DNA of 64,000 nucleotides, from positions 62,001 through 126,000 of the forward strand of contig NZ_SMYL01000009.1 of assembly GCF_004358105.1 (NCBI RefSeq), read 5' to 3'. Position 1 is the stretch's first letter; the number at the start of each line of letters is the position of its first letter. The stretch is from Sapientia aquatica (GTDB lineage Bacteria; Pseudomonadota; Gammaproteobacteria; Burkholderiales; Burkholderiaceae_D). This document shows, in pieces, positions 1 to 64,000 of this stretch. The notes beneath the pieces are model-generated. The model searched no databases, was not told the origin of the DNA, and saw only the letters and a list, made by a program, of their open reading frames with translations. Both the position numbers and the translations under genes were made by a program.

Positions 1-1
1 A

Positions 2-430
2 TTAGCCACCATCATCGCTTTAACAGGTTGCGCTGTAACGCCTAACTCAGCCAACGTCTATCAAGCGCGTCAAACCCAAGGCGAGCAAAGTGTGCGCATG
101 GGCGTGGTGGAATCGGTACGCAATGTATTGATCGATAAAGGCCAATCTGGTGTCGGCACCTTGGGTGGCGCAGCGCTCGGCGGCTTAGCTGGTAGCACAG
201 TCGGCAAAGGCAATGGATCTGTAGCGGCAGCAATTGGCGGCGCAATCGCGGGTGGATTAATTGGTCAACATGTTGAACAAAACATGAACAACAAACCAGG
301 CTTGGAAATCACCGTTAAGCTCGATAACGGCAACTTAGCTGCAATTACCCAAGATGCCGATGAAGCATTCAATGTAGGTGATCGCGTGCGCTTATTGTCT
401 GACGGCCGCACTACCCGCGTTACACACTAA
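2..430 (+). CDS. SlyB-like glycine-zipper outer membrane lipoprotein (5' end cut off)
   Basis: The reading frame is open from the left edge, so the start codon lies outside the window. The first visible residues end a lipoprotein signal peptide with lipobox LTGC, so the mature protein should begin with the acylated Cys at about the tenth visible residue. A Gly/Ala-rich stretch (GGAALGGLAGSTVG ... GGAIAGGLIG) forms a glycine-zipper 2TM domain as in SlyB/Rickettsia 17-kDa antigen proteins. The C-terminal part (VRLLSDGRTTRV) resembles the SlyB tail. Such proteins sit in the outer membrane and are thought to stabilise the envelope; this role is family knowledge. A GTG or ATG start within the window (92 or 98) is unlikely because it would remove the lipobox. 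Confidence 0.8.
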   Translation, partial: LATIIALTGCAVTPNSANVYQARQTQGEQSVRMGVVESVRNVLIDKGQSGVGTLGGAALGGLAGSTVGKGNGSVAAAIGGAIAGGLIGQHVEQNMNNKPGLEITVKLDNGNLAAITQDADEAFNVGDRVRLLSDGRTTRVTH

Positions 431-447
431 TCGTTATTTTTAGCGAT

Positions 448-485
448 AAAAAAACCGCGCATTATTTTAAATGCGCGGTTTTTTA
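448..485. terminator. Bidirectional intrinsic terminator between slyB-like gene and htpG
   Basis: A-tract, GC-rich stem CCGCGCAT/ATGCGCGG with an 8-nt loop, then a T-tract. It lies between convergent genes and would work for both strands. Confidence 0.85.
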
Positions 486-500
486 TTGGGCTTAAAAAAC

Positions 501-2405
501 TTAGCCGGCCATACTCAACAACATTTCATTCATGCGTTTTACATAGGCGCTTGGATCCGTCAAATTCCCACCTTCAGCCAACATCGCTTGGTCAAATAAA
601 ATATTCGACCAATCATCAAACTTAGCTGTCTCGTATTTCAAGCGTTGCACCAATGGATGATCTGGATTGATTTCCAAAATCGGTTTAGAGTCCGGCGCTG
701 TTTGTCCCGCCGCTTTCAACATACGGGCTAAGTTGCCGGATAATTCGTGCTCATCGGCGACCAAACATGCTGGTGAATCGGTCAAACGGAACGTAACGCG
801 CACGTCTTTGGCTTTGCCTTCTAAGGCGGTTTTCATCTTTCCGACCAATTCCACGTAGTCAGTTTGCGTTTGTTCATGCTGCTTTTTCTCGGCTTCGTCT
901 TCCAGCGAACCTAAGTCCAAATTACCTTTGGCCACTGAGGTTAATTCTTTGCCTTCAAACTCGGTCAAGAACGACAACATCCACTCATCCACGCGGTCGG
1001 TGAGCAACAAGACTTCCACGCCTTTTTTGCGGAAGATTTCTAAATGTGGGCTGTTTTTTGCCGCAACAAAACTCTCAGCGGTCACATAGTAAATCTTGTC
1101 TTGGCCTTCTTTGGCGCGCGACAGATAGTCTGCGAATGACACCGTTTGGGTCTCGCTGTCGTTATGCGTCGAGGAGAAGCGCAGTAATTTGGCGATGCGG
1201 TCTTTGTTGGTCGCATCTTCGCCGATACCTTCTTTTAAAACTTGGCCAAATTCTTTCCAGAAGGTTTGGTATTTGTCTTTCTTGTCTTGCTCGTCCGAGT
1301 TCGCTAACTCTTCCAACATGCTCAACACACGCTTGGTGGAGCCGTCGCGCATGACTTTGATGTCACGCGATTCTTGTAGAATTTCACGCGATACGTTTAA
1401 CGGCAAATCCGCCGAATCAATGACACCTTTAACGAAGCGCAAATACACTGGCATTAACTGTTCTGCGTCGTCCATGATAAAAACACGCTTCACGTACAGC
1501 TTGATACCGCCGCGCTTATTGCGATCCCATAAATCAAATGGGGCACGCGCTGGGATGTAGAGCAACTGAGTGTATTCGCTGCGGCCTTCGACGCGGTTGT
1601 GCGTGTGTGTTAGCGGCGCTTGGAAATCGTGCGAAACGTGTTTATAGAATTCATCGTATTGCTCAGCGGTGATGTCGGCTTTGTTACGCGCCCACAATGC
1701 GCTGGCTTGGTTGACGGTTTCAAACTTATCTTTTAAGACCTGTTCTTTTTTCTCGTCGTCCCACTCTTCTTTTTGCATCAGAATCGGCAAGGAGATGTGG
1801 TCGGAATAAGTGCGGATGATGGATTTCAATTTCCAGGTTGACAGGAATTCATCTTCGCCTTCGCGCAAATGCAAGATGATGTCGGTGCCGCGGCCTGCTT
1901 TGTCGATGTCTTCGATGCTGAAGTCGCCTGCACCTGCGGACTCCCAGCGCACGGCTTGGGTAGCGCCTGCGCGGCGGGTTTCTACAGTGATCTTATCGGC
2001 CACAATAAAGCCGGAATAAAAACCAACGCCGAACTGACCAATCATGGCGGCGTCTTTTTGTTGATCGCCGGATAATTTTCCGAAGAATTCTTTGGTGCCT
2101 GATTTAGCGATCGTCCCCAAATGCGCAATCGCGTCTTCGCGCGTCATCCCGATACCGTTGTCAGAAATCGTGATCGTGCGAGCGGCCTTGTCGAACGTGA
2201 CTTTAATGCGCAGATCGGAATCCGATTCGTACAAATCGGCATTATTCATCGCTTCAAAACGCAGTTTATCGGCCGCATCGGAGGCATTCGAAATCAATTC
2301 CCGTAAAAAAATTTCTTTATTAGAATACAAGGAATGAATCATTAATTGCAGCAATTGGGTTACTTCTGCCTGAAACCCTAGGGTTTGTTTTTCATGGCCA
2401 GCCAT
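501..2405 (-). CDS. htpG: Hsp90-family molecular chaperone HtpG
   Basis: Bacterial Hsp90, an ATP-dependent cytosolic chaperone that helps remodel client proteins with the DnaK system. The 634-residue length is normal for HtpG. The GHKL ATPase motifs are intact: [13 protein letters not shown] at about 35-47 with the catalytic Glu, DNGIGM at about 82-87, and [11 protein letters not shown] at about 123-133. The middle and C-terminal dimerisation regions are present. The gene is monocistronic and convergent with the upstream lipoprotein gene. A heat-shock type promoter lies about 80 bp upstream of the start codon, so induction by sigma-32 is expected. Confidence 0.97.
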
Positions 2406-2486
2406 AGAAATCCTCTTATAAGTTGTTGAAATTGTTGGTTATGTTTGCTTTCCACAAGTATTGATTGCAAGAAAGCAGCCCGCCTG

Positions 2487-2514
2487 ACATGAGGTTATTT
2501 ATGCCGTTTTCAAG
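2487..2514 (-). promoter_or_regulatory. Sigma-32 type promoter of htpG
   Basis: On the minus strand the sequence reads CTTGAAA, 13-nt spacer, CCTCATGT. This matches the E. coli RpoH consensus CTTGAAA-N13-15-CCCCATnT with one mismatch. It points toward htpG. Confidence 0.75.
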
Positions 2515-2539
2515 AGCGGGTAAATAGCAACAGAATCGA

Positions 2540-3964
2540 TTAATTGGTGCTGCGCTGGTTGATTTCGTCTTTTAAAAACTGCCAAACCAAGGGATCGGTC
2601 ATGGCCGCGACATTGATTCGCATGCGCGACGACGGTTGCTGATTGGGTGAAAACATGCTGCCCGGGGAGAGCAATATGCCTTGCTCGAGCGCGGTTTCAG
2701 CCAGCGCATTGGTGTCGCAGCCCGCATCAACCCATAAAAACATTCCCGCCGGTGTAAAAATATCCACTTTTATGCCGATATTTTCCAGTCGTTTGGCGGT
2801 CGATAACCGCACTGGATCGAGCTTGCTGCGCACCCGTTCAATGTATTTTCGGTAATGGCCTTCGGAGAGGATTTTGTACACCACGCGCTCGCCAATTTCG
2901 GTGGTGGTTAAGGTGGATAACATCTTGCGATCCGATAAGCGGCGCGCTAATTCGTGCGAGGTGGCGATAAATCCGACTCGTAAATTGGCGGCCAATAGCT
3001 TAGAAAAGCCGCCTAAATAAATCACCCGATTGAGTTGATCTAAGCTAGCCACGCGCGTCGCGGGTTGGACGCTATTGCCCGGATGCAGATCGCTATAAAT
3101 GTCGTCCTCCACCACAATGAAATCATGTTGCTCGGCTGCTTTTAACACTTGGAATGCTTTGGCTGCCGACATCGAGGTCGAGGTCGGATTGTGCAAAACT
3201 GAGTTGGTGATGTAGAGCTTGGGCTTATGCAACGCCGCCATTTCACATAAAGCCGCAATGTCCGGCCCGTCTTGCTGACGCGGGATGCCGATGACTTTCA
3301 CGCCCAACACCGCGAACGAGCCAAACATCAAAAACCAAGCCGGATCATCGACCAAAATTGTGTCGCCCGGATGGGTAAATTCCCGCGCTACCAAATCCAA
3401 CGCTTGCGTCACGCCAGAAGTGGTTACTAACTGTTCGGGCGTGGCAGCGATTTCCAACTCAGCTAAACGTAGTTGCAATTGTTGGCGCAAAGGATAAAAG
3501 CCTTGCGGCGTGCCGTAATGCAGCAAAAGATTTTGATTTAAGCGGCTAACCGCGCGCAAGCCGTTGGCGACCAATTCGCCTTCCAACCAATCGTGCGGCA
3601 ATACGCCTGAACCTGGCATTTTGTGGGGCGGCATTTGGCGAAACATATTTCGCACCAACCACACCACATCCAATTGTTGCGGGTTGGTCGGCGCTTGCGG
3701 CGTGGTGGTCAGCGGCGCACGTTCACGCACAAAGAAACCCGAACCGCGCCGCGATTCTAAATAACCGCGCGCGACTAACCGATCATAAGCTTCCACGACG
3801 GTAAAGCGCGAGACTTCTTGCGCATCGGCATAACTGCGAATTGACGGCATCCGCGCTCCGGTACGCAGCAGTTTGTCGTCGATTTTGTTCTCAATCATGC
3901 GCACGATTTGATCGACCAAGGTTTCGTTGGAATCACGGATTAGGGAGGGACTGGGATTATTCAT
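2540..3964 (-). CDS. MocR-type regulator: GntR winged helix fused to class I aminotransferase domain
   Basis: Residues about 10-80 form a GntR winged helix (RMPSIRSYADAQEVSRFTV). Residues about 110-470 form a fold-type I aminotransferase domain with the PLP lysine in GGFSK (K322). MocR proteins use PLP as an effector and usually control a divergent neighbour. Here the divergent neighbour is the PLP-dependent dehydratase starting at 4141, and direct repeats lie between the two genes. The length of 474 is normal. The ligand and target cannot be read from sequence; control of the dehydratase-RidA-aminotransferase cluster is inference. Confidence 0.9.
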   Translation of the reverse strand: MNNPSPSLIRDSNETLVDQIVRMIENKIDDKLLRTGARMPSIRSYADAQEVSRFTVVEAYDRLVARGYLESRRGSGFFVRERAPLTTTPQAPTNPQQLDVVWLVRNMFRQMPPHKMPGSGVLPHDWLEGELVANGLRAVSRLNQNLLLHYGTPQGFYPLRQQLQLRLAELEIAATPEQLVTTSGVTQALDLVAREFTHPGDTILVDDPAWFLMFGSFAVLGVKVIGIPRQQDGPDIAALCEMAALHKPKLYITNSVLHNPTSTSMSAAKAFQVLKAAEQHDFIVVEDDIYSDLHPGNSVQPATRVASLDQLNRVIYLGGFSKLLAANLRVGFIATSHELARRLSDRKMLSTLTTTEIGERVVYKILSEGHYRKYIERVRSKLDPVRLSTAKRLENIGIKVDIFTPAGMFLWVDAGCDTNALAETALEQGILLSPGSMFSPNQQPSSRMRINVAAMTDPLVWQFLKDEINQRSTN

Positions 3965-4022
3965 TGCAGCTCACCGTTTTTTTGATGGTAGGTAGCGCTG
4001 GTTACGGCATAAATCGACCAAG

Positions 4023-4079
4023 ACTGTATCGCTCAATTGACCATAACAGCATAAAAATTAACTGAATAACTGTATCGGT
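4023..4079. promoter_or_regulatory. Candidate MocR operator region (direct repeats)
   Basis: The nonamer ACTGTATCG occurs at 4023-4031 and again at 4069-4077, 46 bp apart start to start, in the intergenic region between the divergent regulator and dehydratase. The second copy runs into a further TACTGTA. MocR regulators commonly bind paired direct repeats, so this is a reasonable operator candidate. Confidence 0.45.
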
Positions 4080-4140
4080 ACTGTACTGCCCGTGTCAATT
4101 AGCATGGCGACATATTTTGAATTATTAATGAGAGACCGCC

Positions 4141-5175
4141 ATGGCCGTTTTACTTCCAAGCAAAGAACAACTTATTTCCGCTGGCAAAATTGTGTATGAC
4201 GCAATGCCTGCCACACCGCAATATTCGTGGCCGCTAATTAACCAAGCGTTAGAAACCGAGGTGTGGATTAAGCATGAAAATCACACGCCAACAGGAGCGT
4301 TCAAAATGCGCGGCGGCTTGGTGTATTTGCATGCCTTGGCTGAGCGCGCCCCTGAAATCAAGCACGTAGTCTCAGCAACGCGCGGCAACCACGGCTTATC
4401 AGTTGGCTTTGCCGCCCAACGCCACGGCATGATCGCGCACATCGTGGTTCCACGGGGCAATAGCTCGGAAAAGAATGCCGCCATGCGCGCACTTGGTGTC
4501 GATGTAATCGAATTCGGCGATGAATTTCAGGATTGTCGCGAACATGCTGCCAATCTAGCCAAAGCCAACGATTGGCACATGATTCCATCGATGCACCGCG
4601 ATTTGCTGGCCGGGGTGGCGAGTTATTGGATGGAATTGTTCACAGCCCAACCGGATTTGGATGTGGTGTTTGTGCCGATTGGACAAGGTTCCGGCATTTG
4701 CGCGGCGGCAGCAGCCAAACAAGCGCTTGGCTTAAAAACCAAAATCATCGGCGTCGTCTCAGCCCACGCATTGGCTTACAAATCGTCATTTGAAGCCGGT
4801 TGTAAGCTCGAAGCACCAGTTTCCACTAAATTAGCCGATGGCTTAGCCTGCCGCGTTCCAGACGACGTATCGCTAGAAATTATCATGAGTTCGGTCGAAA
4901 AAATCATCGCGGTAACCGATACCGAAGTCGCAGCGGCCATGAAGTTGCTGTTTACGGCAACGCACAACGTAGCCGAAGGTGCGGGAGCCGCCGCTTTGGC
5001 AGGTGCATTGCAGCTTAAAGAGGGATTGAAAGGCTTAAAAGTTGGATTGCCTTTGTGCGGCGGCAATGTCGATGCCAAGCAATTTTCTATCATCATTGGC
5101 GCGTGGAATTTTGCTTCAGATGCAACGCAGCCCAAAACGCAGCAGTTTAGTTTTGCCGGCCAGCGCTTTGTCTAA
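4141..5175 (+). CDS. Threonine/serine dehydratase-like PLP enzyme
   Basis: Fold-type II PLP enzyme of the threonine dehydratase family. The PLP lysine lies in TGAFKMRGG (K55), after the conserved KHENHTPTGAFK context. The protein is 344 residues and lacks the C-terminal ACT regulatory domain, as in catabolic rather than biosynthetic enzymes. The phosphate loop is GQGSGI rather than the usual GGGGL, so substrate preference is uncertain. Expected chemistry is alpha,beta-elimination of a hydroxy amino acid to an enamine and then a keto acid. The gene is divergent from a MocR regulator and followed by RidA, which hydrolyses exactly this type of enamine/imine intermediate. Confidence 0.85.
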   Translation: MAVLLPSKEQLISAGKIVYDAMPATPQYSWPLINQALETEVWIKHENHTPTGAFKMRGGLVYLHALAERAPEIKHVVSATRGNHGLSVGFAAQRHGMIAHIVVPRGNSSEKNAAMRALGVDVIEFGDEFQDCREHAANLAKANDWHMIPSMHRDLLAGVASYWMELFTAQPDLDVVFVPIGQGSGICAAAAAKQALGLKTKIIGVVSAHALAYKSSFEAGCKLEAPVSTKLADGLACRVPDDVSLEIIMSSVEKIIAVTDTEVAAAMKLLFTATHNVAEGAGAAALAGALQLKEGLKGLKVGLPLCGGNVDAKQFSIIIGAWNFASDATQPKTQQFSFAGQRFV

Positions 5176-5431
5176 AGCGGCGTTGATTTCGTCCATCGGC
5201 AAACATTGATTATCGAAAAATTAATAAGCGGGATTGATTTTGCTACTGTGGGCGAACCACGCTAAATTTAATATGGCAAATCGGCGCGACGCGCTGATAA
5301 ATCCGATTTTCCTCAGGTCTTGGCAAGCAAATTAGGGGTATTAATCGGGCAGTGTGCGCCGTACAATAGTGATCTTTTGCAACGCGCAGCGCAGCATTCA
5401 TCGTCAATCTTTGGACTTATTGGAAACCACC

Positions 5432-5890
5432 ATGTCAATCTACCAAAAACTCGCCGCTTTAAACATTGAATTACCTACCGTCGCCGCTCCAGTTGCGGCC
5501 TACGTCATGTTCGCACAAACGGGCAATACCGTATTTGTTTCTGGTCACATCGCCAAAAAAGACGGCAAGCCTTGGGTCGGTCAAATCGGTAAAAACATGA
5601 CGACTGAAGAAGGTAAATTGGCAGCGCGTGCCATTGCGATTGATTTGATCGCCACGGTACAAGCAGCGTGCGGTGGTGATTTAACTCGCGTCAAACGGAT
5701 TGTTAAATTGATGAGCTTAGTTAATTCCACACCTGACTACACCGAACAACATCTGGTCACCAATGGCGCGTCGGAATTACTCGCCGAAGTATTTGGCGAT
5801 GCTGGTAAGCACGCTCGTTCGGCCTTCGGTGTCGCGCAAATTCCGATGGGCGCGTGCGTTGAAATTGAATTGATCGTCGAAGTCGCTTAA
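5432..5890 (+). CDS. RidA-family reactive enamine/imine deaminase
   Basis: RidA (YjgF/YER057c/UK114) family, 152 residues. Members form trimers and hydrolyse reactive imines released by PLP enzymes such as threonine dehydratase. The start ATG at 5432 gives MSIYQKLAALNIELP, the usual N-terminus of this subfamily; the longer in-frame opening from 5354 has no family-like sequence. The motif GNTVFVSGH near residue 35 and the C-terminal GACVEIELIVEVA are typical. It sits 256 bp downstream of the dehydratase and 94 bp upstream of an aminotransferase, consistent with a shared amino-acid degradation role. Confidence 0.88.
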   Translation: MSIYQKLAALNIELPTVAAPVAAYVMFAQTGNTVFVSGHIAKKDGKPWVGQIGKNMTTEEGKLAARAIAIDLIATVQAACGGDLTRVKRIVKLMSLVNSTPDYTEQHLVTNGASELLAEVFGDAGKHARSAFGVAQIPMGACVEIELIVEVA

Positions 5891-5984
5891 GCCCAGTCAC
5901 AACCCAACGAGACACTGCCACGCTGCTGTTTGAGTAATGCCAACCAGCAGCGCATCACAACAATAAAATCACCACATCGCGCCC

Positions 5985-7178
5985 ATGAAACTCAACAACC
6001 TCCCAAAAATGGAGTGGAAATTTTCCGCCCGTGCCGAGCAATTAAAAAGCTCCATGATTCGTGAAATTTTAAAAATCACGCAGCGCCCCGAAGTCATTTC
6101 ATTCGCTGGCGGCCTGCCCTCGACCGATACTTTTCCGGTCGAAAGAATGCGCGCCGCGTTTGATTCCGTTCTAGCTAACTCCGGCAAATCCGCTTTGCAA
6201 TACGGTCCAACTGACGGGTATTTGCCCTTGCGTGAATACATCGCCGCATCGTTATCCAAAGACGGCACCACGATTGAAGCCGATCAAATCCTAATGACCT
6301 CCGGTTCGCAACAAGGCTTGGATTTATTGGGCAAAGTATTGTTGGACGAAGGCAGCAAGGCATTAGTTGAGTCGCCCAGCTACTTAGGCGCGCTGCAAGC
6401 ATTTTCAGTCTATCGGCCCGAATTTGTTGCGGTAGAAATGGACGAAAACGGATTAATCCCCAGCTCGGTTGCCGCCAAAGGTGCTGGGGCGCGTTTGTTG
6501 TATTGCTTACCCAATTTCCAAAACCCAACCGGCCTAACTTTGTCACAGCAGCGCCGCACCGAATTGGTTAAAACCTGCGCCAACCTGGGCATTCCATTAT
6601 TGGAAGACGATCCATACGGCGCGCTATGCTACCGCGGTGAGCCGATGTCCAAGATGCTGAACATGAATCCCGAAGGCGTGATTTACATGGGCTCGTTCTC
6701 CAAAGTGCTCACTCCCGGCATTCGACTGGGTTATGTGGTCGCCCCGCGTACACTGACACGCAAGTTAGAGCAAGCCAAGCAAGCTACCGATTTACATACC
6801 GCGCAATTAACGCAAATGGCGGTGTATGAAGTCATTAAAGACGGTTTCTTGGAGCAACATATTCCAACCATACGCGCACTTTACTCCAGCCAATGCGACG
6901 TGATGCTGGATGCGTTGAACAAGTTCTTCCCGAAGGGCGTGACGTGGACTAAGCCCGACGGCGGCATGTTTATCTGGGTTAAATTACCCCAACACATCGA
7001 CAGCATGGCGTTGGCGACCGAATCGATTGCACAGAACGTGGCATTTGTGCCGGGCGTGCCGTTTTATGCGGGTGCGCCAGAAACCAATACCATGCGTTTG
7101 AGTTTTGTAACGGTGTCACCGGCGAAGATTTACGAAGGGATAGAGCGCTTGGGTAAATTGATTGCTAGCAAAATGTAA
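5985..7178 (+). CDS. PLP-dependent class I/II aminotransferase
   Basis: Fold-type I aminotransferase of the 2-aminoadipate/aromatic (LysN/MocR-like) subgroup, 397 residues. Visible motifs are FAGGLPSTDTFP near residue 40, NFQNPTG (178-184), EDDPYG (207-212) and the PLP lysine in GSFSKVLTPGIRLGY (K240). The C-terminal NTMRLSFV carries the carboxylate-binding Arg. Substrate is not determined by sequence. Position after the dehydratase and RidA suggests amino-acid catabolism. A strong terminator follows, so it is the last gene of this group. Confidence 0.9.
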   Translation: MKLNNLPKMEWKFSARAEQLKSSMIREILKITQRPEVISFAGGLPSTDTFPVERMRAAFDSVLANSGKSALQYGPTDGYLPLREYIAASLSKDGTTIEADQILMTSGSQQGLDLLGKVLLDEGSKALVESPSYLGALQAFSVYRPEFVAVEMDENGLIPSSVAAKGAGARLLYCLPNFQNPTGLTLSQQRRTELVKTCANLGIPLLEDDPYGALCYRGEPMSKMLNMNPEGVIYMGSFSKVLTPGIRLGYVVAPRTLTRKLEQAKQATDLHTAQLTQMAVYEVIKDGFLEQHIPTIRALYSSQCDVMLDALNKFFPKGVTWTKPDGGMFIWVKLPQHIDSMALATESIAQNVAFVPGVPFYAGAPETNTMRLSFVTVSPAKIYEGIERLGKLIASKM

Positions 7179-7199
7179 AAATAGCTCCGTGTTGGCATC

Positions 7200-7243
7200 A
7201 AAAAAAAGCACCTGTTTATCCAATAAAACAGGTGCTTTTTTTA
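7200..7243. terminator. Intrinsic terminator after aminotransferase gene
   Basis: A-tract, stem AGCACCTGTTT/AAACAGGTGCT with an 8-nt loop, then seven T. Confidence 0.9.
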
Positions 7244-7350
7244 TCGCTGTGTTACATTAATTGCCAAGGAGAAATTTAAAAATACCGCTATTCTCCTGCT
7301 CAGCGCAATTCATGTCAGGTAAGATCATCACTTCAACCGAGGAGATCAAC

Positions 7351-7830
7351 ATGGACGACCTAACCCTTTTAGCGACCCAAGTCGGCGCCCTGCTCACCGA
7401 AAAAAAATTACTCCTAGCCACCGCCGAATCGTGCACTGGCGGCGGAGTTGCGCATGCCGTGACCGAAATCTCTGGATCATCAATTTGGTTTGAATGCGGC
7501 TTCATTACCTATTCCAATTCCTCCAAATCGGAGCTACTCAATATTCCACCGGCCTTGATTGCGCAACACGGTTCGGTTAGCGAAGAAATCGCCGCCGCTA
7601 TGGCTGAAGGCGCGTTGTCGAATTGCGAAGCGCACGTATCCATTGCGACAACTGGAATCGCCGGACCACACGGCGCAGTGCCCGGCAAACCGGTTGGCAC
7701 TATTTGCTTTGCCTGGAGCAGCGGAGGAAAAACCTACACCGAGCGCAAATTATTCAGCGGCGATCGTCAATCGGTGCGGCAACAAACCGTCATCCACGCC
7801 TTGCGCGGGCTGATTCAATTTTTGTCTTAG
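7351..7830 (+). CDS. pncC: CinA C-terminal domain protein, nicotinamide-nucleotide amidohydrolase
   Basis: Stand-alone CinA C-terminal domain of 159 residues. PncC converts nicotinamide mononucleotide to nicotinic acid mononucleotide in NAD recycling. The signature TAESCTGG is at 24-31, followed by GFITYSNSSK and TTGIAGP. The start ATG at 7351 is preceded by GGAG at a 6-nt spacing, which favours it over the longer opening from 7261. The gene appears to be alone between a terminator upstream and a convergent transporter. Confidence 0.9.
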   Translation: MDDLTLLATQVGALLTEKKLLLATAESCTGGGVAHAVTEISGSSIWFECGFITYSNSSKSELLNIPPALIAQHGSVSEEIAAAMAEGALSNCEAHVSIATTGIAGPHGAVPGKPVGTICFAWSSGGKTYTERKLFSGDRQSVRQQTVIHALRGLIQFLS

Positions 7831-7984
7831 GATTTTAGCCAAGTTCCATGCGCTAATCTGGTCGCATTACTCAGCCAGATTGGCGATTGAGTTTTCATAA
7901 AGTGGGCGACAAGTTGGCCCGATCAACGCGATCTATACCAAACAAACGGCATTCCAAAATCACCCTTTTTTCGTTCTGCCCAAC

Positions 7985-9556
7985 TCACTGACGGTAATTG
8001 TCCTTGATCAAATAATGCCGTCCGTACCAAGCGAAAACCAAGGCCGCCAGCAGCGCAAAGCATGCAAAGAAAAACATCTGGAAGGCTGTCACTGACAATC
8101 CGGTATTTTGTATTTTTGCGGTTAGCGCTGCATTTTTCACGCTCGCGTTGGCCAACAAGACCCAAAGATTGCCGATGGTGGTGGATAGATTCCAAAAACT
8201 CATAATCACGCCTTTCATTGCTAATGGCGCTTGACTGTAAGCAAATTCCAATCCGGTAGTCGAGACCAGCACTTCACCCATGGTCAACAACGCATAGGGT
8301 AAAACTTGCCACGTCACGGACAGCGCGCTGCCCCCGTCCATCACCAACTGCATCAACCCAATTACAATCCACGCAACACCGGCAAACGCGATTCCGCACC
8401 CCATGCGACGTAGCGCATTGAATTCCAACCCAAGTCGCTCCAGCATGGGATACAAAACGAAATTATTAAACGGGATTAACAGCATCACCAACAGCGGATT
8501 TAAGGCTTGCATTTGCGACGACATAAACCAATCCTGCTTAGTCATCTGATCGGCTTGCACAATCCAGGTAGATGCTTTTTGATCGAACAATGACCAAAAA
8601 GGCGTGACCAATGCGAACACCACTAACAACCTCAATACTGCCCGCACGCCATCCACCGCCGCATCAGAATGCACAGCACGTGCCCGTTCCAATTGCAACC
8701 ACGCGCCCAGACCGCCACAACCCAGCACCACAACCAACGCAAGACATAAGGACGCAACAACCCCGATTTGACCGACCAACAATAAACACGCCAAACCAAA
8801 CAACACGCCCAATTGCGCTAAGCGCAGACCAAGGCGTGACTGACCTTGCTCACCGATGAGCAACGCTGACTTCACCACCTTAGAAAATGAATCGGGATTC
8901 TCCGACTGCGGCGCGATCATCACATAGTTTTTTCGCCCCAGCCAAAAAATAATTGTCGCCATTAGCATCAGCACGCCGGGAATACCAAACGCCACGGCAG
9001 CGCCGTATTGCCGCAGAAAAATCGGCATCAATAAGGACGCAAAAAATGAACCAAAATTGATGATCCAATAAAAGCTATCAAACACCTTGCGCGCCAAATG
9101 TTTATTGGCTTGATTGAATTGATCACCGACAAACGACGCCACCAAAGGTTTAATACCACCCGATCCCAAGGCAATCAAAAATAGCCCAGTAAAAAATCCA
9201 TTTCGGTTATTTTCAAAAATCGCCAAACAAGCATGTCCAGCGCAGTACACCAAACTAAGCCACAACACGGTGTGATATTTGCCGAGGTAACGATCGGCCA
9301 ACCAACCACCTAATAGCGGGAAGAAATACACCCCGATCACAAAGGTATGGAACACCTCTTTGGCCATACCAGCCCGCAGCGATTCCGGCATAGACAGAAA
9401 CAGGCTGGTTATCAAAAATGAAGTCAGGATATTGCGCATTCCATAAAAACTGAAACGCTCACAACCTTCATTGGCAATGATGTACTTGATTTGCTTGGGC
9501 ATCGCGCTCGCTGGCGCTGTCGAGGGATTAGCGGCTGAATTCGGTTCAAAAGACAT
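7985..9556 (-). CDS. POT/PTR2-family proton-dependent oligopeptide transporter
   Basis: Inner-membrane major facilitator of the POT family, 523 residues with about 12-14 hydrophobic segments. Family motifs: the ExxERF-like CERFSFYGMRN near residue 35, GGWLADRYLGKY, SGGIKPLVASFVGDQF and FYWIINFGSFFAS. These transporters import di- and tripeptides with protons. The last Tyr of the ExxERFxYY motif is replaced (FSFYG), which is common in some subfamilies. It is transcribed divergently from a small orphan gene. Confidence 0.92.
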   Translation of the reverse strand: MSFEPNSAANPSTAPASAMPKQIKYIIANEGCERFSFYGMRNILTSFLITSLFLSMPESLRAGMAKEVFHTFVIGVYFFPLLGGWLADRYLGKYHTVLWLSLVYCAGHACLAIFENNRNGFFTGLFLIALGSGGIKPLVASFVGDQFNQANKHLARKVFDSFYWIINFGSFFASLLMPIFLRQYGAAVAFGIPGVLMLMATIIFWLGRKNYVMIAPQSENPDSFSKVVKSALLIGEQGQSRLGLRLAQLGVLFGLACLLLVGQIGVVASLCLALVVVLGCGGLGAWLQLERARAVHSDAAVDGVRAVLRLLVVFALVTPFWSLFDQKASTWIVQADQMTKQDWFMSSQMQALNPLLVMLLIPFNNFVLYPMLERLGLEFNALRRMGCGIAFAGVAWIVIGLMQLVMDGGSALSVTWQVLPYALLTMGEVLVSTTGLEFAYSQAPLAMKGVIMSFWNLSTTIGNLWVLLANASVKNAALTAKIQNTGLSVTAFQMFFFACFALLAALVFAWYGRHYLIKDNYRQ

Positions 9557-9726
9557 CGTGGACGCTCCGATAGTTAGGTTAATTTCAGCGCTCCCAAAAC
9601 TGGCCGATCGAGAGCGGAACTAAATAATCCAAATAGCTTAGCAATTTAGTATTAAATAGATTTTTCAACAATACTTATCGGAGCAGTGCAAATTACAACA
9701 ACACTGTTTATTTTTACAGTTACTGG

Positions 9727-9755
9727 TTGCATGTACAGTATTTTGCGATTAATAT
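9727..9755 (+). promoter_or_regulatory. Sigma-70-like promoter of the 86-residue gene
   Basis: TTGCAT, 17-nt spacer, TAATAT, ending 44 nt before the ATG at 9800. Hexamers and spacing are good. Confidence 0.5.
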
Positions 9756-9799
9756 TACTTCACAGCACTTAACTTTGACTAAAAACAGGGGAAGAAAAC

Positions 9800-10060
9800 A
9801 TGGCTTACATTAATTCATCGTTTCAATCACAACCAAGCATGAGCGGCACCTCCAACGCCTTTAGTTTTAATCATGCGCCTATCAATAACTCGTTTTTGGT
9901 ACGCATTGGGCAGCGCGAAGTCAGTGTTTGCCGCGATTTCCGCAAACGTTTTTATCCAACCAATCCAATTATTGAATGCCGCGCAGGCGTCAGCCCTGGG
10001 CATGTTGAAATTTTGTTGATGCGTAGCTGGTTGATCGTGTTTTCTAGAGCGCAGGCATAA
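9800..10060 (+). CDS. Small hypothetical protein, 86 residues
   Basis: No family recognised. It has a clear ribosome binding site (AGGGGA about 8 nt before the ATG) and a plausible promoter. The N-terminal half is rich in Ser, Asn and Gln (INSSFQSQPSMSGTSN). The C-terminal half is basic and hydrophobic (VRIGQREVSVCRDFRKRFYP ... HVEILLMRSWLIVF), with no clear signal peptide. A cytosolic location is likely. The opposite strand also has an opening of similar length, but without a ribosome binding site. Expression is supported by signals only, so moderate confidence. Confidence 0.55.
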   Translation: MAYINSSFQSQPSMSGTSNAFSFNHAPINNSFLVRIGQREVSVCRDFRKRFYPTNPIIECRAGVSPGHVEILLMRSWLIVFSRAQA

Positions 10061-10076
10061 AGCCAAGTCGCCGAGT

Positions 10077-10128
10077 GCGGTTATTGAATGCGGTTATTGA
10101 ATGCAGTTATTGAATGCAGCCATTGCAA
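10077..10128. repeat. 13-bp tandem repeat, three full copies plus a decayed fourth
   Basis: Units GCGGTTATTGAAT, GCGGTTATTGAAT, GCAGTTATTGAAT and a fourth, diverged GCAGCCATTGCAA, directly downstream of the small gene and before the convergent HDOD gene. Confidence 0.85.
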
Positions 10129-10186
10129 CGGCATGTCCAGATCACGCGAACAACTCAGCGCCTTGTGCGCCAGCGCATGAAGAATC

Positions 10187-11047
10187 TCAGCTGATTGCTT
10201 GAAGAATCATGTTGAGTTCTTCTTTGGTGTATGCAATTAATTGTTCGCTTTTTTCTAAATTCAATGACAAGCGCGCCAGCGAACTGGGAAGCTCTTCCCA
10301 ATTAATTGTTTGTTTTGAGCGCTCATCAAAATGCGCATCCAATAGATCAGCCGCCACGATCAAATCGGTTAAATCGGCGACTCCCGTATGGTTATAGTCA
10401 GGATTGCCGAAGTTTTGCACTGCACTACGTATGTCTTCGGGAATATCCCAATTTTCCAAGATTGCCGCGCCAATACTGGAATGCCACGCATCCACCACAT
10501 TCCACAACGCTTTTTGCGACGTGAATAGCGATTGGTAGTAACTGGCGCGATTCAAAATATAAAACTTACCCACATCGTGTAATAAGCCCGCAAGCATCGC
10601 ACTATCAGGATTCAATTTGCTGATGTGTTTGGCTAATACGTAGGATGAAGACGCCACCCGCAAGCTGCGATTCCACAATCCTTCCATCAATTGCGATATT
10701 TCGCCTTTAGATTGATGTTCACTGAGCTGCTTCATTCCTACGGTAATCGTTAAATTACGCACTTTGGCAAAGCCAAGTCGCATCGTCGCGGTGCGTAAAT
10801 CGGTGGTCGGTTTGCCAGTCGTATTAAACGCGGCGGAATTACTTAACTTGAGCACTTGGGCGGACAACACAGGCTCGGTTCCGACGATACGCGCCAAGCT
10901 GTCGTTAGAAATATTTTCTTGCGAAATAGCGCGCCGGATATTCATGGTGGCGTTGAGCGAGGTAGGAAAAATTAACACAGGCGATGAAAGATCGGCCGTT
11001 AAGCCTTCGATAAATTCAAATTCCGTGTTTTTATTGCCTCGTGTCAT
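10187..11047 (-). CDS. HDOD-domain signalling protein
   Basis: Stand-alone HDOD domain protein of 286 residues, related to HD phosphodiesterases but usually without metal-dependent activity. Typical features: VGTEPVLSAQVLKLSNSAAF in the first third, TATMRLGFAKVRNL, and the HD remnant AGLLHDVGKFYIL near residue 150, followed by WHSSIGAAILENWDIP. Such proteins act in stress, motility or second-messenger signalling; no partner domain is fused here. Neighbours give no functional hint. Confidence 0.88.
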   Translation of the reverse strand: MTRGNKNTEFEFIEGLTADLSSPVLIFPTSLNATMNIRRAISQENISNDSLARIVGTEPVLSAQVLKLSNSAAFNTTGKPTTDLRTATMRLGFAKVRNLTITVGMKQLSEHQSKGEISQLMEGLWNRSLRVASSSYVLAKHISKLNPDSAMLAGLLHDVGKFYILNRASYYQSLFTSQKALWNVVDAWHSSIGAAILENWDIPEDIRSAVQNFGNPDYNHTGVADLTDLIVAADLLDAHFDERSKQTINWEELPSSLARLSLNLEKSEQLIAYTKEELNMILQAIS

Positions 11048-11287
11048 ACTTCCCTGCCCTCAGTTATTTGCCCACAAAACGATTCAACCCGACGCCGCCA
11101 CAACGATTGCAGCGCCAGTAATTTACCTAGTTTAGGCGATGGAATGAATTGTTAAAGGGACATTGGGACACGGGTTATCTTTTTTATCGTTTCGGAACTT
11201 GCATTTAATCTGTTTGCACCAATCTTGTTTCTCTAACGCAATATAACTGTTGTTCGCCTCAAGACCACTAACCAGCAAGGATGAATC

Positions 11288-11794
11288 ATGACCATTTCTA
11301 TGTACAACGCTTCTGTTCCGGTTTTTAAACAAATGCTCAACAGCATGAGCCATGTGCTGAGCAAAGCCGAAGCACACGCTGCGGAAAAAAAGATCGATCC
11401 AGCCGTATTCTTACAAGCTCGCCTGTATCCCGACATGTTTCCTCTGCTGCGCCAAGTGCAAATCGCCGCCGATTTTGCCAAAGGTGTATCAGCGCGCCTA
11501 GCCAACGTTGAAGTGCCGGCCTACGACGACAGCGAGACGACCTTCGCCGATTTACACGCACGCATTAAAACGACCTTGGCATTTATCGAATCCATTACGC
11601 CCGCACAGTTTGACGATGCAGCGGAGCGCGAAATCATCACCCGCCCTGGAACACCAAAAGAGAAAAAATTCACCGGTTTATCTTATTTACTGACTTATGG
11701 ATTGCCACAATTCTTTTTCCATGTAACAACAACCTATGCAATTCTGCGTCATAACGGCGTGGAAGTTGGCAAGGGTGATTACATGGGCCTATAA
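11288..11794 (+). CDS. DUF1993 family protein
   Basis: 168 residues matching the DUF1993 family (DinB-like four-helix bundle, function unknown). Typical elements are the N-terminal MYNASVPVFKQMLNSM, ARLYPDMFPLLRQVQIAADFAKG and the C-terminal LPQFFFHVTTTYAILRHNGVE. The start ATG at 11288 has a weak AAGGA upstream. It is monocistronic with its own terminator. Confidence 0.88.
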   Translation: MTISMYNASVPVFKQMLNSMSHVLSKAEAHAAEKKIDPAVFLQARLYPDMFPLLRQVQIAADFAKGVSARLANVEVPAYDDSETTFADLHARIKTTLAFIESITPAQFDDAAEREIITRPGTPKEKKFTGLSYLLTYGLPQFFFHVTTTYAILRHNGVEVGKGDYMGL

Positions 11795-11836
11795 CCAGAT
11801 CCGTTTTTCGCGCCAGTAGCGAAAATTCCACACTGT

Positions 11837-11877
11837 AAAAAGCGTAACGAGAAAGTTTCTTCTCATTACGCTTTTTT
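11837..11877 (+). terminator. Intrinsic terminator after DUF1993 gene
   Basis: Stem AAAAAGCGTAA-GAGA / TCTC-TTACGCTTTTTT with an 8-nt loop and T-tract. Confidence 0.85.
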
Positions 11878-12121
11878 GTTTTTGCGCCTATAGTGATTCA
11901 ACAAACCCTGATTCGATAACAAATACTTGTTTTATTTTAATTATGGTAAAAACAATGGTCGTTGGCGTTACTACTCGAAGCCCGAAAGTTCACTTGGGTA
12001 ACTAAGCAAGTATCTGTATCAAATTGACATAAGTATTTAGTTGTCTGAGCGTTACAATTCGCAGCGAAATAGTTCCTGCAGGCAACTTTGCCTTCAATTT
12101 GATTTAGAAGCACACAAATTT
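11878..12121. other. Intergenic stretch before the binding-protein gene
   Basis: AT-rich and without a convincing open frame. A TTGACA occurs at about 12025 but without a well-spaced -10. No riboswitch or RNA gene recognised. Confidence 0.4.
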
Positions 12122-13267
12122 ATGTTTACACCTGTCCGCAACACTTTCCGTTTCATCTTGCTGCTCTTGGCGGCCGTTTCTATTCACTCCCACGCTGAAA
12201 CCGGCGTTACCAACAATTCCATCACCGTTGGTCAATCGGCCGCCTTGACCGGACCCGCTCAACAACTAGGAATCGGGATGCGCGACGGGGCGCAGGCATA
12301 TTTTGATTTTGTTAATGCACAAGGCGGCGTCAACGGTCGCCAAATCAAGCTAATCAGCTTGGATGACGGCTACGACCCAGACAAAGCTACCGCCAATACC
12401 AAGCAATTGATCGACAAAGAAAATGTGTTTTCCTTGTTCGGTTACGTCGGAACAGCCACCTCGAATGCAGCTTTACCATTGGTAAACCGCGCTAGTATTC
12501 CATTCTTTGCACCTTTAACCGGTGCGCAATCCTTGCGTGAACCGTTTAATCGCAACATCTTCACCATTCGCGCTAGCTATTTTGAAGAAACTGAAAAAAT
12601 CATCCAACACAGCACGACGCTGGCGATTAATCGAGTGGCCGTGTTTTATCAAAACGATGCATACGGCAAAGCTGGTTTAGAAGGCGTGACCAGGGCGCTG
12701 AAACAACGCCAGATTGAAGTCTTGGCAGTGGCAACCGTTGAACGCAATAGTACTGACGTGGCTAAAGCCGTTAGTGAAATTCGGAAAAGTAATCCCCAAG
12801 CGGTGGTAATGGTGTCGGCCTATAAATCGTGCGCGGCGTTCATTCGCGAAATGAAAAAATATAACGATGTAAATCCCATTTTTTGGAACATTTCCTTTGT
12901 CGGCACCCAAGCGCTTTCGTCTGAATTAGGCAATGAAGGACGCGGCGTAATGATTTCTCAAGTTGTGCCAGCGCCTTGGGATGATGTCACTGAAGTGGTG
13001 AAAGAATATAAAAAGCTGTATTTAACCAAACCAGATCGGCAAGTTGACTACAACAGCTTGGAAGGATTTATCGCCGCGAAAGTATTTGTGGAAGGCTTAA
13101 AACGAGCTGGCAATAATTTAACGCGCGACGGTTTTATCCGCGCGCTCGAAGGCATTAGCAAATACAACGTTGGTGGATTCGAAGTGAAATTCAGCCCAAC
13201 CAACCACAACGGATCTCATCTGGTCGATTTAACGGTAATCGGTAAAGACGGCAAATTAATGCATTGA
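12122..13267 (+). CDS. Periplasmic branched-chain amino acid-type binding protein (orphan)
   Basis: Type I periplasmic binding protein of the LivK/Peripla_BP_6 family, 381 residues. The ATG at 12122 gives a classical signal peptide (MFTPVRNTFRFILLLLAAVSIHSHA) with cleavage before ETG. The mature start ITVGQSAALTGPAQQLG and the segment YNSLEGFIAAKVFVEGLKRAG are typical. No permease or ATPase genes are adjacent, so it is an orphan receptor, a common situation in Burkholderiales. The ligand is unknown. The longer in-frame opening from 12041 would bury the signal peptide and was rejected. Confidence 0.88.
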   Translation: MFTPVRNTFRFILLLLAAVSIHSHAETGVTNNSITVGQSAALTGPAQQLGIGMRDGAQAYFDFVNAQGGVNGRQIKLISLDDGYDPDKATANTKQLIDKENVFSLFGYVGTATSNAALPLVNRASIPFFAPLTGAQSLREPFNRNIFTIRASYFEETEKIIQHSTTLAINRVAVFYQNDAYGKAGLEGVTRALKQRQIEVLAVATVERNSTDVAKAVSEIRKSNPQAVVMVSAYKSCAAFIREMKKYNDVNPIFWNISFVGTQALSSELGNEGRGVMISQVVPAPWDDVTEVVKEYKKLYLTKPDRQVDYNSLEGFIAAKVFVEGLKRAGNNLTRDGFIRALEGISKYNVGGFEVKFSPTNHNGSHLVDLTVIGKDGKLMH

Positions 13268-13325
13268 TTTGCCAAGTCGACTGGCAGCGCACTTGCGCTG
13301 TGATCTATTCATCGCGCAAACAAAC

Positions 13326-13354
13326 ATGGCATCCAAAACGCGATGCCATTTTTT
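13326..13354 (+). terminator. Intrinsic terminator after binding-protein gene
   Basis: Stem ATGGCATC/GATGCCAT, 8-nt loop, then TTTTT. Confidence 0.8.
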
Positions 13355-13359
13355 ACCTA

Positions 13360-14028
13360 TTACGAACCGACAATGCCCGCCGCGATATTAATCGACAATC
13401 CCAGCACCGCCATATTGAACCAAAAACTCAGTACCGATTGCACCAGCGCGGTTTTTCGAATCACACGTGAAGTCAACGACACATCCGAAGTTTGGGCGGC
13501 AACGGCGATTGTGAACGAGAAGTAGAGAAAATCCCAATACGTTGGTTGCAAATGCACATCAGGAAAGCGCAAAGCGCGTTGCGCTGTCGGCGACCGGTAA
13601 TACAGCTTGGCGTAGTGAAAGGTAAAAATCGTGGCAATGAAAAACCACGATCCAAGCACCGTCGCCACGGTAATTAAGTAGTGCCACAGTTTATGCGCGG
13701 GCGTTAGATCCTTCATCGCTCCCAACTCCAACACAATTGCGGCCAAACTCGCCATCGCCGCCACCGACATGATGGCGACGATCGCGACATCTGCGTTATC
13801 TTCTTGCTCGGCCAAGCCCGCTATTTTTTCAACAGTGGCATGCGCCATCAACCAAAACATCAAGACTAAATACGACCACGTTGCGACGTTCCAACCAAAT
13901 AGAACGCGCGACAGCAACGTCCAACCTTGAGGTAATAACAAGGTTAGCAAGGCCGCAAAAGCAAATGCGCCGAAGAGTCTGGGCCGACTTTTAATCACAA
14001 CACCGATCATTTTTTTCATTTTTATCAA
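13360..14028 (-). CDS. DUF1345 integral membrane protein
   Basis: 222 residues with about five hydrophobic segments, matching the DUF1345 family of inner-membrane proteins of unknown function. The conserved stretch near the C-terminus (YWDFLYFSFTIAVAAQTSDV) is the family hallmark and resembles an ion-channel pore helix region. It is alone, convergent with the binding-protein gene. Confidence 0.85.
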   Translation of the reverse strand: MIKMKKMIGVVIKSRPRLFGAFAFAALLTLLLPQGWTLLSRVLFGWNVATWSYLVLMFWLMAHATVEKIAGLAEQEDNADVAIVAIMSVAAMASLAAIVLELGAMKDLTPAHKLWHYLITVATVLGSWFFIATIFTFHYAKLYYRSPTAQRALRFPDVHLQPTYWDFLYFSFTIAVAAQTSDVSLTSRVIRKTALVQSVLSFWFNMAVLGLSINIAAGIVGS

Positions 14029-14318
14029 ATTAAAGTCAAATTACTGTTAAGCGCCAAATGCAGCATGGCATTTCTAACGCTATTCCATGAATTAATCTTA
14101 CTTTTTTAACGTAATATTGATTAACCCGATGGGGATATGAAACTTTTACTGCCGAATTGATATGGTTGGGCTTACTTGGTTTTAAGGCATCGTCGAACGT
14201 GCTTCGGCAACTCACCATTACTTAGCCGCAGCACACCGCATTTTAACAAGTTGTCTATTGTCAGCAAGTTCTTACAAAGACGATCCTGCACAAATACTCG
14301 CAATTTAAAGAGGTTATT

Positions 14319-15296
14319 GTGGAATTACTTACACTGTTTGGCCGTTCAGACTACAAGGCACGTGATTTACAGCTGTTTAACGATGTTGAGCAACACGACT
14401 TAGATATCATCACTAAAACCTTAAGCGCCAGTTGCGTCATGCTGGTCAACGCCGGGCAAGCCGTGATTTCGGCGCATACCACGGATAACCGGCTCTACAT
14501 CGTGTTAAGTGGCAAACTAGAAGTGGTCTCCAACGAGCATAACGGTTCAACTTCAACCAATTTGCAATACTCGGTGGGCGAATGCGTCGGCGAATTATCG
14601 GTGTTAGACGAAGAAGACCAGCCGCATACCGTTATCGCCGTTGAGCGTAGTGAATTATTGGTCATCGAGGCAGATACGCTTTGGAATTTGATCGACAACG
14701 TTGATGGCGTGGCGCGCAATTTATTGCGCCTGCTGTCGTTTCGCATTCGTACCACCAACGCGCTACTACGTCGCCGTCATAAAGTCGGTGAATTCTATCG
14801 GCAAATGTCGATGATTGATGGCTTAACTGGAATTCAAAATCGGTCTTGGCTCAACAGCCAATTTCCGCAAATGATCGAACATGCCCACGCTACCGGCAAT
14901 TCTCTATCCATCATCATGGCCGACCTCGATCACTTCAAAGAATTTAACGATAAATACGGCCATATCGTCGGCGACGATGCCATTCAAAGTGCCGCAAAAA
15001 TTTTAAATTCAACCTTACGCCCGACCGATTTTGCGGTGCGCTTCGGCGGGGAAGAATTGCTGGTCATCTTGCCCGATACCGAGAATCAAGATTGCTTTAC
15101 CGTCGCCGAACGGCTGTGCAATAAGCTAGAACAAACCAGTATTTTTTCCGATACAAGGCGACCTTTGCCCCACATCACCGCATCCTTTGGTGTTGCGACG
15201 TTAGCCGATGGACAGGACTTATCTTCCTTTATCGAAGCTGCCGATGCCGCGCTGTATCGCGCTAAAAATGCCGGGCGCAATCGGGTTTCGTTCTAA
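14319..15296 (+). CDS. Cyclic nucleotide-binding domain fused to GGDEF diguanylate cyclase
   Basis: 325 residues. Residues about 20-135 form a cNMP/CAP-like sensor domain. Residues about 160-325 form a GGDEF domain with active-site GGEEL at 243-247 and metal-binding DLDHFK at 202-207. The inhibitory RxxD site (RPTD, 234-237) sits five residues upstream, as in feedback-controlled cyclases. Expected activity is synthesis of c-di-GMP from two GTP, gated by ligand binding at the N-terminal domain. The start is GTG 14319, supported by AAAGAGG about 5 nt upstream. It is monocistronic and followed by a bidirectional terminator. Confidence 0.92.
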   Translation: MELLTLFGRSDYKARDLQLFNDVEQHDLDIITKTLSASCVMLVNAGQAVISAHTTDNRLYIVLSGKLEVVSNEHNGSTSTNLQYSVGECVGELSVLDEEDQPHTVIAVERSELLVIEADTLWNLIDNVDGVARNLLRLLSFRIRTTNALLRRRHKVGEFYRQMSMIDGLTGIQNRSWLNSQFPQMIEHAHATGNSLSIIMADLDHFKEFNDKYGHIVGDDAIQSAAKILNSTLRPTDFAVRFGGEELLVILPDTENQDCFTVAERLCNKLEQTSIFSDTRRPLPHITASFGVATLADGQDLSSFIEAADAALYRAKNAGRNRVSF

Positions 15297-15333
15297 AGTC
15301 TCCCGCTGCCTCATTCCACATCCTGCAAATAAA

Positions 15334-15366
15334 AAACCGTTCAGATCGCAAAATCTGAACGGTTTA
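15334..15366. terminator. Bidirectional terminator between GGDEF gene and ompW
   Basis: Stem AAACCGTTCAGAT/ATCTGAACGGTTT with a 6-nt loop and an A-tract on the left, between convergent genes. Confidence 0.75.
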
Positions 15367-15406
15367 AAAGTACGACGATGATATTAATCGTGCTTACACC
15401 AGTCTC

Positions 15407-16075
15407 TTAGAACTTATAGCCTAATGAGAACTGCGTCACCATTGGATTCAACTTAGCCGATGCAGACTGACCAGTTGACAAAGTCGTGGTTGTTTTCACG
15501 TACGATTTGTTCACCGATGCATCCACATACCACTGTTTGTTAAACCACGCTGTAAAACCCATCTGTGGAGTTGCTCCCCAAGTGTCTTTTACTTGGAAGG
15601 TTGTTGGCGCACCGCCAGGATTAGTAATCGCGGTCAAAACAGCCGAACCAGTTTCACCTTGGAAATGCACGTAAGAAACGCCTAAACCAAGATAAGGACG
15701 GAACGCTTCATTCGCACCCATGAAGTGATACTGCAAAAACGCTGTTGGCGGCAATTGCTTCACTGTACCAAGAACGCCAGTACCCTGAATCGAACCTGCA
15801 CCGTAGATGTCATGCTTTAACGGAATACCGCCATAGACTTCCACCGCGATATTATCGGTAAACATATACGTACCAGTGAGCAAGATGGTTCCCGCAGCAC
15901 CAACGTTAATTTTGGTATTCGGTAAGCTTGGCGCGGATAAATTTCCGCTTGTGACGTTAGGGTCAAAATAAGCATAACCCGCTTTGACCATAATCGAACC
16001 CGCTTCTTGCGCCATCACGCCTGCACTCGCGGAAGCCAATAACGCACAGCCTAACAATTTGACGATTTGTTTCAT
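15407..16075 (-). CDS. ompW: OmpW-family outer membrane beta-barrel protein
   Basis: 222 residues with signal peptide MKQIVKLLGCALLASASAGVMA cleaved before QEAG. The mature protein has alternating beta strands, the OmpW-typical IMVKAGYAYFDPN start, a PPTAFLQYHF strand, RPYLGLGVSYVHF and a C-terminal Phe after LGYK. OmpW forms a small eight-stranded barrel with a hydrophobic channel. GC and codon use match the neighbours. Confidence 0.9.
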   Translation of the reverse strand: MKQIVKLLGCALLASASAGVMAQEAGSIMVKAGYAYFDPNVTSGNLSAPSLPNTKINVGAAGTILLTGTYMFTDNIAVEVYGGIPLKHDIYGAGSIQGTGVLGTVKQLPPTAFLQYHFMGANEAFRPYLGLGVSYVHFQGETGSAVLTAITNPGGAPTTFQVKDTWGATPQMGFTAWFNKQWYVDASVNKSYVKTTTTLSTGQSASAKLNPMVTQFSLGYKF

Positions 16076-16129
16076 TTTCTTATCTCCAATTCTTTTAATT
16101 GAGCTCTGAGTCTATCGACTAGGCGCTTT

Positions 16130-17242
16130 TTATAACCAACCTTTGATCGCCATTTGTGCAGCGACGTAACGGGCTAACAGAAGGTTGCCGTATGGTGTTG
16201 GGTGAACTAAATCGGCAAATAAGTAATGACTAACATCGCCTCCGATGACATTGCTACCGTTACAGACCAAGGATGAACCAAACGAGGTCGGGGTAGCTAG
16301 AGGGTTGACGCCATAATTCAAATTACAAGCGGTAGCTGTGGTATTGCTCAAACCGTAAATCGCAGGGTTTTTAATTTGATCAGCGGAGACAGTATTTGCA
16401 TCCACAATCAATACATTTGGACTAGTTAAATTAGCGGTCAGTTGACCATTAAAGGTTTTCACCATGGCAGCAAACAACGCTTGAGTACCTGGCGCAACCG
16501 ACTCACCCAAAACGCCTTGCGGAGTCAAATCAATCGCTGGGACATTCACGACAACCACGTACTTAGCACCATTGCCCAGCACGAGATTGTTGATGTAGCC
16601 AGACAATTCAGCCGCCGCTTTACCAACTGCTGTCACAGCTTGGGTTGGCGTAAACGAAGCGCTGATTGAAGCTGCATTCATGAAAATATCATTCGCGCCA
16701 GCCAATACGAAAACAACTTCGTTGCCGGAGAATTTGCCACCATGCGCTGCCAAATGGTTTTGAATTTGAGTGATCACAGGAACCGTCAACGCGCCAACTG
16801 GGCTACCCAGTAATGCATTGCTTGGGCCGACTGGATTAGTAACCCGTGAGCCACCTTGCGCGTAATTGGTGCAAGCAGGATTAGTAACCACTGGGACATT
16901 AAAACCTAAGCTAGCTTGACCATTCAAACCTGTTTCGTAAGGACAAGGTGCGGCCAAACCTAGAGTGCCGGCCATTAATTCAGTCCAATTGGTTGGTGCT
17001 GGCGCACCGCCAGCGAGGGTTGCATTAACAGTGAAGCGACCGCCGCCGAGGGCTTTAATCGTTCCAACATTGTAAGTACCCAAGTCGCTTAAGCTGTCGC
17101 CGAAGGTAACTTCGGAAGAAAATTGAACTTTTGGGTTGGGATTGGCAGCGGTTGAACCGCTAATTCCACCACCGCCGCCGCAGCCAGCTAACGTGACCGC
17201 GATTGCAGCCGCCACACCCAAAGCGAATTTATTTTGACGCAT
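16130..17242 (-). CDS. GDSL/SGNH-family hydrolase, predicted lipoprotein
   Basis: 370 residues. The N-terminus is a lipoprotein signal with lipobox LAGC (Cys21) followed by a Gly-rich linker. The catalytic Ser lies in FGDSLSDLG (S50), the block III Asn in AGANDIF, and the Asp-His pair in DLVHPTPYG near the C-terminus. Family members are secreted esterases or lipases. The substrate is unknown. It follows an RND efflux gene set in the same direction but with a 245-bp gap, so co-transcription is unlikely. Confidence 0.88.
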   Translation of the reverse strand: MRQNKFALGVAAAIAVTLAGCGGGGGISGSTAANPNPKVQFSSEVTFGDSLSDLGTYNVGTIKALGGGRFTVNATLAGGAPAPTNWTELMAGTLGLAAPCPYETGLNGQASLGFNVPVVTNPACTNYAQGGSRVTNPVGPSNALLGSPVGALTVPVITQIQNHLAAHGGKFSGNEVVFVLAGANDIFMNAASISASFTPTQAVTAVGKAAAELSGYINNLVLGNGAKYVVVVNVPAIDLTPQGVLGESVAPGTQALFAAMVKTFNGQLTANLTSPNVLIVDANTVSADQIKNPAIYGLSNTTATACNLNYGVNPLATPTSFGSSLVCNGSNVIGGDVSHYLFADLVHPTPYGNLLLARYVAAQMAIKGWL

Positions 17243-17487
17243 GTTTGTCTCCTAATTTTGAATATTCTAAGAAAGGACGTTGAATTCGATTCCACGCCTT
17301 TTCTAGCTCTATGGCTTCAACTACTTAATTCTGCGCGCTACCCTTTTTTGTATGAGTATTTGCGCACAGATAGTTATTACAAAACAACAAAGAAAAGTGC
17401 TATTGAACGTTTCCTGTTGAGGCGATTATGTCATCAGGGTATTAAGTTGCCTAGAGAGAATAGATATTTAGAGGATATATTCGAAAA

Positions 17488-20400
17488 TTAAACAACAGTC
17501 GACTTAATTGCTGAACTGTTATCGGCATTTTTTAGCCCATCTTTAAGCAAAACTGCCGTCGAATCCGACGATGTATTGTGATTTCCTTTAAATATTCGCA
17601 GCGCTTTTTTGCCCCAAGTATCCAAATAACTATAGGCCACCGGCACCACAACAAGTGTCAGCAAGGTCGAAGTAATAATCCCACCAATCACCGCCCGTCC
17701 CATAGGCGCTTGCAATTCACCGCCCTCACCTACACCAATGGCCATTGGCAACATCCCAAACAGCATCGCTAAAGTGGTCATAATAATCGGCCGCAAACGC
17801 ACCTGACCGGCCTGCAACAGCGCATCGTGTTGGTTGGCACCTTCGCGTTGGGCGTGATTGGTAAAATCAACCAATAAAATAGCGTTTTTGGTGACCAAGC
17901 CCATCAGCATGATGAAACCAATCATCGAGAAAATATTTAACGTGCTGCCGGTAATAAGCAAGGCACTGAACACGCCAATCAAGGACATCGGCAGCGACAC
18001 CATGATCGCTAGCGGCTGTAAGAAGCTGCCAAACTGTGAAGCCAGAATCAGGTAAATGAAAATCACCGCAATGCCCAGCGCCGACACCGCTGCGGCAAAT
18101 GAGTCATTCATATCTTTGGTTTGGCCACCGACATCGAAGTTGTACCCGGGCGGCAATTGAATCGTGTCGATCAACTTTTGTACATCGGTTCCCACATCTC
18201 CCACCGTGCGCCCTTCGACGTTGGCATAAATACCGACCCGGCGTTGCAGGTTTTGGCGCTTAATAACTTGTGGGCTCGTCGAGGGAACAAATTCCACCAC
18301 TTGGCGCAACGGAATCATCATGACTTTGCCATCGGCGCTGAGCTTGGTGCTGGCCACCGTCAAATCGGCCAAATCGGCGATTTTTTGACGACCCGATTTA
18401 GGCAATTGCACATTCACTTCATAATTTTGCCCATCGGGAGCTAACCAATGATTAGTCGTGTCACCTGCAATAAACGGGCGCAGTGCATCACCGATTTGTT
18501 GGATTGTTAATCCCAGATCACTGGCCAATTCATTATTTACCCGGACTGTTACCGCCGGATTAGACGCAGTCATGCTGTTTTCGATTTCCGTAATCCCTTT
18601 AATTTCAGCCATTTTCGCCATGACACGTCCAACCACTTCTTTGAGCTTCTCTGGATCCGGCCCCAGAATCGCCACATAAATTGGCTTATCAAAGCCGACC
18701 GATAACACCACGCCGGGGATGCGATTTAGTCGTTCGCGGATGGCGCGTTGAATCTCTAGCTTAGGCGGACGTTTAGTCGTTCTGAGATCGACCAACTTCA
18801 ATCCCACGGTTGATTCATTGCGATTACCGTCGCTACCGACGGTGGTATTAATGGTTTGAATCTCTTTAAAGCTACTTAACGCAGCTTCGACTTGCAGTAA
18901 TTTGCTGTTGTTGTATTCCAAACTGGAACCGACTGGCGTCTTAAATTTAAGTTGGATAAATCCGTCATCGGTCTCCGGCATCATGTCGGTGCCAATAAAA
19001 GGCAACAAGAAAAAGCTGCCAATAAATAAGCCAAACGCGATCGCCAAGGTCGCCTTTCGCCAGTGCAACGCTGTTTCTAAAATGCGGCCGTAGATCAGGT
19101 GCAAAGCCTCGATTCCGTTTTCAACCTTATGCATTAAGCGCTCAAGCCATGGCAGATATTTAAAGCGGTTCTCGATCGGGTCTTGCCAAACGGAGGACAA
19201 CATCGGATCCAGCGTAAAACTGACGAATAAGGAAATCAGCACCGCAACCGCGACCGTGACGCCGAACTGAAAGAAAAAGCGCCCCATAATGCCGTCCATG
19301 AAAGCCACTGGCACAAACACCGCCACAATGGCCAACGTGGTGGCGGTGACGGCCAAGCCGATTTCATTGGTGCCGTCGCGCGCTGCGTCGAGGTGGTTTT
19401 TACCCATCGCCAAATGCCGCACAATGTTTTCGCGCACCACAATCGCATCGTCAATTAATAACCCGATGCACAGCGACAAAGCCATTAAGGTTAAAAAGTT
19501 CAACGTGAAACCAAACACATGCAAGGCGATAAACGTCGCGATGACTGAGATCGGCAAAGTCAGGCCGGTAATAATCGTGCTGCGCCATGAATGCAGAAAC
19601 AAGAACACAATCAAAATCGTTAGCAATGCGCCTTCGATAATTGTTTCCTTAACGCGATCCAGCGAGCCTTTGACTTCGCTGGCGCTATCAAATACGGTTT
19701 GAATTTGCACGTCTTGCGGGAGATTTTTCTTTAACTCTTGGATCGCATCTTTAATCGCATCACCCACTTCGACGATATTGGCATCTTGAACTTTGACGAC
19801 CTGCAAGTTGATTGCGCGTACCCCGTTAATACGCGAAATCGATTGTTCCTCGCGCGCGCCATCGATGATCTCCGCAACTTGTTCGAGTAAAACTGGATTA
19901 CCAAAACGACGCGCAACAATAATTTTCCCGAACGAACGCGGGTCTTTTAATTTACCGACTATGCGCACCAACTTATCGTTGCCGCCAGAAGTAATTAATC
20001 CCGCAGGCATATCTTGATTATTGGTTTGAATCGCTGCCACGACTTCATCTACGCCAACATTTAATGCCATCATTTGGGCTGGATTCAGTTGCACCAGCAC
20101 TTGACGCGCCACCGTTCCACCAATATCGACCTTGCCAACGCCGGGCACGCCTTGCAAGCGCTTCACAATAATTTGCTCGGTTAAAGTAGATAAATCACGC
20201 AAGCTGCGCGAAGCTGAAGTGATGCCGAACGAAATAATTGGCTGAGCGTTTTCACCATCAAGACGCGAGATAAACGGTTCTTTGGCATTTTTAGGAAAAG
20301 CGGGCCGAATCGCGCCGACTTTATCGCGCACATCTTGCACCACGCGATCCATGTTCACATTCAGATTAAATTGGATATAAGTATTGCTGCGGCCTTCGTA

Positions 20401-20652
20401 GGCGGACGACATGATGCGCTTGACGCCATTGACGGTATTAATCGCTTCTTCGATAGGTTTGGTGAGATCGGTTTCAATCGCTTCGGGCGAGGCACCGGGA
20501 TATTGGACGGAAATAAATAAGGCGGGAATCTCCACGTTGGGCATTTTTTCGACGCCCAGCTTTTGGTAGGAAAACAAACCCAACACCATCAGGCCGACCA
20601 TCACCATCGTGGCAAAAACCGGGTGATTAATACTGACTTTAGTCATCCACAT
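17488..20652 (-). CDS. RND efflux pump inner-membrane permease (HAE family)
   Basis: 1054 residues, normal for an AcrB/MexB/MdtB-like proton-driven transporter. Two repeats each with one plus five transmembrane helices and large periplasmic loops are visible. The proton-relay Asp pair is in LLIDDAIVVREN in TM4. The start ATG 20652 overlaps no gene but follows the adaptor stop by 3 nt and has AAGGGG 6 nt upstream; ATG 20646 is an alternative. The adaptor gene is immediately upstream; no TolC-type outer membrane gene is near, so an unlinked one must be used. Substrate not predictable. Confidence 0.95.
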   Translation of the reverse strand: MWMTKVSINHPVFATMVMVGLMVLGLFSYQKLGVEKMPNVEIPALFISVQYPGASPEAIETDLTKPIEEAINTVNGVKRIMSSAYEGRSNTYIQFNLNVNMDRVVQDVRDKVGAIRPAFPKNAKEPFISRLDGENAQPIISFGITSASRSLRDLSTLTEQIIVKRLQGVPGVGKVDIGGTVARQVLVQLNPAQMMALNVGVDEVVAAIQTNNQDMPAGLITSGGNDKLVRIVGKLKDPRSFGKIIVARRFGNPVLLEQVAEIIDGAREEQSISRINGVRAINLQVVKVQDANIVEVGDAIKDAIQELKKNLPQDVQIQTVFDSASEVKGSLDRVKETIIEGALLTILIVFLFLHSWRSTIITGLTLPISVIATFIALHVFGFTLNFLTLMALSLCIGLLIDDAIVVRENIVRHLAMGKNHLDAARDGTNEIGLAVTATTLAIVAVFVPVAFMDGIMGRFFFQFGVTVAVAVLISLFVSFTLDPMLSSVWQDPIENRFKYLPWLERLMHKVENGIEALHLIYGRILETALHWRKATLAIAFGLFIGSFFLLPFIGTDMMPETDDGFIQLKFKTPVGSSLEYNNSKLLQVEAALSSFKEIQTINTTVGSDGNRNESTVGLKLVDLRTTKRPPKLEIQRAIRERLNRIPGVVLSVGFDKPIYVAILGPDPEKLKEVVGRVMAKMAEIKGITEIENSMTASNPAVTVRVNNELASDLGLTIQQIGDALRPFIAGDTTNHWLAPDGQNYEVNVQLPKSGRQKIADLADLTVASTKLSADGKVMMIPLRQVVEFVPSTSPQVIKRQNLQRRVGIYANVEGRTVGDVGTDVQKLIDTIQLPPGYNFDVGGQTKDMNDSFAAAVSALGIAVIFIYLILASQFGSFLQPLAIMVSLPMSLIGVFSALLITGSTLNIFSMIGFIMLMGLVTKNAILLVDFTNHAQREGANQHDALLQAGQVRLRPIIMTTLAMLFGMLPMAIGVGEGGELQAPMGRAVIGGIITSTLLTLVVVPVAYSYLDTWGKKALRIFKGNHNTSSDSTAVLLKDGLKNADNSSAIKSTVV

Positions 20653-20655
20653 GAC

Positions 20656-21849
20656 TTACCCCTTGGTTGCGGCTGATGTTTTTTTGGCGGCGGGCAAAGT
20701 CACTTTGCTGCCAGGCTTGACCATATCGAGCTGCGAAACAATGACTTGATCGCCTTCTACCAAGCCTTTTTTCACTTCGGCATAACCTTCGTCTTCATTG
20801 CGCAAACCCAACTCGACCGCCTGCGCCACTAAATGATCGTGATCTATTTTATAAACGGTGGGTACGCCACTGACCTGACGCACCGCGATCAGCGGCACCA
20901 AGGTTGTTTTGGTGGATTTTTCTAAGGTGATTTGACCTTTAGCAAACATGCCGCCGCGCAGCACCGCATCGTCATTGAGCACTTCGATGTAGACCATGAA
21001 CGAGCGCGTGCCAGTTTCCGCATTCGGATTGATGCGCACGACTTTGCCCTTAAATTGGCGTGCCGCAAAACCATCGACCGCAAAACTAACCGGCTGGCCT
21101 AATTTAATGCGTGGGATTTCACTGGCGGGAACGGGCGCTTCTAAAATTAATTTCGACAAATTAACTAGCGAGAACAAGGGCGTGTCGGGCGAGACTTTTT
21201 CGCCCGCTTGCACCAAGCGCTTGCTCACGATGCCCGACATCGGCGCACGAATAATCGTGTCGGCTAGCGCAAGACGAGCGACTTCGCGCTGCGACATGGT
21301 CGATTTCAGATTGGCTTGCGCGAGTTGCAGAGCGTTTTCTGAGGTATCGAAGGCATTCTGGGAAATGTATTTTTGCAAAAATAAAGCGTGACTGGATTCG
21401 CGGTTTTTCTTGGCTAACTCTAATTTGGTGGTGGATTCTTCCACCGCCGCGTCTTGCGTGGCTAAACGCGCAGCCAAGTCGGCATTATCGAATTTAGCCA
21501 ACACTTGGCCTTCCGAAACCGCCATACCTTCTTGCACCATAGTTTCGCTGACTACTGCGGTAACTTTGGATTTAACGGTGATGTTGTTTTGTGGGATTAG
21601 GCTGCCTGAGACTAATAAATTCACGTTTAGCTCGCGCTTGATGATAGAGGCGATATCGGTGTCGGCTAATTCGAATACCACCTCACTTTTATTACCTTTT
21701 GGACTCGCGGCAACGCCCGCCTCAGGCGCACTCTTGTATTTCCATAACGCTGCTGCCCCGCCAACCAGCGCGACGGCAATCACCAGCCACAGCCAGGTTT
21801 TACGTTGATTTGGGTAGATGGAAGGAGATTGGGCTTGTTCTGTTCTCAT
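20656..21849 (-). CDS. RND efflux membrane-fusion (adaptor) protein
   Basis: 397 residues of the HlyD/AcrA family. It has an N-terminal membrane anchor (TWLWLVIAVALVGGAAALW), a split lipoyl domain (MVQEGMAVSEGQVLAKFD ... IIRAPMSGIVSKRLVQAGEKV), an alpha-helical hairpin between the two halves and beta-barrel segments. The anchor is an uncleaved helix rather than a lipobox. It forms the periplasmic bridge with the downstream RND permease and is its operon partner. Confidence 0.93.
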   Translation of the reverse strand: MRTEQAQSPSIYPNQRKTWLWLVIAVALVGGAAALWKYKSAPEAGVAASPKGNKSEVVFELADTDIASIIKRELNVNLLVSGSLIPQNNITVKSKVTAVVSETMVQEGMAVSEGQVLAKFDNADLAARLATQDAAVEESTTKLELAKKNRESSHALFLQKYISQNAFDTSENALQLAQANLKSTMSQREVARLALADTIIRAPMSGIVSKRLVQAGEKVSPDTPLFSLVNLSKLILEAPVPASEIPRIKLGQPVSFAVDGFAARQFKGKVVRINPNAETGTRSFMVYIEVLNDDAVLRGGMFAKGQITLEKSTKTTLVPLIAVRQVSGVPTVYKIDHDHLVAQAVELGLRNEDEGYAEVKKGLVEGDQVIVSQLDMVKPGSKVTLPAAKKTSAATKG

Positions 21850-21908
21850 TATTTTGATTTCTAGTTCTAGGTCTATGAAGTGGGCTTAAGACTTGCCTCT
21901 TGGAAAAA

Positions 21909-21924
21909 AGTTCTGCACGGAACT
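21909..21924. promoter_or_regulatory. Possible operator (inverted repeat) in front of RND operon
   Basis: AGTTC-N6-GAACT, a perfect 5-bp dyad, in the divergent region between the efflux operon and pilV. No adjacent regulator gene exists, so this is only a candidate. Confidence 0.25.
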
Positions 21925-22054
21925 GTTTTTATTCAGCAATCTTTAATCAAATTGGGTCAAAAATAGTCACAAACTACACATTTAACTAGAATCAAAAGTT
22001 ATAAAAATGTACACTATATTATTTATTAATTAATATTTCTGGGCTTGGTAAGCG

Positions 22055-22609
22055 ATGCACTGTCAACACAATCACCAATTTTCGACAACAAATCACCGAG
22101 GCTTTAGTTTGATTGAAGTATTGGTTTCGGTATTGGTCTTAGCGATCGGCATCATCGGCACCATTCGGCTGCAAATTCACTCGCTTCAAACCACCCAGCA
22201 ATCTAATTTTTATAGTCAGGCGGTGCAATTAGCCAATGAAATGGCGAACAACATTCGTAGCAATCAATCCACTGATCCCAATGCCAATAATCGCTATCTT
22301 CAAATCAATTACAGCGCCAACGAAGACGCACCGAAATCCAGCGCCAGTTGCTACCAGCGGCGCTGCAACCCTTCCCAATTAGCCGAGGCGACCGTTCACG
22401 AGTGGCTGGCGCATATCCATCAAGCGTTGCCGAACGCGAAAGCCGTTGTTTGCCGCGATGACCAGCCTTGGGATAGCTCAACCCAGCAATTACGATGGGA
22501 ATGCGCAGGTTCCGCTGACGCGGCCATCGTAATTAAGCTCGGTTGGACCGAGCAAGCCGATCAAAACACCCTCGCTAGCCCTAAATTCGCGTTGGCCATA
22601 TCGCCTTAA
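22055..22609 (+). CDS. pilV: Type IV pilus minor pilin PilV
   Basis: 184 residues. The prepilin leader MHCQHNHQFSTTNHRG precedes FSLIEVLVSVLVLAIGIIGTIRLQ, a class III signal with Gly at -1 and Glu at +5. The segment LQTTQQSNFYSQAVQLANEMANNIRSN is typical of PilV. Minor pilins prime pilus assembly in the inner membrane together with PilW, PilX and PilE. First gene of the pilin operon, 11 nt before pilW. Confidence 0.9.
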   Translation: MHCQHNHQFSTTNHRGFSLIEVLVSVLVLAIGIIGTIRLQIHSLQTTQQSNFYSQAVQLANEMANNIRSNQSTDPNANNRYLQINYSANEDAPKSSASCYQRRCNPSQLAEATVHEWLAHIHQALPNAKAVVCRDDQPWDSSTQQLRWECAGSADAAIVIKLGWTEQADQNTLASPKFALAISP

Positions 22610-22620
22610 AAGGAAACGCT

Positions 22621-23547
22621 ATGCGCCTCCCAATATTTTTTTACCGATCAAAGCAACAGGGTTTAACGCTGATTGAAGTCATGATTGCGCTAACGTTGGG
22701 GCTGGTTTTGATCTTAATCGTCACTGGAATTGTCGTACACAGCAAATCAACCCAAGCAGCACAAACCGACCTAGCTGCCATGCAAGACACCGCTCGATTC
22801 GCGCTGGACAATATCAGCCGAAGCGTGAGGCAAGCTGGCTACCTGAACTACGACGAATTGGATACATCGCTGGAATCGAGCGAAGCACGGGACGCCAACG
22901 TCATGGGTTTTGATGCAAAAAGCATGAGCGCCAAGACCGCAAACATTAGCCAACCAATCGCTAGCAGCAACAATTCGAGTGACATCCTAGCGCTGCGCTT
23001 TGAAGGTTCCGGCCAACCAGCAGATGGCTCCATACTCAATTGCGCTGGGTACGCAGAAGCTGCCGAAAATACCCGCGCATGGAGTATTTATTACGTCGCC
23101 AACAGCTCGGGCGAACCGGCCTTATTTTGCAAATACCGCGGAAAAAAAGGCTCGTATGAAAGCATTTCTATCGCGCTAGGCATTGAATCGTTTCAAGTGC
23201 TATACGGAATTAACTTTGGTTCCTCCGGCAATGGCCCGACCGAACAATTTTTAAGCGCAACAGACATTGCAGCACTGGACGCGCACATTAGCCCCAGCGA
23301 ATTAAGTAAGAAAACCCATTGGAAAAAAGTTACCTCAGTAAAGGTTGCCTTGCTAATTAGGGGTAGCAGCAAATCAAGAATGGATGAAGCAACTATCCAC
23401 ACACTTTTTGGACCAACTTATAACAACCAAAACGATGCGGGAACTCAATTGGATGAGGCGAAACTTCCCAAATCCGCTCAAGCTTATTTCCGCAAAATTT
23501 ATAGCACCACCATCGAGCTCAATAATCCGAATTCAAGCGAGCAATAG
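22621..23547 (+). CDS. pilW: Type IV pilus minor pilin PilW
   Basis: 308 residues. Short leader ending in QQG, then LTLIEVMIALTLGLVLILIVTGI with Glu at +5. The segment DTARFALDNISRSVRQAGYL is characteristic of PilW. It is preceded by AAAAGGA, about 8 nt before the ATG, and lies in the pilV-pilW-pilX-pilY1 order typical of betaproteobacteria, except for one inserted gene after it. Confidence 0.9.
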   Translation: MRLPIFFYRSKQQGLTLIEVMIALTLGLVLILIVTGIVVHSKSTQAAQTDLAAMQDTARFALDNISRSVRQAGYLNYDELDTSLESSEARDANVMGFDAKSMSAKTANISQPIASSNNSSDILALRFEGSGQPADGSILNCAGYAEAAENTRAWSIYYVANSSGEPALFCKYRGKKGSYESISIALGIESFQVLYGINFGSSGNGPTEQFLSATDIAALDAHISPSELSKKTHWKKVTSVKVALLIRGSSKSRMDEATIHTLFGPTYNNQNDAGTQLDEAKLPKSAQAYFRKIYSTTIELNNPNSSEQ

Positions 23548-23583
23548 GTGCACCGTTTTACCTGAACCGAAAAGGAGTTAATT

Positions 23584-23964
23584 ATGCATAACGCAGTTTG
23601 GTACCAACTAGAGTGCTTACAAATCCAACGCGCCGTCGGTAATGTTTATCAAAAATTAGGACGGAATTTAGCCGAGGCCGATTACCAACAGGAACTTAGT
23701 GCGGAATTTACTAAGCTAGGCATTCCCTATTCCAACTTTCAGCCATCCGTTTCAGTTGGAAAACAGGCACACAAATTGACTCACTCTTTACCGCATTTCA
23801 TTTGCCACGGCGTAATCGCGGTGAAAATCAAAGTGTTACCGACAACCCAGCACGAACATGTCGCGCGGGTGAGTAACTTTCTCAAAACGTCTAAAAGTCG
23901 TTTGGCGATACTGGCCAATTTTGGTACTCAACCGAATGCGACTATCGAACTAATTACGCGATAA
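23584..23964 (+). CDS. Degenerate GxxExxY-family protein (PD-(D/E)XK-like fold) within the pilin operon
   Basis: 126 residues, with a strong ribosome binding site (AAAGGAG, 6 nt before ATG 23584). The layout matches GxxExxY proteins (PDDEXK_3): a helix with LGRNLAEADYQQELSAEFTKLGI, then strands, then IAVKIKVLPTTQHEHVARVSNFLKTSKSRLAILANFG. The hallmark Gly is Asn here (NLAEADY, 28-34) and the expected EIK core is KIK (81-83), so the nuclease-type acidic residue appears lost. Function is unknown even for canonical members. The assignment rests on pattern recognition, not a search. It is co-oriented between pilW and pilX with short gaps, so co-transcription is likely. Confidence 0.65.
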   Translation: MHNAVWYQLECLQIQRAVGNVYQKLGRNLAEADYQQELSAEFTKLGIPYSNFQPSVSVGKQAHKLTHSLPHFICHGVIAVKIKVLPTTQHEHVARVSNFLKTSKSRLAILANFGTQPNATIELITR

Positions 23965-24018
23965 CAGGCTGGTCGGCTCATCAAATATTCTGCTTATTTC
24001 CCTGTCCACGTTCTTGCT

Positions 24019-24627
24019 ATGGCCACGCTCACAAATCAGTCAAAGTTCCGATCAAGCCGCCAACATGGCGCTGTGCTAATCGTGGCACTTGTCATGTTAG
24101 CGGTGCTTCTCCTACTCGGCACATCACTGGCGAGTATGGCGTGGATCAATGAAAAAGCGGCGCGTAACGACAGAGATCGCATCGTCGCATTTCAAGCCGC
24201 TCAATCAGCACTGGCGGATGCGGAATTGGATATTGAGAATTCCACCCACAGCAGTTCACGCAGCCAAATTTTTTTACCTAGCTCGCCAGAGGGGTTTGCT
24301 GTCGGCTGCAATGCGGGCAATACCAATCGTTACCAAGGCCTCTGCGCGCAGGTTGTCGGTCAGAAACCTGCTTGGCAAACGGTTGAACTTGCAAAAATTG
24401 ACGAGAACTCAGCTTCCGTCGAATTCGGTCGTTTCACCGGCAAGACGATGCCGCATGGCGAAGGACCATTTTCGATTTACCTGCCGCGCTACGTCATTGA
24501 ACTAATACCCGACAATACGCCGGGGCAAACCAGCGCGAGAAAATTTATGTACCGCATTACGGCCATTGGATTTGGTAGTGATGCAGAAACACAGGTTGTA
24601 CTGCAAGCTGTATATAGAAAGATTTAA
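24019..24627 (+). CDS. pilX: Type IV pilus minor pilin PilX
   Basis: 202 residues. Leader ends in QHG, followed by AVLIVALVMLAVLLLLGTSLASMAW, the PilX pattern in which Glu at +5 is absent, as expected for the GspK/PilX type. The next helix (NDRDRIVAFQAAQSALADAELDIE) is typical. The C-terminal region FMYRITAIGFGSDAETQVVLQAVYRK matches PilX. The gene is followed by pilY1 after 2 nt. Confidence 0.85.
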   Translation: MATLTNQSKFRSSRQHGAVLIVALVMLAVLLLLGTSLASMAWINEKAARNDRDRIVAFQAAQSALADAELDIENSTHSSSRSQIFLPSSPEGFAVGCNAGNTNRYQGLCAQVVGQKPAWQTVELAKIDENSASVEFGRFTGKTMPHGEGPFSIYLPRYVIELIPDNTPGQTSARKFMYRITAIGFGSDAETQVVLQAVYRKI

Positions 24628-24629
24628 CT

Positions 24630-26693
24630 ATGCTCGACCTCAATAAGAAAGCGGCATTAGCGCTTTGCATCACTTTAGCCGCATCTATTACCTCAGCCGC
24701 CTCGCCATTTATCGACTTAGCCAAAGAAGCGCTTGATGGACAAGTGAAAATCACCCCAGCGGGAACGCTCAACACTGGAAAAGCATCCTACGTTTTTCAA
24801 ACCAGCGATCAAAGTAGCGATTGGTCAGGGAAATTACACAAACGGATGTTGGTCAATAATGCGGATAATTCCTTTAAGCTTGGGGCGAACCCGAGTTGGG
24901 AAGCGGGTGAATTGCTGACCGAAGCGTACAATCCACGCACCATCGCAACCTACAATTCGGTGACCAATAAAACCGTTTTATTTAACTTAACTAATTTGCC
25001 CCACAAAGATCAGATGGCGCTTAGCGCACTTGCTGGCGGTAGCTTCGATGCTCAATTAGGGGAAAAAAGGATTCGCTATTTGTCCGGTGAGCGCGAACTA
25101 GAACAAAGCGCCTCAACCATCACCATCACCAACACCACATTCCGAAAACGTAGCAGCCTGCTCGGCGATATTGTTCATAGCATTCCTGTTTTAGTTGGCA
25201 AAGCAGGTAACGCCAACGCGGACAAAAAAGCCCAACGCTTTTTAACCAATCAAAGCAGCCGACCAGATGTCGTCTATGTAGGTGCCAACGACGGAATGCT
25301 GCACGCATTTGACGCAGAAAGTGGTTCCGAATTATTCGCCTACATTCCCAGCCCATTAATCGCGAAGTTATCAAAGCTGACTTCCATTAATTATCAACAT
25401 GATGCGTACATGGATGGCAATATCGGTATTCGAGCAGTCCAAATTGATGGCGTTTGGAAAACCGTATTAAGTGCTGGCATGGGAGCCGGAGCAAAAGGAG
25501 TTTTCGCTCTGGATATCAGCATGCCAAACGATTTTATGAATGGACTTGGCGCATTGTTTGAATTTACCGAACAAGACGATGCCGACATTGGGTATATCAC
25601 CTGCGCACCAAGAATAATAAAACTCACCACCAATCGCGGTCGTGAAGCTTATTTCGTAGCCATTCCCAGCGGCTATAACTCATCCAACCGTAACGGAGAT
25701 GCTTTCTTATTTCTACTCTCACTCGATAAAAAATCTTCCGAACCTTGGATGTTGAATCGCAATTATTTCAAGATAAAAGCTGCCAATAGCAATCCACACA
25801 ATGCCAATGCTTTAGCCGCTCCTGCCTTTGCTTTATCCGCACAAGGTGCTGCAAAGTTGGCCTATGCCGGCGATTTGCAGGGCAATCTTTGGCGCTTTGA
25901 TCTTCAAAAAGACCTCGATAAGCCGAATGTAGCTCGCATTATTTTTACCGCCAAAGACCATCAAGGAAACAGTCAACCGATTAGCGCACAACCACTCATC
26001 ACGAACGCTCCGCAAGGCGGGTATCTAGTGCTATTCGGAACCAGTAAATACGTTGAAGCGGCGGACAAAGATCCACAAGCATTCAAAACCAATAGCTTTT
26101 ATGCGGTGCGGGACAGCACCAAAGGAAACGCAGCAATATCGGGGCGGGACGAACTGGCACAGCGGAAGTTGACGCGCACAACAAAGTGGCGCAAAACGGG
26201 CAATACGGTTTCTGGTGCCGCTTTTAATTACGGAGAAAATTCCTCGGATAAAAAAGGCTGGTACATCGACTTTGCCAGCTCCAATAAATCCGGCGAACGC
26301 AGCATTGAGCCAGCCGTGGCAGAACACGGATACGTATTTTTCAACACCCACACACCCGGAACTAATTTACAAGCGCCGAGCAGCAATTCTTATGCCATAA
26401 ATGTGTTGACAGGTTTTTCTGCGAGTCAGGATTCTATTACCGGCTACAGCACGACCAATGTCGTTTTGACTCGACCAATCGTTGTCCTGGATTCTGAAAA
26501 TACTTTCAAAGAAGCCGGCGGCAGAACGGTCAAAAGGACCAATTATTCGGTTATCACCATTGAGCCAAATGCGCGCGGCAATTCAGTTGAAATCATCGAA
26601 TCAGGATCAGTCAGCGCCAGCCGAGCGGGACGACTGAGTTGGCGAGAAATTCAAAACTGGCGCGAGCTAAATTCAATTCAGAATTCAAAATAA
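24630..26693 (+). CDS. pilY1: Short PilY1-like pilus tip/assembly protein
   Basis: 687 residues with a signal peptide (MLDLNKKAALALCITLAASITSAASP). The segment RPDVVYVGANDGMLHAFDAESGSELFAYIP is the hallmark of the PilY1 C-terminal beta-propeller, and AKLAYAGDLQGNLWRFDL fits another blade. Usual PilY1 proteins exceed 1000 residues and carry an N-terminal von Willebrand A-like region; that region is missing here, so this is a propeller-only form. PilY1 with minor pilins promotes pilus extension and adhesion. Tightly packed between pilX and the pilE-like gene. Confidence 0.85.
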   Translation: MLDLNKKAALALCITLAASITSAASPFIDLAKEALDGQVKITPAGTLNTGKASYVFQTSDQSSDWSGKLHKRMLVNNADNSFKLGANPSWEAGELLTEAYNPRTIATYNSVTNKTVLFNLTNLPHKDQMALSALAGGSFDAQLGEKRIRYLSGERELEQSASTITITNTTFRKRSSLLGDIVHSIPVLVGKAGNANADKKAQRFLTNQSSRPDVVYVGANDGMLHAFDAESGSELFAYIPSPLIAKLSKLTSINYQHDAYMDGNIGIRAVQIDGVWKTVLSAGMGAGAKGVFALDISMPNDFMNGLGALFEFTEQDDADIGYITCAPRIIKLTTNRGREAYFVAIPSGYNSSNRNGDAFLFLLSLDKKSSEPWMLNRNYFKIKAANSNPHNANALAAPAFALSAQGAAKLAYAGDLQGNLWRFDLQKDLDKPNVARIIFTAKDHQGNSQPISAQPLITNAPQGGYLVLFGTSKYVEAADKDPQAFKTNSFYAVRDSTKGNAAISGRDELAQRKLTRTTKWRKTGNTVSGAAFNYGENSSDKKGWYIDFASSNKSGERSIEPAVAEHGYVFFNTHTPGTNLQAPSSNSYAINVLTGFSASQDSITGYSTTNVVLTRPIVVLDSENTFKEAGGRTVKRTNYSVITIEPNARGNSVEIIESGSVSASRAGRLSWREIQNWRELNSIQNSK

Positions 26694-26695
26694 GC

Positions 26696-27142
26696 ATGAA
26701 AAAAATAAACAAGCTAACACCGCAAAGCGCAATAACGTTGATCGAGTTAGTGATAGCGCTTGCCTTGCTATCCCTCGTCGCAACGCTTGCCTTTCCGATG
26801 TATCACGACGCAATCTTGAAGGTGCGTCGCACCGAAGCCAAGACCGCCCTATATAACGTTATGCAACAACAAGAACGCTTTTATACCCAGAAGAATAGCT
26901 ATGCCGAGTTCAACAGCGTGAACGATCAGGCGTCGTTTAAAAAATGGTCGGGCGAATCGAAAAGCACGAGTCATTACGAATTATCAGCCCAAGCCTGCCA
27001 TGGAAAAACATTAAAAGAGTGCGTGCAACTTACCGCCACGCCGATAGACTTTAACGATCCAATTTGCGGTGATTTGGTGCTGGATAGCGCTAACAATAAA
27101 TCCTATTCCAAAGGCACCTCACCTAACTCAGCTTGTTGGTGA
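26696..27142 (+). CDS. pilE: PilE-like minor pilin with Ala at the cleavage site
   Basis: 148 residues from ATG 26696 (the longer frame from 26639 overlaps pilY1 and spoils the leader). Leader MKKINKLTPQSA precedes ITLIELVIALALLSLVATLAFPMYHDAILK. Position -1 is Ala instead of the usual Gly, while Glu +5 is kept. The remainder (RRTEAKTALYNVMQQQERFYTQKNSY) is typical of the PilE/minor pilin group, with a Cys pair at the C-terminus (DPICGDLV ... SACW). Likely a minor component primed together with PilVWX. Confidence 0.85.
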   Translation: MKKINKLTPQSAITLIELVIALALLSLVATLAFPMYHDAILKVRRTEAKTALYNVMQQQERFYTQKNSYAEFNSVNDQASFKKWSGESKSTSHYELSAQACHGKTLKECVQLTATPIDFNDPICGDLVLDSANNKSYSKGTSPNSACW

Positions 27143-27145
27143 TTC

Positions 27146-27673
27146 ATGCCTAAAATCGCATCCATCATTAAGCAGCGCGGTGTTAGCTTAGTAGAAATCA
27201 TCGTAACGCTCGCCATCGTTAGCATCTTATTGAGCATCGCGACACCGAGTTTCACCGCATTGATGCGCGAGATTCGCGTGTCAATGCTCGCACACGAAGT
27301 CCAGCGCGGCTTAATGTTGGCCCGATCGGAAGCGATTAAACGCAACGATTTAGTTCGTATGGAAGCGATCGACGGGGACTGGACAAATGGCTGGATGATT
27401 CAAGCGGGCGAAACTATCATCAGCACCCATCGACTTGACGCAACCAAATCCTTAAGCATCACCAGCAAATCGACCGATGGTGGCACCTATTTTGGGTATG
27501 CGGGTAGCGGCAGATCGCGCACCAAAGCCAGCGCATATAGCGCGCAAAGTGGACATATTCGGATTGCCATTGAAGACACAAATCGTCATGTGGTCATTAA
27601 CTTTATTGGCCGCACCCGCATTTGCAAAATAATCAATCCCGACAACGACACCTGCGTTAGTACTGCAAACTAA
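27146..27673 (+). CDS. fimT: FimT/GspH-family pseudopilin
   Basis: 175 residues. Leader ends in KQRG, followed by VSLVEIIVTLAIVSILLSIATPSFTALM with Glu at +5. The central LARSEAIKRNDLVRM and the C-terminal NFIGRTRICKI are typical of FimT/FimU/GspH proteins. FimT can bind DNA in some species. It ends the pilin operon; the following stretch holds several TAACTA repeats before ribD. Confidence 0.85.
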   Translation: MPKIASIIKQRGVSLVEIIVTLAIVSILLSIATPSFTALMREIRVSMLAHEVQRGLMLARSEAIKRNDLVRMEAIDGDWTNGWMIQAGETIISTHRLDATKSLSITSKSTDGGTYFGYAGSGRSRTKASAYSAQSGHIRIAIEDTNRHVVINFIGRTRICKIINPDNDTCVSTAN

Positions 27674-27760
27674 GCCGGTAACTAACTAGCTAACTAAGCA
27701 GCCAACTAGTTCACGATACGGTAAAATTCCGTCCTTTATGACCTAACGTCAAAGCGCAAC

Positions 27761-28861
27761 GTGGAAATTTTATCGGATCAACAAGCAATGCAACTGGCCT
27801 TGGATTGGGCAGAAAAAGGGTTAACTACCACCACACCCAATCCGCGCGTAGGCTGCATTCTGGTTAAAAATAATCAAGTCATTGGCGCTGGATTTACCCA
27901 ACCCGCCGGACAAGCGCACGCCGAAGTGCAAGCACTACGTGACGCACAAAGTCGCGGTAACGATGTGCGCGGCGCAACAGCTTATGTGACGTTGGAGCCG
28001 TGCAGCCATTTTGGTCGCACCCCACCTTGTGCCGATGCATTGATCGAAGCGGGTATTGAGCGCGTTGTCGCTGCGATTCTTGATCCCAATCCTCAAGTTG
28101 CAGGGCGCGGTTTAGCTAAACTTAAAGCAGCCGGTGTCGCGGTGCAATCGCCATTACTCGAAGCGGCCGCCTATGAAATGAATATTGGTTTCTTCAAACG
28201 CATGCGCACAGGATTGCCCTGGGTACGCATGAAAGCCGCCGCCAGCTTGGACGGTAAAACAGCGCTGCACAATAATCAAAGCCAATGGATTACAGGCCCC
28301 GAAGCCCGCGCCGACGGCCACCATTGGCGCGCTCGAGCTTGCGCGATTTTGACCGGCATCGGCACCTTGCTGGAAGACGATCCGCAATTAACAGTGCGCG
28401 CGTTTCCTGTCACGCGCCAACCAAAGCGCATTATTGTGGACAGCAAACTGCAAACCCCAATCACCGCCAAAGCGTTGCAAGACGGCGGCGCGTTGATCGT
28501 TCATGCACAACGCAATCCAGAGCGTGAAGCTGAACTGATTGCCGCCGGCGCCGAATGTGTGTATTTGCCAAACGCGCATGGCAAGGTCGATTTGCCCGAA
28601 TTAATGCGCGAACTGGGTCGGCGTGAAATCAACGAATTACACATCGAAGCTGGCTCCAAACTCAACGGTTCCTTGATCCGTGAAGGCTGCGTTGATGAGT
28701 TATTGGTGTATTTAGCGCCCAGCCTATTGGGCGACGCGCGCGGCATGTTTGAACTACCCGCATTAACCGATTTACGTGACATCCAGCAGCTATCGTTTCA
28801 TCAAGTCACTCAAATTGGCGCTGATATTCGTTTGCTTGCTCGCTTTAAAAAGCACGCTTAA
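27761..28861 (+). CDS. ribD: Bifunctional riboflavin deaminase/reductase RibD
   Basis: 366 residues. Deaminase domain about 1-150 with zinc ligands in HAEVQAL and EPCSHFGRTPPCADAL; reductase domain about 150-366 (VRMKAAASLDGKTA, SQWITGPEARADGH). It converts the pyrimidine released by GTP cyclohydrolase II in two steps of riboflavin synthesis. Start chosen is GTG 27761, because the next ATG (27788) would cut into the first helix; no strong Shine-Dalgarno helps decide. It is followed by ribE 33 nt downstream. Confidence 0.93.
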   Translation: MEILSDQQAMQLALDWAEKGLTTTTPNPRVGCILVKNNQVIGAGFTQPAGQAHAEVQALRDAQSRGNDVRGATAYVTLEPCSHFGRTPPCADALIEAGIERVVAAILDPNPQVAGRGLAKLKAAGVAVQSPLLEAAAYEMNIGFFKRMRTGLPWVRMKAAASLDGKTALHNNQSQWITGPEARADGHHWRARACAILTGIGTLLEDDPQLTVRAFPVTRQPKRIIVDSKLQTPITAKALQDGGALIVHAQRNPEREAELIAAGAECVYLPNAHGKVDLPELMRELGRREINELHIEAGSKLNGSLIREGCVDELLVYLAPSLLGDARGMFELPALTDLRDIQQLSFHQVTQIGADIRLLARFKKHA

Positions 28862-28894
28862 CCCCATTCTATTTTTAACTAAAGGATACTCACT

Positions 28895-29512
28895 ATGTTT
28901 ACCGGAATCGTCGCCGCTGTCGGCCAGATCACCAAAGCAACGCCGCTGTCCACCGAATCAGACGCAGGATTAAAACTCACCATCAACGCTGGCGCATTGC
29001 CGCTGGCCGATGTGGTACTGGGTGACTCCATCGCCATTAACGGCGCGTGTATGACCGTCGTGAGCAAAACTGCGGACGAATTTTGTATCGATATTTCGCG
29101 CGAAAGTTTGAATTTAACGTCGGGCTTAGACCAACCCGGTCCGGTCAATTTAGAGAAAGCGCTAACCCTAGCCGACCGCCTCGGTGGACATTTAGTCTCG
29201 GGACATGTTGATGGTTTAGGCACCGTCGTCAAATTTCACCAAGTCAATGAATCGTGGGAACTGGTCATTGCCGCTCCAAAAAACCTGGCCAAATATTTGG
29301 CTTACAAAGGTTCTATCGTGGTCAATGGTGTGTCGTTGACGGTGAATCGCGTCACCGATTTGGCAGAACAATGTGAATTTTCCATCAACTTAATTCCGCA
29401 TACGATGCAAGTCACTACCTTGCAGTATTTAAAAGTCGGCTCCAAAGTTAATTTGGAAATTGATTTAATTGCACGGTATGTCGAACGCATGCTCAGCGTC
29501 GATAAGGTTTAA
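28895..29512 (+). CDS. ribE: Riboflavin synthase alpha chain RibE
   Basis: 205 residues, the usual length. It starts MFTGIVAAVGQI and shows two lumazine-binding repeats (about 1-97 and 98-205), the second beginning after LGGHLVSGHVDG. It makes riboflavin by dismutation of two 6,7-dimethyl-8-ribityllumazine molecules. Forms a two-gene unit with ribD. AAAGGAT lies about 8 nt before the ATG. Confidence 0.95.
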   Translation: MFTGIVAAVGQITKATPLSTESDAGLKLTINAGALPLADVVLGDSIAINGACMTVVSKTADEFCIDISRESLNLTSGLDQPGPVNLEKALTLADRLGGHLVSGHVDGLGTVVKFHQVNESWELVIAAPKNLAKYLAYKGSIVVNGVSLTVNRVTDLAEQCEFSINLIPHTMQVTTLQYLKVGSKVNLEIDLIARYVERMLSVDKV

Positions 29513-29519
29513 CTCCACT

Positions 29520-29548
29520 GTGCGTGCCTGAATCAATCGGGCACGCAC
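29520..29548 (+). terminator. Hairpin after ribE, possible terminator without T-tract
   Basis: Stem GTGCGTGCC/GGCACGCAC with an 11-nt loop. No T-tract follows, so a role in mRNA end protection is as likely as termination. Confidence 0.35.
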
Positions 29549-29741
29549 CTGCACATTCCGCACAAAACGTTTCAAATATATAACACCCGTCTAAAGTATT
29601 TCCTGCTTTCAACGTAAAGCCCGAAAAAAGCGTATACTACCGTCTTACAAAAAGCCGCTTAATCAATGACTTAGCTAAACATCACGGCGTCATTGCATCG
29701 ATCAGCGCCTTTGCCCATTCATTTCCGTCTCAAATCCCGCC

Positions 29742-32087
29742 ATGACCGCACCTAAAAATCTGTTCTCCTATCCTGCTTATCGTGAAAAAACGGCCAAGCC
29801 TGCGCCCTTTTTGCCGATGTCACGCGCCGAAATGGACGCGCTTGGGTGGGATAGCTGCGACGTGATTTTGGTAACCGGTGACGCCTACATTGATCACCCA
29901 AGCTTTGGTATGGCCTTGGTTGGGCGTTTGCTTGAATCGCACGGATTTCGGGTCGGTATTATCAGCCAACCCGATTGGCGCTCGGTCGATGACTTTCAAG
30001 CTTTAGGCAAACCAAATCTGTATTTCGGCATTACCGCTGGCAACATGGATTCCATGGTCAATCGCTACACTGCTGACCGCAAAATCCGCTCAGACGACGC
30101 CTACACACCGAATGGCGAAGCGGGAAAACGGCCTGATCGCGCAGTCATGGTGTATGGTCAAAAAGTGCGCGAAGCCTATCCTGGCGTGGCCGTTGTTGCC
30201 GGAAGTATCGAAGCCAGCTTGCGCCGCATCGCGCATTACGATTACTGGTCAGACACCGTGCGCCGCTCGATTTTGCTCGATTGCAAAGCCGATATTTTAT
30301 TGTTCGGCAATGCCGAACGTGCCCTGTTAGCGCTCACCCATCGCATGGCGGCGGGCGAAAAAATCAGCACGATACGCGATTTGCGCGGCAGCGCTTTTAT
30401 CGTCCCAAGTGGCTGGAAACCTGCGCCCGATTGGATTGAAACTCACTCGGTCAAAGTCGATACTCCCGGCAAAATCGAAGAACACATCAACCCGTATTTA
30501 ATGACTGGCGCCGAATCAACTGAGACGTGCGCAACTGCTGCTAGCGACGCGGCAGGCAAAGCGGAGACCGAAGCAGTAACGGTCAAACCGATCAAGATCA
30601 TGAGCCGAGAAGAACGGTTAGCCAATAGCATTGCGATTCGTGAGCGCACCGTTTTGCGCCTGCCGTCCTATGAAGAAGTCAAAGACGATCCCGTCATGTA
30701 CGCCCATGCTTCGCGCGTATTTCACTTGGATTCCAATCCGGGCAACGCCCGCGCCTTGGTCCAAGCGCACGGCAATCGAGATGTATGGATGAACCCACCA
30801 CCGCTGCCCTTAGCCATGGATGAGATGGATGGCGTGTACGACATGGCCTATGCGCGTGCACCGCATCCGAGTTACGGCAATGCCAAAATCCCGGCTTGGG
30901 ACATGATTCGTTTTTCCGTCAATATCATGCGCGGTTGCTTTGGTGGCTGCACCTTCTGTTCGATCACCGAGCACGAAGGCCGCATTATCCAAAGCCGCTC
31001 CGAGCCATCGATTCTGAAAGAAATCGAAGAAATCCGCGACAAGGTCAAAGGCTTTACCGGCGTGATTTCTGATTTGGGCGGCCCAACCGCCAATATGTAC
31101 CGCTTGGCGTGCAAAGAGAAAAGCATCGAGGAATCTTGCCGCCGCTTGTCCTGCGTGTACCCAACGATTTGCTCTAACTTGGGCACCGATCACAGCAAAC
31201 TGATTTCGCTGTACCGCAAAGCCCGCGCGATTCCTGGCGTCAAAAAGATTTTAATTAGCTCCGGCCTGCGCTACGACTTGGCGGTGAAATCGCCCGAATA
31301 CGTGAAAGAATTAGTCACGCATCACGTTGGCGGCTTGTTGAAAATCGCGCCAGAACATTCGGAAACTGGCCCATTATCCAAGATGATGAAACCGGGCATG
31401 GGCGCGTACGATGAATTCAAAGCGATGTTCGAAAAGTATTCCAAAGAAGCGGGCAAGCAGCAGTATTTAATCCCCTACTTCATTGCAGCGCATCCCGGCA
31501 CGACCGACGAAGATATGTTGAATTTGGCGCTGTGGTTGAAGAAAAATAATTTCAAATTGGATCAGGTACAAACCTTTATGCCAACGCCTATGGCGCTGGC
31601 CACGGCGATGTATCACAGCCGTAAAAATCCATTGAAGAAGGTCACCGAAGATTCAGAAACGGTGGAAACAGTGCGTACCGGTCGCATTCGTCGTTTGCAC
31701 AAAGCGCTGCTGCGTTATCACGATCAAGATAACTGGCCTATCATCCGCGAAGCGTTGGTACGTATGGGACGGCGCGATTTGATTGGCAGTGGCGATAAAC
31801 ATTTAGTGCCATCGGAACATTCACCATTAGCGGTCAAACTGGCGGCAGTAAAACGCCATCAAAAACCGTTAGTCGCACAAAATGCGAAAGCCTTCGCTGC
31901 TGGAAAAGCGACGGCGCAAACCGTAAAGCACAGCACAACGAGCGTCAAAAATGGAGTCAAAGCAGCAGCCGCGAAACCAACTGCCGCCGCCAAAGGAATC
32001 GCTCGTCCAACGACGGCAAAGCGTCCTACAACGGCGACACCGCAAGCAGGCGCGCGACGCACAGGTAACAAAGCTGCGGGCCGATAA
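29742..32087 (+). CDS. ygiQ: YgiQ-family radical SAM protein
   Basis: 781 residues, the normal size for YgiQ/UPF0313. The radical SAM 4Fe-4S motif is in [16 protein letters not shown] (CxxxCxxC) near residue 405. The N-terminal cobalamin-binding-like part and central [12 protein letters not shown] are typical. Reaction unknown. The last about 60 residues are a low-complexity Ala/Lys/Thr-rich tail, common in betaproteobacterial versions and probably disordered. A TATACT -10 sits at 29633-29638 upstream. Followed by a strong terminator. Confidence 0.9.
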
Positions 32088-32113
32088 TCCAACTGGCTAA
32101 AAAGTAGAGCAAA

Positions 32114-32148
32114 CAAAAAAAGCACGAATTGATTTCGTGCTTTTTTTG
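32114..32148. terminator. Terminator after ygiQ
   Basis: A-tract, stem AGCACGAA/TTCGTGCT with a 5-nt loop, then seven T. It lies between ygiQ and a convergent pilin gene. Confidence 0.9.
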
Positions 32149-32216
32149 TTTTCCAAATCAAATTAAAACCAGCGCAAATTGGTTCGCCCCAACTCAAATT
32201 AGTTGCGTATCGGTGT

Positions 32217-32666
32217 TCAACAAAACGCAGGGACTGCGGCAACGCAAGTTCCCATCTTCCCCGGAGGATTTGCCTCCCACTCGGTCAAACTGCCCTTTGC
32301 ACGGGCCACCAATTTATAGGTCGGATAGGCAACGCCCGCGATCGGCGCATAGTGCTCAGCCGTAATCACGCCGTCTTGCACGACATAACCGCTGACACCA
32401 TTTTTATTTTGCTCGTCGGCGGCAACCATGTCGATTTTCACTGGAATACCATGCAGACCTGAATTGCAGCCCTCATGCGTTCCTAATTGGGCGATACAGC
32501 TTTCCACTGCCGCTTTATACGTTTCCATCCCTAACAAAGTTGGACTGAATTGCTCTTTAGCCACATAACTCTGCGCATAAGGCACCGCAATGGCGACCAA
32601 AACTCCGATAAAGCCGATCAAACTCAGCATTTGAATTAACGTTAAACCTTGTTGTTTGATCTTCAC
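32217..32666 (-). CDS. Lone type IV pilin-like protein with Gln at +5
   Basis: 149 residues if started at GTG 32666. This start has AAAGGAG seven nt upstream and yields a 7-residue class III leader (MKIKQQG) before LTLIQMLSLIGFIGVLVAIAVP; the longer frame to 32741 has no such logic. The helix and the following VPYAQSYVAKEQF resemble PilA/PilE, but the almost invariant Glu +5 is Gln. Two Cys pairs (ESCIAQLGTHEGC and GTCVAAVPAFC) suggest disulfide loops. It is unlinked to other pilus genes. It could be a minor or divergent pilin; a major pilin would be unusual with Gln +5. Confidence 0.75.
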   Translation of the reverse strand: MKIKQQGLTLIQMLSLIGFIGVLVAIAVPYAQSYVAKEQFSPTLLGMETYKAAVESCIAQLGTHEGCNSGLHGIPVKIDMVAADEQNKNGVSGYVVQDGVITAEHYAPIAGVAYPTYKLVARAKGSLTEWEANPPGKMGTCVAAVPAFC

Positions 32667-32927
32667 TTGCAGCTCCTTTAATAAATTCTCCGACCGAATA
32701 AATAACATCCTTAATTTATTTTTCCCGTTTAAAGTAAACACAAAAAACTAGTTAAACAAAATTAAGAACGGCGTTAGTTGGTAAAATATTATTAAAGTTC
32801 CATTAAATTGAGTAAATTAACTTATTCGTTCGAGTTTTAGTTTTTGCGTGGACTAAACGTTGAACGAAAAAAAACACGGCGCACCGTGTTTTTCAAGACT
32901 GCCGCAGTACGAACGATTAATAACCAA

Positions 32928-33326
32928 TCAGCTAAATCGTTCGTACAATACAACAGCCCATGTTGCCCCCGCAATCAACAAAGTCAACAAGACCGCGGCG
33001 CTGCCAAAATCCTTAGCGTTTTTCGACAAAGAATGGCGCTCCAACGAGACCCGATCAACCACCGCCTCGATCGCAGAATTAATCAATTCCACGATTAAAA
33101 TCAGCAGCAAGACAACGATTAGCATCAGTTTTTGGTAAGCAGAAATTGGCAAAAGCAATGCAACAATAATTCCACACACCACCAACACCAATTCTTGCCG
33201 GAATGAATGTTCTTGCTTCCACGCGGTTTTAAAGCCATCAATCGAATAGAAGAAAGCGGAAAAAATCCGTTTTACGCCGCTTTTGCTTTTAAACTCACTA
33301 ACCAGTTGAGGATCTTGTTCCGACAT
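32928..33326 (-). CDS. dgkA: Diacylglycerol kinase DgkA
   Basis: 132 residues, three transmembrane helices, normal for the small prokaryotic enzyme. The catalytic/lipid segment ELINSAIEAVVDRVSLERH and KNAKDFGSAAVLL are the family motif. It phosphorylates diacylglycerol to phosphatidic acid in the inner membrane, recycling lipid from glycan or MDO synthesis. Transcribed divergently from the IclR-type regulator. Confidence 0.93.
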   Translation of the reverse strand: MSEQDPQLVSEFKSKSGVKRIFSAFFYSIDGFKTAWKQEHSFRQELVLVVCGIIVALLLPISAYQKLMLIVVLLLILIVELINSAIEAVVDRVSLERHSLSKNAKDFGSAAVLLTLLIAGATWAVVLYERFS

Positions 33327-33590
33327 AAGGTGTATTTCCTATTAAATTACGGCCAATACTGGGAATATTGCTGCGATCAGCGGCGCGACATGGCACTGAC
33401 GCGATCTTACCATTGTTAGAAATGAGTCTCTTAGATCAAGTATCGCGATAATAAAGCTCAAAAGAGACAAGAAAGTGACAAGCATCTTGAGCGAATCTAG
33501 AATATTTCCACCACAACACAAATCGCTTACCCTATTTTTCACATTGTGAGATAAAATAAATGCCGCATCGCACCAACCACATCGTGAAAA

Positions 33591-34376
33591 ATGAATACCA
33601 GCACTTCCCAAAGCGAGACGAGTAAAACCTCCATCCAAGTCATCGAACGTATGATGTCCTTGCTCGACGCGCTAGCAACCTATCCCGATCCGGTCAGTTT
33701 AAAAGAGCTTTCAGCGGTGACCGGTCTGCATCCCTCGACTGCGCATCGCATCTTAAACGACATGGTCCTGACCCGCTTTGTTGATCGCTCTGAACCGGGA
33801 ACCTATCGATTGGGCATGCGGCTTTTGGAATTAGGCAATATCGTAAAAAGCCGCTTAAACGTGCGTGAAGCCGCCATCGACGCCATGCGTTCACTGCATC
33901 GACAAACCCATCAAACAGTTAATTTATCGGTGCGTCAAGGCGACGAAATTGTGTATATCGACCGCGCCTTTTCTGAGCGTTCTGGAATGCAAGTGGTGCG
34001 CGCCATTGGTGGTCGTGCACCGCTGCATTTAACTTCCACCGGCAAATTATTTCTGTCGGTCGATGAGCCCAAAGCAATCCGCGCCTATGCCACTCGTACA
34101 GGTTTAGCAGGACATAATCGCAATTCCATCACCGACTTAGCCAAGTTAGAAAACGAGCTACAACAAGTACGCCTACTAGGCTATGCACGCGACAATGAAG
34201 AATTAGAATTGGGAGTGCGCTGTATGGCCGCAGGCATTATGGACGATAGCGGTAAGTTGATTGCCGGCTTGTCTATTTCCGCTCCAGCGGATCGACTAAT
34301 GGAAGATTGGCTTGAGCCCTTAGTCGCCACGGCCAATCAAATCTCCGCCACCCTGGGATTTGAGCTAGGACGATAA
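33591..34376 (+). CDS. IclR-family transcriptional regulator
   Basis: 261 residues. N-terminal winged helix about 15-75 (LKELSAVTGLHPSTAHRILNDM), C-terminal effector domain about 85-255 (GGRAPLHLTSTGKLFLS; GVRCMAAGIMDDSGKLIAGLSIS). IclR proteins bind carboxylic acids or aromatic compounds and often control catabolic operons. No catabolic operon is adjacent, so the target is unknown. Confidence 0.92.
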   Translation: MNTSTSQSETSKTSIQVIERMMSLLDALATYPDPVSLKELSAVTGLHPSTAHRILNDMVLTRFVDRSEPGTYRLGMRLLELGNIVKSRLNVREAAIDAMRSLHRQTHQTVNLSVRQGDEIVYIDRAFSERSGMQVVRAIGGRAPLHLTSTGKLFLSVDEPKAIRAYATRTGLAGHNRNSITDLAKLENELQQVRLLGYARDNEELELGVRCMAAGIMDDSGKLIAGLSISAPADRLMEDWLEPLVATANQISATLGFELGR

Positions 34377-34407
34377 AAAAAGCGGATTATCAAAATCCGC
34401 TTTTTTG
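34375..34407. terminator. Bidirectional terminator between iclR-type gene and pbpG
   Basis: A-tract, stem AGCGGATT/AATCCGCT with a 5-nt loop, then six T. Confidence 0.9.
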
Positions 34408-34430
34408 TTCACTTAGCTGCGCTGCTGTAC

Positions 34431-35483
34431 TTACTGCACATCCGCTTTCGCGGTCGTATGAATTCCCTCAAGCCACTTGCGAATCCGCCCAGCATCGGCA
34501 AAGCGTGAATACTTGCCTTTAGAATCCAAAAACACCATTACAATCGCGCGGCCATCGATCATTGCTTGCATCACTAAGCAGCGACCTGCCTCAGAAATAT
34601 AACCGGTTTTTTGCAGACCAATTTCCCAATCCGAACTCGACGTTAAGCGGTTGGAACTCGCGTACTCTAAGTTACGTCCGCCGGGCGCTACAACGTACTT
34701 GGTATCGGTTGAATACTGACGAATTAAGGGCTGCGAATAAGCTGCTGTAACGAGTTTTGCTAAATCTTGTGCGCTAGCCACGTTTTGACTGTTCAACCCA
34801 GTCGGATCGGCATAGCGCGTATCGTTCATTCCCAATTGCTTGGCTTTGGCATTCATCGCAGCGATGCAGGCTTGCAATCCACCTGGATAATTACGCCCCA
34901 AGGCCGAAGCAGCGCGATTTTCTGAACTCATTAGCGCGATGTGCATCATGTCGGAACGTTTTAATTTAGCGCCGACTTTTAAGCGCGAGCTGCTGCCTTT
35001 TTCCGTATCGATATCCGCATTGGTTACTTCCAATACTTCATCCATGTCCTGATTTGCTTCGAGCACCACTAAGCTTGTCATCAATTTAGTGATCGACGCC
35101 ATAGGCAAGGAGACGGAGGAATTCTTTTCAAACAAAACTTGTGAGCTGGCTTGATCAACGACCAATGCAGCGTTGGATTTCAACGCTAATGGATCAGACG
35201 TACGTTGTAAGCCTTCCAAATCGCCGATGCTAGGCTTGTCGGGCGCCTCAACCGCATTTTTAGTTGATTTTGCTTTAGTCGATTTTTTTGCGACTTTTTT
35301 CGTGGTAGTTTTGGATGGCTTGGTCGATTTTTTGGGCGCAGCTTTTGCGCTGGAAGAAGCGGCGGCAGTCGTTGCTGCTGGCGAAGCAGTAGAATTTGAA
35401 GGTGCTGTTTGAGATTGCGTTTGAGCGATGGTGGGACTGGTAATCGCTAAAGCCGCGATAAATGCCGTGAAAAATTTCAGCAT
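34431..35483 (-). CDS. pbpG: D-alanyl-D-alanine endopeptidase (PBP7-like)
   Basis: 350 residues. Serine peptidase S11 motifs: SITK with the catalytic Ser at 130-133, SSEN (the SxN motif) and KTG in LQKTGYIS. Signal peptide MLKFFTAFIAALAITSPTIA. Residues about 22-80 are an Ala/Ser/Thr/Lys-rich linker not found in E. coli PbpG; it may span or bind peptidoglycan (inference). The enzyme cleaves D-Ala-meso-DAP cross-links in the periplasm. Confidence 0.9.
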   Translation of the reverse strand: MLKFFTAFIAALAITSPTIAQTQSQTAPSNSTASPAATTAAASSSAKAAPKKSTKPSKTTTKKVAKKSTKAKSTKNAVEAPDKPSIGDLEGLQRTSDPLALKSNAALVVDQASSQVLFEKNSSVSLPMASITKLMTSLVVLEANQDMDEVLEVTNADIDTEKGSSSRLKVGAKLKRSDMMHIALMSSENRAASALGRNYPGGLQACIAAMNAKAKQLGMNDTRYADPTGLNSQNVASAQDLAKLVTAAYSQPLIRQYSTDTKYVVAPGGRNLEYASSNRLTSSSDWEIGLQKTGYISEAGRCLVMQAMIDGRAIVMVFLDSKGKYSRFADAGRIRKWLEGIHTTAKADVQ

Positions 35484-35621
35484 TTGATTCTCCTGACGAT
35501 GATTTTACATTAGCCGGAGTGTAGCAAATTTCTGATTTTTTACAAGAGAATTACCAAAAAATTATAAATAAATGAAGGACTTATTGGGTTTTCTTAAAAA
35601 GAATCACAACATTGTAAAACG

Positions 35622-35671
35622 ATAATGGGCGGGTAGTTTGCATGATCGCTCACCACTACCGCGCCCATTAT
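35622..35671 (-). terminator. Long hairpin downstream of the nitroreductase gene, candidate terminator
   Basis: Left arm ATAATGGGCGGGTAGT (35622-35637) pairs with ACTACCGCGCCCATTAT (35655-35671) with one bulged base and a 17-nt loop. On the minus strand it is followed by a short GTTTT. An 11-bp direct repeat (TTGAACCTAA, twice) lies beside it. Confidence 0.45.
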
Positions 35672-35698
35672 TGAACCTAATTTGAACCTAATCGACAC

Positions 35699-36379
35699 TT
35701 ATAAAAATTTAATCATCGACAAATCACGTTCTGTCACCAGCGAATTTTCAATTTTGCTTGGATCGGCATAACCCAACGACATTCCACAGACCACCATTTC
35801 TTGATCTGGCAAATTCAGTGTTTTTTGAATGATTTGGTGATATTGGGTAAACGCTGCCTGGGGACAAGTATCCAAGCCGCGCGCTTTTGCAGCCAACATC
35901 ACGTTTTGCAAATACATCCCATAATCCAGCCAAGAGCCTTGCTGCATGACGCGATCAATCGTAAAAATCAACCCAACCGGCGCATCAAAAAAAGTGTAGT
36001 TGCGTCCATGCTGGGCATGCATCCCGGCCTTATTCTCACGCCCCAAGCCAAGCAAAGAATACAAATCCCAGCCCACTTTGCGACGACGCTCTAAATAAGG
36101 GCTTAGCCATTGCACTGGGTAGTAGTTGTATTCCTCTTTGTAGGTATTGTTGGGATTGTTGTGCGCCTGCAGAATCTCATCGCTTAATTGCTGTTTGATT
36201 CCGCCTGTGAGCACATACACTTTCCAAGGCTGGGTATTCGTACCCGATGGTGCACGTGCAGCAATTTCCAAAATTTTCTGGATATCTTCCCTCTCAACCG
36301 GTTTGCTCAAAAAAGCCCGAATCGAGCGCCTAGCCGCAATAACTTCATCAACTATTTTCTGTTCAGCTGTTTCAATCAT
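35699..36379 (-). CDS. Nitroreductase-family flavoprotein
   Basis: 226 residues of the FMN-dependent nitroreductase fold. RRSIRAFLSKPVEREDIQKILEIAARAPSGTNTQPWKVYVL is the FMN phosphate-binding N-terminus and GLDTCPQAAF plus MVVCGMSLGYAD complete the site. Family members reduce quinones, nitroaromatics or flavins with NAD(P)H. Substrate unknown. Divergent from the phasin gene. Confidence 0.9.
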   Translation of the reverse strand: MIETAEQKIVDEVIAARRSIRAFLSKPVEREDIQKILEIAARAPSGTNTQPWKVYVLTGGIKQQLSDEILQAHNNPNNTYKEEYNYYPVQWLSPYLERRRKVGWDLYSLLGLGRENKAGMHAQHGRNYTFFDAPVGLIFTIDRVMQQGSWLDYGMYLQNVMLAAKARGLDTCPQAAFTQYHQIIQKTLNLPDQEMVVCGMSLGYADPSKIENSLVTERDLSMIKFL

Positions 36380-36551
36380 AGTGTTCCTCTGCCTCGGTTA
36401 AAAAAGAAAATAACGCTAAATCAATTAGTAGCACTTCATCACGTTGTCACATAGTCGGTGGATTATAGACTTAGTTGTTGTTTCTCCGCTTGCACTGAAA
36501 TTGCTCTAAAGAACATAGAAATCGGGTTTTGACGAAACGCAACACTTTTTG

Positions 36552-36561
36552 GTGCAGCGCA
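36552..36561. promoter_or_regulatory. Upstream copy of inverted decamer near phaP promoter
   Basis: GTGCAGCGCA, about 11 bp before the -35 box. It is the exact reverse complement of the copy at 36610-36619. A PhaR-type operator is possible. Confidence 0.4.
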
Positions 36562-36572
36562 CAAAAAAGTAC

Positions 36573-36600
36573 TTGACACGTTTTTTTATTTCACTAAAAT
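36573..36600 (+). promoter_or_regulatory. Sigma-70 promoter of phasin gene
   Basis: TTGACA (consensus), 16-nt spacer, TAAAAT. It ends 107 nt before the ATG. Confidence 0.75.
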
Positions 36601-36609
36601 AGCAATTGT

Positions 36610-36619
36610 TGCGCTGCAC
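36610..36619. promoter_or_regulatory. Downstream copy of inverted decamer near phaP promoter
   Basis: TGCGCTGCAC within TTGTTGCGCTGCACAA, ten bp after the -10 box, overlapping the expected transcription start. Repressor binding here would block initiation. Confidence 0.45.
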
Positions 36620-36707
36620 AATAATTAAAGCACTTGAATTTAAAACAGAAAACGTAACACAGCAAATATCAAACTTTTTTTCACATTTACCTTAAAAGGG
36701 GAATTTT

Positions 36708-37280
36708 ATGTTTACATTACCTGAACAGTTTTCTGCGGCAACTAAAGCTAACTTCGATGCTCAACTCGCTATATTGTCCGCATTCACCAGCAAAGCTATC
36801 GAAAGCGTTGAAAAAGTTGTTGAATTAAACTTGACCGTCGCTAAAACATCGTTCGAAGAATCCAACGCTGCAGCCAAGCAATTGTTGGCAGCTAAAGATG
36901 CGCAAGAATTCTTGAACCTGACCACAGCGCACGCACAACCAAACGCTGACAAAGCTTTGGCATACGCTCGTCACTTAGCATCTATCTCTGCTGGCGCTCA
37001 AGCAGAATTCGCTAAAACAACCGAAGCTCACGTTGCTGAAACTAACCGTAAAGTTGTTGCTTTCGTTGAAGAAATTTCAAAAAACGCACCAGCAGGTTCC
37101 GAAAACGCAATTGCAATTTTGAAATCAGCAATCGGCAATGCTAACGCAAGCTACGACCAATTCAGCAAAACAACTAAGCAAGCTGTTGAAACTTTAGAAG
37201 CAAATTTGAACACAGCCGTAAATCAAATTTCTCAAGCAGCAACTAAAGCAGCGCCGCGCGCAGCTAAAAAAGCTCAGTAA
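36708..37280 (+). CDS. phaP: Phasin, polyhydroxyalkanoate granule-associated protein
   Basis: 190 residues, all-alpha, Ala-rich (VVELNLTVAKTSFEESNAAAKQLLAAKDAQEFL), matching the phasin_2 family. It coats PHA granules in the cytosol and implies that the host stores PHA. The Shine-Dalgarno AAAAGGGG lies about 7 nt before the ATG, and the codon use is that of a highly expressed gene. A consensus promoter flanked by paired decamers suggests repression by PhaR when no granules are present (inference). The C-terminus is Lys/Ala-rich. Confidence 0.93.
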   Translation: MFTLPEQFSAATKANFDAQLAILSAFTSKAIESVEKVVELNLTVAKTSFEESNAAAKQLLAAKDAQEFLNLTTAHAQPNADKALAYARHLASISAGAQAEFAKTTEAHVAETNRKVVAFVEEISKNAPAGSENAIAILKSAIGNANASYDQFSKTTKQAVETLEANLNTAVNQISQAATKAAPRAAKKAQ

Positions 37281-37292
37281 TTTTGTTTAATT

Positions 37293-37312
37293 GCCCTCAC
37301 TAAACCGAGGGC
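37293..37312. terminator. Short hairpin after phaP
   Basis: GCCCTC/GAGGGC with an 8-nt loop, followed by AAAA rather than T. Probably an mRNA-stabilising element before the stronger terminator downstream. Confidence 0.4.
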
Positions 37313-37359
37313 AAAACACCAGTTGTCTCCTTGGTGCTTATTAAAGATGAGCCCCAATT

Positions 37360-37387
37360 TACCCCGATTTATTCGGGGTATTTTTTT
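37360..37387 (+). terminator. Strong terminator after phaP
   Basis: Stem TACCCCGA/TCGGGGTA with a 5-nt loop and seven T. Confidence 0.92.
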
Positions 37388-37536
37388 GCCTGAGGCATCG
37401 GCATTCTTCCTTGCTGATCTCATATCTGCGACGAAAGAACACAAATTTATGCATAACCAAATGCGAATCCATTCGTTCCATGCGCCAATACAAACTCGTA
37501 TCCTTCGACGTATTGAGTTAAAACGAAGAGGTTTTC

Positions 37537-38397
37537 ATGGCTTTTGCTGCTTTGCAGAAATACATTACGCATCTGTACACGACCAAAAGTGCTAACACTA
37601 ATATTTGGATAAATGACGCCGGACAAGCGCAGGGGCGGTATTTTCAGAGTACCTTGACTAGCGTGTTCCAGCCGATTCGGTCTAGCTTTGGGCTGCCGGT
37701 TGTGGGCTACCAAGGACTGGCTCGTAGTTATTTAAGTAATCAGGAAACGTCTGAGGGCTTGAGTTTGTGGCGTTTGTTGGATCATTCGGCGAATGATGAT
37801 GAATCAATCGAGCTTGATCGCTTATGCCGCCTCATCCATGCGATTAACTTTTACCGCCAGCCACAGGCTTTCGGGCAGGATTTGTATTTGAATGTGCATT
37901 CGCGTTTGCTCGCAGCTATTCAGCAAAATCACGGTGCGTCGTTTCGGCATATTTTGGATACCTTAGAGTTGCCGCATCAGCACATCGTTTTAGAATTGCC
38001 TGCCATTACCCCAAATCAGCGTTGGATCATGACGCACGTGGCGGACAATTATCGGCGCAATGGCTTTCGGATTGCGCTTAATTTGACTTCGGCAGAGCAA
38101 GGTATTGAATTAGTCAAACAAGGTTATGTGGACGCGGTGAAGATTGATGGCTCAGCAAATATTGATTTGGCGTCAATCGAGAAACTGCTGGCGGTCAGTG
38201 AGCGAAATAGAACAAACGTCATCGTTAAGCGCCTTGAGCATGAGCCCCATTACCGCGCTATCGAGCAATTGTCGCAGCGGATAAAACGGGAAGTCTTGCT
38301 GCAGGGCTTCCTATTTGATCAACCGTCCTCGTCGTTATTCAGCCAACCGATTAAACATTTGTCGGGTAAAACTTGCTCAAAATGCCACGCTGCATAA
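37537..38397 (+). CDS. Degenerate EAL-domain protein (predicted non-catalytic)
   Basis: 286 residues with the EAL fold along residues about 40-280: SVFQPIRSSFGLPVVGYQGLAR, LYLNVHSRLL, IVLELPAITP, FRIALNLTSAEQG, YVDAVKIDG. The signature EAL is QGL (59-61) and the metal-binding DDFGTG segment is NLTSAE (182-187). Both changes remove residues needed for c-di-GMP phosphodiesterase activity, so a structural, binding or regulatory role is likely. The protein ends with CSKC, a possible metal-binding pair. The start ATG 37537 is preceded by GAAGAGG. No GGDEF or sensor domain is fused. Confidence 0.8.
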   Translation: MAFAALQKYITHLYTTKSANTNIWINDAGQAQGRYFQSTLTSVFQPIRSSFGLPVVGYQGLARSYLSNQETSEGLSLWRLLDHSANDDESIELDRLCRLIHAINFYRQPQAFGQDLYLNVHSRLLAAIQQNHGASFRHILDTLELPHQHIVLELPAITPNQRWIMTHVADNYRRNGFRIALNLTSAEQGIELVKQGYVDAVKIDGSANIDLASIEKLLAVSERNRTNVIVKRLEHEPHYRAIEQLSQRIKREVLLQGFLFDQPSSSLFSQPIKHLSGKTCSKCHAA

Positions 38398-38592
38398 CTC
38401 CCCCCTCGCGAAAATTGACGGTTGAGCGTTTTAAATTTTCTTTATGCAAAAAAGTAGTAAGGAAATAGAAAATCAATCGTTTTATCTATGATACTCATAT
38501 GCAATGATGCACGCCTAACCAAAATTTGGTAAGCAGCGTGACACTTGGCAATGCAGGTGCGCGTTCATTACTTAACCGGCCTGCTCAAATCT

Positions 38593-39528
38593 ATGAACTT
38601 TCAACAATTACGCTCGATCCGCGCGGCCTCGCGCTGCGGATTTAATTTAACTGAAGTTGCCAACACACTTTTCACTTCGCAACCTGGCGTTAGTCGTCAA
38701 ATCCGCGAAGTTGAGGAGGAATTGGGTGTAGAGATTTTTGAACGCAATGGCAAGCGCTTAACTGGCTTAACCGAGCCTGGCAAAGGGATTTTGGTCATCA
38801 TAGAGCGGTTGCTCATTGAGGCCGAAAATCTGCAACGCGCTAGCGACGATTATGCTGACCACACCAAAGGTACACTCACGATTGCGACCACGCACACGCA
38901 AGCGCGTTATGTGTTGCCGTCAGTGGTGCAAGCTTTCCGTGATTCCTTTCCCGATGTGCGCATCGCTTTGCAGCAAAGTTCGCCAGAACACATTGCGGAT
39001 TTAGTATTGTCAGGTAAGGCCGATATTGGCATTGCCACCGAAGGGTTAAGCCAGTACAAAGATTTAGCCTCGTTTGCTTGCTATGAATGGAATCACGAAT
39101 TAGTCGTGCCGGATGGCCATCCCTTGCTAGCCTTCGCCAACAACAATGAATACCTAACTTTGCGCGATTTAGCGACGTGGCCATTGATTACTTACGATGT
39201 CGGCTTTACGGGTCGTGGACACATCGACGAAGCATTCAGGTTGGCGGGTGAGCGGCCTGATATTGTTCTAACTGCGATGGATGCTGACGTAATTGCGCAA
39301 TATGTTACGTTGGGCATGGGCGTGGGAATTGTGGCTTCGATGGCAGGTGATTCATTGCGTGCGCAGGGATTGAAAACCGTGCCGACGCAAAATTTATTTG
39401 CGCCTAACGTTACTCGTTTAGCGGTCCGACGAGGAACCTATTTACGTAGTTATGTGATCGATTTTATTCAACAGTTTTCACCGAAGTTGTCGCGCGAGGC
39501 GATTCAAAAAGAAGTGGAAGCAAGTTGA
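38593..39528 (+). CDS. cysB: CysB-type LysR regulator
   Basis: 311 residues from ATG 38593; MNFQQLRSIRAASRCGFNLTEVAN is the standard CysB N-terminus, so the longer frame from 38545 is rejected. The winged helix is residues about 1-60 (LFTSQPGVSRQIREVEEELGVEIF, RLTGLTEPG), followed by the substrate-binding domain with TTHTQARY, the sulfur-signal binding loop. CysB activates cysteine/sulfate assimilation genes in response to N-acetylserine; the related Cbl is an alternative assignment. Confidence 0.9.
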   Translation: MNFQQLRSIRAASRCGFNLTEVANTLFTSQPGVSRQIREVEEELGVEIFERNGKRLTGLTEPGKGILVIIERLLIEAENLQRASDDYADHTKGTLTIATTHTQARYVLPSVVQAFRDSFPDVRIALQQSSPEHIADLVLSGKADIGIATEGLSQYKDLASFACYEWNHELVVPDGHPLLAFANNNEYLTLRDLATWPLITYDVGFTGRGHIDEAFRLAGERPDIVLTAMDADVIAQYVTLGMGVGIVASMAGDSLRAQGLKTVPTQNLFAPNVTRLAVRRGTYLRSYVIDFIQQFSPKLSREAIQKEVEAS

Positions 39529-39580
39529 AAGGAAACTGTGATTTGACTTACGTTGATATTACCGACGAGGCATTTAAATA

Positions 39581-39616
39581 AAAAAATAGATTAGTGATGC
39601 GCTAATCTATTTTTTA
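39581..39616. terminator. Bidirectional terminator after cysB
   Basis: Stem AAAAAATAGATTAG/CTAATCTATTTTTT with a 7-nt loop, between convergent genes. Confidence 0.88.
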
Positions 39617-39658
39617 TTTACCGGCCGTTTCTTGGCTAGGGATTCGATGCGTTGGACT

Positions 39659-40339
39659 TCACGGCTTAGCTTGGTATAGTACCAAAGCTGTTACCGTGCG
39701 CGCTTGCGGCGATCCATCCGCAGCAAATGTTTCAAATACATTTTTGACTTGGGTTTTCAACTCTGGGCAATACCAAACGGTGTTAACAGTATCGCCTGTG
39801 GAAGCTGGCGAATCGGTAGTCCAATTGGATTTATATTCAATCTTAATTGCCTTCACTTTGCCGGAAGCAATCTCAACCGTTTCCCAGCCTTTTACCTCCG
39901 CGTTAATATTGGTTGTCATTATTTGCGGCGCGGCGTTAGGTGCTGAAGGAGCCAATTCAGCCCGGAACTGGAAGGACCATTTTTTACCAGGCTGCAGAGG
40001 CCATTGGTACCAAAGTTTGGTCATTTTTTCGCCATGGAAAATAACTGTCTCATTCAAATCAGCGCGGCCGGTCATTTCCGACGATTGGGGTTTCATAATT
40101 TCGCCGTTATTCGAAATATTGGTTGTTTCAAATGACCGTCGAACAAAATCTCCACTAACGCCTAAAATTTTGACGGTAAAGCGTTGAGAAACCTTATCGG
40201 TCCATAAATCTCTTTTCTGATATTCCCATTTTTCTCCTCCAACAAAAGTAGGCGCATCAACACTTTGTGCGTGAGCCAAATTAAGTGTGGCTAAAAATAA
40301 CACTGCTATACGGAGTATTTTTGAATTTATAAATCGCAT
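39659..40339 (-). CDS. Hypothetical periplasmic protein
   Basis: 226 residues starting at ATG 40339, which has AAAGAG 6 nt upstream and gives a clean signal peptide (MRFINSKILRIAVLFLATLNLAHA, cleavage before QSVD). The longer frame to 40432 adds a second hydrophobic run without a ribosome binding site. The mature part is beta-rich (GGEKWEYQKRDLW, KLWYQWPLQPGKKWSFQF, GWETVEIASGKVKAIKIEYKSNW, NTVWYCPELKTQVKN). I do not recognise a named family; the pattern resembles DUF-type proteins that measure a fold like a lipoprotein-binding beta sheet. Function unknown. Confidence 0.75.
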   Translation of the reverse strand: MRFINSKILRIAVLFLATLNLAHAQSVDAPTFVGGEKWEYQKRDLWTDKVSQRFTVKILGVSGDFVRRSFETTNISNNGEIMKPQSSEMTGRADLNETVIFHGEKMTKLWYQWPLQPGKKWSFQFRAELAPSAPNAAPQIMTTNINAEVKGWETVEIASGKVKAIKIEYKSNWTTDSPASTGDTVNTVWYCPELKTQVKNVFETFAADGSPQARTVTALVLYQAKP

Positions 40340-40609
40340 TCTGATCTCTTTAAAAGGAGTTTGAATAGGGGCCGAATTGACTAGAGCGAGCAGATAAAAG
40401 TTTAAAGCAATTAACACCAACAAACCCAACACTAAGCCAGATTTAACAACTACTTTAACGACATCGCTTTACCGCGCAACAATCATAACTTAATGACCTA
40501 AGTTAATGTTAAAAACTACAGTCAATTAAACATAATTCTGCAGCACCAAACTGGGCCAATCCCTATAAGAGGACTTTGCCGCTCAAATAAAGCGGCTCTT
40601 TCGGCTGAA

Positions 40610-42277
40610 CTAGGCAAACCTCAGCGCGCCGGTTAGGTCGCCCGGTGGTAGCGCACCGCGTGCTGCAAAGGCTGCATTGCGCGTGGCGATTCCTTCTAAG
40701 ACCGGCAGATCATGCAAGCGCGTGATAAAACGCAAGATCGACGTGGTGTCATAAAACGTATGATCGACATTACCCTTTTTAGCAAAAGGCGAAACGATGA
40801 TTGCTGGAACTCGGGTTCCTGGGCCCCAACGATCACCTTTGGGCGGTGCGACGTGATCCCACCAACCGCCGTTTTCATCAAAGGTAATCACGACCAACAT
40901 ATTCTTCCATTGCGGGCTGTGTTTTAAATGCTCTATCACGTTCACCACGTGCTGATCGCCCGATTCAATATCGGAATAACCCGCATGCATATTTAAATTA
41001 CCTTGCGGCTTGTAGAAAGTCACCGCAGGCAGTTTTCCCGCGACCACATCTGCTAAAAATTTATTCGAAATCGGACTGTCTCCCGTGCCGCCATCGCGCA
41101 AATGTTGGGCGCGCGCTGCTGTACCGGGAGCGAATTGCTGAAAATAATTGAACGGCTGGTGATGATATTGAAAATTAGGACGCGGGCCGCCGCCTTTGCT
41201 ATCCAAGGCTTCTTGCCACGCACCGGCGTACCACGCCCACGAAACGCCTTTTTGGGACAATACATCACCGATCGTTGCGTAATTTTGCGGAGGCAAGGTG
41301 CTGGCGTTATTGGGGTCCGCCAAGTGCGGATCGCCATTGTCAGCAGGTTTTATATAGCTGGGCTGAAAAGGCGGCGCCATTGTGTTAATCGCGTAACCAT
41401 CCGGTGTAATTGCGCCGTCGCGCACGTATTTTGGCTTACCGTCGATTGCCGAAGCGGGGCTATCCTTATCTAGCGCCAATCGGGTGCCGGTTGGGCCATC
41501 TTCGGTCACGGCGATTTTATTTTTTGCTGGACTATTTTCTGCGTCAGGATAAAAAGGTGCGCGCGCGGAAATCAAAAACTGGTGATTCAAATACGAGCCG
41601 CCAAAGGCACTCATAAAGAAGTGATCGCACATCGTATATTGCTGGGCGACTTGCCATAAACCGAGGTTACGTTGCGTTGCACCGTAATGCCCCATCACCA
41701 AGCCGCCTGAATCGGCCCACGCGACAAATTGATCATTCTTGCCACCATTGATCTGCATCTGATTTTGATAAAACAGATGGCATAAATCGCGAGTGATTAA
41801 ACCTTCCGGAAGTGGCTTGCCTTCACCATCCGTTAACGCAAACGGTGCATTGGGTAAACCACTAATGTTGTTCTCGTCAATGTGGTATTGCTTGCCGCCC
41901 AAAGTCTGCGACTGGGGTACCAAGCCACCCCAAATTTTGGGCAACTCGCTCAAAACTTGACCGTTACGATCTTTTTGTTGATATTCCGCCACGCTGAGGT
42001 CTGAGAGCGATTTAGATTCGCCGGGGAAATTGGCGAATAAGTTGGTGAAGCTGCGGTTTTCAAGATAAATGACGACCACATTTTTAATATTCGCCTTTAA
42101 CTTTGCGCTCAACGAAGTACCGATTGTAGCCGCCACTTGGGGCTCAGCCGTGCCCGCTAACGCACCAACGCTACTAAGTGCACTCGCGGCAGCGCCTGCC
42201 TGCAACAAGCGGCGGCGTGATGGATTTTGAACGATGTCAGGATTGGTCGCGATAGGCGATTGATCTTTATTTTGCAT
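40610..42277 (-). CDS. Phosphoesterase family protein (phospholipase C / acid phosphatase), Tat-exported
   Basis: 555 residues from ATG 42277, chosen because AAAGGA lies 8 nt upstream (a nearer ATG at 42283 is too close to it). The N-terminus carries a twin-Arg signal (SRRRLLQAGAAASALSS). The phosphoesterase motifs of the phospholipase C/AcpA family are IYLENRSFTNLF with the expected metal-binding Glu/Asn, and VITFDENGGWWDHVAPP. Substrate could be a phospholipid or phosphomonoester. Periplasmic or secreted. No secretion or phosphate genes adjoin it. Confidence 0.88.
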   Translation of the reverse strand: MQNKDQSPIATNPDIVQNPSRRRLLQAGAAASALSSVGALAGTAEPQVAATIGTSLSAKLKANIKNVVVIYLENRSFTNLFANFPGESKSLSDLSVAEYQQKDRNGQVLSELPKIWGGLVPQSQTLGGKQYHIDENNISGLPNAPFALTDGEGKPLPEGLITRDLCHLFYQNQMQINGGKNDQFVAWADSGGLVMGHYGATQRNLGLWQVAQQYTMCDHFFMSAFGGSYLNHQFLISARAPFYPDAENSPAKNKIAVTEDGPTGTRLALDKDSPASAIDGKPKYVRDGAITPDGYAINTMAPPFQPSYIKPADNGDPHLADPNNASTLPPQNYATIGDVLSQKGVSWAWYAGAWQEALDSKGGGPRPNFQYHHQPFNYFQQFAPGTAARAQHLRDGGTGDSPISNKFLADVVAGKLPAVTFYKPQGNLNMHAGYSDIESGDQHVVNVIEHLKHSPQWKNMLVVITFDENGGWWDHVAPPKGDRWGPGTRVPAIIVSPFAKKGNVDHTFYDTTSILRFITRLHDLPVLEGIATRNAAFAARGALPPGDLTGALRFA

Positions 42278-42462
42278 AGTCATTTCCTTTAAGTAGCAGT
42301 TGCGGTAGGGCTTGGTCGTGCTAATTTGCACTAGCTGGTGCAAGTACTACAACGTCAATCAAACAAACAATGGGGTGGATATGAGTACTTCGCCGCAAAC
42401 TAGTTGCGGACTGCAGCCTAGTTACAATTGAGTTGACTGTGCTAACGCGCGGCGTGAAATAA

Positions 42463-42486
42463 AAAAATCCGCCGCAGCGGATTTTT
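42463..42486 (-). terminator. Terminator of prfC
   Basis: Compact hairpin AAAAATCCGC/GCGGATTTTT with a 4-nt CGCA loop, just downstream of prfC on the minus strand. Confidence 0.85.
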
Positions 42487-42495
42487 AAGCGTTCA

Positions 42496-44151
42496 CTAGT
42501 TCAGCTTAGCAGCGTGTTCTCTGGTGGCATGAAACACGACTTGCGGCCAACGTTCTTGCGTCAATTTTAGATTCACGCCCGAGGTAGCGAGATAAGCCAA
42601 ATTACCTGCCGCGTCGTGAGCTAAGTTATGTCCCGCGCTAGAGTTTTGGAAGTCGGCCATGATTTTTTTATCGTCGCAACTCACCCAACGAGCGCTGCTG
42701 ATGCTGGTTCCTTCGAACACCGCATCCACTCCGTATTCATTGAGCAAGCGACTGGCAACGACTTCAAACTGCAACACACCGACCGCGCCCAGCACCAAAT
42801 CGGCGTTATTGGTTGGCTTAAATACTTGCACCGCGCCCTCTTCACCCAATTGCTGCAAACCTTTGTGCAACTGCTTAATTTTGAGCGGATTACGAATGCG
42901 CACCGAGCGGAAAAAATCCGGGGCGAAATACGGGATACCGGTGAATTGCAGCAATTCGCCTTCCGAGAAACTGTCACCGATTTGCATGTTGCCATGATTG
43001 GGCAAACCGATAATATCGCCGGCAAATGCTTCTTCAACTTGTTCGCGGCTCGACGCCATGAAGGTGACGACTGACGACACTTTGACTTCACGATTCAAAC
43101 GCAAATGCTTGAGCTTCATGCCGCGCTCGAAGTGACCTGAGCAGACACGCAAAAACGCAATACGATCGCGATGCGCTGGGTCCATGTTGGCTTGAATCTT
43201 AAAGACGAAGCCAGAAAACGGTGCCTCAGTTGGCGCAACTGAGCGCACTGTAGCGTCGCGTGGACGTGGCGCTGGAGCCCATTCGATTAATGCATTTAAA
43301 ATTTCGCGCACACCGAAGTTATTGATGGCCGAACCAAAAAATACGGGCGTCTGCGTACCAGCTAAAAACGCATCCAGATCAAATGGATGCGACGCGCCAT
43401 GCACTAATTCGACTTCCATTTTGAGCTGTTCAATTTCAAGCGGGAACATCGCGGCTAAGCGCGGATTATCGATTCCTTTAAGCACTTCAAATTCTTGGTC
43501 AGCACGATCGTTACCGGCCGTAAACAGCATGATTTCGTCGCGCAAAATATGGTACACACCGCGGAAATTTTTACCCATGCCGATGGGCCAAGTGACGGGC
43601 GCGCATTGGATTTTTAAGACCGATTCCAACTCGTCTAATAATTCCAACGGATCACGTGTTTCGCGATCCATTTTATTGACGAAGGTAATAATCGGCGTAT
43701 TACGCATGCGGCAAACATTGAGCAGTTTAAGCGTTTGTTCTTCCACACCCTTGGCGGCATCAATCACCATCAAAGCGGAATCAACAGCGGTTAAAACGCG
43801 GTAGGTATCTTCCGAAAAATCTTGGTGGCCTGGCGTGTCGAGCAAATTGACCACGTGATCTTTGTAGTCGAACTGCATCACCGAACTGGCGACCGAAATC
43901 CCACGCTGCTTTTCAATATCCATCCAGTCGGATGTAGCGTGACGTCCGCTTTTACGCCCTTTTACCGTCCCCGCTAATTGAATCGCGCCAGAAAACATCA
44001 ACAGCTTTTCGGTCAACGTCGTTTTACCCGCATCAGGATGGGAAATAATGCCAAAAGTGCGGCGGCGCGCGACTTCACGCACAACTTCTTTGTGCGCTGA
44101 GGTGCTTACTTCGACGGCTTGGGGAGGATTCTGGGGAGTTTGGTCGGACAC
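42496..44151 (-). CDS. prfC: Peptide chain release factor 3
   Basis: RF3, a GTPase that recycles RF1/RF2 from the ribosome. With GTG 44151 as start the product is 551 residues; a TTG at 44169 would add six residues but has no better ribosome binding site. G-domain motifs: [13 protein letters not shown] (P-loop), [12 protein letters not shown]. Domain II and the C-terminal RF3 region ([10 protein letters not shown]... YGVDAVFE) are complete. Usual N-terminus has MSE/MSD followed by REVARRRTF, so about 20 residues of extra N-terminal sequence is present here. Confidence 0.93.
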
Positions 44152-44248
44152 AATTAACGATCTTGGCAAAAGGTGAGCAGTCTAACGTTTTTAGCTACTA
44201 AAGTCGATTGACGAAAAGCTATGCTTACGACTGCTTTAAGGGAGGGGA

Positions 44249-44581
44249 TTACGGCTTTTTAGGTGGTTCGGGGATCAAACAAGCATCGACGATTTGCAAG
44301 TCGTTATCTTTGGCAAAATTCACCACAAAATGGTAGGCCAAGGGCTCGATCTCACGCAGCGCGTGATCAACCACCACCGAGCGCACACCGTTTAACAAAA
44401 TGGGACGCACAAATTCCGAATAATGCAGATGGCTTTGCTGGCGGCCACTGTCGCGCCGAAAGCACGACATGGCGCCGCTTAATCGTTCAGACCAATCACT
44501 AGGGCGAAATTGTTTTCCGTCGCTAGTCAGTCCTAGGATAAAGAATTCACTGGTTGGCTTGTTTTGAATACTATCGACCAT
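44249..44581 (-). CDS. DUF3579 family protein
   Basis: 110 residues matching DUF3579, a small betaproteobacterial family of unknown function (FFILGLTSDGKQFRPSDWSERLSGAMSCF ; VVVDHALREIEPLAYHFVVNFAKDNDLQI). It is the last host-like gene before the AT-rich phage region and reads toward prfC, which lies 97 nt downstream. Confidence 0.85.
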   Translation of the reverse strand: MVDSIQNKPTSEFFILGLTSDGKQFRPSDWSERLSGAMSCFRRDSGRQQSHLHYSEFVRPILLNGVRSVVVDHALREIEPLAYHFVVNFAKDNDLQIVDACLIPEPPKKP

Positions 44582-45002
44582 CAGGGGAATCGCCTTTGCT
44601 ACGATGACGCACTAATTAGAGCAATGAATACAGCTTTGGATCACAAGGCTGAGAACATAACTGACAACACGGATCAGAATGTAACCCAGTCAGCCAAGTT
44701 AGTATTATATCTTATAGTTTTACTTCATAGAAATATCCTTATAAATCAACGACTTACAGCAGCGTCAGCATAATGATTTATTGGATTGTGTAATTTTAAT
44801 AACTTTATGATATAACCCATTGATTTTATTAGGTTAAATGAGCAACCTTTCATGTTAAAAGTAGTAAAAAGTGCGGGGCAACTGCACAAAAACGTGACAA
44901 AATAGTTTCAAAAAAAACATGCTTCCGGTTGTTCTGTAACAGGAAAATCGACATATTGCTTATGTAACACCTAAATAGTAGTCTTACATAAGGAGTATCA
45001 AA
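44582..45002. other. Host-prophage junction region
   Basis: 421 bp without a convincing gene. Composition turns AT-rich from about 44,620 on, so the left attachment site should lie between here and the integrase. No tRNA or duplicated core could be identified within the window because the right end is missing. The end of this stretch carries the integrase leader hairpin. A 69-codon opening at 44564-44773 overlaps the DUF3579 start and has no ribosome binding site; it is not called. Confidence 0.5.
44959..44992 (+). promoter_or_regulatory. Inverted repeat covering integrase ribosome binding site
   Basis: CTTATGTAA (44959-44967) and TTACATAAG (44984-44992) form a perfect 9-bp dyad with a 16-nt loop. 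The right arm leads into AAGGAG, 8 nt before the int ATG. As RNA it would hide part of the Shine-Dalgarno; as DNA it could be an operator. Confidence 0.55.
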
Positions 45003-46049
45003 ATGGCACTAATAAAACGAGGCGACATATATCACGTTCGCGCCCAAGTCGCAGGCGTAATGATTGCAAGATCAACCAAAACAAAAAACAAGCGTATTGC
45101 AGAACAGTTGGAAGCTAAATGGATTTCAGAAGTGCATTCCGAAGTCGTAGTTGCTAACAGAATGCCAATAACTTTTGAAAAAGCTGTAATTAAATATGCT
45201 GAAAGTCGTCGGGGCACAAGAGTACATCACACTATAGCCAGCAAGTTCAAATTATTCAATGTATTTGCCAATCGCACATTGCACGAAATTAAAGCAGCCG
45301 AAGTAACTACAGCAGCTTGTGATTTAGTTAGTGTAACGGGTTATGCAATTAACACTGTCAACGTGTCTATTTTGTATTGGAACGCTTTACAAAACTTTTG
45401 CATCAAAAATGGCTACACTCCCGGCCCTAAAATTAAGCGATTAGCAGGGGCAAAGGGTCGCATACGCTTTTTAAGTGACGAAGAAGTAACTAAGCTAATG
45501 AAAGAATTAGACCCTGCTAATCCGTTTTATCGTAAGAAAGCATATGCACAAGAATCTTATGACTTTACTGTAGCCCTATTACACACCGGAGCACGTGACC
45601 AAGAAATATGCACACTTAAATTAAGTCAAATTGATTTAGGTAATAACACTATTACTATTCATCGTAGCAAAGGCGGCACAGATACAACAATAACTATGTC
45701 AAATACATTGCGTGAAGTTGTATTACGCAGAATAGCAACAAGCAAAGTTCCAAACATAGGCAAAACATTGCATGGTCGTGCAGATGAAGTTCATTTGTTC
45801 CCAGAACGCTGCAAACTAACTAAACATGGTAATGTAATGTTTATAGATGCTTGTGAACGTATAGGCATTACAGATGTGTCGTTGCATACTTTGCGGCACA
45901 CCTTTGCTTGCAAGCTATTACGCAATGGTTTGTCATTAAATGAAGTTCAACATGCACTTGGACATAAGAACATTGCTTCAACTATGTGTTATGCACACAT
46001 AGCACCTAACTTAACAGGTAATAGAATAGCTGCTGTATTCAATACTTAA
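45003..46049 (+). CDS. int: Phage tyrosine integrase
   Basis: 348 residues of the tyrosine recombinase family. Catalytic residues: R198 in HTGARDQE, K223 in HRSKGG, H295-x-x-R298 in HTLRHTF, H321 in LGHKN, and Y330 in MCYAHI. The N-terminal arm-binding and core-binding domains are present (about 1-50 and 55-145). It integrates and excises the prophage. Regulated probably at translation by the leader hairpin. Ends with a UUCG-loop terminator. Confidence 0.93.
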   Translation: MALIKRGDIYHVRAQVAGVMIARSTKTKNKRIAEQLEAKWISEVHSEVVVANRMPITFEKAVIKYAESRRGTRVHHTIASKFKLFNVFANRTLHEIKAAEVTTAACDLVSVTGYAINTVNVSILYWNALQNFCIKNGYTPGPKIKRLAGAKGRIRFLSDEEVTKLMKELDPANPFYRKKAYAQESYDFTVALLHTGARDQEICTLKLSQIDLGNNTITIHRSKGGTDTTITMSNTLREVVLRRIATSKVPNIGKTLHGRADEVHLFPERCKLTKHGNVMFIDACERIGITDVSLHTLRHTFACKLLRNGLSLNEVQHALGHKNIASTMCYAHIAPNLTGNRIAAVFNT

Positions 46050-46068
46050 ACAAACTAAGTTTCAAAAC

Positions 46069-46091
46069 AAAGCACCTTCGGGTGCTTTTTT
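46069..46091 (+). terminator. Terminator after int (UUCG loop)
   Basis: Stem AAAGCACC/GGTGCTTT closed by a TTCG-type loop and followed by a T-run. Confidence 0.9.
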
Positions 46092-46135
46092 AATAGGGAT
46101 TTTTGGCCTATATAAGCATCTAAAGTGATAAAACA

Positions 46136-46146
46136 GGTAAATAAAA
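46136..46146 (+). promoter_or_regulatory. Phage intergenic motif, copy 1
   Basis: GGTAAATAAAA, a variant of GATAAATAA, with its TAAATA ending 34 nt before the ATG at 46178 and 45 nt after the int terminator. Confidence 0.4.
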
Positions 46147-46177
46147 GTGTAGAAAGAAACTTATAGGAGACTACATC

Positions 46178-46708
46178 ATGGCAATTTTATTTATAGTATT
46201 AAGTGGTATGTTGGTATTGTTAGTAATAGCAAAGATTATTAGCGACGCATATTCAGCAGCAGAACTAAGAGAATTAAAAGAACAATGGAACGATATCAAA
46301 GTTGGTGGAACTTTTAATAATGTAGGGCTTGATTTTGCCAATAGACAACTTGCAAAATATAATTCAGATCAATTAGCTTCTTGTGATGTTGAAATTGCAA
46401 AATATCAAGAATTGAAAGCAAGCCAAGAAAAAGAAAAAGCAGAATTAGAAGTTAAAGCAGAAGAAAAAGCAGTAGCCGACAATGCGGAAATGGACAAATA
46501 CGAAGCAGCAAGGGCAAAACGCGCATCATTACCCGGCGTTAAATTAGGAATGTCTGAAAAGCAAGTCATCAATAAAACAAGTTGGGGCGCGCCAACAGAT
46601 GTGAATACTACTATTACAGCGAGTGGAAAACGTGAACAGTGGGTTTATGGAGAACATGGCGGTTACTTATATTTTACTAATGGTATATTAACTGCAATTC
46701 AAAACTAA
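46178..46708 (+). CDS. Phage membrane-anchored coiled-coil protein with BamE/SmpA-like C-terminus
   Basis: 176 residues. One N-terminal transmembrane helix (MAILFIVLSGMLVLLVIAKII), then a charged Lys/Glu coiled coil about 60-120 (ELKASQEKEKAELEVKAEEKAV), then a short folded domain LPGVKLGMSEKQVINKTSWGAPTDVN ending in EQWVYGEHGGYLYFTNGILTAIQN, which resembles the SmpA/OmlA fold. Function unknown; position between int and late genes suggests a lysogenic-conversion or envelope-acting gene. It has AGGAG about 8 nt before the ATG and its own terminator. Confidence 0.8.
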   Translation: MAILFIVLSGMLVLLVIAKIISDAYSAAELRELKEQWNDIKVGGTFNNVGLDFANRQLAKYNSDQLASCDVEIAKYQELKASQEKEKAELEVKAEEKAVADNAEMDKYEAARAKRASLPGVKLGMSEKQVINKTSWGAPTDVNTTITASGKREQWVYGEHGGYLYFTNGILTAIQN

Positions 46709-46725
46709 TGATAATTCAACCTAAT

Positions 46726-46752
46726 AAAAAAGCAGCCTAAGCTGCTTTTTTT
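46726..46752. terminator. Bidirectional terminator between convergent phage genes
   Basis: AAAAAAGCAGC-CTAA-GCTGCTTTTTTT, a perfect stem with a 4-nt loop, serving the gene at 46178 and the minus-strand pair. Confidence 0.9.
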
Positions 46753-46978
46753 ATGAATCCTTTTTCTGTGTAGCTTGTTTTGCCCCTATTACTCCACCAC
46801 ACCCAACTAATACTTGCATAATTCCATTCGCAAAGTTTGTTATATCAGCATTTTTACTTAAATATAATCCATATCCTGCATAACCTAAATATGAAACGAA
46901 TGCCACTGCTGCCATAAACTTAGCAATGCAGAAAGTTTCATTATCGTCTTCTGTAAAGATATTTTTTAAGAATTTCAT
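46751..46978 (-). CDS. Small phage membrane protein, holin-like
   Basis: 75 residues with two hydrophobic segments (KFMAAVAFVSYLGYAGYGLYL and FANGIMQVLVGCGGVIGAKQAT) and a charged C-terminus (QKKDS). That layout fits a class II holin or a superinfection-exclusion protein; no family is recognised. Its start overlaps the stop of the next minus-strand gene by 4 nt (ATGA), so they are translationally coupled. No endolysin lies beside it in the window. Confidence 0.65.
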   Translation of the reverse strand: MKFLKNIFTEDDNETFCIAKFMAAVAFVSYLGYAGYGLYLSKNADITNFANGIMQVLVGCGGVIGAKQATQKKDS

Positions 46979-47295
46979 TTATTTTGCGACCTAATTACAT
47001 CTAATATTTCAATTCTTAAATCTTTAATATCTTGCCTAATTTCAGCAAATCCATTTTTTTGATCTGAACGTAATTCAGAAATATCTTTTTCAAAGCGAGC
47101 AACCGTCTTATCTAATTCGTCTTTGCTTGCCTTTACATTCATCTGTGTGGTTATGTTATTCATCATTGTCTCTGCACTAATAAATCTATTATCAATAGAT
47201 TCTTTGTCACCCTTTCTAATCCAGCCAATAACACTACCGATTAGTGTTAAAACAGCCACCACCGCTATTATCGCTGTCCAAATAATCATTTCCAT
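46975..47295 (-). CDS. Phage protein with N-terminal TM helix and coiled coil
   Basis: 106 residues. MEMIIWTAIIAVVAVLTLIGSVIGWIR is a signal-anchor helix; residues about 30-105 are a long amphipathic coiled coil (NASKDELDKTVARFEKDISELRSDQKNG). Could be an Rz-type inner spanin or a membrane-attached exclusion protein; no lipobox partner (Rz1) was found in an overlapping frame. First gene of a two-gene minus-strand unit opposite to the late genes. Function unknown. Confidence 0.65.
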   Translation of the reverse strand: MEMIIWTAIIAVVAVLTLIGSVIGWIRKGDKESIDNRFISAETMMNNITTQMNVKASKDELDKTVARFEKDISELRSDQKNGFAEIRQDIKDLRIEILDVIRSQNK

Positions 47296-47357
47296 AGTGT
47301 TTTAATCCCTTAGCCTATAGCTTAAATTTACCAAGTTATTTATCCAAAATGGAACAA

Positions 47358-47367
47358 GGATAAATAA
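47358..47367 (+). promoter_or_regulatory. Phage intergenic motif, copy 2
   Basis: Exact GGATAAATAA, 36 nt before the terS start and 63 nt upstream of the divergent pair's start. Confidence 0.45.
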
Positions 47368-47403
47368 CAGTGATGAATGCTATGTATATGGAGAATCTTA
47401 CCA

Positions 47404-47880
47404 ATGGCTAAGAACAGAGAATATAGAGAAGTACAAAAACAGGACGCTGAAACTCAGAAAGTTCCTCTCCTTCAACGACTATACGCAATGGCAGCTAGTG
47501 GACTAAGCAAACGAAGCATGGCTGCAAAAATTGGATTTACTTTAGAAGAATTTCAAGACCTACTTAATTACAAAGAGAAAGGTATTCAACGTTACCAAAT
47601 GGCCTACGACGCTGGACGTGCTGTTTTCGAAGAAGAAAACATAGCAGTACTGGAGCAAGTATTAGAAACCGGCAGCGAAGGCATTAAAGCAAAAATCGCT
47701 CGTGACAACTTAAAAACATTAGAAGAATGGGCACCTGCAACTAAATCAGTAAAAGTAATTGTTGAAGATGCTGCGAATGTATTGTTGTTCGAAGCACTAT
47801 CAGAAGAAGACCAGAACGCTATTAAAGCGTCACATACACCTAATGACGACACCGAAGAAGATCAAACATCAGAAGATTAA
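47404..47880 (+). CDS. terS: Terminase small subunit
   Basis: 158 residues from ATG 47404, preceded by GGAG; the in-frame ATG at 47377 adds nine residues without a ribosome binding site. The N-terminal part has a homeodomain-like helix-turn-helix (YAMAASGLSKRSMAAKIGFTLEEF), the C-terminus is acidic (NDDTEEDQTSED). It binds the packaging site and recruits TerL. It overlaps terL by 38 nt. Confidence 0.8.
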   Translation: MAKNREYREVQKQDAETQKVPLLQRLYAMAASGLSKRSMAAKIGFTLEEFQDLLNYKEKGIQRYQMAYDAGRAVFEEENIAVLEQVLETGSEGIKAKIARDNLKTLEEWAPATKSVKVIVEDAANVLLFEALSEEDQNAIKASHTPNDDTEEDQTSED

Positions 47881-49168
47881 GCTTCTTCCCTTTCAAGAAA
47901 GTTTTGTAAACGATATCAGCTCTCCGCATATTGCACTTGTCGGTGGACTAGGCACAGGTAAAACGAAAGCAGCAGTATTCAAGACTCTTAAACTGCTACA
48001 AGAAAATCGCGGATGCAATGGAATCGGCTGCGAACCAACAGGACCACAGCTAGATATTTTCACTGAAGAAATGAATAAGACGTGTGCTGAGTACGGAATT
48101 AAATATTCCTATCGCGGTGCAGGTGCAGGTCATCCAGCATTTTATGAATTTGATTTTGGATATGGAAAGCAATTGCTTCGCCTAGTTTCAGCTAAGAATT
48201 ACAAGGCAAGTTTAGTTGGATATAACGCTGCATTTGGATTTATTGACGAAGCCGACACAATAGAAAACAAAGAAGAAGGCAAGGCAATTTGGTATGCATT
48301 GAATGATCGCTTGCGTGATCCTAAAGCAAGCGTAATTCAATCATTCGTTACAAGCACACCGGAAGGTTATCACACTATCTATGACATTTTCGTCGCAACT
48401 GCTGCACCAGACGGAACTGTTCTTACTTCTAGAGAAAATCACAGAGTCATTCAAGTAAGCACTTTCGAAAACATTTATTTGAAACCTGCTTATGTTGAAG
48501 GTCAATTAGCACGTTACACACCACAACAAGCCCAAGCAAAAATTTACGGCAAATTCGTAAATTCATTTGGACAGCGAGTCTATGACTGTTTTGATAGAAC
48601 AAAAAATACTACCACCGATACTTTAGAAAACTATCCACGAAATATTTTGCATGTTGGTATGGACTTTAACATCGGACAAATGAGTGCGACTGTTTCCATC
48701 ATCAATGATAAGCAACAAGTAATGACACTCGATGAAATTACTGGTGAACAAACTACTGACACGATGATTGCTGCAATCAAGCGCAAATATCCAAACAGAA
48801 TGATTTTGATTTACCCAGATACAAACGGCAAAAATCGAAGTGCAAATTCCAATGCTGATGAAACTTCAATTAATAAATTAAAGAATGCGTTTGGCCCACA
48901 AAGCTGCTTCTACAAGGGCAATAACCCTTCAATTTTCAAAGAGCGAGTTCCTGCTGTAAATGCGATGTTCAAAAATGCAAAAAGTGAACACCGTAGCTTT
49001 GTAAACCTTAACAAATGTCCTGTGTTGGTTAAAGGATTGGAACAGCAAGGTTACGTCAACGGAAAGCCAGATAAATCCAACGGACTCGATCACTGCTTAG
49101 ATGCATTTGGATATTTCATGCATTACAGGTTTCCGATTATCGGTCAGCAAGGATTTATTGCAGTTTGA
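47843..49168 (+). CDS. terL: Terminase large subunit
   Basis: 441 residues from ATG 47843, overlapping terS. Packaging ATPase with Walker A GGLGTGKT (34-41), Walker B FIDEAD (133-138), adenine motif LLPFQ, and the C-terminal RNase H-like nuclease (HVGMDFNIGQMSATV, LDHCLDAFGY). It drives DNA into the prohead and cuts the concatemer. The stretch before Walker A starts right at the phage-type KIKLLPFQ sequence, so the chosen start is consistent. Confidence 0.93.
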   Translation: MTTPKKIKHQKIKLLPFQESFVNDISSPHIALVGGLGTGKTKAAVFKTLKLLQENRGCNGIGCEPTGPQLDIFTEEMNKTCAEYGIKYSYRGAGAGHPAFYEFDFGYGKQLLRLVSAKNYKASLVGYNAAFGFIDEADTIENKEEGKAIWYALNDRLRDPKASVIQSFVTSTPEGYHTIYDIFVATAAPDGTVLTSRENHRVIQVSTFENIYLKPAYVEGQLARYTPQQAQAKIYGKFVNSFGQRVYDCFDRTKNTTTDTLENYPRNILHVGMDFNIGQMSATVSIINDKQQVMTLDEITGEQTTDTMIAAIKRKYPNRMILIYPDTNGKNRSANSNADETSINKLKNAFGPQSCFYKGNNPSIFKERVPAVNAMFKNAKSEHRSFVNLNKCPVLVKGLEQQGYVNGKPDKSNGLDHCLDAFGYFMHYRFPIIGQQGFIAV

Positions 49169-49173
49169 AAACT

Positions 49174-49184
49174 GGTAAATACAA
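49174..49184 (+). promoter_or_regulatory. Phage intergenic motif, copy 3 (weak)
   Basis: GGTAAATACAA, 18 nt before the portal start, in the short terL-portal gap. Confidence 0.3.
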
Positions 49185-49202
49185 CATTATTCAAGGATAC
49201 AT

Positions 49203-50771
49203 ATGATGCAAAAAAGTATCACATACAAAGAATTTCAAACTGATAATGCCACTGCTGCGTCAAAACTAATTGATTACTACGAAGGTGATCAAGAACGTTA
49301 TGTCACTCAAATGCTTAATGGGCAAATGGGCGGTTATGGAAAACGCGAAGACTGGCTCGACCGTGGTTACGTTCCACGTTCACGAAATATTATAAAAAGT
49401 ATTATCGACAAAAGTGGCTTGCTATTTAATAAGCCGCCAGTACTTTCAATTATTCCATTAGGTAAAACAAACACAGTTACAGATCAAACTTTTGATCGAA
49501 TTATGCACGACAGTGACTACTTAGAATTCTTTCAAAACGTGGACGTATATACACGCTTAATGAAAAGCACAATCGTCCTTCAACAAAAATATATTCCTAC
49601 CGAAGTTGCTACTGTAAATGGTCAATATATGTTTGATGCCCAACGTGGCGATGCACTATTGCTTATCCTTTTACATCGCGGTAATTCAGTAGTTCGCATG
49701 GATATTACGAATAACAAAATTATTGAACTCGCCTATTTAATTCCAAATACAAATGATGGAGACGATGACGACGGAGAAGACCAAGGTGATGTTTGGTATT
49801 ACCGTGTAATCACTCCAACTGCAACTGCTGATTACCTTGTTAAAGACGATAAAGAGTTTTTAATTCCGGGCACAGAACAACCTAATCAAGATGGATTTGT
49901 TCCAGCAAACTTTTTCTATGACATCAACAAACCAAGAGCAGGTGCTTGGGTTGATAGTCCTGAAGATATTGTTTCATTTCAAGAAATTTATAACTTACAT
50001 CTTACAGATACCGAATTCGCTGCTGCATGGCAAAAACAAAAAACATTGTTCACTGATAGTGCAATTATCGATACAAGCAGAGTAGGAACAATGGAAGGTA
50101 TGTATGCAGGACAAGGCCACACAGATGGCGGTACTGTTTATGCACCAAACCAAACAAAGAAAAGTTTAGGTGGATTAGGTCGAATTGTAAGTTTACAACC
50201 GGGTCAAGGTGACAAACCACCATTCATCAAATTTGACGGACCCGATACTGACCTTGCAGCATTAGATACAATGATGAGAGCGCTCGTTAAAGACTTAGCT
50301 TTTGACTGGGACGTAACTATCAACAGCGGAGCAGAAGTAAGAGCATCAAGTGGCTTCCAAATCGTTGTCGAAGAAATGAATAACCTTAACTTGCGTGAAA
50401 AACGCGGCCAAAGTTTTAGAGCTGGCCTACGCCGTTTTTATAACCTGACGCAAAAACTATATCCAGAACTTACTGTGGGCACGCTATGGGCTGATTTCGC
50501 TGCTCCAAGCATCCCTGTGAACACAATGGAACAAGAACAAATGTGGCAAATGCGTTTAGACGGAAATCGTTCAAGTTTAGTTGACTATTTTATGGAAACT
50601 CAGGAAATGACTGAGCAAGAAGCGAACGACAAAATTCAAGCAATCATTGAAGAGAAAAAAATGCTTGCTAAAGAATTGCCACAACCAATTCCATCCACTG
50701 CAACAAAGTTACCTACACCAACAGATACAGCTAACAGAGGAAATACAAGTCCATCGAGCACGACAGGCTAA
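49203..50771 (+). CDS. Portal protein
   Basis: 522 residues. Early WLDRGYVPRSRNIIKSIIDKSGLLFNKPP and the later WDVTINSGAEVRASSGFQIVVEEM with a long helical stretch fit a siphophage portal. It forms the dodecameric ring where DNA enters. The AAGGA Shine-Dalgarno is 5 nt before ATG 49203. An acidic insert (NDGDDDDGEDQGD) lies at about residues 181-193. A Thr/Pro-rich tail follows. Confidence 0.85.
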   Translation: MMQKSITYKEFQTDNATAASKLIDYYEGDQERYVTQMLNGQMGGYGKREDWLDRGYVPRSRNIIKSIIDKSGLLFNKPPVLSIIPLGKTNTVTDQTFDRIMHDSDYLEFFQNVDVYTRLMKSTIVLQQKYIPTEVATVNGQYMFDAQRGDALLLILLHRGNSVVRMDITNNKIIELAYLIPNTNDGDDDDGEDQGDVWYYRVITPTATADYLVKDDKEFLIPGTEQPNQDGFVPANFFYDINKPRAGAWVDSPEDIVSFQEIYNLHLTDTEFAAAWQKQKTLFTDSAIIDTSRVGTMEGMYAGQGHTDGGTVYAPNQTKKSLGGLGRIVSLQPGQGDKPPFIKFDGPDTDLAALDTMMRALVKDLAFDWDVTINSGAEVRASSGFQIVVEEMNNLNLREKRGQSFRAGLRRFYNLTQKLYPELTVGTLWADFAAPSIPVNTMEQEQMWQMRLDGNRSSLVDYFMETQEMTEQEANDKIQAIIEEKKMLAKELPQPIPSTATKLPTPTDTANRGNTSPSSTTG

Positions 50772-50778
50772 TTTCAAA

Positions 50779-50790
50779 GTGATAAATAAA
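50779..50790 (+). promoter_or_regulatory. Phage intergenic motif, copy 4
   Basis: GTGATAAATAAA, TAAATA ending 34 nt before the scaffold start. Confidence 0.4.
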
Positions 50791-50822
50791 ACTATAACAA
50801 GCACATTGATGGAGTTCAATAA

Positions 50823-51407
50823 ATGACTGAAGAAACAAATAGTGGCGAAAGCCAGCACGTTGAAGGAGTTCAACAACCAAGCATTGAAGATTTACAAGGA
50901 CAACTCGCTAAGGCAAATGCCGAAGCAGCTAAGGAGCGAAACATTCGCAAGCAATTGCAGAGTGAACGTGATGCAGCTAAAAAAGCCCCTAAAGAAAATT
51001 CAAGTGAGGATGATTACAAAGCACTGTGGGCACAAGAGCGTGAAAAGGCTGAGAAGCTTTTGAACAAGACTAAAGCAGCAAGCATTGAAAGCACTGTAAA
51101 AGCAAAACTTTCAAAAGCAGGTGTTTTACCTGACGCAATAGATGCAGCAGCAAAACTTCTCGACGCTGGAATGGTCCAGTGGGATGAAGATGATGGAGTT
51201 GATGAAGTTAGCGCACAAGCCGCTGTCGCAAAACTAAAAAGCCAGTTCGGTTTTATGTTTGAGAAAAAGGTTTCTGCAACTGACCCAAAACATCCAGCAG
51301 ACAATAAAAATAATAGTGACAAGACAATGTCGAGGTCACAGTTCGATTCGTTATCACCGCAAGCAAAAGTAGAAAGGATGCAAAACGGCTGGAAATTATT
51401 CGAATAA
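50823..51407 (+). CDS. Capsid scaffolding protein
   Basis: 194 residues, highly charged and helical. LAKANAEAAKERNIRKQLQSERDAAKK is a coiled coil typical of GP20-like scaffolds, and the basic C-terminal QAKVERMQNGWKLF could bind the coat protein. Position directly between portal and coat gene is the standard place. It helps assemble the procapsid and is absent from the mature particle. Confidence 0.8.
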   Translation: MTEETNSGESQHVEGVQQPSIEDLQGQLAKANAEAAKERNIRKQLQSERDAAKKAPKENSSEDDYKALWAQEREKAEKLLNKTKAASIESTVKAKLSKAGVLPDAIDAAAKLLDAGMVQWDEDDGVDEVSAQAAVAKLKSQFGFMFEKKVSATDPKHPADNKNNSDKTMSRSQFDSLSPQAKVERMQNGWKLFE

Positions 51408-51431
51408 TAAAAATAAAAAGGAAATAATATT

Positions 51432-52598
51432 ATGGCAGCTTCAGCTGGTAATAACACATTAACAGGTTTAATCCCTGTAATTTATGAATCAATGGACGTG
51501 ATCCCACGCGAATTAGTTGGTTCACTCGCAGCAGTAACAATGGACCCTTCAGCAGAAATGGCTGGTCTTAATCAGACTATTCGTTCGCACGTTGTTCCAC
51601 AAGGTTCTTTAGTTGATATCGTTCCGGGCGTAACAAATGCATCTGCATCCGGTCAAACGATTGGTTACGCAGATTTGACAATTTCTAAAGCAAAAACTTA
51701 TCAGATTTTATGGTCTGGTGAAGAACAATTGCTTTTGAAAGATCAATATCAAAAAGTTCTTGCAGATCAATTCCGCCAAGCATTCCGTACTTTAGGCAAT
51801 GCGATGGAAGCAGACGTTGTAAACGGTATCGCTCTTGGTGCTTCACGTGCTACAGGTACTGCTGGTACAACTCCATTCCAAGTTGCAACAAGCATGGGTG
51901 ACTTTGCTAATGCAATTAAACAATTGGATGATAACGGTGCTCCACAAACAGATCGTTCTATCATACTTGGTACTACAGCAGCAGCTTCAATCCGTGCTAA
52001 CCAAACTATCCTTTTGAAAGCTAACGAATCGGGTTCAACAGACTTGTTACGTACTGGCGCATTAGGAACTGTAGAAGGTTTTGCAATGCGTACTTCTGGT
52101 CAGATTAAAACTGGTCAAGGTCAAAACGGTGTAGCAGTTGGTACAGCATCAGGTTATGTTCTTAACGGCGCACATGCTGTTGGTCAAACATCAATCACAG
52201 TTGGTACTGGTACAGGTACAATTTTAGTTGGTGACGTTGTTACTATCGACGGATTCAAATATATCGCTACTTCTTCAATCGCTGCTCCGGGTACATTTAC
52301 AATCGCTGCTCCAGGATTGCAAGTTGCTGGTGTAAGTTCTGATGTAGTTGCAGACAATGCGACAAGTATCAAAAACTGCTTCTTACAAAAAGCAGGTTTC
52401 TTGTTAGCTACTCGTGTTCCTGCAATGCCAGCTGGTGGTGACTCAGGTACAGATATGACAATCGTTACTGATCCAGTTAGCGGCTTGTCGTTCCAAGTTG
52501 TTATGTATCGTCAATATCGTCAAATCGTTATCGACGTTGCTATTGCTTGGGGCGTGAAAGTATTGCGTCCAGAATATTGTGGCGTATTGCTTGGCTAA
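51432..52598 (+). CDS. Major capsid protein, P22 coat family
   Basis: 388 residues. The start (NNTLTGLIPVIYESMDVIPRELVGSLAAVTMDPSAEMAGLNQTIRSHVVP) matches the P22-type coat family used by many siphophages. A beta-rich central region (AHAVGQTSITVGTGTGTI ... FKYIATSSIA) corresponds to an inserted domain. The C-terminal YRQYRQIVIDVAIAWGVKVLRPEYC is conserved in the family. Strong Shine-Dalgarno AAAAGGAAA. Followed by two hairpins, consistent with a highly expressed transcript ending here. Confidence 0.88.
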   Translation: MAASAGNNTLTGLIPVIYESMDVIPRELVGSLAAVTMDPSAEMAGLNQTIRSHVVPQGSLVDIVPGVTNASASGQTIGYADLTISKAKTYQILWSGEEQLLLKDQYQKVLADQFRQAFRTLGNAMEADVVNGIALGASRATGTAGTTPFQVATSMGDFANAIKQLDDNGAPQTDRSIILGTTAAASIRANQTILLKANESGSTDLLRTGALGTVEGFAMRTSGQIKTGQGQNGVAVGTASGYVLNGAHAVGQTSITVGTGTGTILVGDVVTIDGFKYIATSSIAAPGTFTIAAPGLQVAGVSSDVVADNATSIKNCFLQKAGFLLATRVPAMPAGGDSGTDMTIVTDPVSGLSFQVVMYRQYRQIVIDVAIAWGVKVLRPEYCGVLLG

Positions 52599-52621
52599 TA
52601 TTTCGATACTTCTCGAAATAT
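52598..52621 (+). terminator. First hairpin after coat gene
   Basis: ATATTTCGA/TCGAAATAT with a 6-nt loop, beginning at the coat stop codon. It has no T-tract, so mRNA stabilisation is as likely as termination. Confidence 0.5.
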
Positions 52622-52630
52622 AGAAACATT

Positions 52631-52658
52631 AAAAAGGACATTTCGGTGTCCTTTTTAT
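52631..52658 (+). terminator. Second hairpin after coat gene, intrinsic terminator
   Basis: AAAAAGGACA/TGTCCTTTTT with a TTTCGG loop and T-rich tail. Confidence 0.88.
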
Positions 52659-52660
52659 TT

Positions 52661-52671
52661 GGATAAATAAA
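52661..52671 (+). promoter_or_regulatory. Phage intergenic motif, copy 5
   Basis: GGATAAATAAA placed 2 nt after a terminator and 19 nt before the next ATG. Confidence 0.5.
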
Positions 52672-52690
52672 CGGTATAGGAGATTTAATA

Positions 52691-53233
52691 ATGGGATTTG
52701 AAGTCGAAACAGGAAACGCATCACCAACAGCGAACAGCTATGTAGCCATTGCAGATGCCGATGCTTACCATACCTTATATCAAAATTTAGATTGGGCAAC
52801 TGATGGATCAATTCCAGATGCAACTAAGCAATTGGCACTAATGCACGCCAGCAAAGCGTGTGATCTTTTATTTGGTCAACAGTATTTGTCAATGCCAGCA
52901 ACAAGTGCTCAAGCGATGTTATTTCCTCGATTCACTTTCGTAGTAAATCAAAGACAGTTAATTTCAAGCACAACCATTCCTCCACAATTAAAAAATGCAG
53001 TCTGTGAACTTGCATTGTTATATCTCGACGGAACAGACATATACCCTACTCCGAACACAACTGCACAAGTTCAAAGTGAAAGCATAAAAGTAGGCGATAT
53101 AACTAACAATACAACTTTCGCCCACGCTCCAAACGTAGAACAGTTCACTGGATTTTGGCATGTCGAAATGCTTTTAACACCAATTATGAAAGGCCGTGGA
53201 ATTGCAAATAATTCAAACGCATTTGGTCACTAA
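52691..53233 (+). CDS. Head-tail connector, DnaT-like fold
   Basis: 180 residues. The N-terminus TGNASPTANSYVAIADADAYHTLY plus the mid PFLFPR-like segment (MLFPRFTF) and IPPQLKNAVCELALLYL match the family annotated as putative DnaT-like/phage head-tail adaptor. The name is historical; the location after the coat gene points to a head completion protein. AGGAG is 9 nt before the ATG. Confidence 0.75.
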   Translation: MGFEVETGNASPTANSYVAIADADAYHTLYQNLDWATDGSIPDATKQLALMHASKACDLLFGQQYLSMPATSAQAMLFPRFTFVVNQRQLISSTTIPPQLKNAVCELALLYLDGTDIYPTPNTTAQVQSESIKVGDITNNTTFAHAPNVEQFTGFWHVEMLLTPIMKGRGIANNSNAFGH

Positions 53234-53236
53234 GAT

Positions 53237-53569
53237 ATGGCATATAACTATTCCAGTTTAGTAGTTTCAACAGCCAATCTAATTCAGAAATTTGGAACTG
53301 CTGTAACCATCCAAAGTGCATCCACTGGTAAGACAGTGAAAACTTATGCAGTCTATTGTGGTGGTACAGATGCATCCGACACGACTAATACAACTTCGCT
53401 GTTTACAAAAATTACTACTGGTACAGAAACGTGCTATTTGCCAGCCACTGTAATTGCTCCGCTGCCGGGCGACATTATTATCGGCAAAAACAGATCACAC
53501 AAAATTCTAACGATCCAATCATACAGTCCAGCAGATACCTTAATTGCTTACAAGGTAGCACTCCAATGA
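53237..53569 (+). CDS. Phage head closure-type protein
   Basis: 110 residues, beta-rich, 4 nt after the previous gene and overlapping the next by 4 nt (ATGA). Position and size suggest a head closure (FII-like) protein, but I do not recognise a specific family. It ends IAYKVALQ. Confidence 0.6.
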   Translation: MAYNYSSLVVSTANLIQKFGTAVTIQSASTGKTVKTYAVYCGGTDASDTTNTTSLFTKITTGTETCYLPATVIAPLPGDIIIGKNRSHKILTIQSYSPADTLIAYKVALQ

Positions 53570-53874
53570 GCAATGGAATTATTGATAGCTTATTTGTCGA
53601 TTTGAATACTCGACTACGAAATTTCAAAAAAGAATTCGCAATGGAGTTTGTTCACAGGGTTGAAGAACGAACACCAGTACAAACAGGCGCATTGAAAGGC
53701 GGTTGGGTAACAGAACAAACACAAACCGGATTCGAACTATCCAATACGCAAGATTACGCAGGATATGTTGAAAACGGAACAGACAAAATGGCTCCAAGGG
53801 CAATGATAGCCACAACAGCTTTAGAAATGAAAGAGATCGCAGAAGTAGCGAAACAAAGGGCAGGGATTAAATGA
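53566..53874 (+). CDS. HK97 gp10-like tail component
   Basis: 102 residues from ATG 53566, overlapping the previous stop. The central FVHRVEERTPVQTGALKGGWV and DYAGYVENGTDKMAPRAM are the signature of HK97 gp10/phage minor tail proteins that join head and tail. The longer in-frame opening from 53431 lies inside the previous gene. Confidence 0.85.
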   Translation: MSNGIIDSLFVDLNTRLRNFKKEFAMEFVHRVEERTPVQTGALKGGWVTEQTQTGFELSNTQDYAGYVENGTDKMAPRAMIATTALEMKEIAEVAKQRAGIK

Positions 53875-54275
53875 ATACATTAGACATACAAAATGCCTTA
53901 GATGCTCAACTTCAAACGATTGCAAATCTTCCTGCCTTACAGACTGAAAATAACAGGTTCAATGCCAGTACGAATATTGCAAGTTGGGTTCGTTCTACGT
54001 TGATGCCAGCGCAAAGTTCAGTTTTAGCAATTGGCCCTAATGCCCTAACCCAAATGCAAGGGTTTTACCAAGTTGATGTGTTCTACCCAGCAGACACCGG
54101 AATAACCGCTGCAAGAACCCTTGCAGACACCATAGTGAGCACGTTTCCAGTCGGTCTAAGGCTTGTTGGAAGCAGCGGAACAGTAATTGTAGATGTAACG
54201 AGCGTAATAACAGCATATTCCATAAATAAGTATTACTGCATTCCAGTACGAATCCAGTGGTCAGTATTCGGATAA
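53871..54275 (+). CDS. Tail terminator protein (DUF4128-like)
   Basis: 134 residues, overlapping the previous gene by 4 nt. MNTLDIQNALDAQLQTI, then FYQVDVFYPADTGITAARTLADTIVSTFPVG and the final PVRIQWSVFG match the tail terminator family (DUF4128). It caps the tail tube polymer. Confidence 0.8.
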   Translation: MNTLDIQNALDAQLQTIANLPALQTENNRFNASTNIASWVRSTLMPAQSSVLAIGPNALTQMQGFYQVDVFYPADTGITAARTLADTIVSTFPVGLRLVGSSGTVIVDVTSVITAYSINKYYCIPVRIQWSVFG

Positions 54276-54281
54276 GAAAGA

Positions 54282-54294
54282 AGATAAATAAAAG
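54282..54294 (+). promoter_or_regulatory. Phage intergenic motif, copy 6
   Basis: AGATAAATAAAAG, TAAATA ending 41 nt before the tail tube start. Confidence 0.4.
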
Positions 54295-54331
54295 CAGTCG
54301 GACAAAATAAAAATAATAAGGAGTCCCAATC

Positions 54332-55258
54332 ATGCAGATCGCAGTAGGAAGTAGAAGCGCAATTGGCGCGGTAGTAGAAACGGTTTGGGGCACAACACCA
54401 GCAACACCAGCCCTATTAGATTTACCATTCACGACATTCAATGTGAATAAAACATTAGACAAGTTCAATGACACTTCTATCCAAGGCGATAGAATGATGC
54501 GCCCATCGGTTACAGGTAATACACATATTACTGGCGACTTGGATGTAAATTATCAGCCATTAAACTATGACAATTTGTTAGCATCATTATTCAACTCAAC
54601 TTGGGTTACGAACGTATTAAAAATCGGCCAAGTTCAGTCGAGTTTTACCTTTGAACATAGTCAGTTAGATATTTCACAGTTCTGGCAATACACTGGAATG
54701 GTAGTTGATAAACTTCAATTGAAATTATCGACAAGCGGACTTGTTACTGCGAAATTTACTTTAATTGGTAAAGATAGCCCAACCCCTACAGTAGTTTCAG
54801 TTGATACTACTGCTGGAACAGGCGTTGGTGGATTTTATAGTGCTCCTACAGCAGCACCACCATTCACTCACAACGGTGGCACATTCAAAGAAGGTGGTTC
54901 AGCATTCGCGTCCTTTATGTCGTTAGATATTACGTTCGACAATAAAACGGCCGCAAACTTTGGGTTAGGTGGAAGCACAGCGGCAAGTTTAACTTCAAAC
55001 TATTTCGAAGTAACTGGTTCAGCAAGTGTTTATGTTCAAGATGCTGTTATGTATAACAAATTCATTGAAGCGACTTCTACAACATTAGAATTCACTTTAG
55101 CGAATGGAACTAATACACACGATTATTTAATTCCAAACGTTCGTTATCACGGCGCTACAAAAGCAGTTACAGGTCAAGGCCCAGTGACAATGACTTTACC
55201 GTTCGTTGGCTTCTATGATTCAACAAGCGGATCAAATGCAGTAATCACACGCACTTAA
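54332..55258 (+). CDS. Major tail tube protein
   Basis: 308 residues. The N-terminal IAVGSRSAIGAVVETVWGTTPATPALLDLPFTTFNVN and the repeated beta-hairpin pattern fit the siphophage tail tube family. Residues about 150-260 include a Gly/Ala/Thr-rich stretch that may be an extra surface domain. It polymerises into the tail tube around the tape measure. Followed by a terminator. Confidence 0.82.
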   Translation: MQIAVGSRSAIGAVVETVWGTTPATPALLDLPFTTFNVNKTLDKFNDTSIQGDRMMRPSVTGNTHITGDLDVNYQPLNYDNLLASLFNSTWVTNVLKIGQVQSSFTFEHSQLDISQFWQYTGMVVDKLQLKLSTSGLVTAKFTLIGKDSPTPTVVSVDTTAGTGVGGFYSAPTAAPPFTHNGGTFKEGGSAFASFMSLDITFDNKTAANFGLGGSTAASLTSNYFEVTGSASVYVQDAVMYNKFIEATSTTLEFTLANGTNTHDYLIPNVRYHGATKAVTGQGPVTMTLPFVGFYDSTSGSNAVITRT

Positions 55259-55276
55259 TGATTCAAGTTTCAAATC

Positions 55277-55299
55277 AAGACCCTTCGGGGTCTTTTTTT
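55277..55299 (+). terminator. Terminator after tail tube gene (UUCG loop)
   Basis: AAGACCC-TTCG-GGGTCTT followed by T-run. Confidence 0.92.
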
Positions 55300-55301
55300 A
55301 T

Positions 55302-55313
55302 GGATAAATAAAG
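55302..55313 (+). promoter_or_regulatory. Phage intergenic motif, copy 7
   Basis: GGATAAATAAAG placed 2 nt after the preceding terminator and 19 nt before the tail chaperone ATG. Confidence 0.5.
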
Positions 55314-55332
55314 TGATAACAGGAGATTAGCA

Positions 55333-55728
55333 ATGGCTAAAGCAACGATTAAAAGCATTACAGACATATTCGCGAAAGTAAGTGAATTGGATATTAAAGA
55401 TTTTGATGGAACATCGGTTGGTGTGAAATTAAAAATGGTTGGAACAGATAGTAAGCAATACAGAGACGCAGAAAAGAAAATGCTTCCGTTTGCAGGTAAA
55501 AAAATTACTGATTTGTCTTCAGACGATATCGAAAAGATTGCAGCACTGAAAAAAGAGATGGCAATTTCATTCATCGTTGGATGGGATAACGAAGAAGTTA
55601 TGGGCGCACCTTATTCACCTGAATTTGCACAGCAATTATTCAGTCGTGAAGAAGCAAGTTTTATTTTAGGTCAGGTGGAGGAATTTGCACAAGAGCGTGC
55701 CAACTTTTTTCGTCCAAACAAAAAGTAA
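55333..55728 (+). CDS. Tail assembly chaperone (G-type)
   Basis: 131 residues, acidic and helical (IKDFDGTSVGVKLKMVGTDSKQYRDAEKKM; SREEASFILGQVEEFAQERANF). Position between the tail tube and tape measure genes, and the overlapping reading frame at its end, match lambda G. Chaperones coat the tape measure during tail assembly. It stops at 55728, but a +1/-2 shift near 55702-55713 would continue into the next frame. Confidence 0.8.
   Translation: MAKATIKSITDIFAKVSELDIKDFDGTSVGVKLKMVGTDSKQYRDAEKKMLPFAGKKITDLSSDDIEKIAALKKEMAISFIVGWDNEEVMGAPYSPEFAQQLFSREEASFILGQVEEFAQERANFFRPNKK
55702..55713 (+). other. Candidate programmed frameshift site in tail chaperone gene
   Basis: AAC TTT TTT CGT with six T. 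A Phe-tRNA on TTT TTT can slip +1 onto TTC or -2 onto TTT; either leads to the downstream frame, which is open from 55670 to 56095. The -1 frame meets a stop quickly, so lambda-type -1 slippage does not fit. Confidence 0.55.
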
Positions 55729-55759
55729 TTTAACTAAATTCATCAATGGATATGTAGTA

Positions 55760-56095
55760 ATGAACTATCCAACAAAGATGGGCACGTTAGAACAGCAATT
55801 GAGCGCACTACGAAAACAAAAACTGCCATTACCAGAAACGTTAAATGGCAGGGTTATACCAAAAGACATTGAACTTAACACGTTTGAAGAATGGATTATG
55901 TTGCAGTGGCGTGAAATTGGACAGTCAAGAGAAACAAACGACACTGGCCCACAGCCAATTACAGATACACAAATTCTTGCATATATCGAATTGATGCAAG
56001 AGGATTTAAGACTGATAGATATAAAACTAATAAAAGATATTGATAAAGAATTTATTAGCGAGTTGGCAGAACAAAGAGAAATAAACAAGGACTAA
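55760..56095 (+). CDS. Tail assembly chaperone extension (T-type, possibly made by frameshift)
   Basis: 111 residues from ATG 55760 (MNYPTKMGTLEQQLSALRKQ), but this start has no clear Shine-Dalgarno. The frame stays open upstream to 55670, overlapping the end of the G-type gene. That layout, immediately before the tape measure gene, matches the gpG/gpGT pair of siphophages. The sequence is rich in charged helices (FEEWIMLQWREIGQSRE). If frameshifting occurs, the main product is the fused protein and not this cistron alone. Confidence 0.7.
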   Translation: MNYPTKMGTLEQQLSALRKQKLPLPETLNGRVIPKDIELNTFEEWIMLQWREIGQSRETNDTGPQPITDTQILAYIELMQEDLRLIDIKLIKDIDKEFISELAEQREINKD

Positions 56096-56099
56096 TAAT

Positions 56100-58583
56100 A
56101 TGGCTTCAATACTCGACGTACTATTCAAAGCAGACTACAGCGATTTAGATAAAGCGTCAGAAGCTGCTGAGAAACTTCATAAACACGCAAACCACGCCAG
56201 CGAAGCAGGCGAACACTTAGAAACCATTTTTAAGGGTATGGGCAGTGCTGTTGGTGAAGCAGTTGAACACATCAGTCGATTCAATAACACGATAGGCAAA
56301 ATGATGGAATCGTTAGAACATTTAGCAACCACGAATGTTAAAACAATCGGTGGATTAGGCGCATTTGGTTCTGAGGTGCTTGCAGCGACTGCAACTGCTG
56401 CTGCTTTCGTAGTTGTATTAGGGCTTGTCGGTGTTGCACTCGCTTTTGAAGCTGCTGAACACATCGAGAAAATGACCAACTTAGCTATTGCATACGGTTA
56501 CAGTGCGACGCAAGCATTATTGATGAGTAAGGCTGCTGAAAAAGCAGGTTCTTCACTGGATGCAATTGAAGCTACATATGTAAAAGTCGCTAAAGCAGCA
56601 TATAACGCGAATGATCCGCTTAAAGGCACTGGTGCAGCATTTAGGTCACTTGGTATCGACATTAAAGAATCTAATGGCGAATTAAAATCTGCCCAAGAAC
56701 TCACTAATGAAGCAATTGAAAAATGGAAGGAAGGTAAGCAAACAACTGAAGAATTTGCTGCGACTACTGCTGTATTAGGTAAAGGGTGGGAAAAGAATTT
56801 ACCTGCATTAGAAGCTGTTGCTGAAGCGAATAAAGTTGCCAATGAACTTCAACAAAAAGGCATTGGAATTAGCAAAGAAAGTTCCGCTATCGTTGAAGAA
56901 AATACTAAAGCACACGGTCGAATGGGTGCAATTATGGCTGACGTTGGATCACGCTTAGTTGAAATTGTCATTCCTGCTTTTACAAATTTAGTTAAATGGT
57001 TCAATACAAGTTATGAATCCGGTGGATTAGTTCGCGGGATATTTGTTGCAATCAATGCTTCAGCAGAAATTTTAATGTTTGGAGTTAAATTACTTAGTTC
57101 AGCATTTCAATATTTGGAATTCTTGTTAGTAAGTGTTGGTAAAGGCATCGCTGCTGTCGCTGCTTCATTAGCAATGCTTGCATCGGGTGATATGAAGGGT
57201 GCGAAAAATGTATGGACTCAGTATTTTGAAGATGTAAAAAAAGGTGCTGAAAGTTATCACGAAAGTCTTAAGGATTTATGGAAAGATCAGGGTGAACATA
57301 CTGTCGAGCCAAATAAAGAAGGCAATTCCGGTAAAGGCGGTGGAGATACTAAAGACAAACCTGTCGTTGTTAAGTCAGCTATCGGTGAAGCAAAAGATAT
57401 GTATGCAGCATATCAAGTCACTTTGGACAAAACTTTAGAAACTGTCGAACACTTTAATCAAGTTCAAAAAGCATCTGCTGAAATCGCCCGTTTAGATGCT
57501 GCATTCGAAAAAGAAAAACAAAAGATCACTGAAGAAAATAATCGCATTTTGAAAGAAGGTGGAACACTCAAAGCAACTTATTCATCGGAAGAATTAAAGC
57601 GTATCACTGCTGAAAAAGAAGCGATCATGCTTCGTGCTAAAGCTGTGGACGATGAACACGCTAAACAACTTATCGAAGTGGAAGACTATAAAAAGTTAAA
57701 TGATTTCGTTACCAAGTATAACAATACGATTGATGATGAAATTCGCCATCGTCATATGAGTGCTGAACAAATTCGTGAAGAGAATGCACAAAGAACGATT
57801 GAAGCGCAATTAGAAGGAAATATTCTTAAATTAAAGCATGACAATATTTGGACAATGGAACGTGAAAACGAATTACGTGCCCAAGCTGCTAAAGCAACCG
57901 ATGATGTTCACGCTGCTACATTAAGACTCGATGAAGCTAATACGCATTACATAAAAAATGGTGTTGCTGATTTTATGACCAGTATGGGCACTATGGACAA
58001 AGCTGCTGAAAACCTTACTGCTAAAGGTTTGAATGGAATGACCGATGCGATAACGAATCTTGTTGTTACTGGTAAAAATGGATTCAAACAATTGGTTGCT
58101 TCGATGTTAGAAGAGATTGCAAAACTAATTCTTAAATATATGGTTCTAATTCCACTAATGAAATCAATGCAATCAATGATGGGTGGATTCGGTGGAATAG
58201 GTGCTGGTGCTGCTGACGCTGGTGGATCAGCAGCAAGTGCTGCTTCGGTTGTAGGCTCTGCTGCTGATGGTGGTGAAATTGGCGATAACAATAATAACGG
58301 GCGTTCAATCTTAGTTGGTGAACACGGTCCAGAAATGTTCATTCCACGCGGAGCAGGAACAATTGTTCCAAACAATAAAATCAATGTCGGAAGTGGCAGT
58401 TCGAGTTTTGCAAGCCACATTACAAATAACATTACCGTTCAAGGTAGTAGTAATAGCAGTGCTGCTGACAACTTAGAACAAGCACGACTAATTTCAACAA
58501 TGATTGAAGCAAAAACAAAACAAACTCTTGCACAGCAATTATTGCCGGGCGGGATGCTAAGTGCAGCACAAAGGAGATTCTAA
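56100..58583 (+). CDS. Tape measure protein
   Basis: 827 residues, mostly helical with a hydrophobic segment near residues 85-125 (FVVVLGLVGVALAFEAAEHI) and further hydrophobic runs about 310-360, and a Gly/Ala-rich C-terminal part ending with GEHGPEMFIPRGAGTIVPNN, a frequent tape-measure signature. Its length sets tail length; by the usual rule about 0.15 nm per residue this gives roughly 125 nm. It may also act in membrane penetration during DNA entry. Confidence 0.9.
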   Translation: MASILDVLFKADYSDLDKASEAAEKLHKHANHASEAGEHLETIFKGMGSAVGEAVEHISRFNNTIGKMMESLEHLATTNVKTIGGLGAFGSEVLAATATAAAFVVVLGLVGVALAFEAAEHIEKMTNLAIAYGYSATQALLMSKAAEKAGSSLDAIEATYVKVAKAAYNANDPLKGTGAAFRSLGIDIKESNGELKSAQELTNEAIEKWKEGKQTTEEFAATTAVLGKGWEKNLPALEAVAEANKVANELQQKGIGISKESSAIVEENTKAHGRMGAIMADVGSRLVEIVIPAFTNLVKWFNTSYESGGLVRGIFVAINASAEILMFGVKLLSSAFQYLEFLLVSVGKGIAAVAASLAMLASGDMKGAKNVWTQYFEDVKKGAESYHESLKDLWKDQGEHTVEPNKEGNSGKGGGDTKDKPVVVKSAIGEAKDMYAAYQVTLDKTLETVEHFNQVQKASAEIARLDAAFEKEKQKITEENNRILKEGGTLKATYSSEELKRITAEKEAIMLRAKAVDDEHAKQLIEVEDYKKLNDFVTKYNNTIDDEIRHRHMSAEQIREENAQRTIEAQLEGNILKLKHDNIWTMERENELRAQAAKATDDVHAATLRLDEANTHYIKNGVADFMTSMGTMDKAAENLTAKGLNGMTDAITNLVVTGKNGFKQLVASMLEEIAKLILKYMVLIPLMKSMQSMMGGFGGIGAGAADAGGSAASAASVVGSAADGGEIGDNNNNGRSILVGEHGPEMFIPRGAGTIVPNNKINVGSGSSSFASHITNNITVQGSSNSSAADNLEQARLISTMIEAKTKQTLAQQLLPGGMLSAAQRRF

Positions 58584-58934
58584 ATGAGTAGTCCACTACC
58601 AACAACACCAAGCCCTTCACAAAGCTCTGCTAAAACAACTGAATTCAGAGTTACAAGGGTGAAATTAGGTAACGGATATGAACAACGTTCAATTGACGGA
58701 CTTAATGCAACGAGAGATTTATGGACATTAGTTTATGAAAATATTTCTTTGTCGAATTTGCAGACAATGACGACATTTTTCGACGGATTAGGTGGAGCAA
58801 CTTATTTTACGTGGACTGCATTTGGCGACGCAAGTTCAAGCAACTGGATTACGAACGGCAATTATACGATTCAGGTTACTTCAGGTACTACATATACCCT
58901 TAGCGTACCTATAACACAGGTATTCGATTTATGA
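58584..58934 (+). CDS. Minor tail protein M-like
   Basis: 116 residues. TEFRVTRVKLGNGYEQRSIDGLNATRDLWTLVYENIS and the FFDGLGGATYFTWTAFGD segment are typical of phage minor tail protein M. It begins directly after the tape measure stop and overlaps the next gene by 4 nt (ATGA). Part of the tail tip. Confidence 0.88.
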   Translation: MSSPLPTTPSPSQSSAKTTEFRVTRVKLGNGYEQRSIDGLNATRDLWTLVYENISLSNLQTMTTFFDGLGGATYFTWTAFGDASSSNWITNGNYTIQVTSGTTYTLSVPITQVFDL

Positions 58935-59449
58935 CAATTAATCAGGACATTATTCAACCGCAATTAGGTGCATTAGTTGATCTTTATCAGTTAGATGCAA
59001 CCGCAATTGGTAGTTCAGTTTTCTACTTTACTGCTGCAACAGATAACGGAGCTAATGTAAGTTTCGGTGGGCAAGTTTATATACCAATGCCAATTGAAGC
59101 GACTGGATTTCAAGCAAGTTCAGACGGCAGTCTGCCACGTCCAAAACTTCAGTTATCGAATGTAAATAAATTTCTTCAGCCATACCTATTAAGTTTTAGG
59201 TACTTCCAAGGAGCAAAGGTAACAAGGATAAGAACTTTTGATAAATATTTGGACGGTCATCCATCGGCAGATAGCACACAGCGATTACCAGATCAAATTT
59301 GGTATATCGATCAAATGGAAACAATGACAAAGCAAACAGTAGTTTTCAGCTTAGTTAGTCCACTCGATAGACCAAGTGTGAAATTACCTGCAAGACAAAT
59401 ATTACGTGATAACGGATTTCCGGGAGCAGGATTTCCTTATCTAACATAA
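58931..59449 (+). CDS. Minor tail protein L-like
   Basis: 172 residues of the lambda L family: LGALVDLYQLDATAIGSSVFYFT, PRPKLQLSNVNKFL and LVSPLDRPSVKLPARQILRDN. A short variant: lambda L is longer and has a C-terminal Cys-rich iron-sulfur region that is missing here, as in several related phages. Fits the M-L-K-I-J tail tip order. Confidence 0.85.
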   Translation: MTINQDIIQPQLGALVDLYQLDATAIGSSVFYFTAATDNGANVSFGGQVYIPMPIEATGFQASSDGSLPRPKLQLSNVNKFLQPYLLSFRYFQGAKVTRIRTFDKYLDGHPSADSTQRLPDQIWYIDQMETMTKQTVVFSLVSPLDRPSVKLPARQILRDNGFPGAGFPYLT

Positions 59450-59457
59450 AGGAAATA

Positions 59458-60198
59458 ATGGTAGCAGACAATTATATTAAGAACTGGCACGAGGTAGTGC
59501 AGCATGTATTACAAGAATATCCTAACGAAGCTTGTGGAATTATTGATAGTGACAATATTTTTCATCCTTACCCTAATATTCATTCTGATCCGCTTCATTG
59601 CTTTGAGCTTTCGTCTACTGTTTTCATAGAACACGATCTTAAAGCAATTCTTCATTCCCACACTTACGATCAAAAAACGTCTCACAGCGCATCTCGTGAT
59701 TTAGCACGTTGTCCAAGTTTCGTCGATCAAGAATCACAAATTTCATCAGACGTTGAATGGTGCGTAGTTGTATGCGATGGCGAAGGTGTTGACCAGCCAA
59801 TTTGGTGGGGCGATTACAACCATACAGCACCGTTAATGGATCGTGAATTTATTCCCGGTGCCCAAGACTGCTTAACATTTATTGCTGATTGGATGTATCA
59901 AAACAAAGGCATTGAATTACCACGACAACCACACTCCGAAGATTGGTTTCAAAACGGGGAAGATTTTATGTCAGAGCTTTACAAGACGTGGGGATTTTCT
60001 GACATAAATAGTAGTGAAATTGAAATAGGTGATTTAGTAATGTTTAAGATACGTTCAAGCGTAGTTAATCATTTAGGCATTTATGTTGGTAACAGCATGG
60101 TCGCTCATCATTTATTCAATCGCCTTCCAGTAGAAGAACTTCTATGCAAATGGGAAGGATACATAGAGAGAATAGCGCGATATGCAAAGAACGATTGA
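59458..60198 (+). CDS. Tail protein K-like: JAB/MPN peptidase plus NlpC/P60 domain
   Basis: 246 residues. The N-terminal JAMM part shows NEACGIID and LHSH followed by a Ser-Asp region (HSASRDLARC) whose spacing is longer than canonical. The C-terminal part has an NlpC/P60 Cys in AQDCLTFIADWMY and His in VVNHLGIYVG. Such K proteins help tail assembly and may cleave peptidoglycan or process the tip. It overlaps the next gene by 17 nt. Confidence 0.85.
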   Translation: MVADNYIKNWHEVVQHVLQEYPNEACGIIDSDNIFHPYPNIHSDPLHCFELSSTVFIEHDLKAILHSHTYDQKTSHSASRDLARCPSFVDQESQISSDVEWCVVVCDGEGVDQPIWWGDYNHTAPLMDREFIPGAQDCLTFIADWMYQNKGIELPRQPHSEDWFQNGEDFMSELYKTWGFSDINSSEIEIGDLVMFKIRSSVVNHLGIYVGNSMVAHHLFNRLPVEELLCKWEGYIERIARYAKND

Positions 60199-60739
60199 AT
60201 TCCACGGTGAAGCAGCAAAGAAATGGGGCAAGACTCACACAATAGATGCCGATACTACATTCATGGCCTTTCGCGGATTAGTAAATATTTTAGGCAATGA
60301 TTTTCGTGAATATGTAAGACAAAATAAATTCCGAATTCTTAAAAATAAAAATTCCCAAATAAAGAAGAATGCTTTATCTGAAATGCAAGTGCATCAAGAA
60401 TTAGAAGATACAAAAGTGCTGCATGTCGTGCCGATTATTCAAGGTGCTGGTGCAGTATTTCGAATAATTATTGGCGTAATTCTTTTAGTAGCAGCGTGTT
60501 TTGGATACGGAAATCCATACACGGTTTCATTAGGTATTTCTTTAATTATGGGCGGTATTGCTCAATTAATGGCCCCACATCCGAGTAGCGGAAGTAACGG
60601 CGCTTCATTAACCAGTTATAACTTCACTGGTCCAGCTAATAACACACAACAAGGTGGACCAGTTCCACTTGTTTATGGAAAGGTAGGTAACTGTGGTGGA
60701 ACAATAATTTCAATAGGTTTAACGTATGAAAAGCCATAA
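60182..60739 (+). CDS. Tail assembly protein I-like
   Basis: 185 residues of the lambda tail I family. Typical parts are the beta-grasp-like N-terminus (TIEFHGEAAKKWGKTHTI, FMAFRGLVNILG), a hydrophobic double segment (IIIGVILLVAACFGYG ... SLGISLIMGGIAQL), and the Gly-rich end GGPVPLVYGKVGNCGG. It overlaps the J gene by 14 nt. Confidence 0.88.
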   Translation: MQRTIEFHGEAAKKWGKTHTIDADTTFMAFRGLVNILGNDFREYVRQNKFRILKNKNSQIKKNALSEMQVHQELEDTKVLHVVPIIQGAGAVFRIIIGVILLVAACFGYGNPYTVSLGISLIMGGIAQLMAPHPSSGSNGASLTSYNFTGPANNTQQGGPVPLVYGKVGNCGGTIISIGLTYEKP

Positions 60740-63700
60740 GAATAAAAAAAATATACCTTCTGAAAATATTGTTGGTGCAGGTGGTGGTGGAAAAGGCGGT
60801 GGAAGTAGTGGTGCAAATATTGCGCCGGACAATCTATCATCAGTAAGTTCCGCGCGAGTATTGTTTGCTGTCGGTGAAGGTGAAATGGGTGGATTATGGA
60901 CAGGCGATGCAAAAAGTATTCGCATTAATAATACCCAACTTCAAAACCCATCAGGAACCTATAACTTCAACAATGTAATTTGGAACGTAAATACTGGCAC
61001 ACCAAGCCAAACATATATTCCGGGTTTTAGTGCGGCTGAAAATTATTTCTCGGTTGGTACAGAAGTGTTTAGTTATTCTCCTGTTACGGTTACTACATCT
61101 GGACCGAATATTGATGCAATGCGTATGGATATTCAAATTCCTGCATTGTCTATTCAAAGCAGTTCAACTGGTGATGTGAAGGGTTCATCAGTATCGTTCT
61201 ATTTCCAAACAAAATTATCAACTGGTGGCACATGGACAACGGTAAAAAACGTTACCGAAACTGGAAAATGTTCAAGTCCACAAATTATCAGTTATCGCAT
61301 TCCGCGCCCTACTTCTGCTGGTATTTGGCAAGTAAAAGTTGTTAGAACAAGTCCAGATGATTCAGGCACACTAATTCAAGATAGAACTATCGTAAATGGC
61401 TACACTGAAATCCAAGACGTTCAATTAGCATACGCAAATACGTGTGTATTAGGTGTTCAGGTTGATGCAAAAAGTATCGGCACAAGTGTTCCAACATTTA
61501 GTGCTGACTGGTACGGACGAAAAGTTCGAATTCCAAACAACTATGATCCAGTAACACGCATTTACACAGGATCGTGGACTGGTACATTTGGTGCGACAAA
61601 ATATTATACAAATAATCCAGCGTGGATTGTTTTTGACATGCTCACTGAAGCACGAGCAGGATTAGGACTTGCAGACAGCCAAATTGATAAATTCAGTTTC
61701 TATAATGCTTCTGTTTATTGTGATGCAGGAATTCAATACACTTCCGGTGGTGTTTATGTGACGGGTGGTGTAAGTGATGGTGCTGGCGGTCATGAACCGC
61801 GATACACATTTAACGGCGTAATTAATCAGCGTTTAGGTTCGTGGGATGCACTTCAACAAGTTGCATCAATTATGCACGGACGATTATTTACGACAGGTCA
61901 GTTAATAAAATTAGTTATTGATCAACCGGGTTCACCAGTCGCGTTAATTACTAATTCGAATGTAATTAACGATGGAAATACAGATTTTACATACAGCACA
62001 CCGAGCGCTACTACACGATTCAATGCTTGTCGCGTTACTTTCAACGATCCTGCATATAACTATCAAGTTAAAGACATTTTATACAATGATACAAGCACAG
62101 GCGAAGCCTACTTGCAGACTGATATTAATGGTTTTGGTATTACAAGTGAAGGACAAGCAAGACGACTTTCAAAGTGGGTAGTTGATACAAGTTTATACAG
62201 CACTTTAACTGTCGCATTCAAAGTTAGTTTTGAACACGCTGCTTTAGAGCCATTCGACATTATTAAATTAATGGATACGAATGTTGCTGGTGTAAATCAA
62301 GAAACAAGGATTGTTAGCATAAGCGGAACTTCAGTAACTTTTGACCGCCCAATAACAGTAGGCACAGGTACTTGGACTGTGGATGCGGTAGGAAGTGACG
62401 GTATAACTATTGAAACAAGAACAATTACAAGCACTGGTACAACAAGTGCGACCCACACTGTTTCATCTGCTTTGACTGGTGCGAAGAATAGTGCAGCAAT
62501 AATTACTGGTGCAGTTGGCGCACAATATTTCAGAATATTGTCTATCAAAGAATCAAAACCATTTGAATATGATGTTACAGCGACTCAATATGACTCAGCA
62601 AAATTTGCACGAATTGAAGGCGGTATTGCAGTCGCTACGTCACCGTTCTTCAGCAATCCAAATCAAACTTCTGTAAGTCCTGTTAGTGGATTTAGTTATG
62701 CACAAGTTAGTGCATTACAGCCTGATGGATCAGTGGGCAGATATTTAGATGTTGAGTGGGCACCTGTTTCAACTGACTACGTTGTTCGCTATGGTGTGAA
62801 CTGGAATAAAGACGACAATCCAATAACTGATTTAGGAAATAACATTCTTCAGCCAAGGGTTCGCATTCCACTCACTACAGATGGCACATATCTTATCAAT
62901 GTAATTGCATATAATTCATTCGGTAAAGCATCTGCACAGGCTACAGGAACATATACAGCAACCCTTTCTGCACCGTCAGGCATATCACCATTACCGAACG
63001 TAACAAGCCTTCAAACAGTAGCAGGAAGCACTACGGTATGGACTGGTCCTGATTTGACGGTTTCGTGGGTTGCAGGTGTTAATACGACTGCTTCTACGCT
63101 AAAGGATTATCAAGTTACTTTAGTGAATAGTGGAACAAGTTCATTATTCAAGACGTTCTATACGACAAGTACAAATTTCGCCTACAAGTTTGCCGACAAT
63201 GCTTCTGACAATGGTGGTACTCCTGTACGCAATATTGCAGTCACTGTAAAAGAACGTGATGCAGGTAACTTATTAACGGCAGGTACTGCTGTAACCTTAA
63301 TAAATTCTGCTCCTGCTGTTCCGACTTCAATTACTGCGACAGGAATGCAAAATGGAGTCGCTGTTTCGTGGGCTGCTACAGCTTCAACAAACACTATTGC
63401 TGGTTATATTGTTTGGGCGAGTCAAACGAACGCATTTACTCCAAGTTCTGCGAATGTGGTTTATCAAGGTTCTGCAACTGCATTTATTCACGCAAATTTA
63501 GCGACAAGTGCTGTCTGGTATTACAAGGTTGCTGCATACGATATTTTCGGTGTGAATTTGTCTGGTACTGGATTGAATGTGTCAAGTCAATATACTGCTA
63601 CTGCGACTGCTGCTGTAGGTATTTTAGGTGTTACTTCATTGCCGGGTTCAGGCACGGAAGGCATGGTTGTATTCAATACGACAGACGGACAACTTTACAG

Positions 63701-64000
63701 ATATCACAGCGGTGCGTGGACATTAGCAGTACCAGCAGTAAACGTCACAGGTACTCTTACAGCGTCTCAGATTGCTTCTGTGAATGCTGCTTCAGTTGGT
63801 GCTGGATTGACTGCTGCACAGATTAGTTCTGTGAATGCTGCTGCTGTTGGCAATGGCTTAACTGGCACTCAGATAGCTGCTTCAACAATTACAGGATCAA
63901 ACATAGTTGCTGGAACTATTACAGCAGGGAACATTGCAGCAGGAGCTATTACTGCAACTCAATTAGCTGCAAACTCGGTTACGTCTGCTGCAATTGTCGC
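60726..64000 (+). CDS. Tip attachment protein J-like (3' end cut off)
   Basis: The frame is open from ATG 60726 to the right edge, over 1090 codons. The start MKSHKNKKNIPSENIVGAGG and later TRFNACRVTFNDPAYNYQVKD, IKLMDTNVAG, and fibronectin-like repeats match phage host-specificity protein J. The visible end carries two 17-residue tandem repeats (positions 63768-63869) followed by decapeptide-like repeats (ITGSNIVAGT ITAGNIAAGA). These look like a beta-prism or triple-helix fibre stem leading to a receptor-binding tip outside the window. It overlaps the I gene. Confidence 0.9.
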   Translation, partial: MKSHKNKKNIPSENIVGAGGGGKGGGSSGANIAPDNLSSVSSARVLFAVGEGEMGGLWTGDAKSIRINNTQLQNPSGTYNFNNVIWNVNTGTPSQTYIPGFSAAENYFSVGTEVFSYSPVTVTTSGPNIDAMRMDIQIPALSIQSSSTGDVKGSSVSFYFQTKLSTGGTWTTVKNVTETGKCSSPQIISYRIPRPTSAGIWQVKVVRTSPDDSGTLIQDRTIVNGYTEIQDVQLAYANTCVLGVQVDAKSIGTSVPTFSADWYGRKVRIPNNYDPVTRIYTGSWTGTFGATKYYTNNPAWIVFDMLTEARAGLGLADSQIDKFSFYNASVYCDAGIQYTSGGVYVTGGVSDGAGGHEPRYTFNGVINQRLGSWDALQQVASIMHGRLFTTGQLIKLVIDQPGSPVALITNSNVINDGNTDFTYSTPSATTRFNACRVTFNDPAYNYQVKDILYNDTSTGEAYLQTDINGFGITSEGQARRLSKWVVDTSLYSTLTVAFKVSFEHAALEPFDIIKLMDTNVAGVNQETRIVSISGTSVTFDRPITVGTGTWTVDAVGSDGITIETRTITSTGTTSATHTVSSALTGAKNSAAIITGAVGAQYFRILSIKESKPFEYDVTATQYDSAKFARIEGGIAVATSPFFSNPNQTSVSPVSGFSYAQVSALQPDGSVGRYLDVEWAPVSTDYVVRYGVNWNKDDNPITDLGNNILQPRVRIPLTTDGTYLINVIAYNSFGKASAQATGTYTATLSAPSGISPLPNVTSLQTVAGSTTVWTGPDLTVSWVAGVNTTASTLKDYQVTLVNSGTSSLFKTFYTTSTNFAYKFADNASDNGGTPVRNIAVTVKERDAGNLLTAGTAVTLINSAPAVPTSITATGMQNGVAVSWAATASTNTIAGYIVWASQTNAFTPSSANVVYQGSATAFIHANLATSAVWYYKVAAYDIFGVNLSGTGLNVSSQYTATATAAVGILGVTSLPGSGTEGMVVFNTTDGQLYRYHSGAWTLAVPAVNVTGTLTASQIASVNAASVGAGLTAAQISSVNAAAVGNGLTGTQIAASTITGSNIVAGTITAGNIAAGAITATQLAANSVTSAAIV
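63768..63869 (+). repeat. Two 51-bp tandem repeats in J gene
   Basis: Units start CAGATTGCTTCTGTG (63768) and CAGATTAGTTCTGTG (63819), coding for QIASVNAASVGAGLTAA and QISSVNAAAVGNGLTGT, with a third start QIAAS at 63870. Confidence 0.88.

Follow-up and report, generated by a model that had tools for sequence, protein, structure and literature searches.

T4-late-like promoter boxes in a family of temperate siphoviruses without detectable gp55: possible dependence on co-infecting T4-type phages

Results

A recurrent box in a prophage of Sapientia aquatica

A whole family of siphoviruses, one member of which is integrated in the genome of Sapientia aquatica, carries a box with the core ATAAATA, and gp55 was not found in it. 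This is the main point, and the first-pass annotation of the stretch of DNA analysed here (64,000 nucleotides, hereafter the window) overlooked it. We favour, with a rough probability of 0.55, the reading that these boxes are T4-type late promoters whose reader a co-infecting T4-type phage provides in trans, in a virophage-like manner. The box, its orientation, its conservation, the lack of a -35 element, and the lack of a detectable gp55 are established at the level of the sequence.

The host contig extends beyond the window, and the prophage covers 37.5 kb (in window coordinates, from ~44.7 to ~82.2 kb). It has an integrase and att-like repeats, the candidate att site being a 12-bp direct repeat, TATATCTTATAG, at ~44706 and ~82201. 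Its replication helicase is VapE-like, with matches in the phage collection that are mostly from streptococcal satellite phages. We found no recognised endolysin or repressor in the prophage, and no relatives of its DUF6071 and GIY-YIG proteins in the phage collection. A search of the right-hand region with Rfam gave only miRNA matches, below threshold. Several unknown genes of early type (78085-81917, minus strand) lack a box. One of them encodes a 185-aa protein (81360-81917) that had been read by eye as H-NS-like, for which Pfam gives no support and AlphaFold, run without relatives, was uninformative (mean pLDDT 43).

The seven intergenic boxes initially reported are all present, with starts that differ from the reported ones by 0-2 nt (Table 1). 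The 9-mer GATAAATAA had been assigned to five of these sites only; the five plus-strand copies are there, and a sixth copy on the minus strand had escaped notice. The latter precedes the minus-strand gene 47295-46975 by 41 nt, and the related contig L130 has CATAAATA at the equivalent place. The CCTAAATAG sequence in the integrase leader is indeed a plausible variant: CTAAATAG is enriched in the relatives (5 vs 0.25). About ten additional copies precede genes in the part of the prophage outside the window, where we located boxes at 65501, 65917, 72088, 72497, 72572, 73136, 75592, 75694, and 76702 on the plus strand, and at 72045 on the minus strand. Boxes precede most rightward and leftward gene blocks of the prophage.

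Table 1. Boxes and neighbouring features of the prophage within the window (window coordinates).
Feature	Position	Strand	Evidence or remark
Box CCTAAATA variant, integrase leader (ATG 45003)	44970..44977	+	sequence; CTAAATAG enriched in relatives
Integrase gene	45003..46049	+	phrog_1, E 1e-44; homologous to integrase of second provirus G238
Intrinsic terminator, 47 nt upstream of next box	stem 46069..46088	+	
Box GGTAAATA, 5' of gene 46178-46708	46136..46143	+	sequence at site, GGTAAATAA
Box GATAAATAA, 5' of genes 47295-46975 and 46978-46751	47336..47344	-	
Box GATAAATAA, 5' of terminase small subunit (terS; start 47404, alignment with L130)	47359..47367	+	
Box GGTAAATA, 5' of portal (49203)	49174..49181	+	sequence at site, GGTAAATAC
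Portal gene, family-defining	49203..50771	+	no PHROG match, no match in 50,697 phage genomes
Box GATAAATAA, 5' of scaffold gene (50823)	50781..50789	+	
Major capsid gene, without a box of its own here	51432..52598	+	phrog_283, E 4e-73
Intrinsic terminator of major capsid gene, end 4 nt upstream of box	52630..52657	+	
Box GATAAATAA, 5' of head-tail adaptor Ad1 (52691)	52662..52670	+	
Box GATAAATAA, 5' of tail tube gene (54332)	54283..54291	+	
Intrinsic terminator of tail tube gene, end 8 nt upstream of box	55277..55294	+	
Box GATAAATAA, 5' of tail assembly chaperone (55333)	55303..55311	+	

The distance between box and start codon, previously given as 21-41 nt, is correct for the portal, scaffold, Ad1, tail tube, and tail chaperone genes, and for terS if it starts at 47404, but does not extend to several prophage genes beyond the window, where it is only 4-10 nt. 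The three terminators placed ahead of boxes are real, with gaps to the box (Table 1) that differ from the 45 and 2-3 nt first reported. That some boxes directly follow terminators supports the proposal of several short transcripts rather than one late operon, in the absence of data on transcript 5' ends.

The box is real and its frequency is far above chance. There are 6 copies of GATAAATAA in the window, for 0.95 in shuffled sequences, and none of the 100 shuffles reached 6. Using curated gene limits (4.3 kb of sense-oriented gaps in the 37.5-kb prophage), we counted 14 copies of GATAAATA in the sense-oriented gaps of the prophage against 0.29 in 200 dinucleotide shuffles (maximum 3), whereas its 33 kb of coding DNA have one sense copy and no antisense one. 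Such a comparison with shuffled and coding sequence, over the complete prophage and its relatives, had been suggested at the outset, and it finds the motif far commoner in sense gaps. In an unbiased ranking of k-mers, GATAAATA heads the 8-mers of the prophage (13 vs 0.15), and the leading 7-mer of five relatives is ATAAATA (47 vs 4.7). Host DNA within the window shows no enrichment of the box (2 vs 1.14). A strand-reversed control was discarded, since ATAAATA is identical when read backwards.

The box is conserved in a siphovirus family

Searches with the portal protein gave no match among 50,697 phage genomes, 195 related bacterial genomes, or 84,980 bacterial species genomes. Relatives were found in 13 contigs of IMG/VR, one of them being merely a partial match at 26%. 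The contigs of this siphovirus family (portals 45-70% identical), a second integrated provirus among them, carry the TAAATA box. In L130 (portal 68%), the box precedes the lipoprotein-like gene, terS, and the portal, scaffold, Ad1, and tail tube genes, and a reversed box precedes the minus-strand genes. The counts of ATAAATA on the two strands are 26:3, 17:1, and 13:1 in three contigs, and seven further contigs have 13 boxes in sense gaps for 0.65 expected. In a table of orthologous gaps, the box is upstream of the portal in 9 of the 10 contigs with a placeable portal start (the exception is L247), and it recurs before the scaffold, Ad1, and tail tube genes. Overall, the box is kept in orthologous gaps of about ten contigs whose GC content ranges from 37 to 58%. 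The relatives match NATAAATA, and two of them (L244 and L245) use the variant NCTAAATA. Hairpins often directly follow the box in G195 and G196; this prophage lacks such an enrichment of hairpins, for which reason we do not build on it.

Most of these relatives are fragments and the contigs may be incomplete. A second integrated member, G238 (38.9 kb), carries an integrase, 12 boxes in sense gaps (0.73 expected), and, at its right end, apparent host genes (DoxX-like, judged by eye). An all-against-all phmmer comparison revealed that the genes common to the two complete proviruses are restricted to virion, packaging, and integrase functions.

The box has the layout of T4 late promoters

We aligned 78 sites, in which ATAAATA is invariant (by selection) and preceded by a bias for G at position -13, which is strict in this prophage. 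The information at each position from -52 to -14 does not exceed 0.14 bit, that is, there is no conserved -35 element. In T4, the late promoter is an 8-bp box located one turn before the start; -35 is not conserved, the downstream sequence is AT-rich, and the first T of the box is numbered -13 (PMC2988020). The late promoters of cyanophages are described as NATAAATA (PMC2984593). Our positive control, the 75-115 kb region of T4, has 8 copies of TATAAATA in gaps against 0.47, and we observed no enrichment in the negative controls HK639, qsb1 (39% GC), Me-ZS1, and other siphoviruses. An A or a C before TAAATA is common to contigs encoding gp55 and to this family.

The box had originally been likened either to a T4 late promoter or to a -10 box. 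The former stands: its orientation tracks that of the gene on both strands, orthologous gaps keep it, and its layout is that of T4 late promoters, even if promoter activity has not been shown. The latter was rejected for sigma-70, given the lack of a -35 element, the invariant 7-mer, and the lack of a T at -7 in TAAATA. We thus regard the box as very probably a promoter of the T4 late class, an activity that is inferred, as we have no RNA data. Our searches of the open-licence literature turned up no description of T4 late promoters in any temperate siphovirus. Under this interpretation, the core of the promoter would be (G/N)ATAAATA at -13 to -6, without a -35 element, transcription would start 6 nt past the box if the register is that of T4 (the exact start is also an inference), and the virion genes, divided up by the boxes, would be transcribed as several short late units.

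The spacing between some boxes and start codons suggests leaderless transcripts. Exactly 5 nt separate TAAATA from ATG at 72574, 75696, and 77525 on the plus strand and at 72045 on the minus strand. Taken with the T4 register, this spacing makes the A of AUG position +1, and these mRNAs would therefore be leaderless if that register holds, the start point being inferred without RNA ends. The corresponding pattern, TGATAAATATTGNTATGR, occurs in at least 120 stretches of IMG/VR, for 10 with a scrambled pattern, and among the matches listed the ATG opens an ORF of at least 60 codons in 86 out of 120 (20% for other ATGs). The gp55 gene (phrog_234) is encoded in 20 of 38 long contigs with the pattern and in none of 27 control contigs (10 with the scrambled pattern and 17 of unrelated siphoviruses); every contig of the control run was negative, and the identical query had detected gp55 in the pattern contigs. 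In the host genome, TGATAAATATTGNTATGR is present twice, both times inside the prophage. The TAAATA-N5-ATG arrangement is a signature of gp55-encoding phages, and many T4-type late genes appear to be leaderless.

No gp55 was found in the family

T4-type late promoters are read by the RNA polymerase core with a gp55-type sigma domain 2. We found no phrog_234 (gp55) in the host genome, prophage included, nor in 12 family contigs, at E values up to 1, and no Sigma70_r2 domain in the relatives tested. When the gp55 profile was compared by hhalign with the ORFs of this prophage, G238, and G195, leaving out a few miscalled frames and ORFs of more than 600 aa, the best probability was 3.4% (100% for controls). 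Because the complete proviruses have nothing in common outside their virion, packaging, and integrase genes, no conserved gene of the family is a candidate reader. Considering the absence of gp55 and of a shared reader gene, the simplest account is therefore a factor acting in trans, and T4-type phages are the known source of a gp55-type factor. The prophage also shares with G195 and G196 a homing endonuclease, whose relatives in phages include MobE of T4-type genomes and which points to past co-infection.

Discussion

We propose that a gp55-type sigma would come in trans from a T4-type phage that infects the lysogen. Before such an infection, the prophage would stay silent, and it would then have its own virion genes expressed through the late transcription of the intruder. 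That the reader comes in trans from a T4-type phage seems to us about an even bet, with gp55 being inferred as that reader. We are more tentative on the broader claim, namely that this family of temperate siphoviruses parasitises T4-type late transcription, the arrival of a T4-type phage being the one event that switches it on; this helper dependence is an inference. Several observations weigh against a supply in trans: no specific helper phage was identified, the virion gene set of the prophage is complete, in contrast to that of classical satellites, and the strict G of the prophage at -13 differs from the T of T4. We also know of no prophage of this kind on which gp55 acts. Finally, T4 late transcription normally depends on gp33 and, on replicating DNA, the gp45 clamp; both would have to act on the prophage DNA.

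The strict G can also be taken as the mark of a cognate reader, and it remains possible, if not what we would expect, that these T4-like late promoters are read by an own factor of the prophage that diverged beyond recognition, by a host sigma, or by sigma-70 modified by a small prophage protein. The unknown box-less genes of early type could encode such a factor, and phage rV5 has a T4-late-like motif without encoding gp55, gp33, or gp45 (PMC3606486), so that another reader of such boxes may exist, which also counts against a supply in trans. These options are at odds with the proviruses sharing the box and no non-virion gene save the integrase, with the outcome of the gp55 profile comparison, with the absence of Sigma70_r2 in the relatives, with the lack of enrichment in the host part of the window, and with a TAAATA that makes a poor sigma-70 -10 element, without T at -7 or a -35. 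An unknown reader is nevertheless a serious rival, and a diverged own factor cannot be excluded.

The other explanations fare worse. We find it improbable that the box acts on RNA, as a processing site, a translation enhancer, or a stabiliser of 5' ends: it is placed 20-40 nt upstream of many starts, and in G195 and G196 hairpins often come right after it, but its spacing to the start ranges from 4 to more than 60 nt, several copies lie just after terminators, where no upstream transcript is expected to continue, and gp55 phages are known to use this very box as their late promoter. It is no more credible that an ancestral gp55 was lost and that the prophage is a dead remnant. The lack of gp55 and of a recognised endolysin or repressor would fit a relic, but both integrated members, along with about ten other contigs, retain near-perfect boxes and intact virion genes, which implies that the boxes are under selection. 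As for the AT-richness of phage DNA (35-41% GC), which could have produced such boxes by chance, it is already refuted as an explanation by the dinucleotide shuffles, the counts on coding strands, the strand bias of 17:1 and 13:1 in relatives, and the conservation in contigs of GC up to 0.58.

T4-type late promoters have been described as a property of phages that encode gp55. Conserved boxes without a findable gp55 imply either a new promoter reader or prophages that live off T4-type infections, and in the latter case a lytic competitor would be sensed and exploited by promoter mimicry. The boxes studied here resemble the late promoters of T4 (TATAAATA; gp55-gp33-gp45) and of T4-like cyanophages (NATAAATA) in having an ATAAATA core at -12 to -6, no -35 element, AT-rich downstream sequence, and tolerance for A or C before TAAATA, as well as in predicting late transcripts that are short and numerous, come from both strands, and often begin after a terminator. 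They differ in that they occur in a temperate siphovirus family without detected gp55, have G rather than T at -13 in this prophage, and precede, past the window, three genes with an ATG exactly 5 nt after the box. Phages of the rV5 type also have a T4-late-like motif without gp55, gp33, and gp45 (PMC3606486), but rV5 is lytic and has eight copies of a weaker motif, TggTAaAAtA. HK639-type siphoviruses have a major capsid protein 43% identical and a similar gene order, without enrichment in ATAAATA in HK639. Phage satellites (P4, PICI, PLE) are likewise integrated, the prophage would likewise depend on another phage, and its VapE-type helicase resembles those of satellite phages, whereas it has its own portal, capsid, tail, and terminase, and would be dependent for late transcription only. 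On account of matching promoter motifs, virophages are believed to rely on the late machinery of their giant viruses, and endogenous types differ in motif (PMC10945749). In line with virophages and endogenous mavirus-like elements, we have an integrated element with promoters like the ones of a larger virus that would co-infect the cell, and sub-groups with different promoter variants (GATAAATA, NATAAATA, and NCTAAATA); unlike them, it is bacterial and tailed, has unrelated proteins, and its helper has not been demonstrated. If our reading is true, these prophages would be a bacterial counterpart of virophages, with a capsid of their own and promoter variants tuned to different helpers.

Late boxes in viral contigs

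In many T4-type viral contigs (among L009-L128), a long gene has its ATG separated by exactly 5 nt from an upstream late box, a T4-type promoter core (ATAAATA or TAAATA) whose activity in the prophage is inferred. Leaderless late mRNAs may therefore be widespread in phages with gp55, the T4-type late sigma, and we found no report in the literature of their being so. In two members of the prophage's own family (L244 and L245), NCTAAATA replaces NATAAATA in the same gaps, possibly a switch of promoter specificity.

Genes and structured RNAs beyond the window

Features of the prophage beyond the window (L004 coordinates; add 63000 for window coordinates)
Feature	Position	Strand	Remarks
Assembly gap	7438-7537		100-base N run within repetitive gene
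Box and hairpin	9499-9562		
Structured RNA	10149-10369		window 73149-73369; z -5.1
Box and hairpin	12592-12680		
DUF6071 protein	13733-14500		downstream of box; Pfam E 3.5e-9
HNH homing endonuclease	14536-14976		resembles MobE-type endonucleases found in T4-type phages (894 phage records)
Unknown-gene block without boxes	15982-18917	minus	402, about 162-180, 63, 185 aa

The homing endonuclease has relatives in two contigs of the same family as the prophage (G195 and G196), and the DUF6071 protein has no relative in the phage collection. The minus-strand block is a candidate early or lysogeny region; a weak relative of its 185-aa protein is encoded at the left end of another family member, L130.

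The strongly structured RNA, which is either a leader or a non-coding RNA, begins directly 3' of a box, upstream of the VapE-helicase operon. It folds into three hairpins enclosed by one long stem and has no match in Rfam. Two other boxes each appear to have a terminator-like hairpin within ~60-80 nt downstream and no gene in the interval, and these could possibly encode small RNAs. We saw no hairpins immediately after boxes in the prophage of the type found in the sequence L131, where hairpins such as GTAGC-loop-GCTAC lie directly 3' of boxes (at 2252, 4436, 6184, 6589 and 11554) and resemble the 5'-end stem-loops of phage mRNAs.
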